Assembly (NCBI GenBank): GCA_019637075.1
Contig: JAHBWI010000001.1
Span: 806,001 to 870,000, forward strand
DNA from: Nitrospiraceae bacterium
GTDB lineage: Bacteria > Nitrospirota > Nitrospiria > Nitrospirales > Nitrospiraceae
Length of the DNA: 64,000 bases
Direction of reading: 5' to 3'
Part shown: positions 1-64,000 of the stretch, piece by piece
Numbering within the stretch: the stretch's first letter is position 1
Layout of the letters: each line of letters opens with the position of its first letter
Program-made: the position numbers and the translations under genes
Notes under the pieces: generated by a model
Seen by the model: only the letters and a program-made list of their open reading frames with translations
Databases searched by the model: none
What the model was told of the DNA's origin: nothing

Positions 1-76
1 GGTGAGTGGCTTCCAATTCGCGGAACTCCGTGTTGGATTGGCGCAACCGGTCTGCGATCGCTGTCTCCGTCAGCAT
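1..76 (-). CDS. YdcH/DUF465-like small protein, amino-terminal fragment
   Basis: Only the first 25 codons are inside the window; the gene runs off the left edge. The start is an ATG at 76 preceded by an AGGAGGT ribosome binding site. The visible residues (MLTETAIADRLRQSNTEFRE and onward) resemble the helical start of YdcH-type proteins, which pair acidic and arginine-rich residues around a conserved N-E-F-R-x-L stretch. It lies 27 bases downstream of rimI on the same strand, so it is probably co-transcribed. Family assignment rests on a short fragment. Confidence 0.5.
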   Translation of the reverse strand, partial: MLTETAIADRLRQSNTEFRELEATH

Positions 77-103
77 GAGGCACCTCCTGGTTGAATGAAT
101 GAG

Positions 104-673
104 CTAGATGGCGACGACCGTACTGCCTGGCGCTGTATGACTTCCCTGCCCCGCGAGGCAAGGCGCGTCCAGTCGTAAAGGAATCAAATCCATCAATACT
201 GCATCTTCTTCCGGGCTGACATAGTATCGCACTCGCGTTGAGGTTTGACGGAAACCCACTTTCCGGTACAGGGCCTGGGCCTCCTGATTCGATGCACGAA
301 CTTCCAACATGGCTCTGGTCGCTCCCTTTGCCAACCCCATCCGCAGGGCTGCGCAGACCAGCTGCCTCGCCACTCCGCGGCGGCGAAACTCCGGTACCAC
401 GGCCAGGTTCATGAGCCGAAGCTCCTCGAACACGATCCAAAAACAGAAATACCCGGCGATGACCGCCGGTGTACTTGGGAAACCGACGGTACGCGCCACC
501 AAAAAGTTCGCGAATGGATTGCCGGACAATTCGGCAGAGAGCATTTTGCGCGTCCAGGGGGAGGAGAAGCAAGCCTGTTCGATCACCAACAATTCATCCA
601 GCATGTCCATCGTCGCCGGTTCGATGACGATCGCGGTGGGACCGGAATCCTGACCCGATTGAGCCTGTGTCAT
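104..673 (-). CDS. rimI: RimI-type ribosomal protein alanine N-acetyltransferase
   Basis: A 189-residue GNAT-fold acetyltransferase. The central part carries the acetyl-CoA loop R-R-R-G-V-A-R-Q-L (residues about 96-104) followed by the typical E-V-R-A-S-N-x-x-A-x-x-L-Y-R-K-x-G-F stretch that marks RimI proteins, which acetylate the amino terminus of ribosomal protein S18. It starts 13 bases after tsaB, an arrangement common in bacteria because TsaB, TsaD and RimI genes are often linked. The ATG at 673 follows an AAGGAA site. The first 15 or so residues and the last 20 are extra compared with the core domain. Confidence 0.9.
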   Translation of the reverse strand: MTQAQSGQDSGPTAIVIEPATMDMLDELLVIEQACFSSPWTRKMLSAELSGNPFANFLVARTVGFPSTPAVIAGYFCFWIVFEELRLMNLAVVPEFRRRGVARQLVCAALRMGLAKGATRAMLEVRASNQEAQALYRKVGFRQTSTRVRYYVSPEEDAVLMDLIPLRLDAPCLAGQGSHTAPGSTVVAI

Positions 674-685
674 TGCTTCCGTTCC

Positions 686-1495
686 TTATGCGCGCGACGC
701 GGACTCGGTCCCGCCTCGTCCGGCCTTGTATCGCCTGGGCTGCGTGAGCTTCTTCGCCACCCGCTCCCGCCGCCGTTCTGACGAGGACTGCCCCTGGCGC
801 CGATCGAACTGAACCTCCGCCTCCGTCCGCTGCACGTAGCGCGGCGTGACGCCAGTTCCTGCGATCTCCTGCCGTTGGAAGCGACTCTCTGCCGCCTTTG
901 CAACTGCCAAGGCCGAGGGGCGGTGGAGGTCCACTTCACGGACAGATACCGCCTTCGCCCCCATGAGGCACCTCGTTTCCGACCCGTACGCCAACCATCC
1001 ATCTCCGTAGACCGTAACCTCCCCGGCTTCGAGCAGGGATTTTGCCAGCGATTCCAGTGGGCCAACCTGCTCTGCGCCCCAGGGTTTCAAGCCGCCTCCC
1101 GGCAACCATTCATATACAGCCCAATAGACCTCGTTCTTTCGACTCTTGAGCACGGGAACAACCAGTCCAGCACAATCTTTTCGCCGCCAGGCCATCCCCT
1201 CCAATGTCGGCACGAGTGCAACAGGAATCTCCAACACCGATCGGAAGCCGAGGACGGTCGCGAGTCCGACCCGCAGACCTGTGAACGACCCAGGGCCGAT
1301 TGAGACGGCCAAGCCTCCAAGGTCCCGAAGACCGATACCTGCCTCTTTCAATGCGCGATCGATCGCCGGCATGAGCAGCCTGGTATGGGAGCCGTCGGCA
1401 TCCTGCTCGACCAGGGCCAAGGTGCGTCCCTGCTCCGTGACGGCCACGCTCTGCCAGGATGTCGCCGTTTCAATGGTGAGCACTGTCATTGCCAT
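686..1495 (-). CDS. tsaB: tRNA threonylcarbamoyladenosine biosynthesis protein TsaB
   Basis: An ASKHA-fold protein that partners TsaD and TsaE in making the t6A37 modification of ANN-decoding tRNAs. The amino terminus (LTIETATSWQSVAV) and the segment I-G-P-G-S-F-T-G-L-R-V-G (near residue 66) are diagnostic. At 269 residues it is longer than the usual 220-235; the extra part is a basic, Arg/Lys-rich tail (about residues 225-269) with no recognisable domain. The ATG at 1495 follows a GGGCAGG-like site; a second ATG lies two codons later. It is followed closely by rimI. Confidence 0.93.
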   Translation of the reverse strand: MAMTVLTIETATSWQSVAVTEQGRTLALVEQDADGSHTRLLMPAIDRALKEAGIGLRDLGGLAVSIGPGSFTGLRVGLATVLGFRSVLEIPVALVPTLEGMAWRRKDCAGLVVPVLKSRKNEVYWAVYEWLPGGGLKPWGAEQVGPLESLAKSLLEAGEVTVYGDGWLAYGSETRCLMGAKAVSVREVDLHRPSALAVAKAAESRFQRQEIAGTGVTPRYVQRTEAEVQFDRRQGQSSSERRRERVAKKLTQPRRYKAGRGGTESASRA

Positions 1496-1508
1496 CGCCT
1501 GCCCGCGT

Positions 1509-2348
1509 CTACACGTGACCGAGTTCGCCCGGTTTCATCGGCTCGTTGGAGATCAGTTCGAGAAACGTCACCTGCAACGTGCCGGATCCCTGACGGTCCT
1601 TCATGGAGATTTTGAACGGCCGGAGTACCCGTCTATCGATCGCACCAGCCGGTCTCACCTCGTCGCCATCCGGCCCGACCGCTCTATAGTCCTCGAACTG
1701 CATCGAGGCCTCCACCTCACCGGACGGCGAGAGACGCTCTTCCTCCACGACCAACAGACTCCGCCGCTCGAACCAAATGCGTCGACTGAGAACCGTTGCA
1801 CTGCTGTCGGCCTGGTTGTGCGTCAGGACGTCCAGCCGATACCGGTCACCATCCTCGCTGAGCCGGACCGATTCGCCGGCCCCCACGGCTTGCGAACCGA
1901 TCACTCCACCCATAGCCCATACACTCAATTGAAACGGCCTGGCCAAATTGCCCATACGCTCCGTCTGCGACGGCCGGCCCGACACTTCTCGTCCCATGGT
2001 CGGCAACCGCAACGTGAACTGGTCGTCGGCCTGCACGAACTCAAACAGTTCACTCCCGACGGAGGTGAATCCGCGCAATCGAATGGCCCCAGGCCGCTGG
2101 TAATGGACTGTTCCTTGAATACGTTGGCCAATCGGCAGAATTCCGCCGGTAATCTTCGCGCTAAACAACCCCTTGATCGTTTGAACTGCATCCGCCTGCT
2201 CCTGCAACAAAGCCGCGAGTTGTTCGGCCGTCGCCTGCTTCAAAGGCGACAGTTCCTCCCCTGTAAACAGAGCGCAGCCGGGGAGCAGGGTCAAGGCGAA
2301 ACAGAATAGAGCACAGACGAACCTATTAAACAGACGAGCCCCTTTCAC
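1509..2348 (-). CDS. Probable LolA/LolB-like outer membrane lipoprotein
   Basis: A 279-residue lipoprotein. The likely start is GTG at 2348, preceded by GACGAGG, which places a hydrophobic signal ending in the lipobox L-P-G-C directly after the start; a longer reading would overlap radA. The mature part is predicted beta-rich, with short segments such as IKGLFSAKI, GTVHYQRPGAIRLRGF and RIWFERRSLLVVEEE, a pattern like LolA/LolB or DUF4292 proteins, which handle lipoproteins in the periplasm. Assignment is by pattern only. It lies between radA and tsaB on the same strand and is probably in one operon with them. Confidence 0.65.
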   Translation of the reverse strand: MKGARLFNRFVCALFCFALTLLPGCALFTGEELSPLKQATAEQLAALLQEQADAVQTIKGLFSAKITGGILPIGQRIQGTVHYQRPGAIRLRGFTSVGSELFEFVQADDQFTLRLPTMGREVSGRPSQTERMGNLARPFQLSVWAMGGVIGSQAVGAGESVRLSEDGDRYRLDVLTHNQADSSATVLSRRIWFERRSLLVVEEERLSPSGEVEASMQFEDYRAVGPDGDEVRPAGAIDRRVLRPFKISMKDRQGSGTLQVTFLELISNEPMKPGELGHV

Positions 2349-2370
2349 AACATCCTCGTCACGTATACCT

Positions 2371-3732
2371 TCAGGCCAGCACGACATCCAGCGCCTCTCC
2401 CACTTCATGGATCCCGATGAGTTCGATGCCGTCTACCGGCTCGAGCTTGGCGACGTTCCGATCCGGCAAGAGACAGCGTTTGAACCCCATCTTGGCTGCC
2501 TCACGGATCCTGACCTCCGCCTGGCTGATGGCCCGCACTTCTCCACCCAGTCCAACCTCCCCCATCACCAGCGTCGTAAAATCGATGGGGGTTTCTCTGA
2601 GACTCGAGGTCACCGCTGCGACGATCCCAAGATCGATCGCCGGTTCGTCGATATGGATCCCGCCTACGACGTTCACATACACGTCTTGTCCGGACAGGTG
2701 CAGGCCCAGTCGCTTTTCCATGACCGCCAACAACAGGGTCAGCCGATTGAGTTCCACGCCGTTCGTCATACGCTTGGGCATGGCGTAGCTGGTTTGGGAC
2801 ACCAACGCCTGCAATTCGACCAGAATCGGTCTCGTACCTTCGAGACTCGACACGACGACCGAACCGGTACTGCGTTGCGGCCGTTCCGCCAGAAACAGCT
2901 CGGAGGGGTTCACGACTTCCTCGAGTCCTCCCTCCTTCATTTCGAAGACGCCGATCTCGTTCGTCGAGCCGAACCGGTTCTTGACTGCGCGCAGGATCCG
3001 GTAGCTGTGGCTCTTATCACCCTCAAAGTAGAGCACCGTGTCGACGATATGCTCGAGGAGCCTCGGGCCCGCAATCGCGCCCTCCTTGGTGACATGGCCG
3101 ATGATGAAGACCGGCACTCCCGTCCGCTTCGCAAAATACATGAGCTGCCCGGCCACTTCTTGTACCTGGCTGATGCTGCCCGGCGCCGAGGTGAGCTGCT
3201 CAGTATAGACGGTTTGGATGGAGTCGATGACGACGGCCGCCGGCTGAATCTCCTGCATCGCCTTGATGATCTGTTCGAACGAGGTTTCGCCTAAGATCAA
3301 GAGATGCCGATCGCCGATACCGAGTCGTTCCCCGCGCATCTTGATCTGGCGGGGAGATTCTTCGCCGGAGACATACAGCACCTGTTCGCCTGACGAGGCG
3401 AGGCGGGGCAATGCCTGCAGTAGGAGCGTAGTCTTCCCAATCCCGGGATCACCGCCGATCAACATAACAGAGCCCGGCACAACCCCGCCGCCCAACACGC
3501 GGTCGAATTCCACCAAGCCGGTCCCGCGACGAGCTTCGCCCACCACTTCAATGTCGGAAATCGGCGTGGCTGAGGCATGCCCAGCCTTTACGAGGGATTG
3601 TCGGCCCTTCGGGGCGGAAGGTTGCCGTTCCTCCTTGAAGGTGTTCCAACCTCCACAGTCGGGACAGCGTCCGAGCCAGCGCGGGGCCTGATGCCCGCAG
3701 GATTGGCAGTGAAAACTCGTCTTGGCCCGCAT
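2371..3732 (-). CDS. radA: DNA repair protein RadA (Sms)
   Basis: A RecA-like ATPase that promotes branch migration and processing of recombination intermediates. Visible domains in order: an amino-terminal C4 zinc finger (C-Q-S-C, then C-P-D-C, residues 9-27), Walker A G-D-P-G-I-G-K-T-T, the RadA-specific K-N-R-F-G motif, and a carboxy-terminal Lon-like domain. The 453-residue length is normal. I chose ATG at 3732, with GAGG upstream, over a TTG five codons earlier. It heads a run radA, lipoprotein, tsaB, rimI on the minus strand. Confidence 0.96.
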   Translation of the reverse strand: MRAKTSFHCQSCGHQAPRWLGRCPDCGGWNTFKEERQPSAPKGRQSLVKAGHASATPISDIEVVGEARRGTGLVEFDRVLGGGVVPGSVMLIGGDPGIGKTTLLLQALPRLASSGEQVLYVSGEESPRQIKMRGERLGIGDRHLLILGETSFEQIIKAMQEIQPAAVVIDSIQTVYTEQLTSAPGSISQVQEVAGQLMYFAKRTGVPVFIIGHVTKEGAIAGPRLLEHIVDTVLYFEGDKSHSYRILRAVKNRFGSTNEIGVFEMKEGGLEEVVNPSELFLAERPQRSTGSVVVSSLEGTRPILVELQALVSQTSYAMPKRMTNGVELNRLTLLLAVMEKRLGLHLSGQDVYVNVVGGIHIDEPAIDLGIVAAVTSSLRETPIDFTTLVMGEVGLGGEVRAISQAEVRIREAAKMGFKRCLLPDRNVAKLEPVDGIELIGIHEVGEALDVVLA

Positions 3733-3864
3733 CCGCCGAAGCCTCAAATTCGATGCATTGGCAATGGGTCCATCTTAATGGAAGGCCCCCCGTAAAAGGA
3801 AGGTACACCGGATGAACCAAGTGAGGCTATTTGCAAGGCGGTGAGTGTCAAAACCTGGTGGAGT

Positions 3865-4899
3865 TCAGCGGGGTTCGTGGTAATGGATCTCGCGGGACCG
3901 TGCCTGAGTCCGAAACAATTGAGGCGTTCCGCCCTGGGCCTTCCACCACATCATCGTCTCTTTGGTCCAATTGCCGGCCTGGTCGTATTCATATCGATAC
4001 TCCTTCCGCTCCGTCAGCTTGCCGTTCGAATCGAACACCCGTTCTTCGATCTGACTTCCCCGATCGTCATAGGTAAACTCTGAACGGGTTTGCAGATGCC
4101 CGGTCAGGTCCGTCACCCGCTTTTCGCGTACATGTCCCTGCTCGTTATAATCGGAAAGGACCTCATACCCAAACTCGAAGAGTGCCGAGGTGACCAGCGG
4201 AGCGCCGGCGCTGTCGTACCGGTAATTCCTGGACAAAATCTCTCGCACCAACCTTCCACGGTCGTCGTACAGATAGCGGTTGCGATTGATGATATGCGGC
4301 GCATTGTAGTGCAGCCCCAATGAGCGGCGGCTGTTGGAATCAAATGCATAGAACGACGCATCGTCGAACGTGCCATCCGCCCAGGCGGCGACCTCCGCTA
4401 CGCGGTTGCCCCGTTCGTCATAACCCGCCCTGGTCTCCTTGACCAACTCACCACGGCCATCCCACACCTTTTCGGACAACCGTTGACCCGCCTGGCCATA
4501 CTCATACTCAAATCGCAGCGGCCAGAGACCGCGTGAGGTCTCGATGCCTTCTTGTACCCGACCGACCACGCGGCCGTCTCGGTCGTAGCGATCGGTCTGG
4601 TTGAGAAAGGTCTCGTGAGTCACGACAAGAGACACATTCCCTACCAGCCCATCGTCATCACGGTCGGTTTGCTCGCGAGCGAATAGAGTGGGAGACCAGG
4701 CCGGGCTCAATAGAACTAAGGCACAAGCAAGTGCTGCCGCGACAACCGGCCGCAACGTATGAGAGCAGGATGGTCGAGTAGACGGCCAGCGGAGAATCGC
4801 CGGAAGGCGCGCCGCACCCCTCCAGACCTGCCGGGGGAACGGCCGCGCGCGCTGGCTATTCCACCGAGGCCAACGAACCGAGGATATGATAGCCCCCAT
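3865..4899 (-). CDS. Exported YD-repeat-like protein of unknown function
   Basis: An up to 344-residue protein rich in Tyr, Asp, Gly and Arg. After a hydrophobic signal (AAALACALVLLSPAWSPTLFA, split by a short break) it contains repeated motifs such as Y-D-R-D-G-R-V-V-G-R-V, Y-D-E-R-G-N-R-V-A-E-V, Y-D-D-R-G-R-L-V-R-E and Y-D-D-R-G-S-Q-I-E-E-R. These match the YD/RHS repeat, a beta-strand repeat found in secreted proteins. There is no toxin domain or RHS shell core, so it is a short, single-domain version. The first codons overlap fabI by 44 bases; the true start may be downstream, for example a TTG just before the signal, and no clear ribosome binding site decides this. Confidence 0.6.
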   Translation of the reverse strand: MGAIISSVRWPRWNSQRARPFPRQVWRGAARLPAILRWPSTRPSCSHTLRPVVAAALACALVLLSPAWSPTLFAREQTDRDDDGLVGNVSLVVTHETFLNQTDRYDRDGRVVGRVQEGIETSRGLWPLRFEYEYGQAGQRLSEKVWDGRGELVKETRAGYDERGNRVAEVAAWADGTFDDASFYAFDSNSRRSLGLHYNAPHIINRNRYLYDDRGRLVREILSRNYRYDSAGAPLVTSALFEFGYEVLSDYNEQGHVREKRVTDLTGHLQTRSEFTYDDRGSQIEERVFDSNGKLTERKEYRYEYDQAGNWTKETMMWWKAQGGTPQLFRTQARSREIHYHEPR

Positions 4900-5635
4900 C
4901 GACGTAGATCACCTCCCCGGTGATCCCCCGCCCGAGCGGACTGACGAGGAACATTGCCGTGTCGCCCACTTCGCCCTGTTCAGTGGCCCGACGAAGCGGC
5001 GCGAACTCCCGGTGATGGTCGACCATCTTACTGATTCCGGATACACCGCGCGCGGCCAAGGTCTTGATCGGCCCGGCGGACACGGCATTGACGCGGATGT
5101 TCTTTGGACCAAGATCATGGGCCAAATACCGAACCGTCGCTTCTAGGGCAGCCTTGGCGACGCCCATCACATTATAGTGCGGCACCACCCGCTCGCTCCC
5201 GAGGTAGGTCAGAGTGACCACCGATCCCCCCTCCGTCATGAGGGGTACGGCGGCTCGCGTGACTGCCACGAGTGAATAGGCACTGACATCGAGCGCAGTT
5301 GCAAAACCTTGGCGAGTCGTGTTGACAAACTGTCCCGTCAGTTCCTCGCGCGGCGCGAAGGCCACCGAATGCACGAGAAAATCGATCCGGCCCAACTTCT
5401 GGCCGGCGTCTTTCATCAACATTTCGATCTGTCCGTCATCCCCGACGTCGCAAGCACAGGCCGACGCACCGGGCAACGTCGCCACCAACTCCTGGACGTT
5501 TTCACGGAGCCGCTCATTTTGGTAGTTGAACATCAATTGGGCGCCTTCGCGCGCGGCGGACTGCGCAATCGCCCAGGCGATGCTGTGTTTGTTCGCGACC
5601 CCGATGATCAGTCCTTTTTTTCCCTGAAGCAACAT
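4856..5635 (-). CDS. fabI: Enoyl-[acyl-carrier-protein] reductase (NADH) FabI
   Basis: A 259-residue short-chain dehydrogenase/reductase that reduces trans-2-enoyl-ACP in the last step of each fatty acid elongation cycle. The amino terminus has the FabI-type dinucleotide loop G-V-A-N-K-H-S-I-A-W, the catalytic Y-x6-K is present (Y-N-V-M-G-V-A-K near residue 157), and the carboxy terminus has the G-x-V-x-Y-V-D-G-G-Y segment. The ATG at 5635 follows AAGGAG at a somewhat long distance. It is an essential housekeeping gene in many bacteria and no second reductase is seen here. Confidence 0.96.
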   Translation of the reverse strand: MLLQGKKGLIIGVANKHSIAWAIAQSAAREGAQLMFNYQNERLRENVQELVATLPGASACACDVGDDGQIEMLMKDAGQKLGRIDFLVHSVAFAPREELTGQFVNTTRQGFATALDVSAYSLVAVTRAAVPLMTEGGSVVTLTYLGSERVVPHYNVMGVAKAALEATVRYLAHDLGPKNIRVNAVSAGPIKTLAARGVSGISKMVDHHREFAPLRRATEQGEVGDTAMFLVSPLGRGITGEVIYVDGGYHILGSLASVE

Positions 5636-5739
5636 GACGTCGTCTACTCCTTCACCTGATACGTGACTTCACATCTCCGTACGGCGCCCACCATAGCATG
5701 ATTCGGGATGTGAAGGAATCGCTTCCCAGTACGACCGGC

Positions 5740-6630
5740 TTACAGCCGTTTCCGTACATCCTTCCAGTCTTTCGCCACCTTCGCTTTGCGAGGCGCCTCT
5801 CCTTTTGCCGGTTCCGGCACCAGCACGACCTCGAGACGCCGCTCCAGAAAGGCTTCGGCAAACGCACGAGTTCCCCCCACTCCTGATTTCAATGTGGTCC
5901 ATCCCTCTTGCTTGAAGCGATCAATCACCGCTCCGACTCCGGCCGATCCAGCAGCCGAACTCAGCAGGTACCCGAGCGGAAACTTATGGTCCATTAGCCA
6001 TCGCTGCACAGGCTCTAGCGAATGAAATTCGGCGGCAGCCCGCTCACCGGGGATCAAGTAGACAACGTTATAGTAATACTGAGTCAGCTTGGCCAACTCG
6101 TCCGCCGCCTCTGGAAAGGGTCTTGGAAGCGGCTGCCCCGGCGATAGGATAGCTGGAACCACACCCTCGCTCCGTTCCATCAGGGCCGCCAGTTCGACGA
6201 GTAAAATGGGGCGGCGGCGTTCCCACACAAACACATGCCCTTCTGCCTTCGCCGCCTCCACACGCGGGGAAGCATTGACTGACACAGACATTCCATTTTG
6301 TCCGCGCAAGTGGGGAATGTACTCGAAGTACGCCCGCCCGTCTCCGCCGGTCATGGCAGTGGCGACCGGCTTCCCGTCCACTTCGAGCTGCAGCGGCTCT
6401 CCGCCCAAGGGTGTCTCGGCCAACATCCCTTTTTGCACCAACCGCGCTTCGATTCGTACGGGCTGATTCGGCGAGGTCAGGCCATCGCGCAACGTAAGCA
6501 CCCCGCTGAGTTTGTCCCCCGCCGATAGCGCGGAGCCCCACCCCAGCAGGATGAGCAGTATGAATGCGCTCCGGAGACACGCCAGGAACCGAGGTCCAGC
6601 GCTCCCCTCAATCCATCCCCGATGGTCCAC
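5740..6630 (-). CDS. Exported protein, Ig-like front and degenerate HAD-like tail
   Basis: A 296-residue protein starting at GTG 6630 after a GGAGGCGGCT site. Residues about 16-37 form a signal peptide ending A-L-S-A. Residues about 40-130 look like a beta-sandwich (segments VRIEARL, PLQLEVDGKPV, RAYFEYIPHL), similar to bacterial Ig-like domains. The second half resembles the HAD-like fold of LNS2/App1-type proteins (ILLVELAALM; YYNVVYLIPG; WLMDHKFPLGYLL), but where such enzymes have catalytic aspartates this one has Val-Glu-Leu, so phosphatase activity is doubtful. I do not know a function. It is followed by a TM2-like gene upstream on the same strand. Confidence 0.6.
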   Translation of the reverse strand: MDHRGWIEGSAGPRFLACLRSAFILLILLGWGSALSAGDKLSGVLTLRDGLTSPNQPVRIEARLVQKGMLAETPLGGEPLQLEVDGKPVATAMTGGDGRAYFEYIPHLRGQNGMSVSVNASPRVEAAKAEGHVFVWERRRPILLVELAALMERSEGVVPAILSPGQPLPRPFPEAADELAKLTQYYYNVVYLIPGERAAAEFHSLEPVQRWLMDHKFPLGYLLSSAAGSAGVGAVIDRFKQEGWTTLKSGVGGTRAFAEAFLERRLEVVLVPEPAKGEAPRKAKVAKDWKDVRKRL

Positions 6631-6653
6631 AGCCGCCTCCGTTTGCCAGTTTG

Positions 6654-6896
6654 CTAGTCGAGGAGACCGCGGTTTCTATTCACGGTGAGATACGCGTCGC
6701 ACATGCAAAAGAATACCAGCCCAACCAACGGGACGAGTGCGGCGGCATGGACAAATCGCCAGAGCAGGATGAGGACGAGACCGGCCAGCAGAAAAGGTCC
6801 GCCTCGTTTTTCACCGATATAGAGATGCCCGAGGCCTGGAAGGAGAGAGAGGGCTGCCGCACGGTAGGCATGAGAGGTTTTCTCGAGGGGATCCAT
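6654..6896 (-). CDS. Small TM2-domain-like membrane protein
   Basis: An 80-residue protein with two hydrophobic segments around residues 12-28 and 38-70. The stretch L-P-G-L-G-H-L-Y-I-G-E-K-R-G-G matches the signature loop of TM2-type proteins, where a G-x-G-x-x-x-x-Y-x-G turn precedes the membrane hairpin. I chose ATG 6896; a TTG two codons earlier is possible. No strong ribosome binding site is visible. Function unknown; it sits between bcp and the HAD-like exported protein. Confidence 0.6.
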   Translation of the reverse strand: MDPLEKTSHAYRAAALSLLPGLGHLYIGEKRGGPFLLAGLVLILLWRFVHAAALVPLVGLVFFCMCDAYLTVNRNRGLLD

Positions 6897-6939
6897 ATCC
6901 AATTGGCGCTGCGGTATTCCCGCAGTGACGCAGAGCAGC

Positions 6940-7407
6940 TTAACCTTTTAACGCGGCCAGCACTTCGTCCGCATGCCCATCCACCTTGACCTTGCGGAAA
7001 ATGGCCTTGAGCCGCCCATCCTGGCCGATCACGAACGTGCTTCGCTCAATCCCCCAATACTTCTTGCCGTACATGCTCTTCAGCTTCCAGACGTCATAGT
7101 CTTTGGCGGCCGTTTTCTCTTCATCGCTCAATAGTGCGAAGGGCAGACCGAACTTAGCAATGAACTTCTGATGAGACGCCGCGCCATCAGGGCTGACGCC
7201 TAGGACAACAGCCCCGGTTTTCTTGATCTGCGCCTGCGAATCGCGAAAATCACAGGCCTCCTTGGTGCAACCGGGGGTATCGTCTTTCGGATAGAAATAC
7301 AAAACGACCTGCTTACCTTTCAGGCTTTTCAGTGAAACCGCTTTTCCATCCTGATCGGGCAACGAAAAATCCGGCGCCTTGCCGCCGACTTCCAATTCAC
7401 TCGCCAT
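6940..7407 (-). CDS. bcp: Thioredoxin-dependent peroxiredoxin Bcp/PrxQ
   Basis: A 155-residue AhpC/TSA-fold peroxidase that reduces peroxides in the cytoplasm. The peroxidatic cysteine C47 and resolving C52 are visible in T-P-G-C-T-K-E-A-C-D-F-R, the atypical 2-Cys arrangement of the PrxQ subfamily. The ATG at 7407 follows AGGAG at ideal spacing, so a longer upstream reading is rejected. The thioredoxin gene at 23083 could supply reducing power. Confidence 0.94.
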   Translation of the reverse strand: MASELEVGGKAPDFSLPDQDGKAVSLKSLKGKQVVLYFYPKDDTPGCTKEACDFRDSQAQIKKTGAVVLGVSPDGAASHQKFIAKFGLPFALLSDEEKTAAKDYDVWKLKSMYGKKYWGIERSTFVIGQDGRLKAIFRKVKVDGHADEVLAALKG

Positions 7408-7439
7408 ATTCCCGACTCCTCTATCCCGTCCTCGCGACG

Positions 7440-7880
7440 TCAGCGCGGGCCGCTTCCAATCGTTGGTCTGGTGGTGCCATAGGGATGTTCCCTGGGAGGT
7501 CCTTTGGGCGCTTCGGGGTTCCCGAAGGGCCGCAACGCAGGTGAATCCCAAATGATCTTGTCGCCGGGTGCCAAATTCGCCGCCTCGATGAACTGTTGAT
7601 GCGCGACCGCCGTTTCGCCAAGCGCATTCAACGCCAAGGCGTAATTGTAGTGGGCCTGGCCGGAGTCGGGCGCCGACTTGAGCGCCTGTCCGAAATAATT
7701 CTTGGCATCGGCAAATTGTGCGCCTTGGTATGCCTCAGTGCCTTGGGCCGTCAACGCGATAGCCTGAGCGGTCGCTCCCATACCGAGCTGCAACGGTACG
7801 AGTGGTTTCGGCTTCGATTTCGCGCAGGCCGCGAACGATACGAGGAGCAGCCCCACGGCAAGCCATGTCGTCAATCGCAT
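7440..7880 (-). CDS. TPR-containing lipoprotein
   Basis: A 146-residue lipoprotein. The start ATG at 7880 gives a short signal (MRLTTWLAVGLLLVSFAAC) with lipobox F-A-A-C at residue 19. The mature protein has two or three tetratricopeptide units, seen as A-x2-A-K-N-Y-F-G-Q-A-L-K-x-A-P-D-x-G-x-A-H-Y-N-Y-A. It ends with a Pro-rich tail. TPR lipoproteins of this size often assist assembly of envelope complexes such as pili, but no specific partner is indicated. It follows the DUF507 pair on the same strand. Confidence 0.75.
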   Translation of the reverse strand: MRLTTWLAVGLLLVSFAACAKSKPKPLVPLQLGMGATAQAIALTAQGTEAYQGAQFADAKNYFGQALKSAPDSGQAHYNYALALNALGETAVAHQQFIEAANLAPGDKIIWDSPALRPFGNPEAPKGPPREHPYGTTRPTIGSGPR

Positions 7881-7908
7881 GATCGCACCTCTTGATCCGA
7901 TGGTCGTC

Positions 7909-8184
7909 TCACGGTTTCGCCCGCTTCTTTTGTTCTTCCTCAACGGTCTTTCTGTACAAGACTTCCCACTCAGCACTCCCTTCCACGATCGGCCTGGAAT
8001 AGGACGCAAGCTTGGCGCGCACCCTCTTGTCGATATCAACCTCCAGGGCGAGTTCGGCGGCCACCACACGCTTGATCTCGCGCAGGACCTTGCCGTCATC
8101 CTCCTTGAGCCGGCACAGTGCACTCTTTTTGAGGGTCCCCAAGATGAGGTGCGAGAGGTGACTCGCTTTGTCGTCGCTGATCAT
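7909..8184 (-). CDS. DUF507 family protein (second copy)
   Basis: A 91-residue, mostly helical, highly charged protein. The opening M-I-S-D-D-K-A-S-H-L-S-H-L-I and the E-x-D-I-D-K-R-V-R-A-K-L segment resemble the neighbouring gene and the DUF507 family, whose role is unknown. Its ATG shares one base with the stop of the preceding gene (TGATG), which suggests translational coupling and production as a pair. Confidence 0.8.
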   Translation of the reverse strand: MISDDKASHLSHLILGTLKKSALCRLKEDDGKVLREIKRVVAAELALEVDIDKRVRAKLASYSRPIVEGSAEWEVLYRKTVEEEQKKRAKP

Positions 8185-8465
8185 CAGATGATGAGCCCCC
8201 GGTCGCGCACCAGCTTTTGTTTGATCATCGTGAACATCTTCTGGTAGTCCACTTGCCCCTCTTCGATCTGGCGTTCGTATTGCTTCATCATCTGGCGAAT
8301 CTCGGCATTCAGGCGATCCTCCAAGGACAATTCTTCTGTCATCGTGTGCTCGAGAGCCTCACGCAACGCCTTGCGGTCTCCCGTGACCTCCAGAAAGTCG
8401 AGCGCCTGTAAGCGAGCGATCAAGGACTCCGCCATATGATGAACCCGTTCTTTCGCCAACCTCAT
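8184..8465 (-). CDS. DUF507 family protein (first copy)
   Basis: A 93-residue helical protein related to the next gene: both have an amino-terminal helix with a conserved H-x-x-x-x-L pattern, a middle acidic helix (L-S-L-E-D-R-L-N-A-E-I here) and a final K-x-x-x-x-I-K helix. The ATG at 8465 follows GAGGTAGG. Tandem DUF507 genes are known from several deltaproteobacterial and Nitrospirota genomes, from memory. The two may form a heterodimer; this is inference. Confidence 0.8.
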   Translation of the reverse strand: MRLAKERVHHMAESLIARLQALDFLEVTGDRKALREALEHTMTEELSLEDRLNAEIRQMMKQYERQIEEGQVDYQKMFTMIKQKLVRDRGLII

Positions 8466-8504
8466 GCGCCTACCTCGTATGCGGCCTGTGAGATATGATC
8501 GGCG

Positions 8505-8921
8505 TTACGTGACGGGCGAACCAGGAGCGGGCTCGATCGGCTCGACACGAATGCTGGCGGCCGCCATCACCTGCCGAAGCACCGACGCATCGCCGACCAC
8601 TCGACCGATGACATTCACACGATCAGCTGGAACGGGATCGGCCCCCATGCTCATGGGTGTGCGGCCGAAAAAAATCGCCAAAACCTGCCCGGCTCCCCAA
8701 AAAGCCACATCCCCAACCTTCACCTGGGTGGTGGCAGTTTCCCGATGGTCCTTAACTCCGGGAACTTTGAAATAGAACTCTTCCCCCCACACATTCAATG
8801 GACCCTCGGCAGGCAAGGCGCGATAGACTTCTTGTGCCGTCCGATTGCCCTTGAGTTCCGCTTCGATTTGAACCCCACCCACGCGGATGCGGATACGTTT
8901 TCCCTGGCCGTTCGTCATCAT
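8505..8921 (-). CDS. Cyclophilin-like fold protein (DUF369/TM1367-like)
   Basis: A 138-residue protein. Segments R-I-R-V-G-G-V-Q-I-E-A-E-L, A-x-x-V-Y-R-A-L-P-x-E-G-x-x-N-x-W-G-E-E-F-Y-F and V-G-D-V-A-F-W-G are characteristic of the cyclophilin-like beta-barrel family that lacks proline isomerase residues. In that family the barrel is thought to bind a ligand, but no activity is established. Two adjacent ATGs (8921, 8918) are possible starts, and no strong ribosome binding site is seen. It faces the YprB-like nuclease across a 141-base divergent gap. Confidence 0.75.
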   Translation of the reverse strand: MMTNGQGKRIRIRVGGVQIEAELKGNRTAQEVYRALPAEGPLNVWGEEFYFKVPGVKDHRETATTQVKVGDVAFWGAGQVLAIFFGRTPMSMGADPVPADRVNVIGRVVGDASVLRQVMAAASIRVEPIEPAPGSPVT

Positions 8922-9062
8922 AGTCCCGCCATTCGCTCTCAAAATGACATGAAAAGACCTGGTGCGGTGAGAACGCTGAAAATCCGCGCCAGCAGCGGAC
9001 TCTAACTTGTTTATCCCTTGAAATCAAGGCTACAATCCCCAGTAGTTCGAGACCATCCCGAC

Positions 9063-9848
9063 ATGTTGACCTCCACCTTCGTTCATCTGGCCGGCATCGG
9101 TCCCTCGACCGAACGGCGACTCTGGCAGCACGGCGTACGTGAGTGGTCGACCTTTCTCCAGGAGCCAGAGGTCCCGGGTATTTCACCCGGCCGCAAAGCG
9201 CTCTACGACGGCCAGCTCCTTGCCGCCCAAGCAGCGCTGGACCAGGGCGATGCCGCCTACTTCGCGCGGTGCCTTCACTCCAGGGATCATTGGCGCTTAT
9301 TCCACACCTTTGGAGCCCGGGCCCTCTATCTAGATATCGAAACGACTGGGACATCCGCACAGGAAGGAGCGGTCACGGTAGTGGGCTTGTATCGATCTGG
9401 ACGCATGACCACCTTGATTCGACACGACTCGCTTTCGCAGGAACGTCTCCAGGAGGCAATCGACGCATCGGACCTACTCATCACGTTTTTTGGCAGCGTC
9501 TTCGACGTGCCGTATCTTAAGACTCAGTTTCCGGGGCTACGCGTGGAGCTGCCCCACTTCGATCTCTGTTTTGCCGCCCGACGGCTTGGCCTGCAAGGCG
9601 GCCTCAAACAGATCGAACGCGAATTGGACATCACCCGTGCCGACGATCTCCAAGGACTCGACGGATGGGAAGCCGTGCAGCTCTGGCAACGTCACTGTAG
9701 TGGCGACGAAGATGCGCTCGACCGGCTCGTCCGTTACAACGAAGCCGATACCAAGAATCTTGAGCCACTTGCCGTCATGGTCTACGAGCAACTTGTCGCT
9801 CAGTATGGCCCACCCGCGGCGACGACATTCGGAACGGGTACCAGATAA
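9063..9848 (+). CDS. YprB-like RNase H-fold exonuclease domain protein
   Basis: A 261-residue protein. The amino terminus (LAGIGPSTERRLWQHGV) looks like a helix-hairpin-helix-type segment. From about residue 90 a DEDD-type nuclease fold follows: L-Y-L-D-I-E-T-T-G carries the first Asp and Glu, F-F-G-S-V-F-D-V-P-Y the second Asp, and R-Y-N-E-A-D-T-K-N-L the last. This is the arrangement of the YprB family (RNase_H_2), inferred to degrade nucleic acid ends. I chose ATG 9063; an upstream TTG at 9018 has no support. Its TAA overlaps the next ATG (TAATG). Confidence 0.8.
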   Translation: MLTSTFVHLAGIGPSTERRLWQHGVREWSTFLQEPEVPGISPGRKALYDGQLLAAQAALDQGDAAYFARCLHSRDHWRLFHTFGARALYLDIETTGTSAQEGAVTVVGLYRSGRMTTLIRHDSLSQERLQEAIDASDLLITFFGSVFDVPYLKTQFPGLRVELPHFDLCFAARRLGLQGGLKQIERELDITRADDLQGLDGWEAVQLWQRHCSGDEDALDRLVRYNEADTKNLEPLAVMVYEQLVAQYGPPAATTFGTGTR

Positions 9849-10615
9849 TGCCGATCTGGATGGCACAGGGGAGCACCCACCAAGGGCTTGTCCGCTCGTC
9901 CAATCAAGATGCGTTTCTCGTGGACAATCACGCGCGCCTTTGGGCGGTGGCGGACGGGATGGGCGGGCACCCCGGAGGCGACATCGCAAGCGCTCTGGTC
10001 ATCGAGACACTCGCAAAACTCGCCCCATCATTGGACCGCACCTCTGCCATGACCGAGGAGATGCGAAAGGCCGCCTTCACTGGCATGCTGCACCAGGCGC
10101 ATGGGGCAATACTTGCCTACGTTGCGGTCCACCCAGAATACCGGAATATGGGCACGACGCTGGTTTCGGCCCATGCATGGAACGCAAGTCCGTCCCACCT
10201 TTTGATTGCCAACGTAGGCGACAGTCGCGCTTATTTAGTGCGAGAAGGGTCCATTAGGCAATTGACCCGCGACCACACCCTGGTCGAAGATTATATTCGC
10301 CTCGGCTACCTCACAGCGGCGCAGGCGGCCACACATCCGGAGCGCCATGTTCTAACCCGCGCAATGGGTTTGGGCCAAGCCGTAACGGTTGATCTGTTTC
10401 CCACCGTCCTCCAGCATGACGATGTGGTGATTCTCTGCTCCGACGGCCTGACGAAAATGTTGAACGACCAGCATATCCTCGAAGTTACACGTGCTTCGCA
10501 AGGCAACCCGGCGTCACTCCCCCAGAAGTTGATCCAGGCCGCCCTGGAGAACGGCGGCGTCGACAATGTCACCGTCGTCATCTGCACCGGCACAGCCGAG
10601 CAAGAGGGCAATTAG
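9848..10615 (+). CDS. PP2C-family Ser/Thr protein phosphatase
   Basis: A 255-residue soluble phosphatase with the PP2C metal-binding motifs: S-N-Q-D-A-F near residue 18, A-D-G-M-G-G-H near 36-42, G-D-S-R-A-Y near 125, and L-C-S-D-G-L-T followed by D-N-V-T-V-V. These coordinate two Mn/Mg ions. It overlaps the nuclease gene by one base, so the two are coupled. A second PP2C gene lies at 37570 beside a Ser/Thr kinase and FHA protein; this one has no kinase neighbour and may act on the same or another kinase. Confidence 0.93.
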   Translation: MPIWMAQGSTHQGLVRSSNQDAFLVDNHARLWAVADGMGGHPGGDIASALVIETLAKLAPSLDRTSAMTEEMRKAAFTGMLHQAHGAILAYVAVHPEYRNMGTTLVSAHAWNASPSHLLIANVGDSRAYLVREGSIRQLTRDHTLVEDYIRLGYLTAAQAATHPERHVLTRAMGLGQAVTVDLFPTVLQHDDVVILCSDGLTKMLNDQHILEVTRASQGNPASLPQKLIQAALENGGVDNVTVVICTGTAEQEGN

Positions 10616-10657
10616 GCATTGACAACCCCCGGAACCAGCAGGTAGCCTTTGCCCCGA

Positions 10658-11590
10658 ATGGATGCAAATTTCCTTCGTATGATTGCCTATCTGTTTGACG
10701 ACTCGTTCGTTCGGCGCTCACGGCTCAGTTGGTTCCCGATCCTTCCTCTCATAGGCTTGCTGATGTCCGCCACGGCCTATGCTGAGGATCCGAAGGATCC
10801 GGAAACCACATTGCGCCTTTTGGTACGCGCCAACGCCGAACGGGATCTGACCACCATGTCGAAATACATGGCGCACGACGCCGATGCGATCGGATACACG
10901 CTCGACGGCCGGAAATATCTCGGATGGGACCAGCTCGCCGATGAAATGCGCAGCGAGTTCGAATCGGTCGTGAAACTCGAAATTCCGATCACCGACTTAA
11001 AAATGTGGACGCGCGGTGACGTGGCTTGGTTCGCCATGGAACTGGAGTACATCCGTTATGTGACCGAACGACAGATGACCCAGCGCATCGCCTGGCCTTT
11101 GCGCGAAACCGGCGTCCTGGAACGTCGGGACGGACGATGGATGCTGGTTTCGTGGCACGAGTCGTCCCGGCATCAGGACGGCGGCATGGTCGGCACCCGT
11201 ACGGGATCCGCCGGACTCCTTCATCGGATGTCGGATACCCCGGCCCAGACAGTCGAATCGTACGACCTGAGCGGTGAATGGGAAGTGACGGAGATCGAAG
11301 AAAACAAATCCTATCGCGCGACCCTGGATCGCCAGGGGAACGGCCCCTATACCTGGCAAGGTGGCCAATTCACCACGACCAGCTTCAAAGATCGCCGGTG
11401 GCAGGGCACTTGGACTCAGACCGGCAATGACCGAGAGGGTGGCTTTGAGATCGTCCTCTCCGAAGATGGTACCCAGGCCAAGGGCATTTGGTGGTACCTC
11501 CGTGTGGGAAACCGAAACAATATCCCACCACGACAGCACGGCGGCAGCGTTGCCTGGAAACGACTGACTCCCCCGCCGTCGACTCCATAG
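10658..11590 (+). CDS. Exported SnoaL-like protein with lipocalin-like tail
   Basis: About 310 residues. A signal peptide with an unusually long positive front ends at T-A-Y-A-E. Residues about 45-160 match the NTF2/SnoaL fold used by DUF4440-type proteins (L-R-L-L-V-R-A-N-A-E-R-D-L then beta strands ending R-R-D-G-R-W-M-L-V-S-W-H). The rest (D-L-S-G-E-W-E-V-T-E onward) resembles a small beta-barrel, with S-G-x-W near its start as in lipocalin-like domains. No catalytic residues are evident. A TTG at 10649, spaced well from AGGTAG, is an alternative start. It precedes the copper monooxygenase-like gene by 81 bases. Confidence 0.65.
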   Translation: MDANFLRMIAYLFDDSFVRRSRLSWFPILPLIGLLMSATAYAEDPKDPETTLRLLVRANAERDLTTMSKYMAHDADAIGYTLDGRKYLGWDQLADEMRSEFESVVKLEIPITDLKMWTRGDVAWFAMELEYIRYVTERQMTQRIAWPLRETGVLERRDGRWMLVSWHESSRHQDGGMVGTRTGSAGLLHRMSDTPAQTVESYDLSGEWEVTEIEENKSYRATLDRQGNGPYTWQGGQFTTTSFKDRRWQGTWTQTGNDREGGFEIVLSEDGTQAKGIWWYLRVGNRNNIPPRQHGGSVAWKRLTPPPSTP

Positions 11591-11671
11591 ATACAGCTGT
11601 ACGACGGAGCACCCCATGGGTGCCTGATTCATACCCGTGTGGCCAATCCACCGATACCTGAAGGAGGGGCT

Positions 11672-12676
11672 ATGAACCGTGTGCTGACGACAATGTGCCT
11701 GATCCTTGGAATGACTGGTGCCGCGTTCGCCGACGGAGGGCACGATCACCATGCCATTCCCACAATGCCGAGTCTCGGAGAGACCAAGCTTGCTATCACT
11801 GATCAAACCGTGGCACTGACGTTCGGACCGATCGACCTGCCGACCTCACACGAGGGTGACTTAGCGGCCAGCATGCCCAAGAAGGTCTTCCAACTCCCGG
11901 AAGACATGTACATGATCGGGTACAAGTCCGAGGTGTTTACCAAGGACGGGCGACCGCTTCCCAAGAATTACCTGCACCACATCCTAATGATGAACAATGA
12001 CAAACCCAGCGTGTCCTGCGACGGGGAACCCCTGTTCTTCGCGGGAGCCGGACTCGAAATGACCGAAGCCCGCTTTCCCGAAGGCTATGGGGTGAAGCTC
12101 GGAAAGGGACAGAACCTCATGTCCATCGTCGCCTTTTACCATAAGGCACCGCCGACCAAAGACGTGATGGCGCGGTTTACCATGTACGTTGCGCCCAAGG
12201 GGACGAAGGTCCAGGAAATGGACGTCTACCAGGTGGGCGTGAACATCGTCTGCTACAGCAAGTTCGGACAGCGCGGTGCGGATCAGACGGACGAAGGCAT
12301 CGAAATTAAGCCGGGTGTCACCATTCACAGCGCCCCCTTGAAGTTCAACATGGACGGCTGCGTGAAATTCGCCTATCCCCACGGGCATGATGAGCTTCTG
12401 CTCATCGCCCTGGAAAACAAGACGACGAAAGAGACGTTGCTTCGGACCGTACCAGATGTGGATTCAGAGGGAACCTTCCGTGACTTCCTCCCACACCAGG
12501 TTTACAAGGATGCCAAGGGCTTTCCGATCACTAAGAAAGATGATTACGAGATGGTGATGGTGCATCACCATCCGCTTCAGAACCCAAATATCCAGCACGG
12601 GATGGGGAACTATCTCCTCTATATGACACCGGGCTCTTGTCAGCCCGGCACCAACACTGCAGCCGTTCAGCCTTAG
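11672..12676 (+). CDS. Probable PHM/DBM-type copper monooxygenase-like exported protein
   Basis: A 334-residue protein with a signal peptide cleaved after A-F-A (residue 20) and a clear GGAGGGG site before ATG 11672. The layout matches the two jelly-roll domains of copper type II, ascorbate-dependent monooxygenases (peptidylglycine and dopamine beta-monooxygenases). Copper H site: H102 and H103 in L-H-H-I-L and H157 in F-Y-H-K-A. Copper M site: H237 and H239 in P-H-G-H-D and M311 in H-G-M-G-N-Y-L-L-Y-M. All six ligands have counterparts. The mature amino terminus is His-rich (D-G-G-H-D-H-H). Substrate unknown. A hairpin follows the gene at 12690. Confidence 0.6.
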   Translation: MNRVLTTMCLILGMTGAAFADGGHDHHAIPTMPSLGETKLAITDQTVALTFGPIDLPTSHEGDLAASMPKKVFQLPEDMYMIGYKSEVFTKDGRPLPKNYLHHILMMNNDKPSVSCDGEPLFFAGAGLEMTEARFPEGYGVKLGKGQNLMSIVAFYHKAPPTKDVMARFTMYVAPKGTKVQEMDVYQVGVNIVCYSKFGQRGADQTDEGIEIKPGVTIHSAPLKFNMDGCVKFAYPHGHDELLLIALENKTTKETLLRTVPDVDSEGTFRDFLPHQVYKDAKGFPITKKDDYEMVMVHHHPLQNPNIQHGMGNYLLYMTPGSCQPGTNTAAVQP

Positions 12677-12689
12677 CAGAAACCCCGTA

Positions 12690-12722
12690 GCAGTCTGCCG
12701 CGATGAACGCGCGGCAGACTGC
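12690..12722 (+). terminator. Terminator-like hairpin after the copper monooxygenase-like gene
   Basis: A perfect 13-base inverted repeat (GCAGTCTGCCGCG and its complement) with a 7-base loop begins 14 bases after the stop codon. The downstream sequence has a short CTTTCCC stretch but no strong T-run, so a Rho-independent terminator is likely but not certain. Confidence 0.65.
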
Positions 12723-13032
12723 GCCGACCTTTCCCGCCCCTTCCCGACTCATACTCAGCCAACTTTCAATGGCCAGCCATTCAAATCATCACTTTTCCCT
12801 TTCTACACAAACAGTTACGACCTAAGATCCCTCTCGGCACTACGCCGTCCCCTACGAAGGTATTGAAATCCCCCTCAGGTCGAAGACTGTGCAGACCCTA
12901 ACCGTGTATGCTATTGAAACACTCGGCATTCCAAGCGGACAGGGCTCATTGGCTCCATTGAAGGCGACGACTTAGCACCCAGTTAGTTGCACCGTTCGCC
13001 GAATCTGATGAAGGTAGCTGCGCTCACGTCCT
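12723..13032 (+). promoter_or_regulatory. Intergenic region with an imperfect palindrome and CATTGAA-like half-sites
   Basis: This 310-base stretch before the 1392-residue regulator contains no gene that I can support. It holds an imperfect palindrome, TTTCAATGG then four bases then CCATTCAAA (12764-12785), and further half-sites TATTGAAA at 12861 and 12912 and CCATTGAAG at 12955. A perfect version of the palindrome lies at 20052-20080 upstream of the HD-GYP gene. These may be binding sites for a regulator. No convincing promoter boxes were found. Confidence 0.35.
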
Positions 13033-16000
13033 ATGTCGTCGCCTGAACCTGCTATTCAGTTTCTCCTCGCGAATGCGCACGCGGAGGAAATCAAACTGGT
13101 TTCATCCAGTCTGCGAGGCTTTTTCCCCAACTGCCGCATCGAGGCGGTGTACACCTCAGACGATGCGATTGCCGCCAGCCAAGAAGGCGTTTGGCACATC
13201 ATCCTGGTCGACCAAGACCTTGCGCCGGACAGTGGTGTCGACATCATTTCCCGGCTCCGACGGAATGCTTCCTATGCCGCGGTAATTCTGCAAACCGACC
13301 GGACCGATTCCGAGACCGCCATCCGAGCCCTGCAAAGCGGTGTCGACTTTCTACTGTTTAAGAATTCCCCGGCCTTCCTGACCGAACTATTGTTCTACGT
13401 TCAGGAAGCAATCGAAAAACGCGATCTTCGAACCAAATTAGACGAAACATTTCAGCGCCACCTTCGGTTAGTCGAGACCCTCAGCGATCTGTTTTACGAA
13501 TTGGATCGTGAAGGGCGGTTCGTCTACCTGAGTCCCGGGGTCACCAGCCTGCTGGGTTACACGCCTGAAGAGCTTGCCGGCCGGCACTACTCCGTCCTGT
13601 TCTCCTCCATCCAGGAGCCACTCGCGCGATTTCGCGTCAATGAACGTCGTGCAGGAAGCCGGTCGATCCGACAGTTGGAAATCCCATTACAGAAGAAAGC
13701 GCTCCCCAACCAGCCAGTCGACACCATTGTGAGTGAACTGACCGCCAAGGGCCTCTACGACAGTAACAATCGATACCTTGGCACAGTCGGACTGATTCGG
13801 GATGTATCGCGACAAAAAGAACAACAGGGACGCCTTCTGGAATTGGAAGGGAAATTGCGCGAATCGGACCGCCGTCTTGAATTGAGTCGGGAGGCTGCGA
13901 CCGTTTCCGATCGGCTGCAGCAACCATTGACGGGGATCCTGAACGATTCCCAACGACTGTTGGCCACGCTGCAGCATCTGAAGATTGAACAGGTGCTCGA
14001 GAGCATGGCAGCCCATGCGGTGCAGGCCAGCCAGTTGAGTCGGCGACTCTCAGAGGCAATGGCGCCTCAGGCGCGGCCATCGACGCTCGTCGACCTCAAC
14101 ACCATTATTAACGAAACCCTGCAACGACTGCATGACAAACCGGATCATGTCCCGCTTCGCGTCACGACGCATCTCGATCCGCATCTACCGGCGATTTTGG
14201 GCACGCCAGAGAGCATCGGCACGCTCCTGCGCGTTCTGATTGCCTACTCACAGCGACACATGGACGCGACGGTTCCGCTCCGCATACGCACCAACACATT
14301 CGGGTTGTCCCAGACAGTCCCCCCCAAGGCAATCACCGCCGGGGACAATACTCCGACAGGCGAGTGCGTCACGCTGACCATTCAACACCAGCCAGACACT
14401 GACATGGTTCGGGCTATCCCAACTGAGATAGATACGGCCTCCGCAGTGGATTTCATCCAAGCGCATCAAATCGTGCACCACTTGGGTGGTGCGATTGAAA
14501 TCGACAGCAGAAGACAGGCGGGCCTTTTGATCACCGTGAGCATACCCGCAATCCATCAGGCGGAGCCTGCACATTCCCTGGTCTCAAGGGAACCGACGTC
14601 GGCCTACACTGAGGACAAATCGCCCATCGAATCAGACCAGCAAAGAACGGAACCCTCGGTGGATCGCCGGCGGTTTGCCCGCCGACCGGTGGCTTTCCCC
14701 GTGCATTTGGCAATCGGCACCAGCGGATATCCTGGGCTAATCCGAAATATCAGTGCGGGCGGAGCACTGATGGCGCTCAATGAGGTGGCCAGCTCACTTC
14801 ATATGCAACCGGCCTACCTCCTGCTGAGGACTCCGGTAAGCTTGCTTGAATTGCAGGGCATCGTGTACGAACGCCCATCCTCACCCAATTCCGTTCAACC
14901 GCACACAAGAGACATCGCCATTTCCTTTTCAGTTTCCACAGATCACGACCGGAGAGTCATCGATTCACTGCTCGACGGAGCAGTAGCCGGCTCAACCTCC
15001 TTGGCGATTGAAGGTCTGATTCCGCTCCCCACTCCAAGCTCCAAACGTGATGCCGTGCAACAGTCAGAGGAAATCGCAAAGGAGCGCAGGGAATCAGTGC
15101 GTCTGAAGTTAGCCATTCCTATACGGGTAAATTTACCCGATGAACAGCCTTCGCGCCCGCTTGGACTCATCGTCAATCTCAGCCGAAGCGGGGCGGCCGT
15201 CGAACTACCAGGTCGCCCCGACAATTTCACGCTTCAGCAAGCCATTCAATTGATACCGACCGGTCCGGTGGCGGCGATAGCCGGAGCCCTCCCTTCGGCC
15301 ACCCCCGATATGGCATGGAATGGCTCCATCGTCTGGGTGCGGCCGCTCCCAGTCCGCGATACCAGCGTCCCAAGTCGTGCGGGAGACCTTCCTGTTCAAC
15401 TGGGAGTCCGCTTCCAGCACGTGAGTGGGCGGCCGGATGCCGTCGTCAATCGGCTGCTCGCTGCAGGCTCGAGTTCAGCCTTCGATCTTGCCGAACCCAT
15501 TGCGGATTCGGGAATCGTTACCTTCTCCAGAACCATACGAAATCGCCAGGGACTCTCGGTAGCTCTTTGCCAGGATGTCCTCCGCCAAGCGCAAACCATG
15601 CCCTTGCAGATCGTGGTGCTTGCCCCCGAATTCGGGCAGACCCAGACGGCTTATCTCGCCTTGTCGTACTACCTCGCAGCGCGAGGGGTCCGCGTCATCA
15701 GGTTCGACTACAGCAACCACATCGGCTTGAGCGAAGGCTCCCCTGAATGTGTCAGGATGTCATCGATCGAGGATGACCTGGATGCCATCTTGTTGTGGGT
15801 CCGGCAACAATGGCCGGACGCGGCCTCCACCCTGATCGCCCCTGACTTGGCAGGCCGAATCGCCGTACGGCGCTCCGATTGGCATCCGGCCTTGAGGAGC
15901 CTCCTACTGCTCAACCCCACTTTCGACCTGCGGAAAAGCCTCGAGAAACTGCATCGCAGAGACCTCGTGCAGAACCACCAGGACCACACCCGCTTTGGCA

Positions 16001-17211
16001 TCGGCAATCTCATGGGCCTGAATCTCGACATCGATCGATTTCTCGCTGACACCGTCCAATGCAACTTCACCGACTTTGAATCTTCACGGACCGACCTGGC
16101 GACCTGCCGCGTACAGACAACGATCATTCGTTCCTCCCCGGAAACCGGAGACTTCTTGATTCCGCCGCCTTCTGAAGATCTTATTGCCGAAGCCGTCAGT
16201 GCGTTGGGCGCTCAGGGACGTCTTGAGACCATCCCGGGCCTCACCCTCTCTGCAGCAGAGGCGGTCCCAGCCATCCAGGACCAGTGGGAGCGGTTCCGCC
16301 AGCTCTTCATGAGTCCATCAGCACGCTTCGTCCCAAGCCCGTTGAGTCCCGCGTTGATCGGACGGACCATTGCGATCCGCAGCCGACTCGAACGGGACAA
16401 ATTGCGTACGACAGACACCGCGGGGGAAGCGACACCGGCTGACCTGTGGACCGATTTCACCACACTGACGGGATCGTTAGATGAACTGCCCGCCTTTTGG
16501 CAATTGACCGACCACCTGTATCAACTGGCACAGCCGGTCCATGAAGGCGCGAGACTGCTCGACGTCGGCTGCGGAGTGCACTCGTTCGCGCGACTGCTTC
16601 TCCTGAATCTTTCCTACCGGCTCCGCTCGCAAGCCTGGCGGCATTCTACCCCTGTTCGTTACGTCGGAGTCGATTTTTCCTACAAAGCGCTGGGCGAGGC
16701 CCGCAAGTCTGCGCGAGAGACGCTCGATCGCCTTGACACGATGTTTTCCGGACGGATATCGAGCCATCCCCCTGTAAAGGCGAACTGGTCGTTGAGTCGC
16801 TCCATCGAATCACTTCCGTTTGCAGCGGACTCGTTCGAGCGCATCGTCGCAAACCTTGTGATCTGCTTTTGTCCGTCACCGCTTCACGCCGTCCGTGAAT
16901 TGTTCCGCGTCCTTAAGCCGGGCGGCACACTCGTGCTTAGTTCGTTTCGGAGCGGAACCGATCCGGCTACCATCTACCGGCCGCACCTCCAGGAGTTGGG
17001 GCTGGACGAATTCTCGGGTGAAGCCCGCGCACACCTGATGGTGATGGCGCGACTCTGTAAAAATCTACGTACCGGCTATCTGCCTGCTTTCGAAGAAGAT
17101 TCGTTTGCCAACCTCGTCGCGCATGCGACCCGCACCACGCCTACCATCCAACGGGCTATGACCGGCCAAGCCCTCATCGCCATTGTCGAAAAGCCTGTTT
17201 CCGCTGGCTGA
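13033..17211 (+). CDS. Giant hybrid regulator: REC-PAS-pseudokinase-PilZ-PilZ-LuxD-like-methyltransferase
   Basis: A 1392-residue protein without membrane segments. Domains in order: receiver (1-130, phosphoacceptor D60, K110); PAS (143-260); histidine-kinase-like region (285-505) where the phospho-His position of the H-box is Asp (V-S-D-R-L-Q-Q-P-L, 291-299) and the N-box Asn is missing; PilZ 1 (545-650, R546xxxR550 and N-I-S-A-G-G 572-577); PilZ 2 (685-800, R686xxxR690 and N-L-S-R-S-G 715-720); an alpha/beta hydrolase like LuxD acyltransferase/thioesterase (about 820-1095) with Asp938 where the nucleophile Ser is expected; and a class I methyltransferase (1140-1392, L-D-V-G-C-G 1176-1181). 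The start ATG has only weak upstream signals. PilZ domains suggest c-di-GMP control. It heads a four-gene signalling block. Substrate unknown. Confidence 0.8.
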   Translation: MSSPEPAIQFLLANAHAEEIKLVSSSLRGFFPNCRIEAVYTSDDAIAASQEGVWHIILVDQDLAPDSGVDIISRLRRNASYAAVILQTDRTDSETAIRALQSGVDFLLFKNSPAFLTELLFYVQEAIEKRDLRTKLDETFQRHLRLVETLSDLFYELDREGRFVYLSPGVTSLLGYTPEELAGRHYSVLFSSIQEPLARFRVNERRAGSRSIRQLEIPLQKKALPNQPVDTIVSELTAKGLYDSNNRYLGTVGLIRDVSRQKEQQGRLLELEGKLRESDRRLELSREAATVSDRLQQPLTGILNDSQRLLATLQHLKIEQVLESMAAHAVQASQLSRRLSEAMAPQARPSTLVDLNTIINETLQRLHDKPDHVPLRVTTHLDPHLPAILGTPESIGTLLRVLIAYSQRHMDATVPLRIRTNTFGLSQTVPPKAITAGDNTPTGECVTLTIQHQPDTDMVRAIPTEIDTASAVDFIQAHQIVHHLGGAIEIDSRRQAGLLITVSIPAIHQAEPAHSLVSREPTSAYTEDKSPIESDQQRTEPSVDRRRFARRPVAFPVHLAIGTSGYPGLIRNISAGGALMALNEVASSLHMQPAYLLLRTPVSLLELQGIVYERPSSPNSVQPHTRDIAISFSVSTDHDRRVIDSLLDGAVAGSTSLAIEGLIPLPTPSSKRDAVQQSEEIAKERRESVRLKLAIPIRVNLPDEQPSRPLGLIVNLSRSGAAVELPGRPDNFTLQQAIQLIPTGPVAAIAGALPSATPDMAWNGSIVWVRPLPVRDTSVPSRAGDLPVQLGVRFQHVSGRPDAVVNRLLAAGSSSAFDLAEPIADSGIVTFSRTIRNRQGLSVALCQDVLRQAQTMPLQIVVLAPEFGQTQTAYLALSYYLAARGVRVIRFDYSNHIGLSEGSPECVRMSSIEDDLDAILLWVRQQWPDAASTLIAPDLAGRIAVRRSDWHPALRSLLLLNPTFDLRKSLEKLHRRDLVQNHQDHTRFGIGNLMGLNLDIDRFLADTVQCNFTDFESSRTDLATCRVQTTIIRSSPETGDFLIPPPSEDLIAEAVSALGAQGRLETIPGLTLSAAEAVPAIQDQWERFRQLFMSPSARFVPSPLSPALIGRTIAIRSRLERDKLRTTDTAGEATPADLWTDFTTLTGSLDELPAFWQLTDHLYQLAQPVHEGARLLDVGCGVHSFARLLLLNLSYRLRSQAWRHSTPVRYVGVDFSYKALGEARKSARETLDRLDTMFSGRISSHPPVKANWSLSRSIESLPFAADSFERIVANLVICFCPSPLHAVRELFRVLKPGGTLVLSSFRSGTDPATIYRPHLQELGLDEFSGEARAHLMVMARLCKNLRTGYLPAFEEDSFANLVAHATRTTPTIQRAMTGQALIAIVEKPVSAG

Positions 17212-17305
17212 ATCAAAAAGTCAGGTGTATACTCCGGCCCTATAGCACCATAGACGCAAAGGCGGGTGAATACCGGCCCGCCGTTTCTACGTATTTGCGT
17301 ATTCC

Positions 17306-18589
17306 ATGCAGGGCACGGTCTTGCACAACCACACCCTCTCTGCCTCCATGATATCGAGCGTCGCTGCAACCGCAAGGGCTGTCGGCCAGTTGGCCCGGGA
17401 CGTCTGCGGAGAGGCAGATCTCCCCTCCGCCTGCCGACGCATTCTCGAACACCTCACCCTTCATGCCGGCGCCTCGAATGGTTCACTGTGGCTACTCGAC
17501 CAAGACCATGCATGCTTCCGACGAATCGCCGCCGTGGCTCCGGCTGCCTTGCCACAAGACGACAGCTTGCCGGCCGCAGATCACCCACTGTCGACCCTCC
17601 TCAATCACCGACGCGTCGCCGTTCATCTGACAGATCCGGAAGCCGGTCGAGCCCTGCGTCTTGCCGATGCTGCCATTGCCTTGCCGTTTTTGAATCGCAA
17701 GGAACTGTTCGGCTTTTGCACGTTAGGCCGCCCTTCTGACCCCATACGCTGGGATGAGGATACAGCAGCGATTATGCACGCGCTTGCCGATGTGGCCGCC
17801 AGTGCACTTGAACATCAACGCAGAGAGGAAGAACTGCGCCGGTCCTCAGCGCTGCTGCGCCGAACCGACCGTCTACGCTCTCTCGAGATCATGGCCGGCG
17901 GCTTTGCCCATGAGATCCGCAACCCGCTCACCTCCATCAAGACGTTCGTACAACTCGCCCCGCAGCGCCAGCATGACCCCGTATTCATTCCTGAATTCAG
18001 CCGGGTGGCGATCGAAGACGTGCATGAGATCGAGCGCCTGCTCCATGACATCCTGGATTATGCCCGGTACATGAGCCCACATCCCACAGAAGAAGATCTG
18101 AACGAGGTCGTTGCGTCGTGCATGTGTTTCGTTTCCGCGAAAGCCTCGAGCCGGGGAATACAGTTGCGTACCGAACTGGACCCCAAACTACCTTTGTTGT
18201 CGCTGGACAGACAGCAAATCAAGCAGGTGCTGATGAACCTCCTCCTGAATGCCCTCGACGCCACGCCGGACAGCGGCGGAGAGATTTGCGTCAGGACTCG
18301 AATGGGAATGAATCCCGACGGCAGCTCGTGCGTTGAATTGCGGGTTGAAGACCATGGCCGAGGAATCCCGGCCGATCAAATCGAACACATATTCGATCCG
18401 TTTTTCACCACGAAGCATTCGAACAGTGAAAGCGAGGGGTCGGGGCTAGGCCTGACCATCGCTCACCAGATCGTCCGCGAACACCATGGCGTGTTGGGCG
18501 TCGAGAGCCATGTCGGAACAGGATCGACCTTCACGGTTTGTTTGCCCACGCTCAGAACACATACGACGGCTCCGGCACCACGGGAGTAA
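17306..18589 (+). CDS. GAF-domain sensor histidine kinase (NtrB-like)
   Basis: A 427-residue cytoplasmic kinase. Residues about 30-165 form a GAF-like sensor domain. The DHp domain has the intact H-box F-A-H-E-I-R-N-P-L with phospho-His at 202, and the ATPase domain has N-L-L-L-N-A (N-box), D-H-G-R-G-I (G1) and G-S-G-L-G-L-T (G2). It precedes the NtrC-type regulator by a single base, and the regulator's ribosome binding site lies inside its last codons, so this is a cognate pair. No ribosome binding site is obvious at ATG 17306; ATG 17348 is an alternative. Confidence 0.92.
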   Translation: MQGTVLHNHTLSASMISSVAATARAVGQLARDVCGEADLPSACRRILEHLTLHAGASNGSLWLLDQDHACFRRIAAVAPAALPQDDSLPAADHPLSTLLNHRRVAVHLTDPEAGRALRLADAAIALPFLNRKELFGFCTLGRPSDPIRWDEDTAAIMHALADVAASALEHQRREEELRRSSALLRRTDRLRSLEIMAGGFAHEIRNPLTSIKTFVQLAPQRQHDPVFIPEFSRVAIEDVHEIERLLHDILDYARYMSPHPTEEDLNEVVASCMCFVSAKASSRGIQLRTELDPKLPLLSLDRQQIKQVLMNLLLNALDATPDSGGEICVRTRMGMNPDGSSCVELRVEDHGRGIPADQIEHIFDPFFTTKHSNSESEGSGLGLTIAHQIVREHHGVLGVESHVGTGSTFTVCLPTLRTHTTAPAPRE

Positions 18590-18590
18590 C

Positions 18591-20003
18591 ATGAAGAAAC
18601 GGGTACTGCTCGTCGACGACGAGCCGCGCGTTCGCGCCTCACTGAAGACCGTCCTGGAACCCACCTACGACATTTCCGAGGCAGCCGACGCGGCGGAAGG
18701 GCTTGAGGCATTCAAGCGGGAAACACCGGATCTCGTGCTGTTGGACGTCATCCTACCTGGCACGGACGGCTTGGCAGTCCTGCAAACGATGCGAAGCGAA
18801 AACCGCTCGGTCCCCGTGATCATGCTGACGGGAACCAAATCGGTCAAAACTGCGGTCGACGCCATGAAGTTGGGCGCAGCCGACTACCTCTCGAAGCCTT
18901 TCGACGTGGAAGAGCTCCGCATCGTCATCGACCGCACTCTCAACTCACAAGAGTTGGAACGGGAAGTTCGTCAGTTACGGGCGCAGGTCGTTCAACGCTA
19001 TGCCTTCCACAACCTGATCGGCAAGAGTCCGGCGATGCAAGAAATCTACGCCAAGATCGAACAGGTTGCGGACAGCCGCACGACCGTGCTGGTGACCGGG
19101 GAGAGCGGAACAGGCAAGGAGTTGGTGGCGAAGGCCATCCACTACAACAGCGCGCGACGCGATCGTCCATTTATTGCGCTCAATTGCGCAGCACTACCCG
19201 AAACTTTGATCGAAAGCGAACTGTTCGGGCACGAAAAGGGGTCGTTTACCGACGCCACGGCCCGCCGCGTCGGCCAGTTCGAATTGGCCAACAGCGGCAC
19301 GCTCTTTCTCGATGAGATCGGCGACCTGAGCCCAACGACACAAGCCAAACTGCTCCGGGTGCTGCAGGAACGGGAATTCACCCGTATCGGCGGCGTTCAA
19401 TCGATCAAAGTCGATGTGCGGATTGTGGCCGCCACCAACAAGAACCTCGAGGATTTGGTGCGCAAGGGCCAGTTCCGTGAGGACCTTTATTACCGTATCA
19501 ACGTCATCGCCCTCTATCTTCCCCCGTTACGCGACCGCGGAGAGGACATCCCGCTCCTGGCAAAACACTTCCTTGCGAAACGCATTGAAGAAGAAAAACG
19601 TCCGATGCAGGAGTTTACGAAGGAAGCGTTGGAATTGATTTCACGATACCCTTGGCCCGGGAACGTGCGGGAGATGGAAAATATCGTGGAGCAGGCGTTC
19701 ATCTGGTCCAAGGGTTCAAATGTCATCACCCCAGAACATTTGCCCAATATCCTTCGGGCGGATACACGGTCGTCGTCGTTACGCGACGACACACTGGCCG
19801 GCAGGCTGTCGCTTGAAAAAGCGGTGATGGAGTTTGAGCGCGAAATCATCCTTGACGCACTCAAACGCACGAACTACGTACAGACCCATGCCGCCACGAT
19901 GCTGGGAATCAGCCGTCGCATGTTGAAGTATCGAATGGATACGCTTGGCATCAGCAGGCCCGATAACGGATCGAGCAACGACCCTGCGCTGTCTCAAGAA
20001 TGA
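18591..20003 (+). CDS. NtrC-family sigma-54-type response regulator
   Basis: A 470-residue protein: receiver domain (1-120, D-D-E near 10 and phosphoacceptor Asp in L-L-D-V-I-L-P), AAA+ domain (Walker A G-E-S-G-T-G-K-E near 170, Walker B L-F-L-D-E-I-G-D) and a carboxy-terminal Fis-type helix-turn-helix (H-A-A-T-M-L-G-I-S-R-R). The loop that touches sigma-54 is normally G-A-F-T-G-A; here it reads G-S-F-T-D-A (around 217-222), so its ability to activate sigma-54 polymerase should be questioned. The ATG at 18591 follows CGGGAG that overlaps the kinase stop codon. Confidence 0.94.
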   Translation: MKKRVLLVDDEPRVRASLKTVLEPTYDISEAADAAEGLEAFKRETPDLVLLDVILPGTDGLAVLQTMRSENRSVPVIMLTGTKSVKTAVDAMKLGAADYLSKPFDVEELRIVIDRTLNSQELEREVRQLRAQVVQRYAFHNLIGKSPAMQEIYAKIEQVADSRTTVLVTGESGTGKELVAKAIHYNSARRDRPFIALNCAALPETLIESELFGHEKGSFTDATARRVGQFELANSGTLFLDEIGDLSPTTQAKLLRVLQEREFTRIGGVQSIKVDVRIVAATNKNLEDLVRKGQFREDLYYRINVIALYLPPLRDRGEDIPLLAKHFLAKRIEEEKRPMQEFTKEALELISRYPWPGNVREMENIVEQAFIWSKGSNVITPEHLPNILRADTRSSSLRDDTLAGRLSLEKAVMEFEREIILDALKRTNYVQTHAATMLGISRRMLKYRMDTLGISRPDNGSSNDPALSQE

Positions 20004-20051
20004 CACGGTCGAAACTCACGAGGCGCTGAGGCTGTCTCATTTTCTCCACCG

Positions 20052-20080
20052 ATTTTCAATGGCTATAGTCCATTGAAAAT
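20052..20080. promoter_or_regulatory. Perfect palindrome ATTTTCAATGG upstream of the HD-GYP regulator
   Basis: An 11-base perfect inverted repeat (ATTTTCAATGG and complement) separated by 7 bases sits in the 214-base gap between the NtrC-type gene and the REC/HD-GYP gene. It is AT-rich with no T-run, so it is more likely an operator than a terminator. A close imperfect copy lies at 12764-12785. Confidence 0.45.
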
Positions 20081-20217
20081 GCTAAGGTTCTACATATTGT
20101 GGCGTCACGCACACGCACGCCAATATATTGATTCATTCGCCTAAGTGCACGAAAAGGCATGGGAATTGCCTTTTATCACCACGGCGCGAAATGCATCTCA
20201 CCCGGGGAGTGCTCTGG

Positions 20218-21369
20218 ATGGGGACTTATACGCAGGCCAATAACATCAGCGGAAAACCGTCGGTACTCGTCGTCGATGACGAAGCAGGACCGCGCGACGC
20301 GCTGAAAGTCATCCTTCGCCCCTTCTTCACGATTCATTCAGCCGAGAACGCCAAGTCCGCGCTCGAAGTCCTCAAAGACCAACACATCGACCTGATCACC
20401 CTCGATCAAAAACTTCCCGACCGCCAAGGCATCGATCTTCTGCAGGACATCAAACACGACCATTCGGACGTCGAGGTCATCATCATCACCGGGTACGGCA
20501 GCCTCAAGTCGGCCATGGAAGGTATTCGTCACGGTGCCGCGGGCTACCTCCTCAAGCCCTTCAACGTGACCGAGCTGATTACCCTGATCAATCAGACCCT
20601 CGAAAAGAAACAACGGTTGGACTACCTGCGGTCCTTTCTCCGCACGTCTACGGCGCTTTGGGGCACGGAGCAGGAGACCGCACGGGCGTGGAAAGACATT
20701 CAATCGAACTACTTCGGGATCGGCAAGTCGTCCGGTGAATCGGAAGCGGCCTCAGGCGATGCGACCTCCCTGATCCCGCTTCTATCCGACCTATTGGAGG
20801 CCAAAGACCGCCAGCTCCTCAATCACTCAAGCCGCGTAAGCTTCTACGCATCGCTCCTCGCTAACCGGCTCAATCTCCCGGTGGCCGAGCAAAAGGCGTT
20901 GGCACTTGGGGCTTTTCTGCATGATATCGGAAAGATCGCACAGGCGGACTATTCGTTCAAGGCCGAATATCAGACCCGCGGCGATCAAGTAGACGGCGAT
21001 CACCAGCATCCGGACATCGGCTCCCGCATGCTGCTCCCATTGGGCTTTCCGGCTGAGGTGGGGCAAATCGTCGCGTACCACCACGAGCGATTCGATGGTC
21101 TCGGCTATCCACATGGCCTTCGGGGAGAAGGCATTCCCTTGTTGGCAAGAATCGTCTCCATTGCCCAGGCCTTCGACAATCTGACCGTCGACGTACCGGG
21201 CCGGCAACCCCTTTCAATCGATGATGCGATACGGCAAATCACGCTTCAAGCCGACACACACTTCGATCCAATGCTCACGGAACTGTTTGCGCGGGTCGTA
21301 CGCGAGTGCAAATCCTCGCTTCCCGCGCTGGCCATCGCCGCGACGCCGACATCGAACCCCGAGCCCTGA
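20218..21369 (+). CDS. Response regulator with HD-GYP domain
   Basis: A 383-residue protein: receiver domain (about 15-135, phosphoacceptor Asp in T-L-D-Q-K-L-P-D) joined to an HD-GYP domain (about 190-370). The HD part has H-S-S-R-V, H-D-I-G-K-I and H-x-x-x-G-S-R-M-L, and the signature H-H-E-R-F-D-G-L-G-Y-P is complete, so c-di-GMP phosphodiesterase activity is likely from family knowledge. The ATG at 20218 follows GGGGAG; a reading from 20128 has no support. As c-di-GMP turnover enzyme it is a natural partner for the two PilZ domains of the protein at 13033. Confidence 0.9.
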   Translation: MGTYTQANNISGKPSVLVVDDEAGPRDALKVILRPFFTIHSAENAKSALEVLKDQHIDLITLDQKLPDRQGIDLLQDIKHDHSDVEVIIITGYGSLKSAMEGIRHGAAGYLLKPFNVTELITLINQTLEKKQRLDYLRSFLRTSTALWGTEQETARAWKDIQSNYFGIGKSSGESEAASGDATSLIPLLSDLLEAKDRQLLNHSSRVSFYASLLANRLNLPVAEQKALALGAFLHDIGKIAQADYSFKAEYQTRGDQVDGDHQHPDIGSRMLLPLGFPAEVGQIVAYHHERFDGLGYPHGLRGEGIPLLARIVSIAQAFDNLTVDVPGRQPLSIDDAIRQITLQADTHFDPMLTELFARVVRECKSSLPALAIAATPTSNPEP

Positions 21370-21376
21370 AGACCCG

Positions 21377-23062
21377 CTACTCCTCGTCCACCACGCTGCC
21401 GATCATATCCGCAGCCGCAGCCCGCGCGCTCTTCGTCACCGTTACTCCCGCCAGCATTCGAGCAATTTCGTCCTCGCGCCCACTCCGATCCAACCGGCGA
21501 ATCTGGGTGACCGTCCGCTTTTGCCGGACTTCTTTCTCCACGAAGAAATGACTGTGGGCCTGTGCGCAGACTTGAGGAAGATGGGTCACGCTCAACACCT
21601 GGTGGTACCGGGCCAAGCCGCGCAGACGCTTCCCCATAATCTCCGCCACCGCGCCCCCCACCCCGGAATCCACCTCGTCGAAGATCAAGACCGGAACCTG
21701 GTCGGCATCCGCCAGGATCGTTTTCAAGGCCAACATGACTCGGGACAGTTCACCACCTGAAGCCACCCGCGCCAGCGGCTTCAACGGCTCGCCTGGGTTC
21801 GCACAGAAAAGGAACTCGACCGTGTCGGTGCCGGTGGGGCCATAGGCGCTCTTATCGGTGGAAGGGGACACCGACACGGCAAATCGTGTCCGTTCCATGC
21901 GCAAGGCACTGAGTTCCCGAGTAACCTGACTGGCGAGTTTTCCCGCCGCATCCTTTCGCTTTTGCGAAAGCCGATCGGATAACTTCCGTAGCGCCTGCTC
22001 CCGTACGAGCTGGTCGCGCTCCAACGCCGCCAATTCAACATCCGCCCCCTCAAGACGAGAGACCTGTTCCTGCAACGCCTCCCGCTGAGCCAAGGCCGCG
22101 TCTAGCGATCCCCCGTACTTCTTGCTCAATCGCCGCAACCGGTCCAACCGTTGCTCGATTTCAACCAAACGCTCGGGATTGTCTTCGACGGCATCGCGGT
22201 AGCGCCGCACCTGATCGGCCAAGTCTCGAAGCTGAACCGTGCAGTCCGACAGCACCTGACGCCAAGACACCGTGCCGGGATCGATCGTTTCCAACCGAGT
22301 GATCAGTTTACTCCCCTGACCGAGAGCGGCCAGAATTCCGGCCTCGTCCGCATAAAGCAGATCGTAGACCTGGTCCGACAGTTCCCGGAGTTGACGCCCA
22401 TGAGTCAGACGGGGCCGTTCACGCTCCAGTTCTTCATCTTCGCGCGCTTGAAGCTCGGCCTCGGTCAATTCTTGCAACTGAAACCGAAGCAAATCCTCAC
22501 GTTCGCGACGCCTGGCTGTGTCCTGTCTCAACTGTTCGATGACCGCTGCTTGCCTCTTCCAAGACTCGTACGACTCCGCGTACTCTCGGCGAAGCGGATA
22601 CAGCCGCCCGAATGCGTCCACAGCCTCCAACTGGGCGGCGGGAGACAACAGGGACTGCTGGTCGTGCTGGCCATGGATATCGACCAACGCCCCCCCCAAT
22701 TGCTCCAGCAAATGGACGGGACACAGATTGCCGTTGAGAAAGGTCCGATGACGGCCGGTGCGCGACAAGACCCGGCGGACGATGATCTCCGTTTCGCCGC
22801 CTCTGACGAAGCCCTTGGCCTCGAGCGTGGCGAGCACGGGATGATCGGAAGGAAGCAGAAAGGATGCTTCGAGGTCGGCCTCCTCGGCGTCGGCACGGAT
22901 GTGCTCAGCCGAGGCTCGGCCACCTACGAGAAGTGTGACGGCATCGATGAGGAGTGATTTCCCGGCCCCGGTTTCACCGGTAAGAACGGTGAACCCCTTG
23001 TCGAATTGCAGAGCCAGCTGCTCGATGACGCCGAAATTCGCGATTCGCAGCTCGGTCAGCAT
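21377..23062 (-). CDS. recN: DNA repair protein RecN
   Basis: A 561-residue SMC-like ATPase acting early in double-strand break repair. The amino terminus (LRIANFGVIEQLAL) and Walker A G-E-T-G-A-G-K-S are typical, the central part is a long charged coiled coil, and the carboxy-terminal half has the signature V-A-S-G-G-E-L-S-R-V-M-L-A-L-K and Walker B V-L-I-F-D-E-V-D-S-G. It follows trxA by 20 bases on the minus strand and ends seven bases from the convergent HD-GYP gene. Confidence 0.97.
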   Translation of the reverse strand: MLTELRIANFGVIEQLALQFDKGFTVLTGETGAGKSLLIDAVTLLVGGRASAEHIRADAEEADLEASFLLPSDHPVLATLEAKGFVRGGETEIIVRRVLSRTGRHRTFLNGNLCPVHLLEQLGGALVDIHGQHDQQSLLSPAAQLEAVDAFGRLYPLRREYAESYESWKRQAAVIEQLRQDTARRREREDLLRFQLQELTEAELQAREDEELERERPRLTHGRQLRELSDQVYDLLYADEAGILAALGQGSKLITRLETIDPGTVSWRQVLSDCTVQLRDLADQVRRYRDAVEDNPERLVEIEQRLDRLRRLSKKYGGSLDAALAQREALQEQVSRLEGADVELAALERDQLVREQALRKLSDRLSQKRKDAAGKLASQVTRELSALRMERTRFAVSVSPSTDKSAYGPTGTDTVEFLFCANPGEPLKPLARVASGGELSRVMLALKTILADADQVPVLIFDEVDSGVGGAVAEIMGKRLRGLARYHQVLSVTHLPQVCAQAHSHFFVEKEVRQKRTVTQIRRLDRSGREDEIARMLAGVTVTKSARAAAADMIGSVVDEE

Positions 23063-23082
23063 CGCGATGGAGACAAGGCCGT

Positions 23083-23430
23083 TTAGGCACTACCGGAATG
23101 TTGCGCCAGCAGCGAGTCGATGATTTCCTTGAACTGCCGCTTCGGGCGAGCGCCGACTAACCGTTCCACCGCCTGCCCGTTCTTGAAAAACAGGATTGTC
23201 GGAATGCTCATCACCTGATACTTGCCAGCGATCTCAGGGTTTTCGTCCGTATTCAGCTTGCGGACCTTGATCTTGCCCGCATATTCCTTGGCCAATTCGT
23301 CGATGATCGGAGCCACCATCTGGCACGGTCCGCACCACACAGCCCAGAAATCCACCATCACGAGTTCCGGCGCCTTCATGACATCGGCGTCCCACGTTGC
23401 TTCGCTTACTTTGAGTGCGTCACCTGCCAC
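23083..23430 (-). CDS. trxA: Thioredoxin
   Basis: A 115-residue thioredoxin with active site W-C-G-P-C (C33, C36) and the cis-proline segment S-I-P-T-I-L-F-F. It reduces disulfides in the cytoplasm and may support the peroxiredoxin and ribonucleotide reductase in this window. The start is GTG at 23430, placed directly after an AAGGAGGAG site; the earlier ATG codons lie inside or before that site and are rejected. A promoter is visible at 23487-23514. Confidence 0.97.
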   Translation of the reverse strand: MAGDALKVSEATWDADVMKAPELVMVDFWAVWCGPCQMVAPIIDELAKEYAGKIKVRKLNTDENPEIAGKYQVMSIPTILFFKNGQAVERLVGARPKRQFKEIIDSLLAQHSGSA

Positions 23431-23486
23431 AGCGTCTCCTCCTTGCATCAAATCGAGTTCACATCTGCCGTGAACCAGAGGGTCAT

Positions 23487-23514
23487 CCTATAACACGATT
23501 TTGCGGAGAGTCAA
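23487..23514 (-). promoter_or_regulatory. Sigma-70-type promoter of trxA-recN
   Basis: On the minus strand TTGACT (23514-23509) is followed after 16 bases by TATAGG (23492-23487), about 57 bases before the trxA start codon. Spacing and box quality are good. Confidence 0.6.
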
Positions 23515-23522
23515 ATAAGCCG

Positions 23523-24071
23523 CTACCATACCCACTCTGGCGGAATTCCGAACCACCAGTCGTTGGGATTCGTCGTCCGCCACAGCCGCTGCTCTTCAAA
23601 GAAACGCGCCGCACCTGTGTCATCCAAACGCCGCGCCATCGCCTCCGTAAGCTCCGCCTGTTGAAGTACAGCTTCCTGGATGAGTTCCTTGGCGATCCGT
23701 GCCATCACATCGGGGGGATCGACCAGGTCGCTGAGGTGCCAAGCGCCAAGATTGAGATACACCTGCTCGACGCGTACCCACTGATCGGTCGCCGCGAGGT
23801 GATCGAGGTAGGCGTGAACGGCACGGTACACGTAGGCCAACGCCACATAGTTCTTGGCCGAAGGCGCCGACCGGAGTTCCGCATCACAGGCTTGGAGCGC
23901 TCGACGAAAATCTCCGGCCTGCAGAAACACTTTAGCGCGTTCCAAGTGCCGTGACGGCGGTACGTCTCCAACAGGCGGCGCAGGAATCGCCGCCACAGTG
24001 GAGGTCACGACAAGGGCCACGATGAATACACACCCTGCCCAACAGTTCCGGGTTCTTGACACCACCCGCAC
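23523..24071 (-). CDS. Exported TPR-like protein
   Basis: About 182 residues. A hydrophobic segment (CVFIVALVVTSTVAAIPA) serves as signal peptide or anchor; the following part is helical with tetratricopeptide-like pairs (ERAKVFLQAGDFRRALQACD, then A-L-A-Y-V-Y-R-A-V). The end is rich in Trp, including N-D-W-W-F-G-I-P-P-E-W-V-W. The start is uncertain: GTG 24071 after GCGAGGTG is my choice, while a longer reading would overlap the end of lptD. Function unknown; it is downstream of lptD on the same strand. Confidence 0.55.
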   Translation of the reverse strand: MRVVSRTRNCWAGCVFIVALVVTSTVAAIPAPPVGDVPPSRHLERAKVFLQAGDFRRALQACDAELRSAPSAKNYVALAYVYRAVHAYLDHLAATDQWVRVEQVYLNLGAWHLSDLVDPPDVMARIAKELIQEAVLQQAELTEAMARRLDDTGAARFFEEQRLWRTTNPNDWWFGIPPEWVW

Positions 24072-24102
24072 GGTCCGCACCTCGCAGATCCGCGGCCTGT
24101 AA

Positions 24103-26592
24103 CTAGTAGCGACCGGTCGGCATCGACTGCGTCGGAACAACACTTTGTGCCCGGCCGTAAGGTCCGCCCGGAGCCGCCCACGGCAATCCCCGATCCCCGA
24201 TCATCAACGGGCTGAGGATCGATCGCACCACGATCGTGCCGAAGTTTTCCGTCCAGCCGATGCCCGTCATGCTGAGCATGAAGGAGTAACTTTGACGATC
24301 CGGGAACTGCAGGTAATACAGGCCCAGCGACCAGCACTTGCATGGATTCTGGTACAGCGCCACCACATCGTATTCCGGGCTCCGGCCGCCTTTGACATCG
24401 TAGTAGCCCTTGGCCCCGAAGGTCCAGCCCCAGGGAGTCCGAAATCCCGCGCCGGCCGTGACGAATTGTACCTCGGCTGTGGGCGCGTAGACTTCATTGA
24501 AAGAGATGGGATTCCAGATGTCCCCACGTCGGACCCGATTTCCATCACGACTGAAGCGTTGTCCGATCTCCGCATACCAATAGTTGGACTGCTGCACCCG
24601 CAAGTCCGTGTTCCACTGGCTGAACGTCCCACGATAAGGATCCAAGAAAGCATCCACGGTAAGATAGGAATTGGTCGGAGGCAACATCTGCCCGCCGGTC
24701 TGATTCCTCGTGAGCGTCTGCTGGGACCCGGGCGGATTCAAGAAATCCGGGGCTGTGTTCCCGATGACGGCCCGCATCCAGAGATCGGACATCTTTCGCC
24801 CCTGTACCGCCACGGTGGCCGGCTGAAGCGGCTGGGTCAGCGATCCCAAAAACGGCAGGATGCCGGGTGTGAACTCTCTCGCCCTGGTCTGCACCGCCCC
24901 CACGTGATAACTCTGGGCCAGCGTTAGGTCCAGCCAATTGAAAGATTGACCATTGATTTGCTGCTCGAGCAACCGGCTGCGCAACGCATAGGTCAGCAAG
25001 TTTTTTTTCGGCAAATCGTCGATCTGGTCGATCTGCGCAATCTTGGACTGGTCGCTCCCCGGCACATACTCATACATCACGCTTGGTTCGATCGTGTGTA
25101 ACAGGCTCCCGCCTTCGCTACCCGTATATCGTCGGCTCAGCTTCGAGGTGGCGTCCAACGAGGCCCAAAACGTTTCGCGATGGATGGCATCCGAGCTTTC
25201 GATGCCGCGCGTGTAATAGACTTCCTTAAATTTGAACTGCGGCGTGAAGCCGACCAAATGGCCGACGTCGATGACGTCCGTGGCCAAGCCCGGGGTGAAA
25301 TCCATGCGATTCACCCCAAACCCCTGCTCGCGAAAGAAATTGACGAAATTGGTGTCCATGTTGACCAGAAACGGCAGCCCGAACGGCGACGTATTCGGCA
25401 GCACGTATCCGACTTCCGGCAGGCGCTGGAAGGTGTCGGGACCACCGAAATTTAACGGCTGCAGGAATTGCCCGAGCAGGTATGCGTTCCCGTACGGCAA
25501 ACGCTGGGTAGCCAAGAGGCTGGACTCGCCGCTGGGGGAGGCCCGTTGTGCGCCTGAATTGCTTAATTGTTGCAAATAGGTGCGGTCCGAGACGAACGAC
25601 GCTTGCCCGCGAATCAACAGAGTGTCGGTCACCTGCTGCACATGAGTTCCGCTGAAGATGCCGCGGAGCCGCTGCTCGCCTCCGCCGGCCTGATCCACAC
25701 CCGAGACATTCGGCAGCTTCGTCTGTTGCAGCACGCTCGCAAACCATTCTCCCCGCGAGCGGCGATCAAGATAGTAGCGATAGGCGAAATCGCTGCCGTA
25801 CCCAAGGTTCGAATAGTAGGACGGTGAAATCGTCATATCCTGGCTGGGATTGATCGCCCAAAAGTATCCCTGCTGATAGTGGAGGCCGAAGCGGTTGTCA
25901 TATCCCGGCGTGGGAATCAGGAACCCGCTATGACGGTTGTTCAAGGGATAGGTGAGCGTAGGGATCGGGAGGATCCGCGCGTCATTCATGCACAGCCATC
26001 CCCGTTTCATGGCAACGCTTTCGCCGGTCCGAACGTCGAGGTCTTCGAACTTGAAGCGCCAGGCCGGAGTCTCCCCTTCACCGGCATCGCAATTCGTGAA
26101 CGTTCCGTCCTTGATCCGGTAATGGTCTTCGGACATACGTTGCAACAGTCGGCCGGCCAAATAAGAGTTGCTCAATTTGACGTAGAGCGACCCCGTGGTC
26201 ACCACTCCGGCCTCGGTGTTGACGTTGAGTTCCAATTGGTCGGAACGGATGTCGGAGGTCGGATCGACCAGGTGGACATGCCCGGTCGCAATGAGCGTCC
26301 CCGGCAAGCTCTTGATCGTGACGTGATCGGCGGTCAGCTTGAACGGACCTTGGGTGATCACCACCGACCCGTCGGCCTCGTAGATATCCTGCTCTTGCAG
26401 ATGATCGATGCGCTCGGCAGTGACGTTCAGAGGCTGATTGGTGGGGGACGGCGCGGCGACGGCCGGCGCAGGCTGTGCCCATAACGGAAGGGCAGCCAGG
26501 AGCCAGCAGTACAAAGACCACCCGAGCGCGAGCCCTAAGAGGGCCAGACGCCCGCGTGATGTGGGGCAACAGCCAACCCCCATTTCAACCAC
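24103..26592 (-). CDS. lptD: LPS-assembly protein LptD
   Basis: An 829-residue outer-membrane protein that inserts lipopolysaccharide into the outer leaflet. A signal peptide ends at P-L-W-A-Q (about residue 40). Residues about 55-160 form the OstA/LptA-like jelly roll (V-T-A-E-R-I-D-H-L-Q-E-Q-D-I-Y-E-A-D-G-S), and the rest is the 26-strand barrel region rich in alternating aromatic strands. Start GTG 26592 overlaps the folC stop by 8 bases; ATG 26583 is a possible alternative. Its presence shows a diderm envelope with LPS. Confidence 0.93.
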   Translation of the reverse strand: MVEMGVGCCPTSRGRLALLGLALGWSLYCWLLAALPLWAQPAPAVAAPSPTNQPLNVTAERIDHLQEQDIYEADGSVVITQGPFKLTADHVTIKSLPGTLIATGHVHLVDPTSDIRSDQLELNVNTEAGVVTTGSLYVKLSNSYLAGRLLQRMSEDHYRIKDGTFTNCDAGEGETPAWRFKFEDLDVRTGESVAMKRGWLCMNDARILPIPTLTYPLNNRHSGFLIPTPGYDNRFGLHYQQGYFWAINPSQDMTISPSYYSNLGYGSDFAYRYYLDRRSRGEWFASVLQQTKLPNVSGVDQAGGGEQRLRGIFSGTHVQQVTDTLLIRGQASFVSDRTYLQQLSNSGAQRASPSGESSLLATQRLPYGNAYLLGQFLQPLNFGGPDTFQRLPEVGYVLPNTSPFGLPFLVNMDTNFVNFFREQGFGVNRMDFTPGLATDVIDVGHLVGFTPQFKFKEVYYTRGIESSDAIHRETFWASLDATSKLSRRYTGSEGGSLLHTIEPSVMYEYVPGSDQSKIAQIDQIDDLPKKNLLTYALRSRLLEQQINGQSFNWLDLTLAQSYHVGAVQTRAREFTPGILPFLGSLTQPLQPATVAVQGRKMSDLWMRAVIGNTAPDFLNPPGSQQTLTRNQTGGQMLPPTNSYLTVDAFLDPYRGTFSQWNTDLRVQQSNYWYAEIGQRFSRDGNRVRRGDIWNPISFNEVYAPTAEVQFVTAGAGFRTPWGWTFGAKGYYDVKGGRSPEYDVVALYQNPCKCWSLGLYYLQFPDRQSYSFMLSMTGIGWTENFGTIVVRSILSPLMIGDRGLPWAAPGGPYGRAQSVVPTQSMPTGRY

Positions 26593-27880
26593 GAACGGGA
26601 GACAGGCGGCACCCGCGGAGCAGAGCTTTGACCTCTCCGACCAGCATCAGGGAACCAGCCACACAGATCAGGTCGCCTGGATCGACGAGTTGACGCGCCA
26701 ACGCCAACGCGTCGGCCGGCGCGGCCGCCACATGCGCCGACGGCGCCAGATCTTGGAGTGCAGTGCGAAGATCCGTCCCCGACATGGCACGAGGAAGATC
26801 GGCTTGCGTCATGATCACATCGTCCACATAAGGCCGCAGGGGATGAAAGAAACCCCGCGGCTGTTTGTCGCGCATCATCCCCATTACCAGGCACACACGG
26901 CCATCCGGCCTTCTTGCCCGCCAGGCGGCAAGGTAGCCAGCCAAGGCTTCGGCGGCAGCCGGGTTATGGGCGCCATCCAAAATAATCGTCGGGCTGGATG
27001 CCGCTGCTTCGAGTCGCCCCTCCCATGCCACATCCCGCAATCCCGCACGGATCGCCGAATCGGATATCGCGATGCCGGCCTGCCGGAGGACCCCGCATAA
27101 GGAAATCGCGCAAGCCGCATTGTCCAGTTGAAACCCCCCGTTCAAACTGCAGCTCAGACGGTCATATCGGCCGGCAGGTCCCTCATAGGTGAAAGCAGCC
27201 GTTGATTCACCGATGGTCCGGAACTCCCGATCGAGCCGAGAAACCGGTGCGCCCACGGCTCTGGCACGCTCTTCTATCACGCGGCCCGCAGCCTCGCCGA
27301 CACGCCCAAGGACAAGAGGACTTCCTGGCTTGATGATTCCCGCCTTCTCAAAGGCAATCTGCTCCAGTGTGGAACCAAGATACTGTTCATGGTCGAGTCC
27401 GATGGTTGTAATGGCCGTCGCCGCCGGCGTCACGACGTTCGTGGCGTCGAACCTTCCACCCAGTCCGACTTCCAACACAGCCAGATCGATGCCGGCCTCC
27501 GCAAAATGCATACAAGCCATGGCAGTAGTGAACTCGAAAAATGTCGGGGCTAGATCCGGTGCAGCCGCCGATCGAAGCTGTTCGACCAGGGCTATGACGC
27601 GTGACTCCGAAATCATCTCGCCGTTCACGCGCATGCGCTCGCGATAATCGATGAGGTGCGGCGAGGTATATAACCCGACCCGATGGCCGGCCGCCTGCGC
27701 GATGGCGGCCACCATGGCGGATGTCGAGCCTTTGCCGTTAGTCCCGCCAATGTGCACAACCGGGTAACGACGCTGCGGATCACCGACCCGCCCGAGCAGC
27801 GCCTTGATCGTGTCGAGCCCCAGCTTGATGCCGTGTTGCTGCAGGCCGTAGAGAAACTGCACGGTCTGTGAATAGGTCAT
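26585..27880 (-). CDS. folC: Dihydrofolate synthase / folylpolyglutamate synthase
   Basis: A 431-residue Mur-ligase-family enzyme that adds glutamate to dihydropteroate and folates. Visible are the P-loop H-I-G-G-T-N-G-K-G-S-T-S, the conserved T-S-P-H-L stretch, the motif E-V-G-L-G-G-R-F-D-A-T-N and L-D-G-A-H-N-P in the second domain. It lies between accD and lptD; the accD-folC order is widespread in bacteria. The stop overlaps the lptD start. Confidence 0.95.
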   Translation of the reverse strand: MTYSQTVQFLYGLQQHGIKLGLDTIKALLGRVGDPQRRYPVVHIGGTNGKGSTSAMVAAIAQAAGHRVGLYTSPHLIDYRERMRVNGEMISESRVIALVEQLRSAAAPDLAPTFFEFTTAMACMHFAEAGIDLAVLEVGLGGRFDATNVVTPAATAITTIGLDHEQYLGSTLEQIAFEKAGIIKPGSPLVLGRVGEAAGRVIEERARAVGAPVSRLDREFRTIGESTAAFTYEGPAGRYDRLSCSLNGGFQLDNAACAISLCGVLRQAGIAISDSAIRAGLRDVAWEGRLEAAASSPTIILDGAHNPAAAEALAGYLAAWRARRPDGRVCLVMGMMRDKQPRGFFHPLRPYVDDVIMTQADLPRAMSGTDLRTALQDLAPSAHVAAAPADALALARQLVDPGDLICVAGSLMLVGEVKALLRGCRLSPVRG

Positions 27881-27907
27881 GGAGGGTGTCCGAGGACTAG
27901 GCGTCCG

Positions 27908-28744
27908 CTAGAAGTGACCGACCAGCGTGCTGAGCGCTTCCTTCAGCTGCTTGCGCTCGACGATCATGTCGATCATGCCGTGTTCGAGCAGAAATTCGGC
28001 ACGCTGAAACTGATCGGGCAATTGCTGCTTGATCGTTTGTTCGATGACCCGTGGGCCCGCAAAACCGATCAAGGCCTTCGGCTCCGCAATGATGACATCG
28101 CCCAGCATGGCCACGCTGGCCGTCACTCCACCGAATGTCGGGTCGGCCAAGATCGACAGAAAGGGCAGCTTCGCTTCGCCCAGCTTCGCGATCGCCGCCG
28201 ACGTCTTCGCCATCTGCATGAGCGACAGAATGCCTTCTTGCATCCGCGCCCCGCCCGAGGCCGTCACCAGAATCAGCGGCAGGCGGGAAGCCAATGCACG
28301 ATCCACGGCCCGGCAAATCTTCTCCCCGACCACCGAGCCCATGCTGCCGCCCATGAAACCGAAGTCAAACACGCAGAGGGCCACCTTGCGACCGTTGATC
28401 GCACCTTCACCGATCACCATGGCGTCTTTCCGGCCGGTCTTTTCCTGCTGTGCCTTGATCCGATCCTTGTAGGTCCGCGTGTCCTGAAACGACAAGGGAT
28501 CCTGCGGCTCCAGTTCGGCATCCCATTCCTTGAACGTCCCGAGATCGACCAGCAGCGTAATCCGTTCAATGACGGAAATCGGAAAGTGATAGTCGCACTT
28601 GGGGCACACTTTGTTGTTCCGGTCGACCTCTTTGCGATACACGATTTCCCGGCAATGGTTGCACTTCAACCACATACCTTCCGCCGCCTTGGAACGCTTC
28701 GGGGGGTCGGATTCCGCCGTTTTGCCTTTTTTAAACCACGCCAT
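27908..28744 (-). CDS. accD: Acetyl-CoA carboxylase carboxyltransferase subunit beta
   Basis: A 278-residue subunit that with AccA transfers carboxyl from biotin to acetyl-CoA. The amino-terminal zinc ribbon (C-N-H-C about residue 28 and C-P-K-C about 47) is intact and is followed by the crotonase-fold region with [11 protein letters not shown] and S-G-G-A-R-M-Q-E-G. The ATG at 28744 follows GAGGACGAAT. Length is normal. Confidence 0.96.
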
Positions 28745-28753
28745 ATTCGTCCT

Positions 28754-29542
28754 CTAGAATTGAAGGGTCTGGCCTTCAGCCAACACGGTCACCCTGGGAA
28801 TGCCCGTCCGGCCCAATTCCGTCCGTATCCGTTCACGAAATCGCGGCTTCAAATGGTAGGCGAAGACCGGGAGATCGGAAGATTCGAGCTTTGAATATTC
28901 CTGTGCCAACAACGCCGGCGTCAGATGGCGTGAGACCTCCGCCAATTCGCTCAGTTCGTTGGGAAATGAGCATTCGATGAACGCCGCCCGTAGTCCTGCG
29001 GACTGCTTGGCCGCCCGCCAGATCTCGTCGGTCCGGTGCGTATCGCCGCTCATCAGCACTGTCTTCTCACCATCGCGGATCAGAAACCCCACAGCGGGCC
29101 CCACGTGATTGACCGGCACGGCGGTAATACCCAACCCACCCAACATCTCCTCGCGCCCGGGCTTCAATGCATGGGGAACGAAGATCGGCTTGGCGGGGTC
29201 CGGTAGCCGAAAAAAGTCCGGGTACACATCCCCGTTAAAGATGTGGGTGGCAAGTCCCTTGAGGACCTCCGGAATCGCAGCTACGACCACCGGCTCATCG
29301 ATTTCTCCCACCAAATTATCGGCAAGAGTCGGTAAGGCACGGATATGATCGAAGTGGAGATGCGTCAGCAGCACCAGACGAATCCGCTTCTGATCTTCCA
29401 GATACAGCCTGGCGCCGATCGTTCCGGCATCGACCAGCACGTGGTCGTTGACCAGAAATCCGCAGGTCCCGCATTGAATCGGCCCCTGCGGTCCCCTGAC
29501 CAAAGAATCGGAACCGTGGCATCCGAGCACGTCGACCTTCAT
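28754..29542 (-). CDS. Metallo-beta-lactamase-fold protein, class II cAMP phosphodiesterase-like
   Basis: A 262-residue hydrolase with the metal motif T-H-L-H-F-D-H near residue 60, a middle H (V-P-V-N-H-V), S-G-D-T-H-R near 167 and a late H (A-Y-H-L-K-P). The stretch F-I-E-C-S-F-P-N-E-L-S-E-L-A follows and matches class II cyclic-nucleotide phosphodiesterases (PDE II/CpdP family), which hydrolyse 3',5'-cAMP; RNase Z-like activity is the alternative. It is 9 bases upstream of accD, so it may be co-transcribed. Confidence 0.75.
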   Translation of the reverse strand: MKVDVLGCHGSDSLVRGPQGPIQCGTCGFLVNDHVLVDAGTIGARLYLEDQKRIRLVLLTHLHFDHIRALPTLADNLVGEIDEPVVVAAIPEVLKGLATHIFNGDVYPDFFRLPDPAKPIFVPHALKPGREEMLGGLGITAVPVNHVGPAVGFLIRDGEKTVLMSGDTHRTDEIWRAAKQSAGLRAAFIECSFPNELSELAEVSRHLTPALLAQEYSKLESSDLPVFAYHLKPRFRERIRTELGRTGIPRVTVLAEGQTLQF

Positions 29543-29693
29543 TGCCAGGCCCCGTGCCCCCCCCTTCGCCAGGGGTCCGGTTGTTCACGCATCAACACTG
29601 CGCGGCAGGATAGCATACCTGTCGGATAGGCGCACACAGATTCGTGCGGCAAAGGGTGAGGGCGACGATGGCACCGCAATTTCCGACAAAGGG

Positions 29694-30401
29694 TCAGGAC
29701 AACCCACCGCCGAATCCGATCCGCACCATGATGACGAGTCCCAGGCCGATGCTGGCAATGCAGGCGAAACCCTGAACCGCCCAGTAGGCCCGCGGACTAA
29801 ACGAAGCCGAGCAGACAACCGGAACACTCAAGACCAAACCGACTCCCACCATACCCAGAATCGATCCCACGCCGAAGATCAGAATGTACCCAATACCCTG
29901 ACCGAATCCGGTGACGGTAGAGAGAACCATCAACACCAGAGCCGCAGATCCGGCCAAGCCATGGGCCATGCCGATCAACAACGGTCGCAACGAGCCTTGA
30001 TACCAATGAAGGTGGGCGTGATCCGTCCGCACTTGGTGACTGTGGAGATGCATATGAGCGCGGCCGTCATGATCATGCTTGTGCCAGTGCCACCGCTCCC
30101 GGTATACCCGATGTGCCAGCGATCCCCCGAGACCAACCAACATGAGCCCGATGGCAAACTCAAACGCATTGGCCAACGAGTCGGGAATCCGCAGATTCAG
30201 CGCCATGACGACAGCACCGACGCACAGCAACATCAGCGTGTGCCCAAGCCCCCAAAACAATCCGATCGAGGTGGAGGCCTGCAGGGACGGCCGTTCTGCC
30301 AAGACAGTGGACACGGCCACGAGGTGATCGGTATCCAGGGCGTGCCGCAGGCCCAGGATGAATCCGAGACTGAGCACTGTTAGGGTCTGAGGATCAAGCA
30401 T
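29694..30401 (-). CDS. NicO/UreH-type nickel-cobalt transporter
   Basis: A 235-residue membrane protein with about six transmembrane segments. The first helix pair has G-L-R-H-A-L-D-T-D-H-L-V-A-V, close to the R-H-A-x-D-A-D-H metal site of NiCoT transporters. A cytosolic or periplasmic loop (about residues 95-130) holds eleven His residues, typical of Ni or Co binding. The ATG at 30401 follows GGAGCAGTGG, so a longer reading is rejected. It follows moaA by 60 bases. Cobalt uptake would fit the B12-dependent reductase in this window, but nickel is equally possible. Confidence 0.8.
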   Translation of the reverse strand: MLDPQTLTVLSLGFILGLRHALDTDHLVAVSTVLAERPSLQASTSIGLFWGLGHTLMLLCVGAVVMALNLRIPDSLANAFEFAIGLMLVGLGGSLAHRVYRERWHWHKHDHDGRAHMHLHSHQVRTDHAHLHWYQGSLRPLLIGMAHGLAGSAALVLMVLSTVTGFGQGIGYILIFGVGSILGMVGVGLVLSVPVVCSASFSPRAYWAVQGFACIASIGLGLVIMVRIGFGGGLS

Positions 30402-30461
30402 CCACTGCTCCGAGAGACACACGTGGGCCGACCCAGAATCTGGACCGGCCGGCACCGACGG

Positions 30462-31526
30462 TCATCCCCCTCGGGCATGCATTTCCAGGTGGGGATCTTC
30501 TTTCAGGCGGTCGACTTCGATGAGACGTTGTTCCCGCAAACCAAGCGCTTCCAGCGATTTCCGCTCCTCGGCGCCACGGTCCGCGCGTCGTTCCCATGAG
30601 TTGGTGATCAGGGTTGTGAGTTCCTGACGGCTTTTCCCGGTGCGAAGCGGTGCCCGCAGATCCAAACCGTCTTTTGCATACAAGCACAGGTACCACATAC
30701 CGTCTGCCGTCAATCGGCTGCGATCGCAAGTTCTACAGAACGGTGTGGTCGTGGAAGGAATAATGCCAAAGGTCGTGCCGTCTGGCAAGATGAACCGTTC
30801 AGCCGGCGCCACGCTATTCTCGACGATCGGCTCGACGCCGCCGTAATGACGGCCGATCACATCCAGCATCTCGGCACGGGAACAGACCTGATTCATAGAC
30901 CAATCGGTTGCGCCGCCGACATCCATGTACTCGATGAATCGGACCTCGCCGCCCGCCGTCTTGGCATATTCGATCAGGTCAATAACTTCATCGTCGTTGT
31001 ACCCCTTGATCACAACCGTGTCGAATTTCAGAGCAGGAAATCCGGCCTTCACGACGGCCTTGATCCCATCGAACACCTGATGGTGCAGATCGCGCTTGGT
31101 CAGCGCCCGAAACCGGTCGGCTCGAAGCGTGTCCAGACTGACCGTCACCCGATGCAGCCCGGCAAACGAGAGATCGGACGCCTGATCCGCCATCAAGACG
31201 CCGTTGGTCGTGAGCGCGATGTCGGTAATCCGACGATTCTCCGACAGCATCCGCACAAACCGCGGCAGGTCACGGCGCAGCAGCGGCTCTCCGCCGGTCA
31301 GCCGCACCTTGTCGACGCCCAGATCCGTGAACACACTGACCAGTTCCGCCATCTCCTCAAACGTCAGGATGGTCTCGCGCGGCAACCAGGCATAATCCTC
31401 TTCCGGCATGCAGTACTTACAACGGAGGTTGCACCGATCGGTGACGGAGACTCGGAGGCTCCGCAGCGGCCGAGCAAGCCGATCGTGAATCGCGGGCACC
31501 GGTTGGTCTAGGATGGGTTGATCCAT
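30462..31526 (-). CDS. moaA: GTP 3',8-cyclase MoaA
   Basis: A 354-residue radical SAM enzyme that rearranges GTP in the first step of molybdopterin synthesis. The SAM cluster motif C-N-L-R-C-K-Y-C (C32, C36, C39) is intact, as is the second cluster (C-R-T-C and C 14 residues on, with R-x-S-R-L). The carboxy terminus ends in Gly-Gly, as required for activation. It is the fourth gene of the moa operon. Confidence 0.97.
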   Translation of the reverse strand: MDQPILDQPVPAIHDRLARPLRSLRVSVTDRCNLRCKYCMPEEDYAWLPRETILTFEEMAELVSVFTDLGVDKVRLTGGEPLLRRDLPRFVRMLSENRRITDIALTTNGVLMADQASDLSFAGLHRVTVSLDTLRADRFRALTKRDLHHQVFDGIKAVVKAGFPALKFDTVVIKGYNDDEVIDLIEYAKTAGGEVRFIEYMDVGGATDWSMNQVCSRAEMLDVIGRHYGGVEPIVENSVAPAERFILPDGTTFGIIPSTTTPFCRTCDRSRLTADGMWYLCLYAKDGLDLRAPLRTGKSRQELTTLITNSWERRADRGAEERKSLEALGLREQRLIEVDRLKEDPHLEMHARGG

Positions 31527-31607
31527 GGTGATCTCAATCGCGCTGTGGTGGTTTGTATGCGGTTGCCCTGTGGGCCTCCCGGCTATCTAAGCGCCCTAAG
31601 CGCCCGC

Positions 31608-32084
31608 CTACGGATGCTCCTCGACCCAGACCTCCCCCTCCGTCGTATGTTCCAACTTCCAAATCGGGGTGATCTGCTTCAGTTCGTCGATAGCCCACTT
31701 GCAAGCCTGAAAGGCTTCGGCACGGTGCTCAGCCCCCACAATGATCAGCACGATGTTCTCCCCGATGCTGATCTCTCCATAGCGATGGAGGACTAACACC
31801 TCGAGGACATCGAAATCCTTGAGCGCGCGTTCCCGAATCTCGCGCAACTTCTTTTGCGCCATGCCTTCGTAATGCTCGAAGGTGATGCCGTCGACATCGC
31901 GCCCCTTGGACCGATCGCGCGCAGTGCCCAGAAACATGGCAATGCCCCCAATTCGCTTGGACCTGGTCCGAACGCGCCTGAGCTCCTCATCGATCGAGAA
32001 ATCCTCACGCTGCACCCGCACCAGCATGGCGGTATCGTCATCCGCAACCGGAACCTCTGTATTCGTAGCCTGCTCAAGGCTCAT
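31608..32084 (-). CDS. moaE: Molybdopterin synthase catalytic subunit MoaE
   Basis: A 158-residue subunit that transfers sulfur from MoaD to cyclic pyranopterin monophosphate. Visible are H-R-Y-G-E-I-S-I-G-E, the anion site H-R-A-E-A-F-Q-A-C and the catalytic lysines in D-E-L-K-Q-I-T-P-I-W-K-L-E. The ATG at 32084 follows GAGGAG. The gap to moaD is filled by a palindromic repeat (32111-32237). Confidence 0.95.
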   Translation of the reverse strand: MSLEQATNTEVPVADDDTAMLVRVQREDFSIDEELRRVRTRSKRIGGIAMFLGTARDRSKGRDVDGITFEHYEGMAQKKLREIRERALKDFDVLEVLVLHRYGEISIGENIVLIIVGAEHRAEAFQACKWAIDELKQITPIWKLEHTTEGEVWVEEHP

Positions 32085-32110
32085 CGGCAACTCCTCGGCT
32101 ATGTGACTCA

Positions 32111-32237
32111 CCATGAAGAATGGTCAAAAGGATTTCCCAGCAAGGCCGCAGCGAGCAGGAAGGCGAAGCCTACGCCTTCGGTACGTTGAGCCTTCGAGCA
32201 CAGCGAGAACGAAGCTGGAAATCCTTTTCACCATCCT
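32111..32237. repeat. Palindromic dispersed repeat between moaE and moaD
   Basis: The ends form an imperfect inverted repeat of about 24 bases (GAAGAATGGTCAAAAGGATT and the complement of the right end 32214-32240). The interior carries a second hairpin, GAAGGCG, seven bases, CGCCTTC (32158-32178). Related partial sequences are at 44236-44300 (GTACGTTGAGCCT shared) and 51364-51384. It looks like a mobile or REP/MITE-type element. The family link rests on visual matches only. Confidence 0.55.
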
Positions 32238-32492
32238 TCACATGCCGCCGGCAAAAGGCGGCAACAGCGCAATCTCATCCCCGTCGTTCACGACAAGGTC
32301 TTCATGGGCGATTTCTTGATTGACCGACACCAATACTTTCTTCTTATGAAGCAACTCGCCGATTTTAGGGTTGGCGGCATCGATGAGCCCGATGACATCC
32401 TTGACCCGCCGACTTTCGCCCAACGTCAGTGAGAAGGTGCTCTGATTCCCCGCCAGCATCTTCGTCATTCCAAACAAGCGGACCGTGACCAT
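32238..32492 (-). CDS. moaD: Molybdopterin synthase sulfur carrier MoaD, with extra terminal Met
   Basis: An 84-residue ubiquitin-like sulfur carrier. The beta-grasp fold is readable (MVTVRLFG..., G-D-E-I-A-L-L-P-P-F-A-G-G). In MoaD the final Gly-Gly must be exposed because MoeB adenylates it and sulfur is attached as thiocarboxylate. Here the protein ends G-G-M, with a single Met after the pair. The palindromic repeat begins immediately beyond the stop. Start ATG 32492 follows GAGGAAAC. Whether the Met is trimmed or the protein is inactive cannot be seen. Confidence 0.9.
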   Translation of the reverse strand: MVTVRLFGMTKMLAGNQSTFSLTLGESRRVKDVIGLIDAANPKIGELLHKKKVLVSVNQEIAHEDLVVNDGDEIALLPPFAGGM

Positions 32493-32504
32493 CAACGTGT
32501 TTCC

Positions 32505-33017
32505 TCAGCCTCGCCCCGAGCCATGACCGTCCCGCAGGTACGTGCCGGACTTCCCCCCGGACTTGGCCAGCAGGCAGACGTCACTAAAACTCATCCCGCG
32601 ATCGACCGCCTTACACATGTCGTAGATCGTGAGCGCCGCGACCGAGGCCGCCGTGATGGCTTCCATTTCGACGCCGGTCTGACCGGTCGTCTTCGCCGTC
32701 GCAGTAATCGTAATGGCGCAGAGCCCGTCACGGTTCGGCCGGGGTTCTTCTTTAAAGGAGATATCGACGCTGGTCAGGAGGATGGGATGGCACATCGGGA
32801 TGAGGTCCGGAGTCTTCTTCGCCCCCATCACACCCGCGACCTGGGCGACAGCGAGCACGTCGCCCTTTGCGATTTTCCCGTGCTGAATCTTTTCCAGGGT
32901 TTCCGGCTGGAGATAGACAATGGCTTGGGCCGTCGCGGCACGCTCCGTCGAAGCCTTAGCCCCGACATCGACCATCCGCGCCCGTCCCGACTCGTTGAAA
33001 TGGGTAAACTCAGCCAT
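32505..33017 (-). CDS. moaC: Cyclic pyranopterin monophosphate synthase MoaC
   Basis: A 170-residue enzyme that completes conversion of the MoaA product to cPMP. The signature M-V-D-V-G-x-K near the amino terminus, M-C-H-P-I-L-L-T and [22 protein letters not shown] are all present. It is the first gene of the moa operon, with a good promoter at 33060-33089 and a short leader, so no molybdenum cofactor riboswitch fits there. Confidence 0.97.
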
Positions 33018-33059
33018 TTTTCACAATGAATCAGCTGGTTATGGCGTCCGAATCGTCGA

Positions 33060-33089
33060 ATTATAGGAGCCCGGGAAAACGGGAGTCAA
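33060..33089 (-). promoter_or_regulatory. Promoter of the moa operon
   Basis: On the minus strand TTGACT (33089-33084), 18 bases, then a perfect TATAAT (33065-33060). The predicted transcript starts near 33053, about 36 bases before the moaC start. The rest of the 296-base divergent gap to the plus-strand gene at 33314 shows no gene. Confidence 0.7.
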
Positions 33090-33313
33090 GCAGCAGCGTG
33101 GAGATACTGGTCCTCGTGATTCGACGGTCTGACAACGTGTTGCCTCCGCATGCCCTCACCCAACGACTGAACAGGGATTCAGACTTCAATTTCCCCACAC
33201 GCCACACAACACCTACCAAGCAAACGAATCTCGCGCCTGAGATCTCCAGGCAAGGTCTCGAAGGGCTTCAGTTACCCTTTCCCGTTACCGAGAAGGTGAA
33301 AAGAGACTTATCG

Positions 33314-34114
33314 ATGGCACTGATGTCTCGCCAGGCTTTCTCTCCCTATTCCTGGACCGTGCGCGCACGGTCCGCTTACCACGGCTTCTGGTTCCACCTG
33401 TCTGAACGGATTCGATGGACCAGACGGCCCTACCGCGAACAACCGGCCGGCCGATTGACCGGACTCGAACCCTGGCAGGCGAGGCGAATCGCCGTCTTGG
33501 CCTCCCGTTATGGCGTGGCCTTCGAAGCCCTGTACAGCGAGCGGATCGCCATCGCCAATTACCACTATCTCGACATTCTCGACCGGTCATGGACGGAAAC
33601 CCGGCTGTCCCCGCCTAAGCAGGCCTCCGTCACCGATGTCGGTTGCGCGAATTTTTGGTACGCCCGGACCTTGTGGGCATTCCTCCATCCGGCACGATTG
33701 GTCGGTGTCGATCTGGAGGGATATCGGCTCTACCCCAGCGGGTACAGCCGCTACGATGCGGCAGCCGGCTACCTGACCGACCTGCCCGACACAACCTTTT
33801 GCGTTGAGGACTATTGCCGGGTTGAAGAACAGTCGGATTTAATCACGGCATGGTTCCCCTTCGTGACGCCCGCCCCGGTGCTCGCATGGCGGCTCCCGCT
33901 GTCGGTCCTCCAACCGGAGCGACTCATCAGCCGTATCGCAGGAAACCTATCCCCCGGCGGATTGTTCTACATGGTCAACCAAGGGGACAAAGAGGCTGCG
34001 ACTGCCCATCGTTTCTGCCGTGCGGCCGGCCTGCAGCTCGTTGCCCGTTGGAAACATCCCCATCCACTCCGTGCCCGACCTCTCCCACCGATCGTCTCTT
34101 GGTGGACTGCGTAA
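33314..34114 (+). CDS. Class I methyltransferase-like protein
   Basis: A 266-residue protein. After a Trp- and Arg-rich front half, the segment T-D-V-G-C-A-N-F-W-Y-A (about residue 104) fits motif I of SAM-dependent methyltransferases with G-C-A in place of G-x-G, and L-V-G-V-D-L-E-G follows as motif II. L-S-P-G-G-L-F-Y-M fits the strand-5 region. The substrate is unknown. ATG 33314 was chosen as the first plausible start; the open reading before it (from 33026) is not protein-like. It faces the moa operon. Confidence 0.6.
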   Translation: MALMSRQAFSPYSWTVRARSAYHGFWFHLSERIRWTRRPYREQPAGRLTGLEPWQARRIAVLASRYGVAFEALYSERIAIANYHYLDILDRSWTETRLSPPKQASVTDVGCANFWYARTLWAFLHPARLVGVDLEGYRLYPSGYSRYDAAAGYLTDLPDTTFCVEDYCRVEEQSDLITAWFPFVTPAPVLAWRLPLSVLQPERLISRIAGNLSPGGLFYMVNQGDKEAATAHRFCRAAGLQLVARWKHPHPLRARPLPPIVSWWTA

Positions 34115-34239
34115 CACCGTCGCCTGTTGACCGGTACCAGGCACGCACTCGCTCATCCGAATCTTGCCCGCGCTCGAACCGGCCTAACCGGCCGCCACCA
34201 CAGCTTGACACCACCACCCCCATCCGTGAAAATGCAAAA

Positions 34240-35178
34240 ATGCCAGAACGGATCGTGATCGAACGACTTGAATTTCAAGGCCATTGCGGCGTGACGGACG
34301 AAGAACGCCGGCGCCCGCAACCGATTGCCGTCGATGTTGAGCTGGAAACGGGGATCGAGGAGGCTGCGGCGTCCGATCGCCTGGCCGATACCATCGACTA
34401 TGCCAGGGTGGCCGACCGGCTTGCCACCGTCGGAGCGGCCCAGAACTGCCATTTGCTCGAGGCGCTGGCGGAAAAACTCGTAGCCGTCGTCTTTGCCGAG
34501 TTTCCCGCCGACCGGCTTCGATTGTGGGTGCGAAAACTCCGCGCGCCGCTGACGGTTGTCGCGGGCTCCGTCGGTGTGCGCCTCGAACGAACGAGAACGG
34601 CACAGCAGGCGCGGTCACTCGAACCGGGTCCCGCCCCCTTCCTCATCCAGCAACTGGCAAGAATTCCCAAAGGCCGCATCTTGGACGTGGCGTCCGGCCG
34701 CGGCCGCAATGCGCTCTACTTGTTGTCGCAGGGGATGGAAGTGGACGCGGTCGATCAGGATCCTGATGCGTTGGCCTCGTTGATTGAATCGGCCAAGGCC
34801 CGAGGGTTCTCCGGGCTCACGACCCGAACGATGGACCTGGAAGCGGATCCCGAACAACCACCGAGCCTTGGAAGCGAACAGTTCGACGCGCTGATTGTCT
34901 GTTTCTATCTGTACCGGCCCTTGTTTCCGGTGTTGATGGAGGCCTTGAAGCCGAACGGGGTCCTGCTGTACGAGACCTTTACGATCGATAACTACTTCCG
35001 ACATCAACACCCGCGGCGTTGGGAATTTTGCCTCGGGCACAACGAACTGCTGCGGCTGACCTCCCCGCTCCGCGTCCTGCATTACGACGAGGGCGAGCAC
35101 GAGAGCGGGCATGGCGCCGGACCGGTATTCACCGCGCGACTGCTCGCGCAGAAAGCGGGGCCTCGTCTCCCATCATGA
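34240..35178 (+). CDS. FolB-methyltransferase fusion
   Basis: A 312-residue protein joining two domains. Residues 1-115 match dihydroneopterin aldolase (FolB): G-H-C-G-V-T-D-E-E-R near residue 15 with the pterin-binding Glu, I-D-Y-A-R-V near 55, L-L-E-A-L-A-E near 72, and the catalytic Lys in V-R-K-L-R-A-P. Residues about 130-312 form a methyltransferase (I-L-D-V-A-S-G-R-G-R-N-A-L-Y-L; V-D-A-V-D-Q-D), similar to TehB-type proteins. ATG 34240 is my start. The stop overlaps the next gene as ATGA. I know no standard fusion of this kind. Confidence 0.75.
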   Translation: MPERIVIERLEFQGHCGVTDEERRRPQPIAVDVELETGIEEAAASDRLADTIDYARVADRLATVGAAQNCHLLEALAEKLVAVVFAEFPADRLRLWVRKLRAPLTVVAGSVGVRLERTRTAQQARSLEPGPAPFLIQQLARIPKGRILDVASGRGRNALYLLSQGMEVDAVDQDPDALASLIESAKARGFSGLTTRTMDLEADPEQPPSLGSEQFDALIVCFYLYRPLFPVLMEALKPNGVLLYETFTIDNYFRHQHPRRWEFCLGHNELLRLTSPLRVLHYDEGEHESGHGAGPVFTARLLAQKAGPRLPS

Positions 35179-36020
35179 GCCGGATCGATCTCCATCTGCA
35201 TACCACGCACTCCGACGGCAGCTTTTCACCCCGCGAGGTCCTGCAATTCGCCAAGCAAGCCAATGTCACGGCTCTGGCCATCACAGACCACGACATCACC
35301 GATGGAATACCCGAAGCCACGGCCGTAGGGACCGAACTGGGTATCGAGGTAATCCCAGGGGTGGAGATCAGTTCCCGTTTCGGGGATAGCGAGCTGCATA
35401 TCCTGGGCTACTTTCTCCGGTGGACCGATGAAACACTGAATCAGCGCATGGCGAAGTTACGGGAGAGTCGTCATACCCGCAATCCCCGGATTATCGAGCG
35501 ATTGAACGCCCTAGGCATCGAGATCACCTATGACGAGGTTCGAGCCCTGGCCGGGACCGAATCTGTGGGCCGCCCCCACATCGCGCGCGTGCTGATGGAG
35601 AAGAAGGTCGTCACATCGGCCAAGGAAGCCTTCGATCGATTTCTCGCGGATGGCCGTCCAGCCTACGTGGGGAGAGAACTTCCCGATCCGGCCGACGCGG
35701 TGAAATGGATTCAAGACGCGGGCGGGGTAGCGGTCCTCGCGCACCCAACCTGGGTCCGCACCTCGGCCGACGGTCTGGCAACCTTGGTGGGTAACTTGAA
35801 AAACAAGGGGCTCGGCGGCATGGAAGTCCATTACAGCAGCCATACTCCCAGCCAGACGAACGAATACCTCAACCTCGCAAAACGCTATGACCTCCTGGTC
35901 ACCGGAGGAAGCGACTTCCACGGGGTGACCAAGCCGGATATCGAGGTCGGCATCGGCAAGGGCCAGTTGAAGGTCTCAGAAAAGCTGCTGGACCCGCTCC
36001 GCAAAGCAGCAATCGCATAG
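35175..36020 (+). CDS. PHP-domain phosphoesterase (RNase AM/YciV-like)
   Basis: A 281-residue metal-dependent phosphoesterase. The four metal motifs are visible: D-L-H-L-H-T-T-H-S-D-G, I-T-D-H-D, P-G-V-E-I-S and, later, L-A-H-P-T and G-G-S-D-F-H-G. YciV-type members trim 5' ends of short RNAs or act on 3',5'-nucleoside bisphosphates. Start and previous stop overlap (ATGA), so translation is coupled to the FolB fusion. Confidence 0.88.
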   Translation: MSRIDLHLHTTHSDGSFSPREVLQFAKQANVTALAITDHDITDGIPEATAVGTELGIEVIPGVEISSRFGDSELHILGYFLRWTDETLNQRMAKLRESRHTRNPRIIERLNALGIEITYDEVRALAGTESVGRPHIARVLMEKKVVTSAKEAFDRFLADGRPAYVGRELPDPADAVKWIQDAGGVAVLAHPTWVRTSADGLATLVGNLKNKGLGGMEVHYSSHTPSQTNEYLNLAKRYDLLVTGGSDFHGVTKPDIEVGIGKGQLKVSEKLLDPLRKAAIA

Positions 36021-36099
36021 CCAGCGACGTTTCCAACCTTCCCTTGCCCCTGCCCAACGATACGGTCGACCGGTATCGCTGCAGTATTCCGGCCTTTCG

Positions 36100-36127
36100 T
36101 TGACACTCCTTCCCCATCCGCTACACT
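36100..36127 (+). promoter_or_regulatory. Promoter of the kinase-phosphatase-FHA operon
   Basis: Consensus TTGACA (36100-36105), 16 bases, then TACACT (36122-36127). The predicted transcript starts near 36134, about 23 bases before the kinase ATG at 36157. Confidence 0.65.
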
Positions 36128-36156
36128 GATACAAAACCTCCAAGAACTCCACGCAC

Positions 36157-37560
36157 ATGACCACATCCTGGGGCTGGATCGGCCCCTACCTAATCGTTAT
36201 CATTTTGGCTATCCTCGTGGGCCCCGTCTTGGCCACGTTGCCGCTGTTTACCCACACCTTCGTTCAACAACTCGGAATGAATGCTGCCCAGGCGGTCCGT
36301 CTGGCGGCCGATGCGCTCTGCCTGTTGATGGTCTGGCTGGCCGCGGCACGGGCACGAAATGAACTGGAGGACAACGGTAAGGGACAAACGTTCCTCCGTT
36401 CCATTCTATTCCCGATCGCGCTGCTTATCATCGTGATCGTGGCGCAAAAGGCCTATGAGGCACACGCGATTCCCGTCCTGGGGCACCCCAGACAGCCACT
36501 TTACAATTGGGTCCTGACGGGGGGCTTGATCAGTTCCGCCGCCTGGCTGACATTTGCCTGGGTTCGTCACGCCGATGCCCTGACCAATGCGTTCGCTCGT
36601 CCCGTCCGCCGCCGCCCTGCCGAAGAAGACAAAAAAGAAGCCATCGTCGAGGAGGAACCGGCCCCCGCCGAATCACTGTCGCAAACCCAGTCACGCGCGG
36701 GCGAAACGGTCATCATTCGAACGGGCAGCCAGCCGGCGGCACTGGGCCGCTATCAAATTGTGAAGGAACTGGGACGCGGTGCGATGGGCGTCGTCTTTCT
36801 CGGCAAGGACCCCACCATCCAGCGCTTCGTGGCGATTAAGACGATGCGGCTGGACGAAATCGACAGCCCGGAAGAACTCAAGCAGTTTCGCGATCGGTTT
36901 TTTCGAGAAGCCGAGTCCACGGGCCGTCTCTCGCACCCCAATATCGTCACGGTCTACGATGCGGGGGAGCAGGACGGCCTGGCCTATATCGCGATGGAAT
37001 ACCTTGAAGGCACCACCCTCGCGAACTACTGCCAGAAGGGAACGCTGCTCCCGGCCAAGCAGGTTCTGCAGATCGTCGCCACGGTCGCGGAAGCGCTGGA
37101 CTATGCCCATAGTCAAGACGTCGTGCACCGGGACATCAAGCCCGCCAACATCATGATTCTCAAGAATCGGCTCGTGAAGGTCATGGATTTCGGCATCGCG
37201 AAGGTCGCGAGCCAGTCGAAAACCCAGACCAGCATGATCATGGGCACTCCCCGGTATATGTCGCCGGAACAGGCCTCCGGGAAAAATGTCGACGGCCGTT
37301 CCGACGTCTTCTCTCTGGGAATCGTGCTCTTCGAATTGCTGACCGGAAACAAACCCTTCGACGCCGAAAACATGCCGGCCCTGGTCATGAAAATCTCCAA
37401 GTCGCCCCACCCGCCCCTCTTGAAATACCGGCGCGACCTCCCCACCAGGGTCCAGTCGATCGTAGACCGCGCACTTCAAAAGGAAGTGCCCAATCGCTAT
37501 CGCCACGCCAGTGACTTTGCCCAGGATCTTCGCGACGTCTATCAGGTGATGCCCAGGTAG
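36157..37560 (+). CDS. Ser/Thr protein kinase with amino-terminal membrane domain
   Basis: A 467-residue kinase. Residues 9-31, about 48-63, 82-97 and 118-136 are hydrophobic membrane segments; a charged linker (about 150-195) leads to a complete kinase domain: G-R-G-A-M-G (206-211), Lys228 in [13 protein letters not shown] (Asp326) and D-F-G (344-346), followed by G-T-P-R-Y-M-S-P-E. Most bacterial kinases of this type have the membrane segment after the kinase domain, so the order here is unusual. It is followed by PP2C and FHA genes, probably in one operon. Confidence 0.93.
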
Positions 37561-37569
37561 GTGCCGGCC

Positions 37570-38403
37570 ATGAGCCAGCTACGCGCCCTCCATGGCGCCA
37601 AGTCCGACACAGGCTTGCGTCGCCGCCATAACGAGGACAGCTTTTGCGCTGATCCGACGCTGAGTCTGTTCGTCGTCTGCGACGGGATGGGAGGGCACCG
37701 CGCCGGTGAGGTGGCAAGCGCGCGGGCGGCCGAAACGATTCATCGTCATATCGCCGAGTCGGCTGACAACCCCGAACTTCCCCTGTTCGGAGTCGCCAGG
37801 CCGGAATGGTCGGCGCGGGCGAACCGGCTCGCCAGCGCAATCCGTGCCGCGAATTCCGCCATTCACCAGGAAGCGGCCCGGCATCCCGAACGAGGCGGCA
37901 TGGGAACGACTGTGATCGCGGCCTGGCTGGCCGACGACATCCTCTCGATCGCCCATGTGGGAGACAGCCGCCTCTATTTGGCCCGCGGTGAATCGCTTCA
38001 ACCGCTGACCACCGACCATTCGTTGGTCAGTGAACAGATTCAACAGGGCCTGCTGAGCCCCGCCGATGCCGAGCGGGTCGCCCACCGACACGTGCTCACC
38101 CGTGCGGTCGGCGTTAATGCTACCGTGGATGTGGATGTGAGTGAGATCCCGGTTCTCAACGGAGACGTGTTGCTGCTCTGTTCCGATGGTCTCACCGCCG
38201 GGGTCAAACCGCAAACCATCTTGGACGCCGTGAAGGAAATCTCCGACCCGCAACAGCTCTCCGAGCGGCTCATCGAACTTTCGAATGCCGCCGGAGGCAT
38301 CGACAACACCACCGTCATCGTCGTCAGCCTGGCCAGACGCAGGTCGGGAATCTGGGACCGCCTGCGCGGCCCGTGGTTCGCCAACTACGCCGTCGGCGAG
38401 TAA
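37570..38403 (+). CDS. PP2C-family Ser/Thr protein phosphatase
   Basis: A 277-residue phosphatase with motifs R-H-N-E-D-S-F (about 22), C-D-G-M-G-G-H (about 40), G-D-S-R-L-Y, L-C-S-D-G-L-T and D-N-T-T-V-I. It should reverse the action of the kinase just upstream. The ATG at 37570 lies 9 bases past the kinase stop; a GTG at 37561 is possible. It has no membrane segment. Confidence 0.93.
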
Positions 38404-38415
38404 GGAGGAGTCATC

Positions 38416-39141
38416 ATGTCCGACGCCGCATCCCGTCTTCCAAAGCTCTTGGTCAAGGCCCCGCAGGGCGGTACGAAGGAAGTCGAGGTCTCAGAGACCC
38501 CCTTCACCATCGGCCGTAAGCCCGACAACCACCTGTGCCTCGACGACCCGGCTGCCTCCGGCCACCACGCCCGTATCGTGAAGGTGCAGGAAGTCCTGTT
38601 CATCGAGGATCAACGAAGCACGAACGGCATATTCGTTAACGAGCAGAAAATCGATCGCAAACAATTGCGCGACACCGACAGCATTCGCATCGGCACGCAC
38701 CGCCTGATCTTCCGGCACGAGGACTCCGCCGCCGCTGCATCGAAACCGGTTCTGGGCACAGCCGACACGGACAAGACGATGGTCGTTTCCGCCTCGATGG
38801 CCTCAGCAGCAACGCCTGTCCCGCAGAAAATCGGCATCGTCGAGGTACTGTCGGGGAAGACGACTCAATCGCAGTACCGGTTGACAAAACAAGTCTCCCT
38901 GATCGGCTCCCAGGAGGACGCGGCAATCCGGCTCACCGGTTGGTTTGCGCCCAAGTCCGCGGCCGTGATCGGACGCCGCCCCGAAGGCTACTACGTGGGC
39001 AAGGTGGAAGGGGGCAAACCGGTATTGGTCAACAAGGAACCGCTCGAGGGGCAACAGATGCTGCTGGATGGGGACGTCGTGGAGACGGCGGGGATCAGCC
39101 TCCAGTTTCATCTGCGGGACGCCAAAAAGGCAGCGGCCTAA
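38416..39141 (+). CDS. FHA-domain protein with a second, degenerate FHA
   Basis: A 241-residue protein. Residues about 10-95 form a canonical FHA phosphothreonine-binding domain: I-G-R-K-P-D-N-H-L, S-G-H-H-A-R and R-S-T-N-G-I-F-V-N. A second FHA-like fold (about 140-235, with L-I-G-S-Q-E-D-A-A-I-R-L and L-V-N-K-E-P-L) lacks the key Arg and Ser-His pair, so it may not bind phosphopeptide. The ATG follows TAAGGAGGAG. As third gene of the kinase-phosphatase operon it is probably the substrate or adaptor. Confidence 0.9.
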   Translation: MSDAASRLPKLLVKAPQGGTKEVEVSETPFTIGRKPDNHLCLDDPAASGHHARIVKVQEVLFIEDQRSTNGIFVNEQKIDRKQLRDTDSIRIGTHRLIFRHEDSAAAASKPVLGTADTDKTMVVSASMASAATPVPQKIGIVEVLSGKTTQSQYRLTKQVSLIGSQEDAAIRLTGWFAPKSAAVIGRRPEGYYVGKVEGGKPVLVNKEPLEGQQMLLDGDVVETAGISLQFHLRDAKKAAA

Positions 39142-39746
39142 TTCAACAGGCGTCCCCGCTTGGGGAGTAACTCAAAGCACCGGTCTGACACTTCTTGGGC
39201 GTGCCCCTCCAAACACTGGATCATCGCGCCGCCCCCGACCGGAGCTTCACGGCAAAACCGCCTCGCGTCGGCCTCGCAGGCGACACGCAACTGTTGCATC
39301 GCCTCCTTCATCCGCACCAATCGCTCGCGTAAGACCTGTTGGCAAGGACCCGACACCTGGCGAAGTTTCTCCTGCAGGCAAATCCGTCGATCAGGCCCTT
39401 CCGCCTCGGGACAGAGCGCCTCCACTTCACCGTCACATTTTAGCTCCAGTCCCAGCGGCACGCGCGGACCTTCCGGCGCGACACGGTCGAGTGGTCTGAT
39501 CTCCGCCACGGGCGGTGCTTCACGCACAATGACGGGCGCAGGGTCATGCGGGGGTGGTGCCGGCTCAACCGGTCGGTTGTGGACCGGGGCCGGCTGCGAC
39601 GAAGGGGCGACGGCGACACGAGAGGAGGCAGACTCGCCTTCGCTCTGCGGCAGGAGAAAAATCACCAGGCCCCAGACCGAACCGAGCACCAGAAGGCTGA
39701 GCACCGTGACAATGACGATGGCGCCGAATCGTGATGGACCCGCCAA
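39138..39746 (-). CDS. Membrane-anchored cysteine-rich repeat protein
   Basis: A 202-residue protein. Residues about 7-32 are a membrane anchor, followed by a Pro-rich spacer and a carboxy-terminal Cys-rich region (about 105-195) with C-D-G-E-V-E-A-L-C-P, C-L-Q-E-K-L-R-Q-V-S-G-P-C and C-E-A-D-A-R-R-F-C repeats, like the Golgi-complex-localised glycoprotein-type repeat (PF00839), whose bacterial members have unknown roles. The start is TTG 39746 directly after GAGGAGATCT. Its end overlaps the FHA gene on the opposite strand by four bases. Confidence 0.7.
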   Translation of the reverse strand: MAGPSRFGAIVIVTVLSLLVLGSVWGLVIFLLPQSEGESASSRVAVAPSSQPAPVHNRPVEPAPPPHDPAPVIVREAPPVAEIRPLDRVAPEGPRVPLGLELKCDGEVEALCPEAEGPDRRICLQEKLRQVSGPCQQVLRERLVRMKEAMQQLRVACEADARRFCREAPVGGGAMIQCLEGHAQEVSDRCFELLPKRGRLLN

Positions 39747-39776
39747 AGATCTCCTCGTTGGACGGAGAATCGGAGC

Positions 39777-40790
39777 CTAGTTTTCCGGGGCTTCGACGAT
39801 GTGATTCTCGAAACGCGTGCAACCTTCCGCCAGGAGACGGTTGGTCAGCATCTCGCCCGGCCATTCGATAGGAAGGTCGGCCGTGAACACCCACACATCC
39901 GGCGACGTCCACACCGGACCGTGGTCTTCCGGCAACTCGGGATCAAACAGGTCGGTCCAGACCGGCATGTAGACCCCGTTCCCGCACTGCGTATGCAGAT
40001 GAACGATAGTCCTAGCCCGGACGAGCGGTTCGAGATCGCGCCAGACCGCCGCCGTTTCGTCGGCCAACCGGTGCAGCCGCACGGCATTTTGCGCGTCGAA
40101 CAGCGCATAGGAGGCGTAGACCGGCACCTCGAGCGTGTCGGGCGCCAGGGCCAATTCAGCACACTGTTCGACCAGGCCGCTCAGCAACGCTCGACGGTCG
40201 GTCTCTTCGAAGCAGTCCGGCAACCCTGGGTCCGGCAGCCCGATCAGTTCGAAGAAGAGAAAGGCCGTATTTTCCACCGGAGAATAGAGACGCGAGGCGA
40301 TCGCCGGCGTGCGCTGCGAGTCCGCGATGCTCGCCAGATGTTCGTTCAAACTCTGCAACGTCAGCCCTTCCAGCGTGGCATCGGTCAAGAGACGGGGCTC
40401 CACCCGAACAACAACGCCTGCCGGGATCTGGAGATGCCGATGCAGCAGGTCCGCGGTGGCGACCGAATCGATCTTCAATCCCAAGGGCTGGTTCAGATTC
40501 GCCTGCAGCGGCAACTCCAGCGCCGCCATCACCGCATAGGAACGCTTGTCATCGACCGGACCGTCCATCACCACCGAACAAGACGCCTCGGCGACGAGAT
40601 CGAACAGCCACTCGGCCATCTCCTCGTCGAGCGCCGCCAGAACCGTGAGAAGATCCTGCTCCCGCCCCTGCTCAATGAACGCCTGCAACGTATCGATCGC
40701 GGCATCGGTATCGCCATGATCATGCCGACGGGCATTGATGAGATGAATGAGGTCGCGTGTGAGCGGATCGGGCCGTGCCCAACTTAACAT
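39777..40790 (-). CDS. Unrecognised cytoplasmic protein
   Basis: A 337-residue acidic protein without signal or membrane segments. The ATG at 40790 follows GGGAGGCTGGCG, which decides the start. It has a helical first quarter (L-I-N-A-R-R-H-D-H-G-D-T), then mixed alpha/beta segments such as SCSVVMDGPVDDKRSYAVM and AFLFFELIGLPDPGLPDCFE. I recognise no family with confidence; DUF2863-like proteins are a possibility. The gene stands between the Cys-rich protein and a YjbQ gene on the same strand. Confidence 0.6.
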   Translation of the reverse strand: MLSWARPDPLTRDLIHLINARRHDHGDTDAAIDTLQAFIEQGREQDLLTVLAALDEEMAEWLFDLVAEASCSVVMDGPVDDKRSYAVMAALELPLQANLNQPLGLKIDSVATADLLHRHLQIPAGVVVRVEPRLLTDATLEGLTLQSLNEHLASIADSQRTPAIASRLYSPVENTAFLFFELIGLPDPGLPDCFEETDRRALLSGLVEQCAELALAPDTLEVPVYASYALFDAQNAVRLHRLADETAAVWRDLEPLVRARTIVHLHTQCGNGVYMPVWTDLFDPELPEDHGPVWTSPDVWVFTADLPIEWPGEMLTNRLLAEGCTRFENHIVEAPEN

Positions 40791-40947
40791 CGCCAGCCTC
40801 CCGCGCCGACACAGAATATCGTCACGTGGTATCGACTCTGCTTGCAAATCATGTTGCCAAACTTTCCCACACGTGGCAAGCGCGAACGCGGTTCCATGCG
40901 GGGCTCCATCCCCCGCTCATCGGCCCGGGCCAAACGGCCGTTCCGGC

Positions 40948-41361
40948 TCATTCCCCGATGACCTTGACCAACACGCGTTTTCGTCGCCGCCCGTCGAACT
41001 CACCGTAAAAAATCTGTTCCCAAGGACCGAAATCCAGCTTGCCGTCTGTAATGGCGACGACAACTTCGCGCCCCATCAGCTGCCGCTTGATATGGGCGTC
41101 TCCGTTGTCCTCGCCGGTCTCATTGTGGCGATACTCGGCGGCGTGCGGGGCCACGCGCTCCAGGAACTGCTCGTAGTCCTGCAAGAGCCCGGCCTCATCG
41201 TCATTGATATAGACGCTGGCCGTGATATGCATCGCATTGACGAGGACCAGTCCTTCGCGGACGCCGCTCTTTCTGACGGCCCCCTCCACCTGAGGAGTAA
41301 TGTTCACGAATGCCCGGCGGGTCTTGGTTTCGAACCAGAGTTCCTCGCGATAGGATTTCAT
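40948..41361 (-). CDS. yjbQ: YjbQ family protein (UPF0047)
   Basis: A 137-residue protein with the family hallmarks: [20 protein letters not shown] near residue 45, [16 protein letters not shown] and G[12 protein letters not shown] near the end. Members have weak thiamine phosphate synthase-like activity in reports; the physiological role is unsure. The ATG at 41361 follows GGAGTCAC; a longer reading to 41454 is rejected. Confidence 0.9.
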
Positions 41362-41495
41362 GTGACTCCGAAGCGGTGTCAGCGATTCTGCAATGCGGAT
41401 GTTCGAAGTTGCAAGCCCCTTCGGAAGGAAATCCGAGCGCGGCCGCTCCACCACCCGCGCGATAGTAGTTCAGGCCCCGGTTGCTTATAATTGTC

Positions 41496-43289
41496 ATGAT
41501 GACACGTGCAAACTTCACGGGCCGGCGCACACCGACGAACCTCCCCGGCCTGTCCCGCAACGCGCTGGCAGTGTTGCGCCGCCGCTACTTGACCAAGAAT
41601 GCGGCCGGTCGTGTGATGGAGACCCCGGACGAGATGTTTCGCCGTGTCGCCGGCGACATCGCGCGCGCCGAGGCAGCCTATCCGCCGCACACTCGGCTGG
41701 CGCAGGCGGCCGGGAATTACTACCGGCTCATGCGCGCACTCGAATTCCTGCCGAATTCGCCCACGCTTATGAACGCGGGACGGCCGCTGCAGCAATTGTC
41801 GGCCTGTTTCGTTCTGCCGATCGACGATTCGCTCGATTCTATTTTTGACACGCTGAAACACCAAGCCCTGATCCATCAGTCGGGCGGCGGTACCGGGTTT
41901 TCGTTCAGCCGGCTTCGCCCCAAGGACGACCGCGTCGCCACCACCAGCGGCGTCGCGTCCGGTCCCGTGTCGTTCATGCATATCTTCAACACTGCCACCG
42001 ACGTCATCAAGCAGGGAGGCACCAGGCGCGGCGCCAACATGGGCATCCTGCGCATCGACCACCCGGACATTCTCGACTTCATCGACGTGAAGCGGAAACC
42101 GGGCGCGATGAACAACTTCAACCTCTCCGTCGGCATCACCGATGCCTTCATGACGGCCCTCGATCAACGGCGCACCTACGCGCTGAACAATCCCCGGACC
42201 GGGAAGCCGACCCGGCGGCTGGCCGCCCAGGAGGTGTTCGACCGGCTCGTACAGGCGGCTTGGGAAAACGGAGAACCGGGAGTGGTCTTCCTCGACACCA
42301 TCGGCCGCCAGAACCCTACTCCGCATCTCGGCGCCATCGAAGCGACGAACCCTTGCGGCGAACAGCCGCTGCTGCCCCACGAATCCTGCACATTGGGCTC
42401 GCTCAACCTCTCCCGCTTCGTCACCGGATCACCGGATACTCCGACGATCGACTATCCGCGCCTGACCGACGCCATCGTTACCGCCGTGCGCTTTTTGGAC
42501 GGCGTCATCGATCGTAACCATTACCCCCTCCCCGTGATCGAAGAGCGCACGAAAAGCACCAGAAAGATCGGATTGGGCGTGATGGGCTTCGCGGATCTCC
42601 TGATTCGCCTCGGCATTCCCTACGATACGACCGATGCGGTTGAGACCGGCGAAGGCGTGATGCGGTTCATCCATGAGCGGGCGCATGAGGCCTCCGTCGA
42701 GTTAGCGAAATCCCGAGGCCCTTTTCCGGCGTTTGCGGAAAGTCGCATGGCCGCCATACACGCGCCGCGTCGCCACGCCACGGTGACGACGGTCGCTCCT
42801 ACCGGCACGATCAGCATTATCGCCGACTGTTCACCCGGCATCGAGCCGCTGTACGGGGTCAGTTTCATGCGCACCGTGATGGACAACGTCCGGTTGATCA
42901 GCGTCCATCCGGATTTCGTGCGTTTGACCAAACAGGCCGGCATCTACTCCGCTCGCCTGCTCCGTCGCGTGACTGCCCAGGAATCGATTCAATCGCTCAG
43001 TGAAATTCCTCGGGCCATCCGCCAATTGTTCGTGACGGCCCATGACATCCCTCCCTCTCACCATGTGCGCATGCAGGCGGCCTTTCAGCGTCACAGCGAC
43101 AGCGGTGTGTCGAAGACCATCAATCTCCCGCCGCAGGCAAGCCGTAAAGATGTGGCCGAAGCGTTTCTGCTCGCCTATCGGCTCGGCTGCAAGGGCCTGA
43201 CGGTGTTTCGCTCCGGCAGCCGGGATGCGCAGGTCATGTCCTGCGCGCAAATCGAATATTGCGACGCAGCGCGGGAGATCAGGTCCTAG
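41496..43289 (+). CDS. nrdJ: Class II (adenosylcobalamin-dependent) ribonucleotide reductase
   Basis: A 597-residue enzyme making deoxyribonucleotides with a B12-generated thiyl radical. Visible motifs: L-P-N-S-P-T-L-M-N-A-G, S-G-G-G-T-G-F-S-F-S-R-L, the active-site N-P-C-G-E-Q-P-L and P-T-G-T-I-S. The carboxy terminus has a Cys pair (C-A-Q-I-E-Y-C) that may accept electrons from thioredoxin. The ATG lies 5 bases after a TATAAT (41486-41491), with no ribosome binding site, so a leaderless transcript from ATG 41499 or a different promoter is possible. Confidence 0.92.
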   Translation: MMTRANFTGRRTPTNLPGLSRNALAVLRRRYLTKNAAGRVMETPDEMFRRVAGDIARAEAAYPPHTRLAQAAGNYYRLMRALEFLPNSPTLMNAGRPLQQLSACFVLPIDDSLDSIFDTLKHQALIHQSGGGTGFSFSRLRPKDDRVATTSGVASGPVSFMHIFNTATDVIKQGGTRRGANMGILRIDHPDILDFIDVKRKPGAMNNFNLSVGITDAFMTALDQRRTYALNNPRTGKPTRRLAAQEVFDRLVQAAWENGEPGVVFLDTIGRQNPTPHLGAIEATNPCGEQPLLPHESCTLGSLNLSRFVTGSPDTPTIDYPRLTDAIVTAVRFLDGVIDRNHYPLPVIEERTKSTRKIGLGVMGFADLLIRLGIPYDTTDAVETGEGVMRFIHERAHEASVELAKSRGPFPAFAESRMAAIHAPRRHATVTTVAPTGTISIIADCSPGIEPLYGVSFMRTVMDNVRLISVHPDFVRLTKQAGIYSARLLRRVTAQESIQSLSEIPRAIRQLFVTAHDIPPSHHVRMQAAFQRHSDSGVSKTINLPPQASRKDVAEAFLLAYRLGCKGLTVFRSGSRDAQVMSCAQIEYCDAAREIRS

Positions 43290-43467
43290 CCCGCCGGTCG
43301 CCATGCATCCGGTTCCTCCGTCACATGCCGCTCAGCGCCGTAGCTCGACGACAGACGAACGGTCCGGATGTCGATTTCTGGAACAAAATTGACAGGGTAG
43401 AGACCCGGTGATAAGTACCTAAGCTGGTATCCACACCGGTGCCGTGATTCCACCAGGGAGGTTCCCG

Positions 43468-44226
43468 ATGTTGGCTTCTCAGGGCGTAACCGCGCTCAAT
43501 GGTAGTTGGTTGAACCTGCCTCTGTTTTTTGCGCAACAGCCCGAACCGGATCTTGAATTCACCGAGGAAAACCTCGACGACCAGACCACGCCGCTTCCCC
43601 CGCCGATGCGGGCCCCGAAACGGTCGGGGAAAAAACCCTTGCTCTGGATCCTGCTGCTGTTGATCCTGGGAGTCGCCGGGTACGCAGCCTACGATCCCGA
43701 CGGCATGATGCAAATACTGGAACCATACCTGGGCGGGCTCAGCGGGGAGAGCGAACAGGCCCAGCAATCAGCCCCCACACCCGCAGCCCCTCAGCCAATG
43801 GCTCAGGAGGCTCCAACCACCGCACCGCCGACTCCTGCAGCGACCGGCACTCCGGCTCCTGCTCCGACAAGCGCCGCCCCGGCCGCTGCGCCGACTCCAG
43901 TGAAGCCTCAGACCCCGGCAGCGGCCGCTCCCGCTCCGACGCCTTCGCCGGCGGCAAAGCCGATGGCTCCGATCGCGCAGGTTGCCGGCCCATTGTTTGG
44001 TGAAGGTCAGCGCGTCGTCATTGTGGCAGATCCGACACGCCCCGGTGCGCCGGTTCCTCTCTTCAACAACTCAGCGGGATCGAAAACCACCACCACCGTC
44101 TCGGCCAGCACGACACTGACCGTGCTCGACGGCGAACTGGCAAAAAATGGCTGGGTCTATGCCGTGCGGACCGACGACGGGCGCAAAGGCTGGATTTCCG
44201 AGCGCAACCTCAAGCTGAAGCGCTGA
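43468..44226 (+). CDS. Membrane protein with Pro/Ala-rich linker and SH3-like domain
   Basis: A 252-residue protein. An amino-terminal cytoplasmic part is followed by one membrane segment (about 57-74, LLWILLLLILGVAGYAAY), a Pro/Ala/Thr-rich linker of about 80 residues and a carboxy-terminal SH3-like domain (about 180-252), seen in V-V-I-V-A-D-P-T, L-T-V-L-D, W-V-Y-A-V and G-R-K-G-W-I-S-E-R-N-L. Such SH3 domains usually bind cell-wall material. The ATG at 43468 follows GGGAGG. A terminator at 44314 follows. Confidence 0.7.
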   Translation: MLASQGVTALNGSWLNLPLFFAQQPEPDLEFTEENLDDQTTPLPPPMRAPKRSGKKPLLWILLLLILGVAGYAAYDPDGMMQILEPYLGGLSGESEQAQQSAPTPAAPQPMAQEAPTTAPPTPAATGTPAPAPTSAAPAAAPTPVKPQTPAAAAPAPTPSPAAKPMAPIAQVAGPLFGEGQRVVIVADPTRPGAPVPLFNNSAGSKTTTTVSASTTLTVLDGELAKNGWVYAVRTDDGRKGWISERNLKLKR

Positions 44227-44235
44227 TGAAGCTGT

Positions 44236-44300
44236 GCGCCGTACGTTGAGCCTCTGATCGCCGCGCGAGAGAAGCTCGCGGGCGTTTTCAACATCCTGCT
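44236..44300. repeat. Fragment of the dispersed repeat seen at 32111
   Basis: The stretch GTACGTTGAGCCT and a later GAAGCT with GCGTTTTCAACATCCTGCT match parts of the element at 32111-32237 and, reversed, the piece at 51364-51384 (GCAGGATGCTCAAAAAG). It lies between the SH3 gene and its terminator. Confidence 0.4.
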
Positions 44301-44313
44301 GAGCGTACATGAG

Positions 44314-44351
44314 CGGCCCGCCCCGATGAGGGGCGGGCCGTTCTGTTTCTT
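44314..44351 (+). terminator. Rho-independent terminator
   Basis: A perfect 11-base stem, CGGCCCGCCCC and GGGGCGGGCCG, with loop GATGA, followed by TTCTGTTTCTT. It ends transcription from the SH3-domain gene and perhaps nrdJ. Confidence 0.85.
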
Positions 44352-44378
44352 GGCATCCGCTCCCTCGGAGGTTATAAT
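44350..44378 (+). promoter_or_regulatory. Promoter of the HAD-btuF-like-hpnD-hpnE operon
   Basis: TTGGCA (44350-44355), 17 bases, then a perfect TATAAT (44373-44378). The predicted start near 44385 gives a leader of about 118 bases before ATG 44503, with a small hairpin GGCGCT/AGCGCC in it. I do not see the conserved parts of a cobalamin riboswitch. Confidence 0.7.
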
Positions 44379-44502
44379 GCCACGCGTCTGGCGCTCCCCT
44401 TGTGAGCGAGCGCCATGGAGGGATACGTTTCCCGAGTGAACTAGTAAGCAACATTCGAGCGACGATACCGCTCCGGTACATCCACCACGACCGATAAGGG
44501 AT

Positions 44503-45201
44503 ATGCGCGCGATTATTTTCGATTTCGACGGTGTCATCGCCGATACCGAGCCCCTGCACTTTGCGGCACTGCAACAGGTGCTGGCCGACATCGGAATCAC
44601 GCTCACTGAAGCCGCGTACTATGCCGACTATTTGGGCTTCGACGATCGTGGCTGCTTCACGGCCGCGCTCCAGGCCAATCAACGTCCGATCACGCCGCCG
44701 CTGCTCAAAGACCTCATGGCCCGCAAGGCAACGGCCTATCTCGCCGCCGTCAGGCAACGACTGGTGATTTTTCCCGGCGTGCGGGAACTGGTGCAAGAAG
44801 CGTCGGACCGTTACCACTTGGCCATTGCCTCCGGTGCCTTGCGGCCGGAAATCGAACTCATTCTCGAGGAAGCCGGCATCCGGAAACAGTTTCGCCACAT
44901 CACGAGCGCGGAGGACGTGACCCGAGGCAAACCGGCGCCGGATCCTTTCCTCCACGCGCTCGAGGGGCTCAATCGGGTGGATGGTCGCGCAGCCCTGCAT
45001 GCGAGAGACTGTCTGGTCATCGAGGATTCCCTTCCCGGCATCCGCGCCGCCAAGTCCGCGGGGATGAGGGTACTGGCCGTAGCCAACACCCACACGGTCC
45101 AAGACCTGGCGGAGGCCGACGCCATCACCCATTCGCTGACGGAAACCAGCCTGGCGGAATTGCGGCAACGGCTCTGGGGCACGGCGGATCAGCGGCCATG
45201 A
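44503..45201 (+). CDS. HAD-family phosphatase
   Basis: A 232-residue haloacid dehalogenase-type enzyme of the phosphoglycolate phosphatase/beta-phosphoglucomutase group. The catalytic aspartates D7 and D9 lie in F-D-F-D-G-V-I-A-D-T-E; A-I-A-S-G-A, a Lys in R-G-K-P-A-P-D-P-F and V-I-E-D-S-L-P-G complete the active site. Substrate unknown. The stop overlaps the next gene as ATGA; the four genes 44503-48294 are translationally coupled. Confidence 0.88.
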   Translation: MRAIIFDFDGVIADTEPLHFAALQQVLADIGITLTEAAYYADYLGFDDRGCFTAALQANQRPITPPLLKDLMARKATAYLAAVRQRLVIFPGVRELVQEASDRYHLAIASGALRPEIELILEEAGIRKQFRHITSAEDVTRGKPAPDPFLHALEGLNRVDGRAALHARDCLVIEDSLPGIRAAKSAGMRVLAVANTHTVQDLAEADAITHSLTETSLAELRQRLWGTADQRP

Positions 45202-46127
45202 GGATCTGCTCGCTTGTTCCGGGGGCAACCGAAGTGGTGGCGGCATTGGGATTGGCTCGCGATCTGGTCGGCATCAGCCACGAGTGCGACTATCCTGCGT
45301 CCGTGAACAGCGTCCCGGTAATGGTTCGGCCCAACATCGACAGCGGGCGGTTGAGCAGCGCGCAAATCGACGCGGAAGTCGGCGCCCTCCTCTCTTCCCA
45401 TCGCTCTCTGTATGAATTGGACGAGCCGGGCTTTCGCGCCGCCGCACCGGATCTCATCATCGCGCAAGACCTTTGCGACGTCTGTGCCATCACGCCGCCG
45501 CAACTGCAACAGCTCATCCGCGACCTCACCCCGCAACCGACGGTGCTGTCTCTATCGCCGCATCGCCTGGCGGACATTCTCGACGATGTGTCGGTCATCG
45601 GACGCGCACTTCAGTACGAACAGCAGGCGTCAGCCTTCGCGGCCGGATTGCGCCGACGCCTCGAGCAGGTGAGTCAGGCGGTGGCCGCCGCCAAGCGCCC
45701 CAGAGTCGTCTGCCTGGAATGGCTCTCACCGCTCTATGTCGCGGGCCATTGGGTGCCCGACATGGTGACGGCAGCCGGGGGCGCGGATGCCTTGGGCGTG
45801 GCGGGCGAACCGTCCCGGCGAGTCACATGGGCCGAGGTTCGGGCGGCCGACCCGGACGTGGTCCTGCTCATGCCCTGCGGATTTTCGATTCCACGAGCTC
45901 TGACTGAGCTGACGACGCTCACCAACGAACCGGAGTGGGCAAGCCTCCGCTCCGTCCGGAACGGAGCCGTCTTTCTCATGGACGCGATTTCCTGCTTCAG
46001 CCGTCCCGGCCCTCGAGTCGTCGACGGCATCGAAGCACTCGCCGGCCTCCTTCATCCTGACTGTGTCCAGGCTCCTCCCGCCGAGAGGGCGCTGAGCCTG
46101 CAGGCACTGGTCGGCCAGAAGACATGA
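45198..46127 (+). CDS. BtuF-like cobalamin-binding protein without signal peptide
   Basis: A 309-residue protein of the type III substrate-binding fold used for B12 and siderophore uptake: L-V-P-G-A-T-E near the amino terminus, G-I-S-H-E-C-D-Y-P, D-L-I-I-A-Q-D-L-C-D-V-C and C-L-E-W-L-S-P-L-Y-V-A-G. It begins directly at M-R-I-C-S with no signal peptide, so if the start is right it acts in the cytoplasm, unlike BtuF. No transporter subunits are nearby. It may handle cobalamin, which nrdJ needs, but this is inference. It overlaps both neighbours by four bases. Confidence 0.75.
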   Translation: MRICSLVPGATEVVAALGLARDLVGISHECDYPASVNSVPVMVRPNIDSGRLSSAQIDAEVGALLSSHRSLYELDEPGFRAAAPDLIIAQDLCDVCAITPPQLQQLIRDLTPQPTVLSLSPHRLADILDDVSVIGRALQYEQQASAFAAGLRRRLEQVSQAVAAAKRPRVVCLEWLSPLYVAGHWVPDMVTAAGGADALGVAGEPSRRVTWAEVRAADPDVVLLMPCGFSIPRALTELTTLTNEPEWASLRSVRNGAVFLMDAISCFSRPGPRVVDGIEALAGLLHPDCVQAPPAERALSLQALVGQKT

Positions 46128-46996
46128 CACCAGCACAAGCCCAGGATTACTGCACGACGCTCACCAAGCAGAGCGGCAGCAATTTCTACTATTCGTTCTT
46201 GTTCCTGCCGAAGGCCCGACGCGAAGCCATGTACACGGTCTACGCCTTCTGCAAGGAAGTGGACAACGCGGTCGACGAGCCTCCGCCCGGCAGCAACCCG
46301 CAGCATGAACTCCAGCGATGGCGCAAGGAATTGGATGCGGCCTACCAAGGCACCCCGACCTTTCCCGTAACCGTCAGCCTGGCGCAACATGCCAAGGAAC
46401 TCGGCATTCCGAAAGCTTATTGCGAGGAACTCATCAAAGGCGTGGAGATGGACCTCAGCCGTCTGCGCTACGCTACATTCGACGATCTGTCGCTCTACTG
46501 TTACCGGGTTGCCTCAGTCGTGGGGCTCATCTGCCTCCACGTATTCGGCGCGACCTCGCCGCGGGCGCAAGACTATGCCGTGAACTTGGGGATGGCTTTT
46601 CAATTGACCAACATTCTCAGGGACGTCGGCGGGGACGCGGAGGCCGGGCGCATCTACCTCCCGCAGGAGGACTTGGCGCGCTTCAAATATACCGAGGCGG
46701 ATCTGTTGAGCCGCCGGGAAACCGCCGCGTTCACCGAGTTGATGCGATTCGAGGTGGAACGAGCCAAGGAGTATTACGCCAAGGCCAAACGCGCTCTGGA
46801 GTCATTGTCTCCGCAAGAACAGCGCGCCCTGACCGTCGCGGAAATCATGCGGGCGGTCTACAGCCGGATCCTGCAACGCATCGAAGAATCCGACTACCGA
46901 ATCTTCGGACCGCGCATCTCACTCAAGCCCAGCCACCGCCTTGCGCTCGCTGCGGGCGTGTGGCTCCGCTCCCGCTTTCAACGCGCCGCTTCATGA
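46124..46996 (+). CDS. hpnD: Presqualene diphosphate synthase HpnD
   Basis: A 290-residue squalene/phytoene synthase-fold enzyme. The first aspartate motif E-V-D-N-A-V-D-E (about 46-53) and the second Q-L-T-N-I-L-R-D-V-G-G-D-A (about 161-173) are intact. HpnD condenses two farnesyl diphosphates to presqualene diphosphate in the HpnC/HpnD/HpnE route to squalene. It is coupled to hpnE by an ATGA overlap. A phytoene synthase function is possible, but the hpnE neighbour favours HpnD. Confidence 0.85.
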   Translation: MTPAQAQDYCTTLTKQSGSNFYYSFLFLPKARREAMYTVYAFCKEVDNAVDEPPPGSNPQHELQRWRKELDAAYQGTPTFPVTVSLAQHAKELGIPKAYCEELIKGVEMDLSRLRYATFDDLSLYCYRVASVVGLICLHVFGATSPRAQDYAVNLGMAFQLTNILRDVGGDAEAGRIYLPQEDLARFKYTEADLLSRRETAAFTELMRFEVERAKEYYAKAKRALESLSPQEQRALTVAEIMRAVYSRILQRIEESDYRIFGPRISLKPSHRLALAAGVWLRSRFQRAAS

Positions 46997-48294
46997 GCGG
47001 CCAGGTGCTCATCCTGGGTGGAGGCATCGCGGGACTGACCGCGGCCCTGCACCTGCGTGAGCGCGGCTTTCAGGTGACGGTGACCGAGCAGGCCCCGCAC
47101 GTCGGAGGCCGCCTCAGCCATGCACCGCCGCCCATGCTCCTTGGGGCCCACACCGCCACCTGGGCGCTGCTCAAAGAGCTGGAACAAGAGCCCTCGCTGC
47201 AACGGCTGCGGCATACTCCGATCGAATTTCTTCAGGCCGACGGCGGACGCGTCCAGTTTCTGCATCTCCCCCTACCTTCGCCGTTGAATACGCTGCTCGG
47301 CACGACTCTCTTCCAGGGACTCTCCATGCGGGACCGCTGGCACCTCCTGTCATTCTTGGAGCGGACGTGGGAACAGGATCCCCCGCTCCCGAACGATCTC
47401 GAAATGCGTAGCGCCGACGAGTGGCTTGCCGGGATCGGACAGTCCGAACAGGCGCGGCGCGGCGTCTGGAATACCCTCTCCCGATTTCTGCTCGGTGCGT
47501 CGCTGGCGCAAGCGTCCGCCGCCATCTTCATGCGAACCCTGCGGCGAAGCTTCTTTACCGGTGCGCGCGCCACCAAAATGATCGTTCCCCAGCAGAACGC
47601 CGCAGCCTGCCTGATTGCGCCTCTCAAGGCTCGACTCGATGCCATGGGAGTCGTATTCCAATTCAATAGGACGGCGAGTCACATTCGATTCGATTCCGAT
47701 CGAGTCTCTTCCGTTCAATTTACCGATCGTCAATCGTTTACGGCCGACTGGTATATCAGCGCCTTACCGCGTCGGCATCTCACCGCTCTGCTCTCGGAAC
47801 GGGTCGTGACGCACTATGCCTATTTCCAACAACTTGGACGCCTCACGGAATCGCCGCTGGTCCTCGTGCACCTCCACCTTGACCAGCCGAGTACGGAGAC
47901 GCAGGTCACGCTCCTCGAACAGCGCCCGTTCCATTGGCTGATCTGCCAGCCGGATCACACGCTGCAAGCCCAGACCTCCAACGTCTGGGCCGTTGCAGTG
48001 GGGGCTCCTGAGTTAGCGGCCAAGGACGACCGGGATCTGATCAGCATGGCCACCGAAGAGGTACGACGCGCTTTCCATTCCCCAATCCCGGCGCCGATCC
48101 TGCGATCCCGATGCCATCGCGAGGAGCGAGGCATCCTCGACGTGGGTCCCGGCGCACAACAACACCGCCCCCTTCCGCAAAGTCCCTTTCGAAATTTCCT
48201 GATCGCAGGCGATTGGACCGACACAGGGTGGCCGGCGGTGCTGGAATCCGCCATCCTGAGCGGCCAACGCTGTGCGGCAGCGGTGGGAGCCTAG
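46993..48294 (+). CDS. hpnE: Hydroxysqualene dehydroxylase HpnE
   Basis: A 433-residue FAD-dependent amine-oxidase-fold protein. The dinucleotide motif I-L-G-G-G-I-A-G-L-T-A-A-L-H-L-R-E-R-G sits at the amino terminus, followed by H-V-G-G-R-L. HpnE removes the hydroxyl of hydroxysqualene to give squalene for hopanoids. No hpnC gene adjoins hpnD in this window, though it usually does. The carboxy terminus has the FAD-binding A-G-D-W-T-D-T-G-W-P. Confidence 0.88.
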   Translation: MSGQVLILGGGIAGLTAALHLRERGFQVTVTEQAPHVGGRLSHAPPPMLLGAHTATWALLKELEQEPSLQRLRHTPIEFLQADGGRVQFLHLPLPSPLNTLLGTTLFQGLSMRDRWHLLSFLERTWEQDPPLPNDLEMRSADEWLAGIGQSEQARRGVWNTLSRFLLGASLAQASAAIFMRTLRRSFFTGARATKMIVPQQNAAACLIAPLKARLDAMGVVFQFNRTASHIRFDSDRVSSVQFTDRQSFTADWYISALPRRHLTALLSERVVTHYAYFQQLGRLTESPLVLVHLHLDQPSTETQVTLLEQRPFHWLICQPDHTLQAQTSNVWAVAVGAPELAAKDDRDLISMATEEVRRAFHSPIPAPILRSRCHREERGILDVGPGAQQHRPLPQSPFRNFLIAGDWTDTGWPAVLESAILSGQRCAAAVGA

Positions 48295-48349
48295 CGCTCA
48301 TCTTCTGATTGAGGGTAGTAACGTGATCGAGGAAGGAGTACAAGAAGTG

Positions 48350-48706
48350 ATGCAGCAGAAGAGACAGCTGCCGACCGCGCGTATTCTCTGGAATGCTGGG
48401 ACCTTGCGGATGCGAGTGTTGGCCGCTTGCGCGGCCCTGCTCCTCCTGGCCGGTTGCCGATCTTCCGCAGCCCCGATCCCACCGAGAGAACGGACCGAGG
48501 CGGAGATTCAGCGCGACCTCTACGAATGCGACCGATTGGCATCACTCGGCAACGAACATCACTTCTGGGGCTCCGGTCCACCGGGATCTCAAAGCCCGTA
48601 TAGCCCCGGAGGTTATCGCGACAACCTCCGCCAGTGGAACGGCATGACCGCGACGAACATGTCTCGTGAAACCTGCCTGGCCTCGAAAGGCTACCGGGTC
48701 GAGTAG
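48350..48706 (+). CDS. Small lipoprotein
   Basis: A 118-residue lipoprotein. After a basic stretch the hydrophobic core (VLAACAALLLLAGC) ends in lipobox L-A-G-C. The mature part is short, polar and has a few Gly, Tyr and Cys residues (Y-E-C-D-R; C-L-A-S-K-G-Y-R-V-E), like the common C-terminal C-x-x-x-K-G-Y motif of small outer-membrane lipoproteins. ATG 48350 was chosen, with AAGGAG upstream; ATG 48410 closer to the signal is possible. Function unknown. Confidence 0.6.
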   Translation: MQQKRQLPTARILWNAGTLRMRVLAACAALLLLAGCRSSAAPIPPRERTEAEIQRDLYECDRLASLGNEHHFWGSGPPGSQSPYSPGGYRDNLRQWNGMTATNMSRETCLASKGYRVE

Positions 48707-48804
48707 TCCGACGGCTACGAATCGAGCACGGTAGCCCGTTCCTCCACCATTGACATCCCCACCTGCCGAGCCTAAGATGCGCTCCAATCTTTTCGGCGGG
48801 ATCC

Positions 48805-49479
48805 ATGCAGGCTTCTCTCACACCGCTCCAACAGCTCGCCGCCTCACTCCACAACTGTCAGCGCTGCAAACTGGCCAAGCTCGGCCGCAGCCAGGTGGTC
48901 TTCGGTGTGGGGAACCCCCATGCCTCGATCATGTTCGTGGGGGAAGCGCCCGGGCAAAACGAAGATCTCAAGGGCGAGCCCTTCGTCGGCGCGGCGGGGA
49001 AGCTGCTGAACGACCTGCTGCAATCGGCGGGGCTCTCGCGCGATGAGATCTACATCGCCAACGTCATCAAGTGCCGCCCCCCGAACAATCGGGACCCGGA
49101 ACCGGACGAAGTGGATACCTGTAAGCCGTTCCTGCTCCAGCAAATCCAGATGATCCGTCCGAAGCTGGTGTGTACGTTGGGCAACTGGGCGACTCAGACC
49201 CTGCTCGAACGTAAGGTGGGGATCACGAAGGTGAAGGCCCAGGCGTTTTACTTGAAAGATTTTGTGATCTTCCCCCTGCTGCACCCGGCAGCGGCGCTGC
49301 ACCAGGGAAACCTGCTCCCGGTGCTCAAGGAAGATTTCAAGAAGCTGAAAGACTTTTTGGACAAGCACTCCCAGTCGACCGCAAACACCACAACTCAGCC
49401 TGCAGCTCCTTCACCAGCTCGTTCGCTGCACATCGAGCCTCCGGCAGCACCGGCCCAACAAATGGATCTCTTCTCGTAG
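48805..49479 (+). CDS. Type 4 uracil-DNA glycosylase
   Basis: A 224-residue base-excision enzyme with an iron-sulfur cluster. Motif G-E-A-P-G-Q-N-E-D (about 46-54), the cluster cysteines (C18, C21, then C in I-K-C-R-P-P and C in D-T-C-K-P) and the late H-P-A-A-A-L are all present, as in the family 4 enzymes of thermophiles and other bacteria that remove uracil from DNA. The last 35 residues are a Pro/Ala/Thr-rich tail that is not part of the fold. Confidence 0.93.
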   Translation: MQASLTPLQQLAASLHNCQRCKLAKLGRSQVVFGVGNPHASIMFVGEAPGQNEDLKGEPFVGAAGKLLNDLLQSAGLSRDEIYIANVIKCRPPNNRDPEPDEVDTCKPFLLQQIQMIRPKLVCTLGNWATQTLLERKVGITKVKAQAFYLKDFVIFPLLHPAAALHQGNLLPVLKEDFKKLKDFLDKHSQSTANTTTQPAAPSPARSLHIEPPAAPAQQMDLFS

Positions 49480-49843
49480 ACGCGTCTCTCGTGGCCCATA
49501 TCTCGTCGCTCGCCACTCCTTCTGCGATGGAGGAAATGCCGCGCGCGACGACAGATGCGCTGAATGGGAAGCAGGACCCGCAGGAACTGGATTCGGTGTA
49601 GGTCAAACGAATCCAATTGAGCGACATGTACATTCGAGCGGGTGCCGCGGCGATCTGGCGCCCCGCTGCGCGCAGCGTAAGGGCCCCACTGGGTGATGGG
49701 TGGAGCGAGGCCGGACGCGCTGGATTGGGTATGAGACCTGCGGTGGTCGTGGACCACTGAGCAAATTGTGGCTAAAACGAAAATGCCGCGAGACCACTAG
49801 ATAGCGGCATCGCGGCAATCCGCAACCGTCTGACCGGTAAGTA
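49480..49843. other. Convergent intergenic region
   Basis: No gene, tRNA or known RNA was found in these 364 bases between the uracil-DNA glycosylase and a minus-strand gene. The only clear structure is a 7-base inverted repeat ATGCCGC/GCGGCAT with a 14-base loop (49783-49810), which could be a weak terminator for either strand. Confidence 0.4.
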
Positions 49844-50299
49844 CTAGGCTTTCGATTCGATCTTTTCCGACTTCTCGGAGTCCGCAGCCTCGCCGCCGTC
49901 TTCTTCGGCCGGCTTTTCCTCTTCCGGCTGTTCGAACCAGGCCACCAACATTTCTTCCCACCAGGCCTCGTCCACCGAAGGGCCCGGATCGGTGCCTAAG
50001 AAGGCGACGTCGTCCTTGGTGATGCCCTCGCCCACCTGATTCGGCTGGAACTTGGCGCGGTCGATGACTTCCTTGGTGGCGTAGCCGCCGATGATCCAGG
50101 AATCCGGATCGGCCCGCCGAGACTTATAGGCTTTGAGCCCGAGCTTCAGATACATGAAGATCTTTTGCTGCTGCTCGTCGCCGACCCCGCTCTGCGGTAG
50201 GCTGAGCGTTTTTTCGATCTTCTTTCTCCAATGCCGATCGTCATAGCGCGACGTGATCAGCTGGAGCATCAATTTTCCCAGTTCCGCATCAAGTGCCAT
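49844..50299 (-). CDS. Unrecognised small protein with acidic tail
   Basis: A 151-residue protein. The first 110 residues are helical (M-A-L-D-A-E-L-G-K-L-M-L-Q-L) with a conserved-looking centre (W-I-I-G-G-Y-A-T-K-E-V-I), then W-W-E-E-M-L-V-A-W-F and a Glu/Lys-rich tail of about 30 residues. The ATG at 50299 follows AGAGGGAAC. It overlaps the preceding gene by 11 bases. I do not recognise the family. Confidence 0.6.
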   Translation of the reverse strand: MALDAELGKLMLQLITSRYDDRHWRKKIEKTLSLPQSGVGDEQQQKIFMYLKLGLKAYKSRRADPDSWIIGGYATKEVIDRAKFQPNQVGEGITKDDVAFLGTDPGPSVDEAWWEEMLVAWFEQPEEEKPAEEDGGEAADSEKSEKIESKA

Positions 50300-50597
50300 G
50301 TTCCCTCTCCGGTTGCTCGTCTTCGTGAAGATCGACCGTATCGCGAAGCCCTTCGGCCTCCAACAGTTCCTTGGCAGCCTTATGCTGCGCGACCGGCACG
50401 TGAAAAAACAACCCCGTGTACGTCCCCCCGAAGAGGGTACCGAGGATGGAATCGTTCCGGTACTCTTCCAACTCAACGGCATAGTCGACGCCCGCACCGT
50501 TCAGGGTCGACTCAGCCGCCTCTGCGTCCCTCGTCGTGCCGGCGATGTAGACCAGGCCGAGCGGCTCCGCAAATGACGCCAACCCTCGTCGTGCCAT
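50289..50597 (-). CDS. Small DUF2007-like protein
   Basis: A 102-residue protein. The alternating pattern (LVYIAGTTRDAEAAESTLNG, then A-G-V-D-Y-A-V) and the later A-x-x-A-K-E-L-L resemble the ferredoxin-like DUF2007 family, thought to bind a small ligand. The ATG at 50597 follows AGGTGGGC. It overlaps the next gene (ATG 50299) by 11 bases and follows the dienelactone hydrolase by 15 bases. Confidence 0.6.
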   Translation of the reverse strand: MARRGLASFAEPLGLVYIAGTTRDAEAAESTLNGAGVDYAVELEEYRNDSILGTLFGGTYTGLFFHVPVAQHKAAKELLEAEGLRDTVDLHEDEQPEREHGT

Positions 50598-50612
50598 TCC
50601 GGCCCACCTGCC

Positions 50613-51317
50613 TCAGGCCTTGAGGTATTGCTGAAAAAACGCCATCGCCCTGCCCCAGGCATCCTTGGCCTCCGCCGGACGATAGACTTCTTTCCGCGTA
50701 TCGTTGAAAAACGCGTGCGTCGCCCCGGGGTACGTTTTGATCTCACCAACCTTCTGGTACTTTTTCAGGGCCCCGGCCAACCGTTGCACGTCGGCCTTCG
50801 TGATCCAGCCATCGTCTTCGCCGTAAATGTAGAGAATGGGGCAGGCCAACTGCTGCAGGGGCGCATCCGGATTCGGCACCTGTCCATAGAAAGGAACGGC
50901 GGCCTTCAACTCCTTCGTCTCGCAAGGCAGCCGCAACGCATACGATCCCCCCATACAGAATCCCATGACCCCCAAGCGGGCGGCATCGACTTCCGGCACG
51001 GACTTGAGGTAGGTGATCGTGGCCAAGAGATCTTTGATCCCGTCTTCCTGCTTCAGCCGGTTCATCAACTCACCGGCTTCGTTCGGATTCTTTGTCACGA
51101 CGTGACCGAAGCGCGAGTAGAGATCCGGTGCGATGGCCACGTAGCCGGCAGCGGCGCAGCGGCGGGCAATGTCCTTCACATGGTCATTGAGCCCCCACCA
51201 CTCCTGCACTACGATCAGCGCGGGAAGTTTGCCTTTACTATCCGGTGCCGCCACATAAGACGACAATTGGACGCCCGCTCCGGGAAATTGCACCGTCGTC
51301 TCGCGAATGGTCCCCAA
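50613..51317 (-). CDS. Dienelactone hydrolase family protein
   Basis: A 234-residue alpha/beta hydrolase. The nucleophile lies in G-F-C-M-G-G-S (Cys in place of Ser, as in dienelactone hydrolases), with the acid Asp in Y-G-E-D-D-G-W-I and His in G-A-T-H-A-F. Such enzymes hydrolyse lactones or esters; the true substrate is unknown. The start is TTG 51317 directly behind GGAGGTACC. It begins a short run of three genes on the minus strand. Confidence 0.88.
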   Translation of the reverse strand: MGTIRETTVQFPGAGVQLSSYVAAPDSKGKLPALIVVQEWWGLNDHVKDIARRCAAAGYVAIAPDLYSRFGHVVTKNPNEAGELMNRLKQEDGIKDLLATITYLKSVPEVDAARLGVMGFCMGGSYALRLPCETKELKAAVPFYGQVPNPDAPLQQLACPILYIYGEDDGWITKADVQRLAGALKKYQKVGEIKTYPGATHAFFNDTRKEVYRPAEAKDAWGRAMAFFQQYLKA

Positions 51318-51363
51318 GGTACCTCCAGAACTGACTAGCGCCGGTGGCGCGAACTGACTCTCC

Positions 51364-51384
51364 GCAGGATGCTCAAAAAGTTCG
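51364..51384. repeat. Short remnant of the dispersed repeat
   Basis: GCAGGATGCTCAAAAAGTTC matches the complement of the sequence at 44282-44300 (GCGTTTTCAACATCCTGCT) and lies between the dienelactone hydrolase and tldE, at an intergenic position as the other copies. Confidence 0.3.
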
Positions 51385-51459
51385 TGCGGCCGGCGGTAAA
51401 AGGGTTAGACCCGATCATGCGGCTCTCACCATATGCCATACGCCATCAGCTATGGGCTC

Positions 51460-52818
51460 TTAGGATCCGGCGATGGTCATGTCCGCCAGCTTGATCGTCG
51501 GACTCGCTACACGGCCGCGAAAAACCAAATCCGAGCCGATCGTTTCAATCCCGGCATACATGCGCTTCAGGTTGCCGGCGATCGTGATCTCCTCAACCGG
51601 GTAGGCCAATTCTCCGTTCTCGATCCAGAACCCGCTGGCCCCGCGCGAATAATCGCCTGTGACCATATTGATGCCGAAGCCGATCAGATCCGTGACATAC
51701 AGTCCATGCTTCACCGAGGCGATGATTTCCTCCGGGCTCTTGGTGCCGGGGACCATGTAAAAATTGGTCGGGCCTGCGGAGGGGCTTTCGCCGATGCTGC
51801 GCGAGGCGTTGCCCGTCGAAGGCAGTCCCAGCTTCTTCCCCGAGTAGGTATCGAGCAGATAGCTGGTCAGCCGCCCCCGTTCGACCACAGCCTGCTTCCG
51901 GGTCGGCAAGCCTTCTCCGTCAAACGGGCGCGTACCGAGACCGCCCGGCAATCGGCCGTCATCATAAATCGTCACGAACTCCGGCGCGATCTGCTGGCCC
52001 AATTGCCCGATCAAGAACGAGGCCCCCTTGTACAGTGCGTATCCGGACAAACCGCTGCAGAGATGGCCGAGCAGGCTGCCCGCTATTTCCTGTTCGAAAA
52101 TCACCGGCGCGCTGCAAGTCGGGACCTTGCGCGCCCCAAGCCGGCGGAGGGTGCGACGCGCCGCCTCTTTTCCGATCACATCGGGGCTCTCCAATTTGGC
52201 GAACGACCGATGCACACCGTACCAGTAGTCACGCTGCATCCCGCCCGCGTCGGATGCGACGGGTGTCACCGAGAGAGAAAAGCTGCTGTTTCGGTACTGA
52301 CCGAGAAACCCGTGGCTGTTGGCCAAGACGATTCGGCCGGACGACGAGTCACAATCGGCGCCCTCGCTGTTCGTAATCCGCGGGTCTGCCGCGAAAGCCG
52401 CACGCTCGGCCCGCAACGCGAGGTCGATCTGCTGATCCGTCTGCAGCGTGGTGGGGTCGTAAATTTGCAGGTCGCCGCATTCGCCCGCATACTGTCCCGG
52501 CTCCGGTAGTCCGGACACCGGATCTTCGACGACGGCCTGTGCCAGCGCACAGGTTTCCCCCACGAACCGATCCAACGCCTCGCGCGAAAAATCCGAGGTC
52601 GAAGCGCTCGCAGACCGGGCGCCGAAGAACACGCGCAGGCCCAGCCGCTTTTCTTTCGCCTTGGTCAAACGATCCACCGCCGCCATTCGAACTTGGACCG
52701 ACAGCGTCTCGCCGTCGGCGACCATGACGTCCGCGGCCGTGGCACCGCATTGCTTGGCGCGAGCCAGCAGATCCTGCGCCAACTCTCGATAGTCCCATTG
52801 CGTGGTCAGTTGTGTCAT
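51460..52818 (-). CDS. pmbA: Metalloprotease-associated protein TldE (PmbA)
   Basis: A 452-residue TldD/PmbA-family protein. It carries the family pattern (E-T-L-S-V-Q-V-R, L-L-D-T-Y-S-G-K-K-L, G-T-K-S-P-E-E-I-I, G-I-N-M-V-T-G-D-Y-S-R-G-A-S-G-F-W) but lacks the HExxxH zinc site, as expected of the TldE partner. With TldD it forms a heterodimer that degrades unfolded peptides. The gap to tldD is three bases. Confidence 0.94.
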   Translation of the reverse strand: MTQLTTQWDYRELAQDLLARAKQCGATAADVMVADGETLSVQVRMAAVDRLTKAKEKRLGLRVFFGARSASASTSDFSREALDRFVGETCALAQAVVEDPVSGLPEPGQYAGECGDLQIYDPTTLQTDQQIDLALRAERAAFAADPRITNSEGADCDSSSGRIVLANSHGFLGQYRNSSFSLSVTPVASDAGGMQRDYWYGVHRSFAKLESPDVIGKEAARRTLRRLGARKVPTCSAPVIFEQEIAGSLLGHLCSGLSGYALYKGASFLIGQLGQQIAPEFVTIYDDGRLPGGLGTRPFDGEGLPTRKQAVVERGRLTSYLLDTYSGKKLGLPSTGNASRSIGESPSAGPTNFYMVPGTKSPEEIIASVKHGLYVTDLIGFGINMVTGDYSRGASGFWIENGELAYPVEEITIAGNLKRMYAGIETIGSDLVFRGRVASPTIKLADMTIAGS

Positions 52819-52821
52819 CGT

Positions 52822-54258
52822 TTATGCCTTGGTTCCGCCGACGGTGATTTCATCGATCTTGATCGTCGGCAGCCCGACGCCGACCGGCACCGACTGGCCG
52901 TCCTTGCCGCACGTTCCAATCCCTTCATCCAACCTCAAATCGTGTCCGACCATCGACACCTTCGTCAGGATCTCAGGCCCATTGCCGATCAAGGTCGCGC
53001 CCTTCACGGGCTTGGTCACCTTTCCATCCTCGATCAGGTAGGCCTCGCTGGCGGAAAACACGAACTTGCCGTTGGTAATGTCCACTTGGCCGCCGCCGAA
53101 CGAAACGGCGTACAGCCCCTTCTTGACGGACTTGATGATGTCCTGCGGGTCGGATTCCCCTGCCAGCATGAACGTGTTGGTCATCCGCGGAAGCACGACG
53201 CTCTGGTAGCTCTCGCGCCGTCCATTGCCGGTCAACGGAATCCCCATCAACTTCGCATTCAACTTGTCCGTGATATAGCCGCGGAGGATGCCCCGTTCGA
53301 TCAAGACGGTTCGGCCGGTGGGGGTTCCTTCGTCGTCGATGTTCAACGAGCCTCGACGAAACGGCAAGGTGCCGTCATCTACGATCGTACAGACTTCCGA
53401 CGCCACCTTTTTGCCGACAAGGCTGGAGAAGGCCGACGTCTTCTTGCGATTGAAGTCTGCCTCAAGGCCGTGACCGATGGCCTCATGGAGCAGAATGCCG
53501 GGCCAGCCGCCGCCCAACACGACAGGCATAACGCCGGCCGGAGCATCCACTGCGCTGAGGTTGAGGATCGCCTCCCGGGCCGCTTCACGGGCAAACTGCA
53601 AGAATCGCTGGCCATCCCGGAAGTAATCCAGACCGACTCGTCCACCGCCGCCGAACGTCCCCACCTGCCGATTGCCGTTGTCTTCCGCGATGCAGGTGAC
53701 TTGAAGGCGAGACAGGGGCTGCATGTCTCCGACCATCATGCCGTCCGAGGTGGCAACGACCATGATCTTGTATTCAGTATTGAACGCCGCCATGACGTTC
53801 TTGATGCGAGGGTCGTAGCGCCGCGCTTCGGCATCGATGGCGTTGAGCAACTCGACCCGGTCCTTCGTCGCGACCTCGATATTGGCCCGCTCGTGCGGGT
53901 ACAGGTTCCGGGCCAGCGGAGGCCGGTGAGTCACCGCAACCGGCGTCGTGCCCTGGCTGGACTGCGCAATGTACCGGGCCGTGTCGGCTGCGATTTCCAA
54001 GTCTTTCTTGGTCAGTTCATCGGAGTAGGCAAAACCGGTCTTCTCACCCGAGATTGCACGCACGCCCACGCCCTGACCGATATTTTTTGTCGCCCGTTTG
54101 ACGATCCCCTCTTCCATGGAGACCGACTCGGATTGACAGTATTCGAAGTAGAGGTCGGCATAGTCGACGTTCGACACCTTCACCCGACCCAAGGCCTGCT
54201 CGACTTCTCGATCACTGACACCAAAGCGTGTCAGCGATCCGGACTGCTCAGTCGCCAT
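52822..54258 (-). CDS. tldD: Metalloprotease TldD
   Basis: A 478-residue zinc protease and partner of TldE. The metal motif H-E-A-I-G-H-G-L-E (about residues 255-263) is intact, followed by the usual G-T-L-P-F-R-R-G-S-L-N-I-D-D-E-G-T-P segment. The ATG at 54258 follows AAGGAGAACGTATC. It begins the operon; a promoter lies at 54405-54434. Confidence 0.96.
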   Translation of the reverse strand: MATEQSGSLTRFGVSDREVEQALGRVKVSNVDYADLYFEYCQSESVSMEEGIVKRATKNIGQGVGVRAISGEKTGFAYSDELTKKDLEIAADTARYIAQSSQGTTPVAVTHRPPLARNLYPHERANIEVATKDRVELLNAIDAEARRYDPRIKNVMAAFNTEYKIMVVATSDGMMVGDMQPLSRLQVTCIAEDNGNRQVGTFGGGGRVGLDYFRDGQRFLQFAREAAREAILNLSAVDAPAGVMPVVLGGGWPGILLHEAIGHGLEADFNRKKTSAFSSLVGKKVASEVCTIVDDGTLPFRRGSLNIDDEGTPTGRTVLIERGILRGYITDKLNAKLMGIPLTGNGRRESYQSVVLPRMTNTFMLAGESDPQDIIKSVKKGLYAVSFGGGQVDITNGKFVFSASEAYLIEDGKVTKPVKGATLIGNGPEILTKVSMVGHDLRLDEGIGTCGKDGQSVPVGVGLPTIKIDEITVGGTKA

Positions 54259-54404
54259 GATACGTTCTCCTTGTGACCGGCTTCATTGGACCCTCCGCGG
54301 CGCAAGTTCGCTCGGACCGCAAACGGCTACCATTGGAAGGTTGGTCGTTCAGAAGGGGGTTCGTCACCGACCGTGAAACATTTTGTCGCGTTCGACGGTG
54401 CGCG

Positions 54405-54434
54405 AGTATAGCCCATTCATTTCCTGAGCCGCAA
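54405..54434 (-). promoter_or_regulatory. Candidate promoter of tldD-tldE
   Basis: On the minus strand TTGCGG (54434-54429), 18 bases, TATACT (54410-54405). The -35 match is partial; the -10 is good. It lies about 147 bases before the tldD start. Confidence 0.45.
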
Positions 54435-54485
54435 TGCGAATGCGCTCGAACCATCTGCAATTACAGCGAAATCCGGAAATTTCGT

Positions 54486-54515
54486 TTGACTTTCTCATGT
54501 CCCGAGTCTAGACTC
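54486..54515 (+). promoter_or_regulatory. Promoter of the uppS-cdsA-dxr-rseP cluster with palindromic -10 region
   Basis: TTGACT (54486-54491), 17 bases, TAGACT (54509-54514). The -10 region lies inside a perfect 12-base palindrome GAGTCTAGACTC (54504-54515), a possible operator. uppS starts at 54564, about 43 bases past the predicted transcript start. Confidence 0.55.
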
Positions 54516-54563
54516 ACTTTACCCTCCGGATCAGCTCCAAAGAAAGGGTAAACACACCGCTCC

Positions 54564-55349
54564 ATGAATGATTCTCGCTCGCAGGATATCGAACCTCCTT
54601 CAGATTCCGACCTGCTCTCCAAACTCGATCCCGATATGCTTCCCAAACACCTCGCCGTCATCATGGACGGCAACGGGCGCTGGGCGGAGTTGCGTGGGCT
54701 TCCACGGATCGCTGGTCACCAGGAAGGCATCAAGTCGGTTCGCGAGCTCATTTCGCTGTCCCTGGAGTTGGGCATCAAGATCCTGACGATCTACGCGTTC
54801 TCACAAGAGAATTGGAACCGGCCGGCCCAGGAAATCAGCGCGTTGATGGGGCTCCTGGAACATTACCTTTCGACGGAGCGATCAAGTCTCATCGAGCAGG
54901 GCGTGCGATTCCGGACGATCGGTCGAGTCTCGTCGCTTCCGGCCAACGCCCTCCACTGGGTGAATACCACCGAGCGGGAAACCGCACACCTGAATAAGTT
55001 GGTCTTGAATGTCGCCCTGAGCTACGGCGGACGGGCGGAAATCGTCGATGCCGCCAAGGATCTTGCACGCGCCGTGCAGAGCGGCCGTCTCGGGATCGAC
55101 CAGATCAACGAGGCCTCGTTTCAGCAGCGTCTGTACACGCAGGATACCCCGGACCCCGACCTGCTGATTCGCACCAGCGGCGAAACGCGTATCAGTAACT
55201 TCCTGCTCTGGCAATTGGCCTACACTGAGTTGTATTTTACCCCGACGCTCTGGCCGGACTTCCGGCGCCGCGAAACGCTGGTCGCGTTGCTCGAATACCA
55301 GCGCCGCGAACGCCGTTTCGGACGCGTCATGAGCAGCATCTCCTCCTAA
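54564..55349 (+). CDS. uppS: Isoprenyl transferase (undecaprenyl diphosphate synthase)
   Basis: A 261-residue cis-prenyltransferase that makes the lipid carrier for peptidoglycan and LPS. It has I-M-D-G-N-G-R-W-A (Asp for Mg-diphosphate), T-I-Y-A-F-S-Q-E-N-W and R-T-S-G-E-T-R-I-S-N-F-L-L-W-Q. An extra 30 residues precede the fold. It is the first gene of the cluster. Confidence 0.96.
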   Translation: MNDSRSQDIEPPSDSDLLSKLDPDMLPKHLAVIMDGNGRWAELRGLPRIAGHQEGIKSVRELISLSLELGIKILTIYAFSQENWNRPAQEISALMGLLEHYLSTERSSLIEQGVRFRTIGRVSSLPANALHWVNTTERETAHLNKLVLNVALSYGGRAEIVDAAKDLARAVQSGRLGIDQINEASFQQRLYTQDTPDPDLLIRTSGETRISNFLLWQLAYTELYFTPTLWPDFRRRETLVALLEYQRRERRFGRVMSSISS

Positions 55350-55376
55350 CCTCCATTGCCAAGCCTGGGAACCCTC

Positions 55377-56243
55377 GTGAGCACTGCCGGTCCCGTGACG
55401 TCTCCCAACGCGGTTCCCGCCGCCAAGACCGAGTTCGATCCCCGTCGGCTCTATACGGCGCTGGTGCTGATTCCCAGCCTCTATGCCATCATCCGCTACC
55501 TGCCTCCGATGGCTTGTACGGTCCTGGCATTTGTCATTGCTGCGCTGGCCCTGACCGAATTCTATCGCCTGTGCCTCGGCGAACGCGCGAGCCGCCTGTT
55601 GATGGGCATTGGGTATGGAATCACCGGGCTCTGGTTTGCCGGGTATCACTTAGGGGGACTCGGCATTGACACCCTGTTTCTGGCCGTCGTGCTTACGCTC
55701 TTGATTCCCCTCGTAACGACGGCCGGCATCCAGCATCGGGTCGCCGACAGCGCCGTCACGGTCATGGGCATCCTGTACATCGGCGGAGCCATGAGTTATC
55801 TGATCCGGCTGCGGGGCTATCCGGGCGGAGAGCTGATGATTCTGTTCGTGCTGCTTGCGACCATTGCCTCCGACACCGGCGCCTATTATGTCGGCAAGAC
55901 CCTCGGGCGGCACCCGCTCGCGCCAAGCATCAGCCCCAAGAAAACGATCGAGGGTTTGATCGGAGGTCTCGCGCTGACGGTGGCGGCCGTCTACGTGGCG
56001 CGGGCCTGGTTTCCCGTTTGGGAATTGACCCTACTGGATTCGCTTATCCTCGGCACAATCCTCACGCTGGCTGGTCTGGCCGGCGACCTGACGGAGTCGG
56101 CCGTCAAACGCTCGGTCGGCGTCAAGGATTCCGGTGGACTGTTGCCCGGCCATGGTGGCATGCTCGATCGGATCGACAGTTTGTTGTTCACCGCGCCGGC
56201 TTTTTACTACTATCTGTGGCTCAATGGGGTCACGCCCCCCTGA
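55377..56243 (+). CDS. cdsA: Phosphatidate cytidylyltransferase
   Basis: A 288-residue membrane enzyme forming CDP-diacylglycerol. It has about seven or eight hydrophobic helices and the family signature near the carboxy terminus: K-R-S-V-G-V-K-D-S-G-G-L-L-P-G-H-G-G-M-L-D-R-I-D-S. The start is probably GTG 55377; a TTG at 55356 is less likely. It follows uppS by 27 bases. Confidence 0.94.
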   Translation: MSTAGPVTSPNAVPAAKTEFDPRRLYTALVLIPSLYAIIRYLPPMACTVLAFVIAALALTEFYRLCLGERASRLLMGIGYGITGLWFAGYHLGGLGIDTLFLAVVLTLLIPLVTTAGIQHRVADSAVTVMGILYIGGAMSYLIRLRGYPGGELMILFVLLATIASDTGAYYVGKTLGRHPLAPSISPKKTIEGLIGGLALTVAAVYVARAWFPVWELTLLDSLILGTILTLAGLAGDLTESAVKRSVGVKDSGGLLPGHGGMLDRIDSLLFTAPAFYYYLWLNGVTPP

Positions 56244-56276
56244 CGGGCTCGGCGGAACCCGAGTGAGGAAATCGCT

Positions 56277-57437
56277 ATGAAGAACATCATCATCCTTGGC
56301 GCCACGGGCTCCATCGGCACCAATACCCTGGACATCGTCGCGCGGTTCCCGAATGAATTCCGCGTCATCGGTCTGACCGCCGGCTCCAACGATGAGAAGC
56401 TCGAAGAGCAGATCCGTCAGTTCCGGCCAAAAATGGCGGCATTGGCCAACGAAGCGGCGGCGGCTCGATTGCGGGATCGCTGCGCGGACCTGCCGGTTCA
56501 GATTCTCTCGGGGAACGAAGGCGTCCGGGAAGTGGCACAGGCAGCCGGCGCGGAGTTGGTGGTGTCGGCGATCGTGGGCGGGGCCGGGCTCGTGCCGACC
56601 TTGGCCGCCATCCGCAGCGGGAAACATATCGCCCTGGCCAACAAGGAACCGATGGTGATGGCCGGTAAGTTGATGCAGGAAGAGGCGCGTAAACACGACG
56701 TCCGCATCCTGCCCGTCGATAGCGAGCACAGTGCGATTTTTCAGTCCCTCGAAGGCCACCGGCTCGACGACGTTAAGCGACTGATCCTCACCGCCTCCGG
56801 CGGACCACTCTGGGACTTCTCGATGGAACAGTTGCAGACCGTCAGTCCGGAGCGGGCGCTCCAGCACCCCAACTGGAAAATGGGCTCCAAGATCACCATC
56901 GACTCCGCCACCTTGATGAACAAGGGGTTGGAGGTCGTGGAAGCGCGCTGGCTCTTCGATCTCCCCGAGACCAAAATCGAAGTCCTGGTTCATCGGGAGA
57001 GCATCATCCATTCTTTGGTAGAATATATCGATCGATCGATGATCGCGCAGTTGGGCTTGCCGGACATGCGCACCCCGATCTCTTACGCGATGCGGTATCC
57101 TGAGCGGATGCCGCTGGAACTGCCCTCGCTGGAACTGGCGGAGATCGGCAAATTGACCTTTTTCAAGCCCGACCACGAACGGTTTCCCTGTCTGGGGCTC
57201 GGATATGAGTCGTTACGCATCGGCGGCACCATGCCGGCCACGATGAACGCGGCGAATGAAATCGCCGTCGAAGCGTTCCTGCAGGGCGGAATTCGTTTTA
57301 TGGATATTCCGGACATCATTCGGAGTACAATGGAATCGCACGTGGTGCAATCGATCGACAGCCTGGATCACGCCCTGGAAGCCGACCGGTGGGCTCGGGA
57401 AAAAGCCGAGTCGCTGGTTCATTCGTTGACGCGGTAA
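56277..57437 (+). CDS. dxr: 1-deoxy-D-xylulose 5-phosphate reductoisomerase
   Basis: A 386-residue NADPH enzyme of the MEP isoprenoid pathway, making MEP for UppS and hopanoid precursors. The nucleotide loop G-A-T-G-S-I-G-T-N-T-L is at the amino terminus, metal and substrate residues are in L-P-V-D-S-E-H-S-A-I-F-Q, and N-K-G-L-E-V-V-E-A-R-W-L-F precedes the helical domain. The ATG follows GAGGAAATCG. Confidence 0.97.
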   Translation: MKNIIILGATGSIGTNTLDIVARFPNEFRVIGLTAGSNDEKLEEQIRQFRPKMAALANEAAAARLRDRCADLPVQILSGNEGVREVAQAAGAELVVSAIVGGAGLVPTLAAIRSGKHIALANKEPMVMAGKLMQEEARKHDVRILPVDSEHSAIFQSLEGHRLDDVKRLILTASGGPLWDFSMEQLQTVSPERALQHPNWKMGSKITIDSATLMNKGLEVVEARWLFDLPETKIEVLVHRESIIHSLVEYIDRSMIAQLGLPDMRTPISYAMRYPERMPLELPSLELAEIGKLTFFKPDHERFPCLGLGYESLRIGGTMPATMNAANEIAVEAFLQGGIRFMDIPDIIRSTMESHVVQSIDSLDHALEADRWAREKAESLVHSLTR

Positions 57438-57463
57438 CACCCCGCACACCAAGGAGTCTGCCC

Positions 57464-58855
57464 GTGGGAACAGCCTTTGCCTGGTCGCCTGACGTGGTGT
57501 CGTTCCTCAGCCACTGGGCCCTTCCCTTCCTCGTCGTACTCGGCGTCCTGGTCGCCTTCCATGAAATGGGCCACTTCCTGGCCGCACGCTGGGTTGGGGT
57601 CAAGGTGCTCAAGTTCTCGCTCGGATTCGGCCCCAAAATCTTCGGGCGCCAGATCGGCGAGACCGAATACCTCTTGTCCGTGGTCCCGCTGGGCGGGTAC
57701 GTCAAACTATTCGGCGAGGACGAAAACGAGACGATTTCGCCGGAAGATAAGCGGCGCGCGTTCGCTCACCAATCGCTCTGGGGCAAGACGTTGATCGTGG
57801 CCGCCGGTCCGATCTTCAACTTCATCCTGGCCTATCTTATTTACACGGTATACATCGGCCTCGGTTATTCGCTGCCGGTGCCCAGTTTCAAGGACATCAT
57901 CCCCGAGATTGAAGCGGTCCTTCCAGGCTCTCCCGCCGATCAAGCCGGCCTCAAGCCCGGCGACAAGATCATCCGGGTGAACGAAAAAGAGATTTCCACC
58001 AGCGCCGAGCTGATGAAGGCGATCGCCGTCAGCAACGGAAAGCAACTCACGCTGGACCTGACGAGGGGCCAACAGGTCAAGACCGTGTTGGTCACGCCGA
58101 GCAAGACGACCGTTCAGGAGGGCGGAAAGCCGGTCGCGTTGTATCAATTGGGCATCGAGGAGCGTGCGCCGGTCATCACGGCCGTGATTCCAGGCTCCCG
58201 GGCCCAAGCGGCTGGGTTGCAACCCGGTGATCGGGTCGTGAAAATCGACAGCCGGGAAATCTTCACCTGGTCGCAAATGACGTCGATCGTGCGGGAGAGC
58301 CCGAACAAGGCGCTGCAGTTCGAAGTGCAGCGCATGGGAGGGGCACAGTCGGTCGCAGTCACTCCGATGGGAGAAAAGACAACCGTCGACGGCAACACGG
58401 TCGAGATCGGCAAGATCGGCATCTCGGCACAGAACCAGACCATTCTCCAAACCAACGAGCCGCTCAAGGCGCCGCTGCTCGGCGCCCAGGCCACCTGGGG
58501 ATGGACCGAGCTGACCGTAGCCGGTATCTATAAGATCATCACCGGGGAGATTTCCCGCAAGAACATCGGTGGGCCGCTGACTATCGCCAAGACCGCGGGC
58601 GATGCGGCCGAGCAAGGCACTTCTAACCTGGTCTTCCTGATGGCCATGCTCAGCATCAACCTCGGCGTCTTGAACCTGTTGCCGATTCCCATTTTGGACG
58701 GAGGACACCTCTTGTTCTTCTTCATCGAGGCTGTGCGCCGGAAACCGTTGGAGGACCGTCAGCGCGAGTTGGCGCAGCAAGTCGGGTTGGTGCTCCTGGT
58801 CGGCATCATGATCTTTGCCTTCTGGAACGACATCGAGCGGTTGATTTCCCCCTAA
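57464..58855 (+). CDS. rseP: RseP-type site-2 intramembrane protease
   Basis: A 463-residue membrane metalloprotease that cleaves anti-sigma factors and signal peptide remnants. The zinc site H-E-M-G-H lies in A-F-H-E-M-G-H-F (about residue 32) and the distal N-L-L-P-I-P-I-L-D-G-G-H motif near the end. Two PDZ domains (about 130-210 and 220-300, with G-S-P-A-D-Q-A-G-L and G-S-R-A-Q-A-A-G-L) sit between. The start is GTG 57464 after AAGGAG. Confidence 0.95.
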   Translation: MGTAFAWSPDVVSFLSHWALPFLVVLGVLVAFHEMGHFLAARWVGVKVLKFSLGFGPKIFGRQIGETEYLLSVVPLGGYVKLFGEDENETISPEDKRRAFAHQSLWGKTLIVAAGPIFNFILAYLIYTVYIGLGYSLPVPSFKDIIPEIEAVLPGSPADQAGLKPGDKIIRVNEKEISTSAELMKAIAVSNGKQLTLDLTRGQQVKTVLVTPSKTTVQEGGKPVALYQLGIEERAPVITAVIPGSRAQAAGLQPGDRVVKIDSREIFTWSQMTSIVRESPNKALQFEVQRMGGAQSVAVTPMGEKTTVDGNTVEIGKIGISAQNQTILQTNEPLKAPLLGAQATWGWTELTVAGIYKIITGEISRKNIGGPLTIAKTAGDAAEQGTSNLVFLMAMLSINLGVLNLLPIPILDGGHLLFFFIEAVRRKPLEDRQRELAQQVGLVLLVGIMIFAFWNDIERLISP

Positions 58856-58878
58856 CGGGGGTGAACGGACTCAGTCGA

Positions 58879-58906
58879 GCGGCTTCCCGCCTGTGCGGGA
58901 AGCCGC
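58879..58906 (+). terminator. Terminator-like hairpin after rseP
   Basis: A perfect 12-base stem GCGGCTTCCCGC/GCGGGAAGCCGC with a CTGT loop, 24 bases past rseP. There is no T-run after it, so termination strength is uncertain. Confidence 0.6.
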
Positions 58907-59002
58907 CTTGCTCCGCGCGGGCTGTGGTTCCGCTGGACAGACAGTCCGCACATCCTGTATACCTGTCTCCCCGATAGCTTAGTGATGGACTCCTGATTCC
59001 GC

Positions 59003-60709
59003 ATGCGCGTCTCCCAAACCCTCATCCCGACATTGCGCGACGATCCGGGCGAAGCCGAAACGGTCAGCCACCGGCTGATGTTGCGCGCCGGCATGATCCG
59101 TAAGGTCGCGGCCGGTATCTACACATACCTGCCGTTGGGTCTGCGCGTATTCCGGAAGATCGAACGAATTGTCCGCGAGGAAATGAACCGAGCCGGCGCA
59201 CAGGAACTCCTGATGCCGATCGCGTCCCCCGCAGAATTGTGGCGGGAAACCGGACGATGGGATTTTTACGGCAAGGAACTCCTTCGCTTCAAAGACCGGC
59301 ACGAGCGTGACTTCTGCCTCGGCCCGACGCATGAAGAGGTCATAACGGACCTGTTCCGGCGCGAAGTCCGGTCCTACAGACAAATGCCGCTCAACTTCTA
59401 CCAGATCCAAACCAAGTTCCGTGATGAGATCCGCCCGAGATTCGGACTGATGCGCGGCCGCGAATTCATCATGAAGGACGCCTATAGTTTCGACCGCGAC
59501 GAGGCCGGCGCCAGGCTCAGCTACCAAAAGATGTACGACGCCTACAACCGGATCTTCACCCGCTGCGGGCTCACATTCCGCCCGGTTGAAGCAGATACCG
59601 GTCTCATCGGCGGTACGTCGTCGCACGAATTCATGGTCTTGGCCGAAACCGGGGAAGAGACCATCGTCTACAGTCCCGAGGGCACCTACGCCGCCAACGT
59701 GGAGCGGGCCGAGGTACCACCGCCGCCGGCCGCTGCGTCGGAGCCGCTGCGTCCGATGACCGAAGTCAGCACGCCCAAACAGCGAACGGTCGACGAGGTG
59801 ACGGCCTTCCTAAAGATTACGCCGCAGCAGCTCGTGAAGACACTCCTCTACAGCACGGGGAAGGACACGGTCGCCGTGTTGGTTCGTGGGGACCACGAGG
59901 TCAACGAGATCAAGGTCAAACGCCTGCTCAACGTCACGGACGTCGAACTGGTCAAACCTGAGCTGGTCCCCTCCCTGACCGGCGCGCCGGTCGGGTTTGC
60001 CGGACCGGTGGGACTCAAGCAGATCCGCATCTTGGCGGACCATGCCGTAAAAGTGATGACCAACTTCGTCGTCGGAGGCAACAAAGCGGACACGCACCTC
60101 GTCGACGTGAACGTCGGACGCGATTTCCAACCGGACCAATTTGCCGATCTGCGGAACGCCCAGGTCGGAGACCAGTCGCCGCGCCAGGACGGCACCTTGA
60201 AAACGGCCAAGGGCATCGAGGTCGGCCATGTGTTCATGCTGGGCACCAAATACAGCCAATCGATGAACGCCACGTTCTTGGATGATCAAGGCCAAGAACA
60301 GCTGGCGGTCATGGGCTGTTACGGTATCGGGGTCAGCCGAACTGCGGCGGCCTCCATCGAACAGAACCACGACGCGAAGGGCATCGTCTGGCCCGTTCCC
60401 ATCGCCCCCTACCACGTGACCCTGATCCCGCTCGGCCAGTCCCAAGCCGTGTCACAGTTGGCTGAATCTCTGTACCGCTCGCTGGAGGGAGCCGGGGTCG
60501 AGGTCCTCTGGGACGACCGCGACGAACGGGCGGGGGTGAAGTTCAACGACGCCGATCTCATCGGCGCCCCGTACCACCTTGTCCTCGGCGAAAAAGGGTT
60601 GGCACAAGGGCAGGTCGAGGTGAAGGTCCGGAAAACCGGGGAAACGATCAAAGTCGCCCCGGATCAGGTCGTAGCCCATCTGTCCTCCCTCATCAAGGCT
60701 GCCTCCTAA
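59003..60709 (+). CDS. proS: Prolyl-tRNA synthetase
   Basis: A 568-residue bacterial-type class II synthetase charging tRNA-Pro. Motif 1 (about 50-70), motif 2 ([17 protein letters not shown]) and motif 3 (C-Y-G-I-G-V-S-R) are visible, with the YbaK-like editing insertion (about 225-385) between them, and the anticodon-binding domain at the end. The ATG at 59003 has only weak upstream support. Confidence 0.97.
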
Positions 60710-60791
60710 GCCCACACGGCCGCGTCTCTCGTCTCATCGCTTCAGATCCAATCGCCGCCCAGCAGGAACCGTTCCAGAAATTGCCTTTTCC

Positions 60792-60819
60792 TTGCCTTGA
60801 CTCCACATTGGGTTACACT
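60792..60819 (+). promoter_or_regulatory. Candidate promoter of the PilB-like gene
   Basis: TTGCCT (60792-60797), 16 bases, TACACT (60814-60819). Predicted start near 60826, giving a leader of about 98 bases. Match to consensus is moderate. Confidence 0.4.
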
Positions 60820-60923
60820 GAGTCACATACGGGAACCCCCTTGCACCCTGCCCATCCCAATGGGGCAGAGACCGCCTGGTCGGCCGCCCGGTACTCGCGC
60901 CTCCGGTTTCAGGAGACCCGTCG

Positions 60924-63233
60924 ATGCAGACAAAGCCGCTGTCCGGATTGAGCGATTCCACCCTGAAAAACGGGTTTGCCGAGAACGTCAAACGCCTCTC
61001 CACGCAAATCCAGGCCGCCACCGATATCGACCAGATCCTCCTCGACCTCCATCACGACATCCTCAGCTGCTTTGACGCCGAGGACCTGACACTGTTCGTC
61101 GTGGATGCCGAGAAGAAAGAGATCTTCTCGAAGATTCCTCATCTCGACAGTGTCCAGGAAGTCCGCACTCCGATTACCGAGACGAGCCTGGCAGGTTTTT
61201 GCGCCAAGTATCTCCGCCCGGTCAATGTGGCCGACGCATACAACCAGGCTGAATTGGCCCTGGTCCACCCCGCATTGGCCCACGACACAAGCTACGACAA
61301 AAAGACCGGATTCAAGACCAAGCAGGTCCTCACCTACCCGATCGTCGCCGAGAACAAATACTTGATGGGCGTGATCCAACTGCTGAACAAGAAAAGCGGC
61401 GGCCGTTTCACACGAAAGGATGAGGAATCGGCCGCGGAGATCGCCAAGGCCTTGGGCACGGCATTCTACGGCCTGCGCAAGACCTCGAAGAAGGCTCCCA
61501 CCAAATTCGACTACCTCCTCTCGAACAACAAGATCTCGCAGCAGGACTTGGACCAGGCGATTGCCGAGGCGAGAAAAAACGCAACGGATCTGGAGGCGAT
61601 GCTCATCGACAAATTCAAGGTCCCGAAGGCCGACCTTGGAAAATCGCTAGCGCAATTCCACAAGTGTCCATACATCGAGTACAGCGAGCGCACGATCGTC
61701 GACGTGGAATTGCTCAAGAACCTGAACGTCGACTACCTGAAAAAGAATCACTGGATGCCGCTGAAACGGGACCGCGCGGCCATCGAAATCCTCACCGACG
61801 ATCCGGGTGACCTGGATCGCGTCCAGGACATCAAACGGACGTTTCCCGGGCTCAACATCCGGTTCGCCGTCAGCCTGCGTCGCGACATCACCCAATTCCT
61901 CTCCAGCGCCACCGGCACCCCGGAAGCTACCTCGAAGCTCAACGAGAATGTCTCCGACATCTTGGGTGAATTGGTCAACGAATCTCAGCTGGAAGCGGCG
62001 GAAGACGCGGCCACGGCCGGGATGGACGAGAACGACAGCGCCATCGTCCGGCTCGCCAACCAAATCATCGCCGACGCGTTCCGCATGAACACGTCCGACA
62101 TCCACATCGAGCCCTACGGCGAGAGGCGGGATACGTTGGTACGCTTCCGGGTCGACGGTGAGTGTTTCGAGTACATGAAGATTCCGCCCAGTTACCGTCG
62201 CGCCATCGTGTCGCGCCTGAAGATCATGGCAAGCCTCGACATCGCGGAACGGCGGAAACCCCAGGACGGCAAGATCAAATTCAAGATCGGCGAAAACAAA
62301 GAAATCGAGCTTCGCGTGGCGACGATCCCCACCGCCGGCTACAACGAAGACGTGGTCATGCGTATTCTGGCCGCGAGCGAGCCCCTGCCGTTGGACAAGA
62401 TGGGCTTCTCTGACCGCAACCTGCGCGAAATCAAGAGCATCGCCGAAAAGCCGTACGGCATTATTCTCTGCGTCGGTCCGACCGGTTCCGGTAAAACGAC
62501 GACCCTGCACTCGGTCCTCGGGCACATCAATACTCCCGACATCAAGATCTGGACCGCCGAGGACCCGGTCGAAATCACGCAATACGGCCTCCGCCAGGTG
62601 CAGGTCCATCCCAAGATCGGCTTTACCTTCGCCGCCGCGATGCGGGCGTTCCTCCGGGCCGACCCGGACGTGATCATGGTCGGCGAAATGCGAGACAAAG
62701 AAACCGCTGACACCGGCATCGAGGCCTCACTCACCGGCCACTTGGTGCTGAGCACTCTCCACACCAACAGCGCCGTGGAAACGATTACACGCTTGCTGGA
62801 CATGGGTTGCGACTCGTTCAGTTTCGCCGACGCGATGTTGGGAGTCCTCGCGCAACGGTTGGCGCGCCGCATATGCAAAGAGTGTAAGGAGGCCTACCAG
62901 CCCACCAAGGAAGAATACGAGGAACTGCGGCAGGGCTATGGCCCGGACTACTGGGATAAACTTGGCGTGAAGTTCGACGGCGCCTTCAAGCTTTACCGCG
63001 GCAAGGGCTGCGAAACCTGCAACCGTACGGGACTGAAGGGCCGCGTCGCGCTGCATGAGCTACTGTTGGGCACCGACCCCATGAAGCGGCTTATCCAGAA
63101 CAAGGCCAGGACCGAGGAGATGCTGAAACTCGCCATGGAAGAAGGGATGACGACCCTGGTGCAGGACGGCATAAATAAAGTGCTGCAGGGCCACACGACC
63201 TACAAGGAAGTGAAGGCCGTCGCCATCAAGTAG
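60924..63233 (+). CDS. PilB/GspE-type secretion ATPase with amino-terminal GAF domain
   Basis: A 769-residue ATPase. Residues about 20-185 form a GAF domain (A-T-D-I-D-Q-I-L; Y-P-I-V-A-E-N-K-Y-L-M-G-V-I-Q-L-L-N-K), then a MshEN/GspE-type N domain (about 195-340), then the ATPase with Walker A G-P-T-G-S-G-K-T-T (about 517-525), the Asp box, Walker B and the His box H-L-V-L-S-T-L-H-T-N, and a C-x2-C...C-x2-C zinc site (about 650-700). It powers type IV pilus extension or type II secretion. A GAF at the front suggests ligand control. ATG follows AGGAGACCC. Confidence 0.93.
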   Translation: MQTKPLSGLSDSTLKNGFAENVKRLSTQIQAATDIDQILLDLHHDILSCFDAEDLTLFVVDAEKKEIFSKIPHLDSVQEVRTPITETSLAGFCAKYLRPVNVADAYNQAELALVHPALAHDTSYDKKTGFKTKQVLTYPIVAENKYLMGVIQLLNKKSGGRFTRKDEESAAEIAKALGTAFYGLRKTSKKAPTKFDYLLSNNKISQQDLDQAIAEARKNATDLEAMLIDKFKVPKADLGKSLAQFHKCPYIEYSERTIVDVELLKNLNVDYLKKNHWMPLKRDRAAIEILTDDPGDLDRVQDIKRTFPGLNIRFAVSLRRDITQFLSSATGTPEATSKLNENVSDILGELVNESQLEAAEDAATAGMDENDSAIVRLANQIIADAFRMNTSDIHIEPYGERRDTLVRFRVDGECFEYMKIPPSYRRAIVSRLKIMASLDIAERRKPQDGKIKFKIGENKEIELRVATIPTAGYNEDVVMRILAASEPLPLDKMGFSDRNLREIKSIAEKPYGIILCVGPTGSGKTTTLHSVLGHINTPDIKIWTAEDPVEITQYGLRQVQVHPKIGFTFAAAMRAFLRADPDVIMVGEMRDKETADTGIEASLTGHLVLSTLHTNSAVETITRLLDMGCDSFSFADAMLGVLAQRLARRICKECKEAYQPTKEEYEELRQGYGPDYWDKLGVKFDGAFKLYRGKGCETCNRTGLKGRVALHELLLGTDPMKRLIQNKARTEEMLKLAMEEGMTTLVQDGINKVLQGHTTYKEVKAVAIK

Positions 63234-63256
63234 CCACGTGCACGAGCCCCCGGCGG

Positions 63257-64000
63257 TCAGGGGACCGGCCGGGGATTCGCTCTCCCCGCCCACTCCGACT
63301 CCAGCCGCGCGACCTCGTCTTTCCGTCCGGATCGAGCGGCGCACTCGACCGCCTGGCGCAACGCCGCTTCAGCCTGCTTCATGTCGTCTTGCGCCAAATA
63401 GCCGCGATAGGCCCGTTCGGCATAGACGGCCCCTCGATCGGGAAATCCCCGCAGCACCGCAAGACGGGCAAGCCGCAGCAAGTCCCCCGCAATCGCCGAA
63501 CGTCGCTCGGCCGCCCGATCGAGCTCCAGAGCACGCTCGTATTCCTGTTGAGCTCGATCGAATTCATCTTTCGCCTCCGCAAGCAATCCCAGATTCACAT
63601 GGTTACTGGCCTCGGCCTCAGCCTGTCCCTGGGCATGATTGAGGTCCAACGCCCGGCGAAAGTAGTCTTCCGCCTGCGTCAGATCGCCTTTGGCCCGGTA
63701 GAGGAGCCCCACGTTGTTGAGGAGGACGGCCTCTGCACTGCGGTCGCCGGCACGACGTGACAGCTCCAGCGCCTGATCATACCGTTGCTCCGCTTCCGTC
63801 AACCGGCCTGCCATCTGTTCTGCCGCTCCCAAGGAGGCCAGGCTTTCCAGGAGTAGAGACGAATCCCCCAGCTGCTCAGACAATTGCACGGCATACCGAT
63901 GCCGATCGCGAGCCTCTGCCGTCAAGCCCCGTTCCATCGCTATGCGCCCAAGATCGTTCAGGACCAGCGTCAAACTGCTTCTGTCATCGAGACTTTCAGC
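63257..64000 (-). CDS. TPR protein, carboxy-terminal part
   Basis: The reading frame is open to the right edge, so only the last about 247 residues are in the window. It consists of regular tetratricopeptide units (for example A-E-Q-R-Y-D-Q-A-L-E-L-S-R-R-A-G-D and N-N-V-G-L-L-Y-R-A-K-G-D-L-T-Q-A-E-D-Y-F), about five repeats, with no other domain. It resembles tandem-repeat adaptor proteins that assist secretion or pilus systems. It converges with the PilB-like gene. Confidence 0.75.
   Translation of the reverse strand, partial: AESLDDRSSLTLVLNDLGRIAMERGLTAEARDRHRYAVQLSEQLGDSSLLLESLASLGAAEQMAGRLTEAEQRYDQALELSRRAGDRSAEAVLLNNVGLLYRAKGDLTQAEDYFRRALDLNHAQGQAEAEASNHVNLGLLAEAKDEFDRAQQEYERALELDRAAERRSAIAGDLLRLARLAVLRGFPDRGAVYAERAYRGYLAQDDMKQAEAALRQAVECAARSGRKDEVARLESEWAGRANPRPVP

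Follow-up and report, generated by a model that had tools for sequence, protein, structure and literature searches.

The 64-kb stretch of DNA that was analysed (hereafter, the window) contains one long gene that encodes parts of several regulator and enzyme families, followed by genes for a histidine kinase, a sigma-54 response regulator and a probable c-di-GMP phosphodiesterase. The features of the locus are as follows.

9848-12676, forward strand: conserved upstream neighbours, coding for a PP2C-like protein, a SnoaL-like protein and a 345-aa protein with no Pfam match
13033-17211, forward strand: whole gene, 1392 aa, REC-PAS-kinase-like-PilZ-PilZ-LuxD-like hydrolase-methyltransferase; ATG start, no internal stop
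13033-13422, forward strand: receiver-like domain (aa 1-130); Asp60, Thr88 and Lys110 kept, Asn14 and Ala15 replacing the acidic pair
13423-13818, forward strand: PAS domain (aa 131-262); 18 of its residues are the same in all 50 orthologues
13819-14568, forward strand: histidine-kinase-like domain without catalytic residues (aa 263-512); Asp293 codon at 13909-13911
14659-14997, forward strand: PilZ domain 1 (aa 543-655); RxxxR and NxSxxG intact
15070-15468, forward strand: PilZ domain 2 (aa 680-812); RxxxR and NxSxxG intact
15508-16257, forward strand: LuxD-like alpha/beta-hydrolase (aa 826-1075); Asp938 in place of the nucleophile Ser, acid and His lost
15844-15846, forward strand: Asp938 codon; Asp in 49 of 50 orthologues, Gly in one, Ser in 67 triad-bearing relatives
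16453-17208, forward strand: class I SAM-methyltransferase domain (aa 1141-1392); motif I DVGCGVH
17306-18589, forward strand: GAF-histidine kinase of 427 aa, soluble (no transmembrane segment); H, N and G boxes all intact
18591-20003, forward strand: NtrC-type sigma-54 response regulator; read from the ATG at 18591 it has 470 aa, and family members share 72-89% identity
20128-21369, forward strand: response regulator with an HD-GYP domain, probable c-di-GMP phosphodiesterase; likely start at about 20218
21377-26592, reverse strand: conserved downstream neighbours, a RecN-like (SMC_N) protein and LptD

The 1392-aa protein matched the Pfam profiles REC, PAS, PilZ (twice), Acyl_transf_2 (LuxD family) and Methyltransf_11. 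The original prediction, made from the letters of the DNA, had placed these parts and a kinase-like part in one protein in the order listed above, and all of them do lie in a single frame. It had also called for a search of genomes for the same order, and full-length orthologues of 1384-1439 aa were found in at least 50 Nitrospiraceae genomes, the gene keeping one constant place in the chromosome. The order is thus a family trait, which the original prediction had missed, and not unique to the window protein. Since 50 orthologues are full-length and the dN/dS values given below are low, a chance or false fusion of separate genes, or a frameshift, is ruled out. The gene order from the PP2C-like gene to LptD recurs in 19 other genomes, with occasional single-gene losses. 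No c-di-GMP riboswitch or other RNA family was found in the 64 kb, and the search for sigma-54 promoter sites returned one match, as expected by chance, and none at the operon. In the literature searched, no paper combined PilZ, methyltransferase, hydrolase and Nitrospira.

The N-terminal half retains some functional residues and lacks others. Among orthologues, the receiver has the acceptor Asp60 in 50/50, Thr or Ser at position 88 in 49/50 and Lys110 in 48/50, while the Mg-binding acidic pair of response-regulator receivers is replaced; the domain is therefore atypical, and its designation as a sensing part is not supported as it stood. The kinase-like part has Asp293 at the phospho-His position and has lost the N-box Asn, both as predicted, and scores 12.4 bits with the HisKA profile (Pfam cut-off, 26.9). 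We conclude that, judged by its residues, this part is dead. Together with the PAS domain it folds like FixL-type kinases (fold search with a predicted model, mean pLDDT 75). The predicted model of residues 1-813 (pLDDT 75) has a pTM of 0.33, a value from which the arrangement of the domains is not readable. Both PilZ domains carry the RxxxR and D/NxSxxG motifs of this family, and both arginines are present in 50/50 orthologues, so the parts described earlier as binding c-di-GMP have kept their predicted binding motifs.

The hydrolase part is most similar, in both sequence and structure, to LuxD, the myristoyl-ACP thioesterase of the lux operon (PDB 1tht; TM-score 0.77 to target, model pLDDT 89). 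It scores 38.3 bits with Acyl_transf_2 (cut-off 20.3) and 37.4 bits with the NCBIfam LuxD model, far under the cut-off of 420. The R-x-D-xxx-H-x-G-x-S segment of the LuxD family, noticed already in the original prediction, is present in 50/50 orthologues. At the triad positions, the window protein reads D-E-S, while 67 relatives that have no kinase-like part read S-D-H and carry the same segment; unlike LuxD, it therefore lacks all three catalytic residues, is fused to PilZ and methyltransferase parts, and has no luciferase beside it. The proposed substitution of the nucleophile Ser by Asp938 and the absence of a catalytic His were both upheld. Within the alpha/beta-hydrolase superfamily, Asp nucleophiles do occur, in haloalkane dehalogenases and epoxide hydrolases, and a hydrolase with changed chemistry could explain why Asp is fixed in nearly all orthologues and is also found in genome G003, which still has the Asp and His of the triad. 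Such enzymes need a His, however, and neither the general-base His nor the acid loop survives in the window protein or its orthologues, where they have either disappeared or been replaced, which makes this explanation very improbable. We conclude that the hydrolase part is, as far as its residues tell, dead. Plant GID1-type hormone receptors are likewise alpha/beta-hydrolases turned non-catalytic; they lost the His but, unlike the window protein, kept the nucleophile Ser.

The methyltransferase scores 50.1 bits (Pfam cut-off 21.2). Its motif I, originally described as intact, does retain D-x-G-C-G, but the N-G that follows in 71 of 72 non-long relatives (DxGCGNG) is V-H here; the third Gly of GxGxG is missing and the SAM loop is eroded. 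That Gly is kept in only 16 of 50 orthologues, several of which have degenerate motifs such as DIDGSNT or DVEVGLG, and the post-I acid, which the window protein retains, is gone in 7 of 50. Because of these losses, methylation is unlikely to be a function conserved across the family, and naming this a methylating part went too far, although the window methyltransferase may still bind SAM. The alternative put forward originally, that the protein is a c-di-GMP-gated methyltransferase in which the dead parts serve only as a scaffold, would fit the retained D-x-G-C-G and post-I acid, a dN/dS among the lowest of all domains (0.19), and genome G011, where a REC-PAS-PilZ-methyltransferase protein without a hydrolase still sits with a 7-transmembrane (7TM) kinase. 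In view of the eroded motifs we consider it unlikely.

The median dN/dS of the window gene among orthologues is 0.27. Every domain is under purifying selection (0.18-0.37 per domain; one linker, 0.61), which bears out the earlier suggestion that the dead parts are retained within one protein. The gene nevertheless evolves much faster than its neighbours: identity across the family is about 30-47%, versus the 72-89% of the sigma-54 regulator. Fast evolution and three degenerate enzyme-like parts are what a decaying relic without function would show. The frame is, however, open in 50 genomes, the dN/dS of each domain lies at 0.18-0.37, and motif residues are conserved in 50/50, and a relic is effectively ruled out by the dN/dS values and these residues. 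Overall, the original prediction was right about one natural polypeptide, the dead parts, the intact c-di-GMP motifs and their retention, and is not supported, as it was worded, on the sensing receiver and the methylating part. It also overlooked that relatives keep the triad and that loss of the triad is tied to loss of a receptor.

Relatives with the nucleophile Ser are immediately followed by a histidine kinase bearing a 7TM receptor in 38/38 loci with a readable downstream kinase, a count that includes many related species and is not one of independent cases. In one further Ser-type genome the enzyme and the 7TM kinase are fused in 1641 aa. In most lineages without the Ser, the kinase is either soluble (no transmembrane segments; the window clade, G003 and G026) or absent (G012, G020 and G031); one lineage, G046, is a counter-case, with Asn at the nucleophile position and the 7TM kinase kept. 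In a tree built from neighbouring genes, G031, which has Gly and lacks the kinase, pairs as sister with G021, which has Ser and a 7TM kinase, with support of 100/100, and therefore the joint loss of Ser and receptor kinase happened more than once. A tree of the enzyme region only, which groups all Ser-less members, was judged unsafe on account of fast-evolving rows, and losses were counted on the neighbouring-gene tree instead. In alignment, the soluble kinase of the window corresponds to the GAF-kinase region that makes up the C-terminal half of the 7TM kinases, and its orthologues are likewise soluble. Descent of the window protein from a lipid-processing enzyme beside a membrane sensor kinase is, by these comparisons of genes, well supported.

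The 7TM kinases also stand beside other enzymes. In Omnitrophota, enzyme and 7TM kinase belong to a fatty-acid synthesis cluster that also holds genes for a receiver and for ketoacyl synthases, as well as other fatty-acyl genes. Elsewhere, the kinase is preceded by PilZ-FabH, PilZ-acyl-ACP-reductase-like or PilZ-TENA proteins, and in the window's own genome a different PilZ enzyme takes this position in front of a 7TM kinase orthologue (69.5% identity). Not all 7TM kinases adjoin an acyl enzyme (some, for instance, have only a HAD hydrolase, 240-420 bp away). The ancestral enzyme could have modified a membrane lipid or protein for housekeeping, the 7TM kinase sensing the envelope; LptD and the RecN-like protein as fixed neighbours, and the kinases without an acyl enzyme, speak for this. 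A synthase-receptor pair, in contrast, predicts the fusion, the joint loss of enzyme residues and receptor, the Omnitrophota cluster and the exchanged enzyme in the window's genome, and a housekeeping role appears doubtful. We tentatively propose that these genes may form an undescribed class of lipid signalling in Nitrospirota, some Omnitrophota and Margulisbacteria, in which a fatty-acyl enzyme lies directly before a 7TM receptor kinase, is often PilZ/c-di-GMP-gated in Nitrospirota, and is exchanged for another enzyme from lineage to lineage while the site stays the same; the window protein would be such a synthase, inactivated along with its receptor and reused in the cytosol as a c-di-GMP regulator of what is left of the sigma-54 circuit. 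In the literature searched, no paper linked HisKA_7TM to quorum sensing, and a search on PilZ and autoinducer synthases returned one paper, which was unrelated. In the PhcB/PhcS/PhcR system of Ralstonia, a methyltransferase makes methyl 3-hydroxymyristate, which is sensed by a sensor histidine kinase, and receiver proteins take part as well (PMC11960443, PMC8578825). The synthase-then-sensor-kinase arrangement is the one proposed here for the active relatives, by analogy only on the Phc side and by gene pairing on theirs; PhcA, the regulator, is of the LysR type and not sigma-54-dependent. We know of no LuxD or PilZ parts described for PhcB.

Two known systems resemble the rest of the locus. 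PrsK/PrsR (XrtA/PEP-CTERM) also pairs a membrane GAF-kinase with a sigma-54 regulator, but membership is ruled out by scores under the NCBIfam cut-offs (TIGR02916, kinase 110 versus 300 bits; TIGR02915, regulator 440 versus 503); the 7TM kinases score 111-150 bits with the PrsK profile where listed. In NifL-NifA, the sigma-54 activator is the target of a protein with a PAS-kinase fold, and the matches of the fold search include a NifL-NifA structure (9qq6). NifL acts without phosphotransfer. It has no PilZ, hydrolase or methyltransferase parts, and the likeness of the window protein to it is one of fold.

We therefore consider the window protein to be probably a pseudoenzyme regulator, descended from a fusion, under PilZ control, of a LuxD-type acyl hydrolase with a SAM-methyltransferase beside a 7TM kinase, and now likely a c-di-GMP-responsive cytosolic regulator. 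The ancestor would have been a lipid-signal synthase gated by c-di-GMP and paired with a receptor kinase; its fusion survives as the C-terminal half. In the window lineage the triad was lost, with Ser becoming a conserved Asp, the partner is the soluble GAF-kinase, and the protein carries an N-terminal REC-PAS and a dead kinase. We infer that c-di-GMP would bind the two PilZ domains and alter the action of the PAS/pseudokinase part, presumably through contact, on the adjacent soluble kinase or on the sigma-54 regulator, and that the co-encoded HD-GYP protein would lower c-di-GMP. Living genomes preserve intermediates of a process in which an enzyme gives up both its active site and its partner receptor while selection retains the gene in its operon. 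If the ancestral pair was a signal synthase and its receptor, a cell-cell signal is indicated for Nitrospira, a genus central to nitrification and wastewater treatment. Nitrospira defluvii (FP929003) carries an intact enzyme-kinase pair, notable among the specific genes that the analysis supplies for testing.

One uninterrupted reading frame of 1392 codons spans 13033-17211 (+) of the window. Its product, the long protein, gave Pfam matches to a receiver, PAS, two PilZ domains, Acyl_transf_2 (LuxD family), and a class I methyltransferase; the HisKA score (12.4 bits) was below the cut-off of 26.9. A model of residues 823-1392 had a mean pLDDT of 89, with LuxD (PDB 1tht; TM-score 0.77 to target) as the top fold match. 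The model of residues 1-813 was only moderate (pLDDT 75, pTM 0.33), and its PAS-kinase part matched FixL-type kinases in fold. Alignment bore out the original prediction that both the kinase and the hydrolase are silenced: the phospho-His position is occupied by Asp293, the kinase-like part has no N-box, Asp938 stands at the hydrolase nucleophile, and the catalytic His of the hydrolase is absent. The claim of an intact methyltransferase motif held in part: D-x-G-C-G is kept, but the following N-G, found in 71 of 72 non-long relatives, is V-H in the window protein (Gly in only 16/50 long orthologues). The domain may still bind SAM.

A genome search for this domain order, suggested in the original prediction, revealed full-length orthologues of identical order in many Nitrospiraceae genera (29-48% identity), which makes the protein a member of a family rather than an isolated case. 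No described family is known to have this order, and the literature searched contained none. In an alignment of 50 long orthologues (1384-1439 aa), the RxxxR arginines of both PilZ domains, receiver Asp60, and the hydrolase segment R-x-D-xxx-H-x-G-x-S were present in all, and D-x-G-C-G (motif I) was retained in most. Other residues stand in place of the receiver acidic pair (Asn14/Ala15 in the window protein), the kinase His site is variable (R, K, H, Q, E, T, D, or L), and the hydrolase nucleophile position holds Asp in 49 orthologues and Gly in one. Across 96 pairs with dS of 0.1-1.0, median dN/dS was 0.27 for the whole long gene and 0.18-0.37 per domain, versus 0.61 for the linker preceding PilZ1. 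We therefore conclude that the dead parts are maintained by selection. In genome G031 (L157 8188-12495), which has no separate kinase gene, the long protein retains the H-box His in its kinase-like insert.

The same gene order was observed in 19 other genomes, with occasional single-gene losses: PP2C, SnoaL-like, 345-aa protein, long gene, histidine kinase, sigma-54 response regulator, HD-GYP response regulator, RecN-like, and LptD. In G018, the arrangement was not visible in the stretch read. Identity across the compared genomes is 72-89% for the sigma-54 regulator, and the long protein is 29-47% identical to other long copies. In the window kinase (17306-18589, +) the H, N, and G boxes are all intact; transmembrane segments are absent from its orthologues. 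The HD-GYP protein retains the HDIGK and GYP motifs. The 345-aa protein (11639-12676) has no Pfam match, shows 64-84% identity in most of the genomes compared, and adjoins the long gene where present.

Shorter relatives without the kinase-like insert have the order PilZ-PilZ-hydrolase-methyltransferase, with REC-PAS present or absent; in G004, REC-PAS-PilZ and PilZ-PilZ-hydrolase-methyltransferase are two adjacent genes. Ser-Asp-His was found in 67 shorter relatives, aligned with Ser114, Asp211, and His241, the catalytic triad of LuxD. The Omnitrophota hydrolase-methyltransferase fusion (557-566 aa) is too short to include PilZ. Genomes of genus g18, including Nitrospira defluvii FP929003, have the long dead copy as well as a separate active one. 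In G003 (L088/L213 4072-6495), Asp has taken the place of the nucleophile Ser, the Asp and His of the triad are retained, and a soluble 464-aa kinase follows; this enzyme may be at an early point in its decay or may have altered chemistry. The REC-PAS module also occurs joined to a shikimate-dehydrogenase-like protein (L029 1468-3564, L036 925-2994).

At all 38 Ser-type loci with a readable kinase gene, many of them from related species, a HisKA_7TM histidine kinase with a single or double receptor domain lies directly downstream; in L094 (Omnitrophota) it reads as two pieces. In G322 (L071 4981-9906 = L214 4383-9308), the PilZ-LuxD-methyltransferase enzyme and the 7TM kinase are naturally fused (1641 aa). 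Where the Ser is lost, the kinase is either soluble (the window clade and G003, with no transmembrane segments; G026, 417 aa, with no 7TM match) or absent (G012, G020, and G031). The exception is G046, with Asn at the nucleophile yet a 7TM kinase present. A tree built from the neighbouring sigma-54, HD-GYP, and RecN-like proteins requires at least four changes of Ser state and at least three of 7TM state; in it, G031 (Gly, no kinase) and G021 (Ser, 7TM kinase) are sisters, supported at 100/100. Residues 557-955 of the N. defluvii 7TM kinase (1002 aa) align with the window kinase, which occupies the position held by the 7TM kinase in Ser-type relatives. Most simply, therefore, the window locus would have lost the membrane half of its kinase in place.

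We propose that the window protein descends from a synthase and has been left without catalysis and without its membrane receptor. Most likely it now acts in the cytosol as a c-di-GMP-responsive regulator of the soluble kinase and the sigma-54 regulator encoded beside it, and the HD-GYP protein would close a loop on c-di-GMP. The sequences show which residues are lost and kept, the gene neighbourhood, the co-loss, and the selection; c-di-GMP binding, contact with the kinase, and the nature of the old signal are inferred. The PAS/pseudokinase part is likely the contact surface, by analogy with NifL-NifA, which is among its fold matches and in which contact is made through a PAS/kinase-type part.

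Genes near 7TM kinases hint at the ancestral product. In two Omnitrophota loci, a single receiver and ketoacyl synthases come after the enzyme and 7TM kinase; one has a FabG-like reductase, and the other an acyltransferase and an acyl-ACP-reductase-like protein upstream. Elsewhere in Nitrospirota, PilZ-FabH, PilZ-acyl-ACP-reductase-like, PilZ-TENA, or methyltransferase proteins lie upstream of 7TM kinases; some 7TM kinases are without such an acyl-enzyme neighbour.

Genes upstream of 7TM kinases
L222 7933-9498, L223 6619-8160, L224 154-1752, L220 7911-9713, L229, L230, L232: PilZ joined to a FabH-like synthase or acyl-ACP-reductase-like enzyme, directly upstream
L248 2537-4207, L238 3171-4544, L236 3103-4785, L240 3112-4611, L247 2942-3427: genes resembling, by eye only, HMG-CoA reductase (in one case with a PilZ-like part at the N-terminus), aldehyde dehydrogenase, a phytoene-desaturase-like oxidoreductase, and a hotdog thioesterase

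Varied acyl enzymes beside one receptor-kinase type are the pattern expected of lipid-signal synthases. In Ralstonia PhcB/PhcS, a methyltransferase makes methyl 3-hydroxymyristate, which is sensed by a kinase (PMC11960443). This is the nearest working analogy to the enzyme-7TM kinase pairs, likened by arrangement, with no homology implied. The component domains of the long protein are known ones, and the ancestor proposed for it resembles an established type of system in how it works.

In the genome of the window, a second region (C3:612000-628000, L219) shows synteny to the active locus of N. defluvii, with 61-85% identity in the flanks and 69.5% in the kinase. Here, a PilZ-TENA/haem-oxygenase-like protein (4995-6281; PilZ part assigned by eye from sequence) directly precedes a double-7TM kinase (6560-9565) and stands where N. 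defluvii has PilZ-PilZ-LuxD-methyltransferase, an apparent enzyme swap beside an orthologous receptor kinase.

What the first reader, a model, noticed from the sequence alone, without database searches (positions are those of the whole stretch)
32238..32270. MoaD ends in Gly-Gly-Met
The sulfur carrier needs a free terminal Gly-Gly for activation. Here codons read GGC GGC ATG TGA, adding one Met. Either a protease trims it, as known for some sulfur carriers, or MoeB/MoaE here tolerates it, or this MoaD is impaired. A palindromic repeat starts right after the stop, so its insertion may have created the extension.
Basis: seen in the sequence. Interest (0 to 1): 0.66.

Follow-up and report, generated by a model that had tools for sequence, protein, structure and literature searches.

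The report
Split MoaD-MoaE fusion with leftover tail
The extra methionine on this bacterium's molybdenum-cofactor sulfur carrier looks like the stump of an older fused protein that relatives still make in one piece, which implies that a protease has to trim the carrier before it can work.

Summary
Confirmed: moaD (window 32492-32238, minus) ends ...LPPFAGG-Met-stop, and a palindrome begins at its stop codon. It is neither a lone oddity nor a sign of decay. Among 136 orthologous loci from 134 genomes of the family, 97 encode MoaD and MoaE as one ORF with the Gly-Gly internal, and 39 are split. Of the 39, only 2 end in bare Gly-Gly; 37 carry 1-56 extra residues. Gly-Gly is kept in 136 of 136. 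A tree needs at least nine fused/split changes, mostly fissions, one at the base of the window's clade, and one apparent re-fusion. A dispersed palindromic repeat lies in the former linker of 15 of the 39 splits, the window's included. The window genome has one MoaE, two MoeB-type enzymes and, beside one MoeB, a JAMM metalloprotease with an intact HxHx7SxxD motif. Best reading: a MoaX-like fusion, matured by proteolysis after Gly-Gly, was broken into two genes; the Met is a remnant that the JAMM protease still removes. Fusion and JAMM cleavage are known from Mycobacterium and Deinococcus. Recurrent, repeat-associated fission with retained tails is the new part. Cleavage here is inferred, not shown.

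The parts
32238..32492 (-). moaD, 84 aa, ends LPPFAGG-M
   Evidence: TIGR01682 E 4e-11 but below its curated cut-off (43.5 vs 66.15 bits)
32244..32249 (-). Gly-Gly codons, predicted last residues of mature MoaD
   Evidence: invariant in 136 of 136 family loci
32241..32243 (-). Met codon after Gly-Gly: remnant of linker or repeat junction, predicted to be trimmed
   Evidence: only Met at this place among 136 family loci
32114..32240 (.). palindromic repeat of a dispersed family; 24-nt arms 32114-32137 and 32217-32240; lies where relatives have the MoaD-MoaE linker
31608..32084 (-). moaE from the probable ATG (MSLEQ...), preceded by GAGGAG; its N-terminal stretch up to MLVRVQREDF matches the fusion linker. 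A longer ORF reaches 32114
   Evidence: only MoaE in the genome
32505..33017 (-). moaC
   Evidence: TIGR00581 207.7 bits, cut-off 141.5
30462..31526 (-). moaA
   Evidence: TIGR02666 350.9 bits, cut-off 284.05

Best explanation
The ancestor of these Nitrospirota made molybdopterin synthase as one polypeptide, MoaD-GlyGly-linker-MoaE, which had to be cut after the second Gly to free the MoaD C-terminus for adenylation by MoeB and thiocarboxylation (as for MoaX of M. tuberculosis and DR2607 of Deinococcus). In several lineages, the window's among them, the linker was broken by a stop, a frameshift or a palindromic repeat, giving separate moaD and moaE. Because the cell still has the protease, MoaD did not need to end exactly at Gly-Gly, so remnants of 1-56 residues persist; in the window the remnant is one Met. 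The likely protease is the Mec-like JAMM protein at C1:582114, coded beside moeB2 and a CysO-like carrier. Shown here: sequence, fused relatives, tree, repeat, JAMM motif. Inferred: the cleavage, its site, and which protease does it.
For: Fused/split counts 97/39 in 136 loci; the tree needs 10 changes, 9 forced by starred branches, against a shuffled mean of about 34; fused state also in 20 of 28 loci read outside the family. Direct fused/split neighbours show repeat insertion, a 1-base deletion after GG (L122, L125) and a TAG/GAG difference (L104 vs L116). Gly-Gly 136/136; the residue after it is S, A, T, C, N or G in 97 of 97 fused loci. AF2 model of a fused relative has pLDDT under 50 in a stretch of 3 or more only at residues 81-90, the GG and start of the linker. 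JAMM at C1:582114, PF14464 E 1.4e-19, HSHx7SxxD, next to moeB2 in the window genome and two relatives. Only two full MoeB-like enzymes, both in that cluster. Single MoaE, six Mo-enzyme matches. Published: MoaX cut at Gly82-Ser83 is needed for activity (PMC4326299, abstract and Discussion read); DRJAMM cuts MoaD-MoaE leaving a C-terminal Gly (PMC8832034, abstract and Introduction read).
Against: No cleavage was observed. Met is the only bulky residue at this place among the 136 family loci; two fused loci of the other collection (L088, L092) do have GG-Met. JAMM is near-universal in the phylum (141 of 148), also where MoaD ends in bare GG (G072, G135), so its co-occurrence says little. It is not linked to moa. 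Two high-completeness genomes with an extended or fused MoaD lack a strong Mec-type match: G017 (99%, tail SEGC, best E 3e-5) and G111 (98%, fused, 5e-4); assembly gaps are possible. Some of the isolated splits in draft MAGs could be sequencing errors.
Confidence: 0.8

Rival explanations
1. Same origin (broken fusion), but the tail is removed by another enzyme, such as a general carboxypeptidase or a different endopeptidase, not by the Mec-like JAMM.
For: One Met is within reach of a carboxypeptidase; the JAMM gene is not linked to moa; G017 and G111 lack a strong Mec-type match. Two other JAB-domain matches exist in the window genome.
Against: Tails of up to 56 residues and whole MoaE domains must also be removed, which needs an endopeptidase cutting after Gly-Gly; JAMM is the class shown to do so in Deinococcus (PMC8832034).
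Confidence: 0.13
2. MoeB and MoaE of this lineage accept a MoaD with extra C-terminal residues and no trimming takes place.
For: Tails are very variable, as expected if they do not matter.
Against: Adenylation and thiocarboxylation act on the terminal Gly carboxylate (established chemistry; in MoaX loss of cleavage or of Gly82 abolishes function, PMC4326299). In 97 fused orthologues the Gly is in an internal peptide bond.
Confidence: 0.04
3. This MoaD is decaying, and the CysO-like carrier ending AIAGG (C1:580714) feeds MoaE instead.
For: The CysO-like protein passes TIGR01687 'MoaD family' (53.3 vs 49.5 bits) while the window MoaD is below all cut-offs.
Against: moaD is under strong purifying selection, keeps Gly-Gly, sits between moaC and moaE, and the CysO-like gene lies with cysK, moeB and JAMM in the window genome and in relatives that have their own MoaD.
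Confidence: 0.03

Closest known systems
MoaX of Mycobacterium tuberculosis (fused MoaD-MoaE)
   Same: MoaD-GlyGly-MoaE order; most orthologues in the family are of this form; Ser after Gly-Gly is the commonest residue here too (55 of 136 loci) as in MoaX (Gly82-Ser83).
   Different: The window copy is split and keeps one residue; M. tuberculosis also has separate MoaD/MoaE genes, the window genome has one MoaE only. No protease had been identified for MoaX in the 2015 paper.
DR2607 MoaD-MoaE and DR0402 (DRJAMM) of Deinococcus radiodurans
   Same: One fusion plus one JAMM metalloprotease that frees the C-terminal Gly.
   Different: No split or tailed form was described in the parts read; in the window genome the JAMM lies in a CysO/MoeB/cysK cluster.
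Sulfur carriers with extra residues removed by JAMM proteases (QbsE/QbsD, HcyS/HcyD; recalled, not read)
   Same: Short tail after Gly-Gly on a stand-alone carrier.
   Different: Those tails belong to siderophore or methionine pathways; here the tail is a remnant of a broken MoaD-MoaE fusion.
CysO/Mec+ cysteine pathway of M. tuberculosis (recalled; MoeZR double role in PMC3227635, abstract read)
   Same: CysO-like carrier, MoeB and JAMM with a cysteine synthase in one cluster, C1:577-583 kb.
   Different: Here the same cluster holds the only MoeB enzymes, so it probably serves molybdenum cofactor too (inference).

Membership tests
MoaX-type fused molybdopterin synthase | MoaD and MoaE on one polypeptide | tested here: not met
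   Window: two ORFs separated by a stop and a repeat. Met in 97 of 136 family orthologues.
MoaX-type fused molybdopterin synthase | Proteolytic release after the second Gly | not testable with these tools
   No protein data; Gly-Gly kept in 136/136.
MoaD sulfur carrier | Profile match, operon with moaC/moaE/moaA, Gly-Gly near the C-terminus | tested here: met
   TIGR01682 E 4.3e-11, though below its curated cut-off; operon and Gly-Gly seen.
MoaD sulfur carrier | Terminal Gly-Gly in the gene product | tested here: not met
   Encoded end is Gly-Gly-Met.
JAMM/MPN+ metalloprotease (C1:582114) | H-S/T-H-x7-S-x2-D metal-binding motif | tested here: met
   HSHPHDPARPSVTD read in the 180-aa ORF L013:10064-10606; PF14464 71.4 bits, cut-off 25; solved relatives 2kks, 2kcq, 5ld9 by sequence. 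Motif as given in PMC8832034.
JAMM/MPN+ metalloprotease (C1:582114) | Cuts MoaD after Gly-Gly | not testable with these tools
   Needs biochemistry.
REP elements moved by RAYT (Y1) transposases | A RAYT/Y1 transposase gene in the genome | tested here: not met
   PF01797: no match in G000. The repeat is therefore called palindromic, not REP/RAYT.

The most novel reading that the evidence does not exclude
In Nitrospirota the molybdopterin synthase gene is repeatedly broken, and at least once rejoined, without harm because a shared JAMM protease makes the exact MoaD end irrelevant; all molybdenum-cofactor supply, and with it nitrite oxidation, then passes through a proteolysis step tied to the cysteine-sulfur cluster and could be controlled there. 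Palindromic repeats falling 6-9 nt after Gly-Gly are a recurrent cause.
Probability: 0.3. Interest if true: 0.65.

Novelty: new variant of a known kind. Interest (0 to 1): 0.5.

Why it matters
It explains an apparently defective essential cofactor gene, predicts a necessary maturation protease in nitrite-oxidising and related Nitrospira, and gives a natural series (fused, tailed by 1-56 residues, bare Gly-Gly, re-fused) for testing what a JAMM protease accepts. It also warns annotators that in this group moaD tails and moaD-moaE fusions are normal, not frameshifts.

Tried and rejected
A bare-GG second MoaD making this copy redundant: the only bare-GG carrier found in the genome is CysO-like in a cysteine cluster; kept as a 3% rival. 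A second moaE: none. A RAYT transposase behind the repeat: none by PF01797. JAMM presence as a test by co-occurrence: uninformative, 141 of 148 phylum genomes have a match, all 71 with a MoaD/MoaE match included. Whether the window's repeat and those of the N. defluvii-like clade are one old insertion: unresolved; the junction GTGAAGGATG is shared with L106, L107 and L120 but identity of the first 130 nt after Gly-Gly is only 75-84% within that clade (gaps not counted). Counting nine independent fissions: the pairs L123/L184 (94%) and L124/L129 (92%) have near-equal inserts, so transfer of a split allele could lower the number. Two earlier classifications by script used a cruder rule on the 73 genome-contig loci (one search adds the window): 48 fused, 26 split, one of the 48 (L090) being a contig-edge fragment; the counts in this report are. 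The genus held no other genome. Papers: no mention of fused or split MoaD/MoaE in Nitrospira was seen in the listings of searches (open-licence PMC only; most listed papers were not opened), which is weak evidence that it is unreported. One search found no paper, nothing on tails.

Full report
On the minus strand the window carries moaC (33017-32505), moaD (32492-32238), moaE (to 31608) and moaA (31526-30462) in order. MoaD ends ALLPPFAGGM; the codons are GGC GGC ATG TGA. The TGA is the outer end of a palindrome with 24-nt arms, 92% complementary, 79 nt apart; its RNA fold is well below shuffles (z -5.5). Ten more matches at 72-77% lie in the window's genome, so it is a dispersed repeat. No Y1 transposase was found there.

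Relatives change the picture. A scan of named genomes gave 73 loci, nearly all titled Nitrospira or Nitrospirae/Nitrospirota. In most of them moaD does not stop after Gly-Gly but runs through a linker into MoaE. To count properly I searched 147 genomes of the window's family; 134 had a MoaD match at E 1e-10, 136 matches in all, and I read every one. 97 of 136 are fused in one ORF. 39 are split, the window among them. In the 39, the residues after Gly-Gly number 0 (2 loci) to 56; 37 of 39 have at least one. Gly-Gly is present in 136 of 136. In the 97 fused loci the next residue is S 38, A 35, T 12, C 6, N 4, G 2; in the split ones S 17, N 13, A 3, T 2, G 1, M 1 (the window), none 2. Thirteen of the 147 genomes gave no match and are not in these counts. 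Some loci lie near contig ends.

The split state is derived. A tree of MoaC, MoaD, MoaE and MoaA with the linker left out (136 rows, 724 columns, quick method) needs 10 changes between fused and split, 9 of them forced by well-supported branches, against about 34 for shuffled labels. Thirty of the split rows form one clade with the window as its first branch and one fused member inside (L104); the other nine split rows are scattered among fused ones. Outside the family I read 28 loci (8 returned and 20 fetched, out of the 39 non-family genomes with a match): 20 fused, 8 split, and 6 of those 8 again carry residues after Gly-Gly. So fusion is old in the phylum and fission recurrent. Since counts of changes cannot tell direction, this rests on fused loci surrounding the split ones and on the outside loci.

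Side-by-side DNA shows how the break happened. L123 against its near twin L213 is a fused locus with about 170 extra bases holding the repeat. L122 and L125 differ from L212 by one missing base directly after Gly-Gly, which makes a stop at once and leaves a true Gly-Gly end, with an ATG of the old linker available as start. L104 reads GAG where its sister L116 reads TAG: the one apparent re-fusion. The repeat is present in 15 of 39 splits (11 of the 30 in the window clade, 4 of the 9 others); its core GGATG starts 6-9 nt after Gly-Gly in all 15. L123/L184 and L124/L129 have 94% and 92% alike inserts although placed apart on the tree, so a split allele may have moved between lineages. In the window an extra base, compared with L106, L120 and L107, puts the stop one codon after Gly-Gly; whether Met is linker or repeat edge cannot be told.

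The gene is not dying. dN/dS of moaD against L121, L106, L227 and L105 is 0.04-0.09; against L116, L128 and L104 synonymous sites are saturated and no value is usable. The genome has one MoaE and six molybdopterin-oxidoreductase matches, one of them an 1148-residue protein of the type II DMSO reductase family (277.9 bits, below that model's cut-off), the family to which Nitrospira nitrite oxidoreductase belongs (my knowledge). Moco is therefore needed, and this is the only MoaE to make it.

A trimming machine is at hand. The genome holds three JAB-domain matches; the best, C1:582114, is a 180-residue protein with HSHPHDPARPSVTD. It follows moeB2 in a cluster of a ThiS-like carrier (GGGR end), cysK, moeB1, a threonine-synthase-like gene (named from its sequence, not tested), a CysO-like carrier ending in bare Gly-Gly, a small gene and moeB2; much the same order leads to JAMM in G063 and G060. 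The only two full MoeB-type enzymes of the genome are in this cluster. Window MoaD and JAMM are on one 899-kb contig. PF14464 matches occur in 144 of 147 family genomes; by my count of that table 128 reach E 1e-14, and the 19 that do not are mostly incomplete (median completeness 79%), but G017 (99%) and G111 (98%) are exceptions. Because JAMM is nearly everywhere, presence alone proves nothing.

Known background. MoaX of M. tuberculosis must be cut between Gly82 and Ser83 to work (PMC4326299, abstract and Discussion). DRJAMM of D. radiodurans cuts the DR2607 fusion and leaves a C-terminal Gly (PMC8832034, abstract and Introduction, citing Yang 2018, which I did not read). Iyer and colleagues proposed in 2006 that JAB domains free fused ThiS or MoaD (PMC1779556, passages). 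A survey found MoaD-MoaE fusions in 775 of 33957 bacterial genomes (PMC11237513, passage). An AlphaFold model of the fused L040 protein (14 sequences, mean pLDDT 79.5) has two folded parts, MoaE-like and MoaD-like by Foldseek, and a run of pLDDT under 50 only at residues 81-90, that is Ala-Gly-Gly and the start of the linker, as a cut site would need.

Verdict. The Gly-Gly-Met end is the stump of a broken MoaD-MoaE fusion, very probably trimmed after Gly-Gly, most likely by the Mec-like JAMM. Origin from a fusion: well supported. Trimming: strong inference. The named protease: likely. The kind of system is known; the recurrent fission with retained tails in Nitrospirota is a new variant as far as the searches here show.

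Noticed in passing
G000 C1:577320, C5:298883, C2:89895 (loci L004, L002, L005): Three other ThiS-family carriers of this genome also have residues after Gly-Gly: GGGR (before cysK), GGGAG (beside a ThiG-like gene) and ISGGV (before a TtcA/TtuA-like gene; both neighbours named from their sequence). With MoaD, four of five PF02597 matches are extended; only the CysO-like one ends in Gly-Gly.
   Followed up: partly
G000 C4:330073-330297 (L241:1026-1298, minus): A 90-aa MoaD-like ORF (32% identity to window MoaD) with GG-TGLAPSF at its end, next to an HU-like ORF (named from its sequence); no NCBIfam match.
   Followed up: partly
G000 C1:195599-196687 (L014): A 785-aa ORF with both an E1 (ThiF) and a JAB domain match, the make-up of bacterial ubiquitin-like or anti-phage systems.
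   Followed up: no
L123, L184: MoaD ORFs whose 55- and 56-residue tails are read straight through the palindromic repeat.
   Followed up: partly
15 split loci, 6-9 nt after the Gly-Gly codons: The repeat core begins in a very narrow stretch after Gly-Gly in lineages that are apart on the tree; target preference or transfer of a split allele would both explain it.
   Followed up: partly
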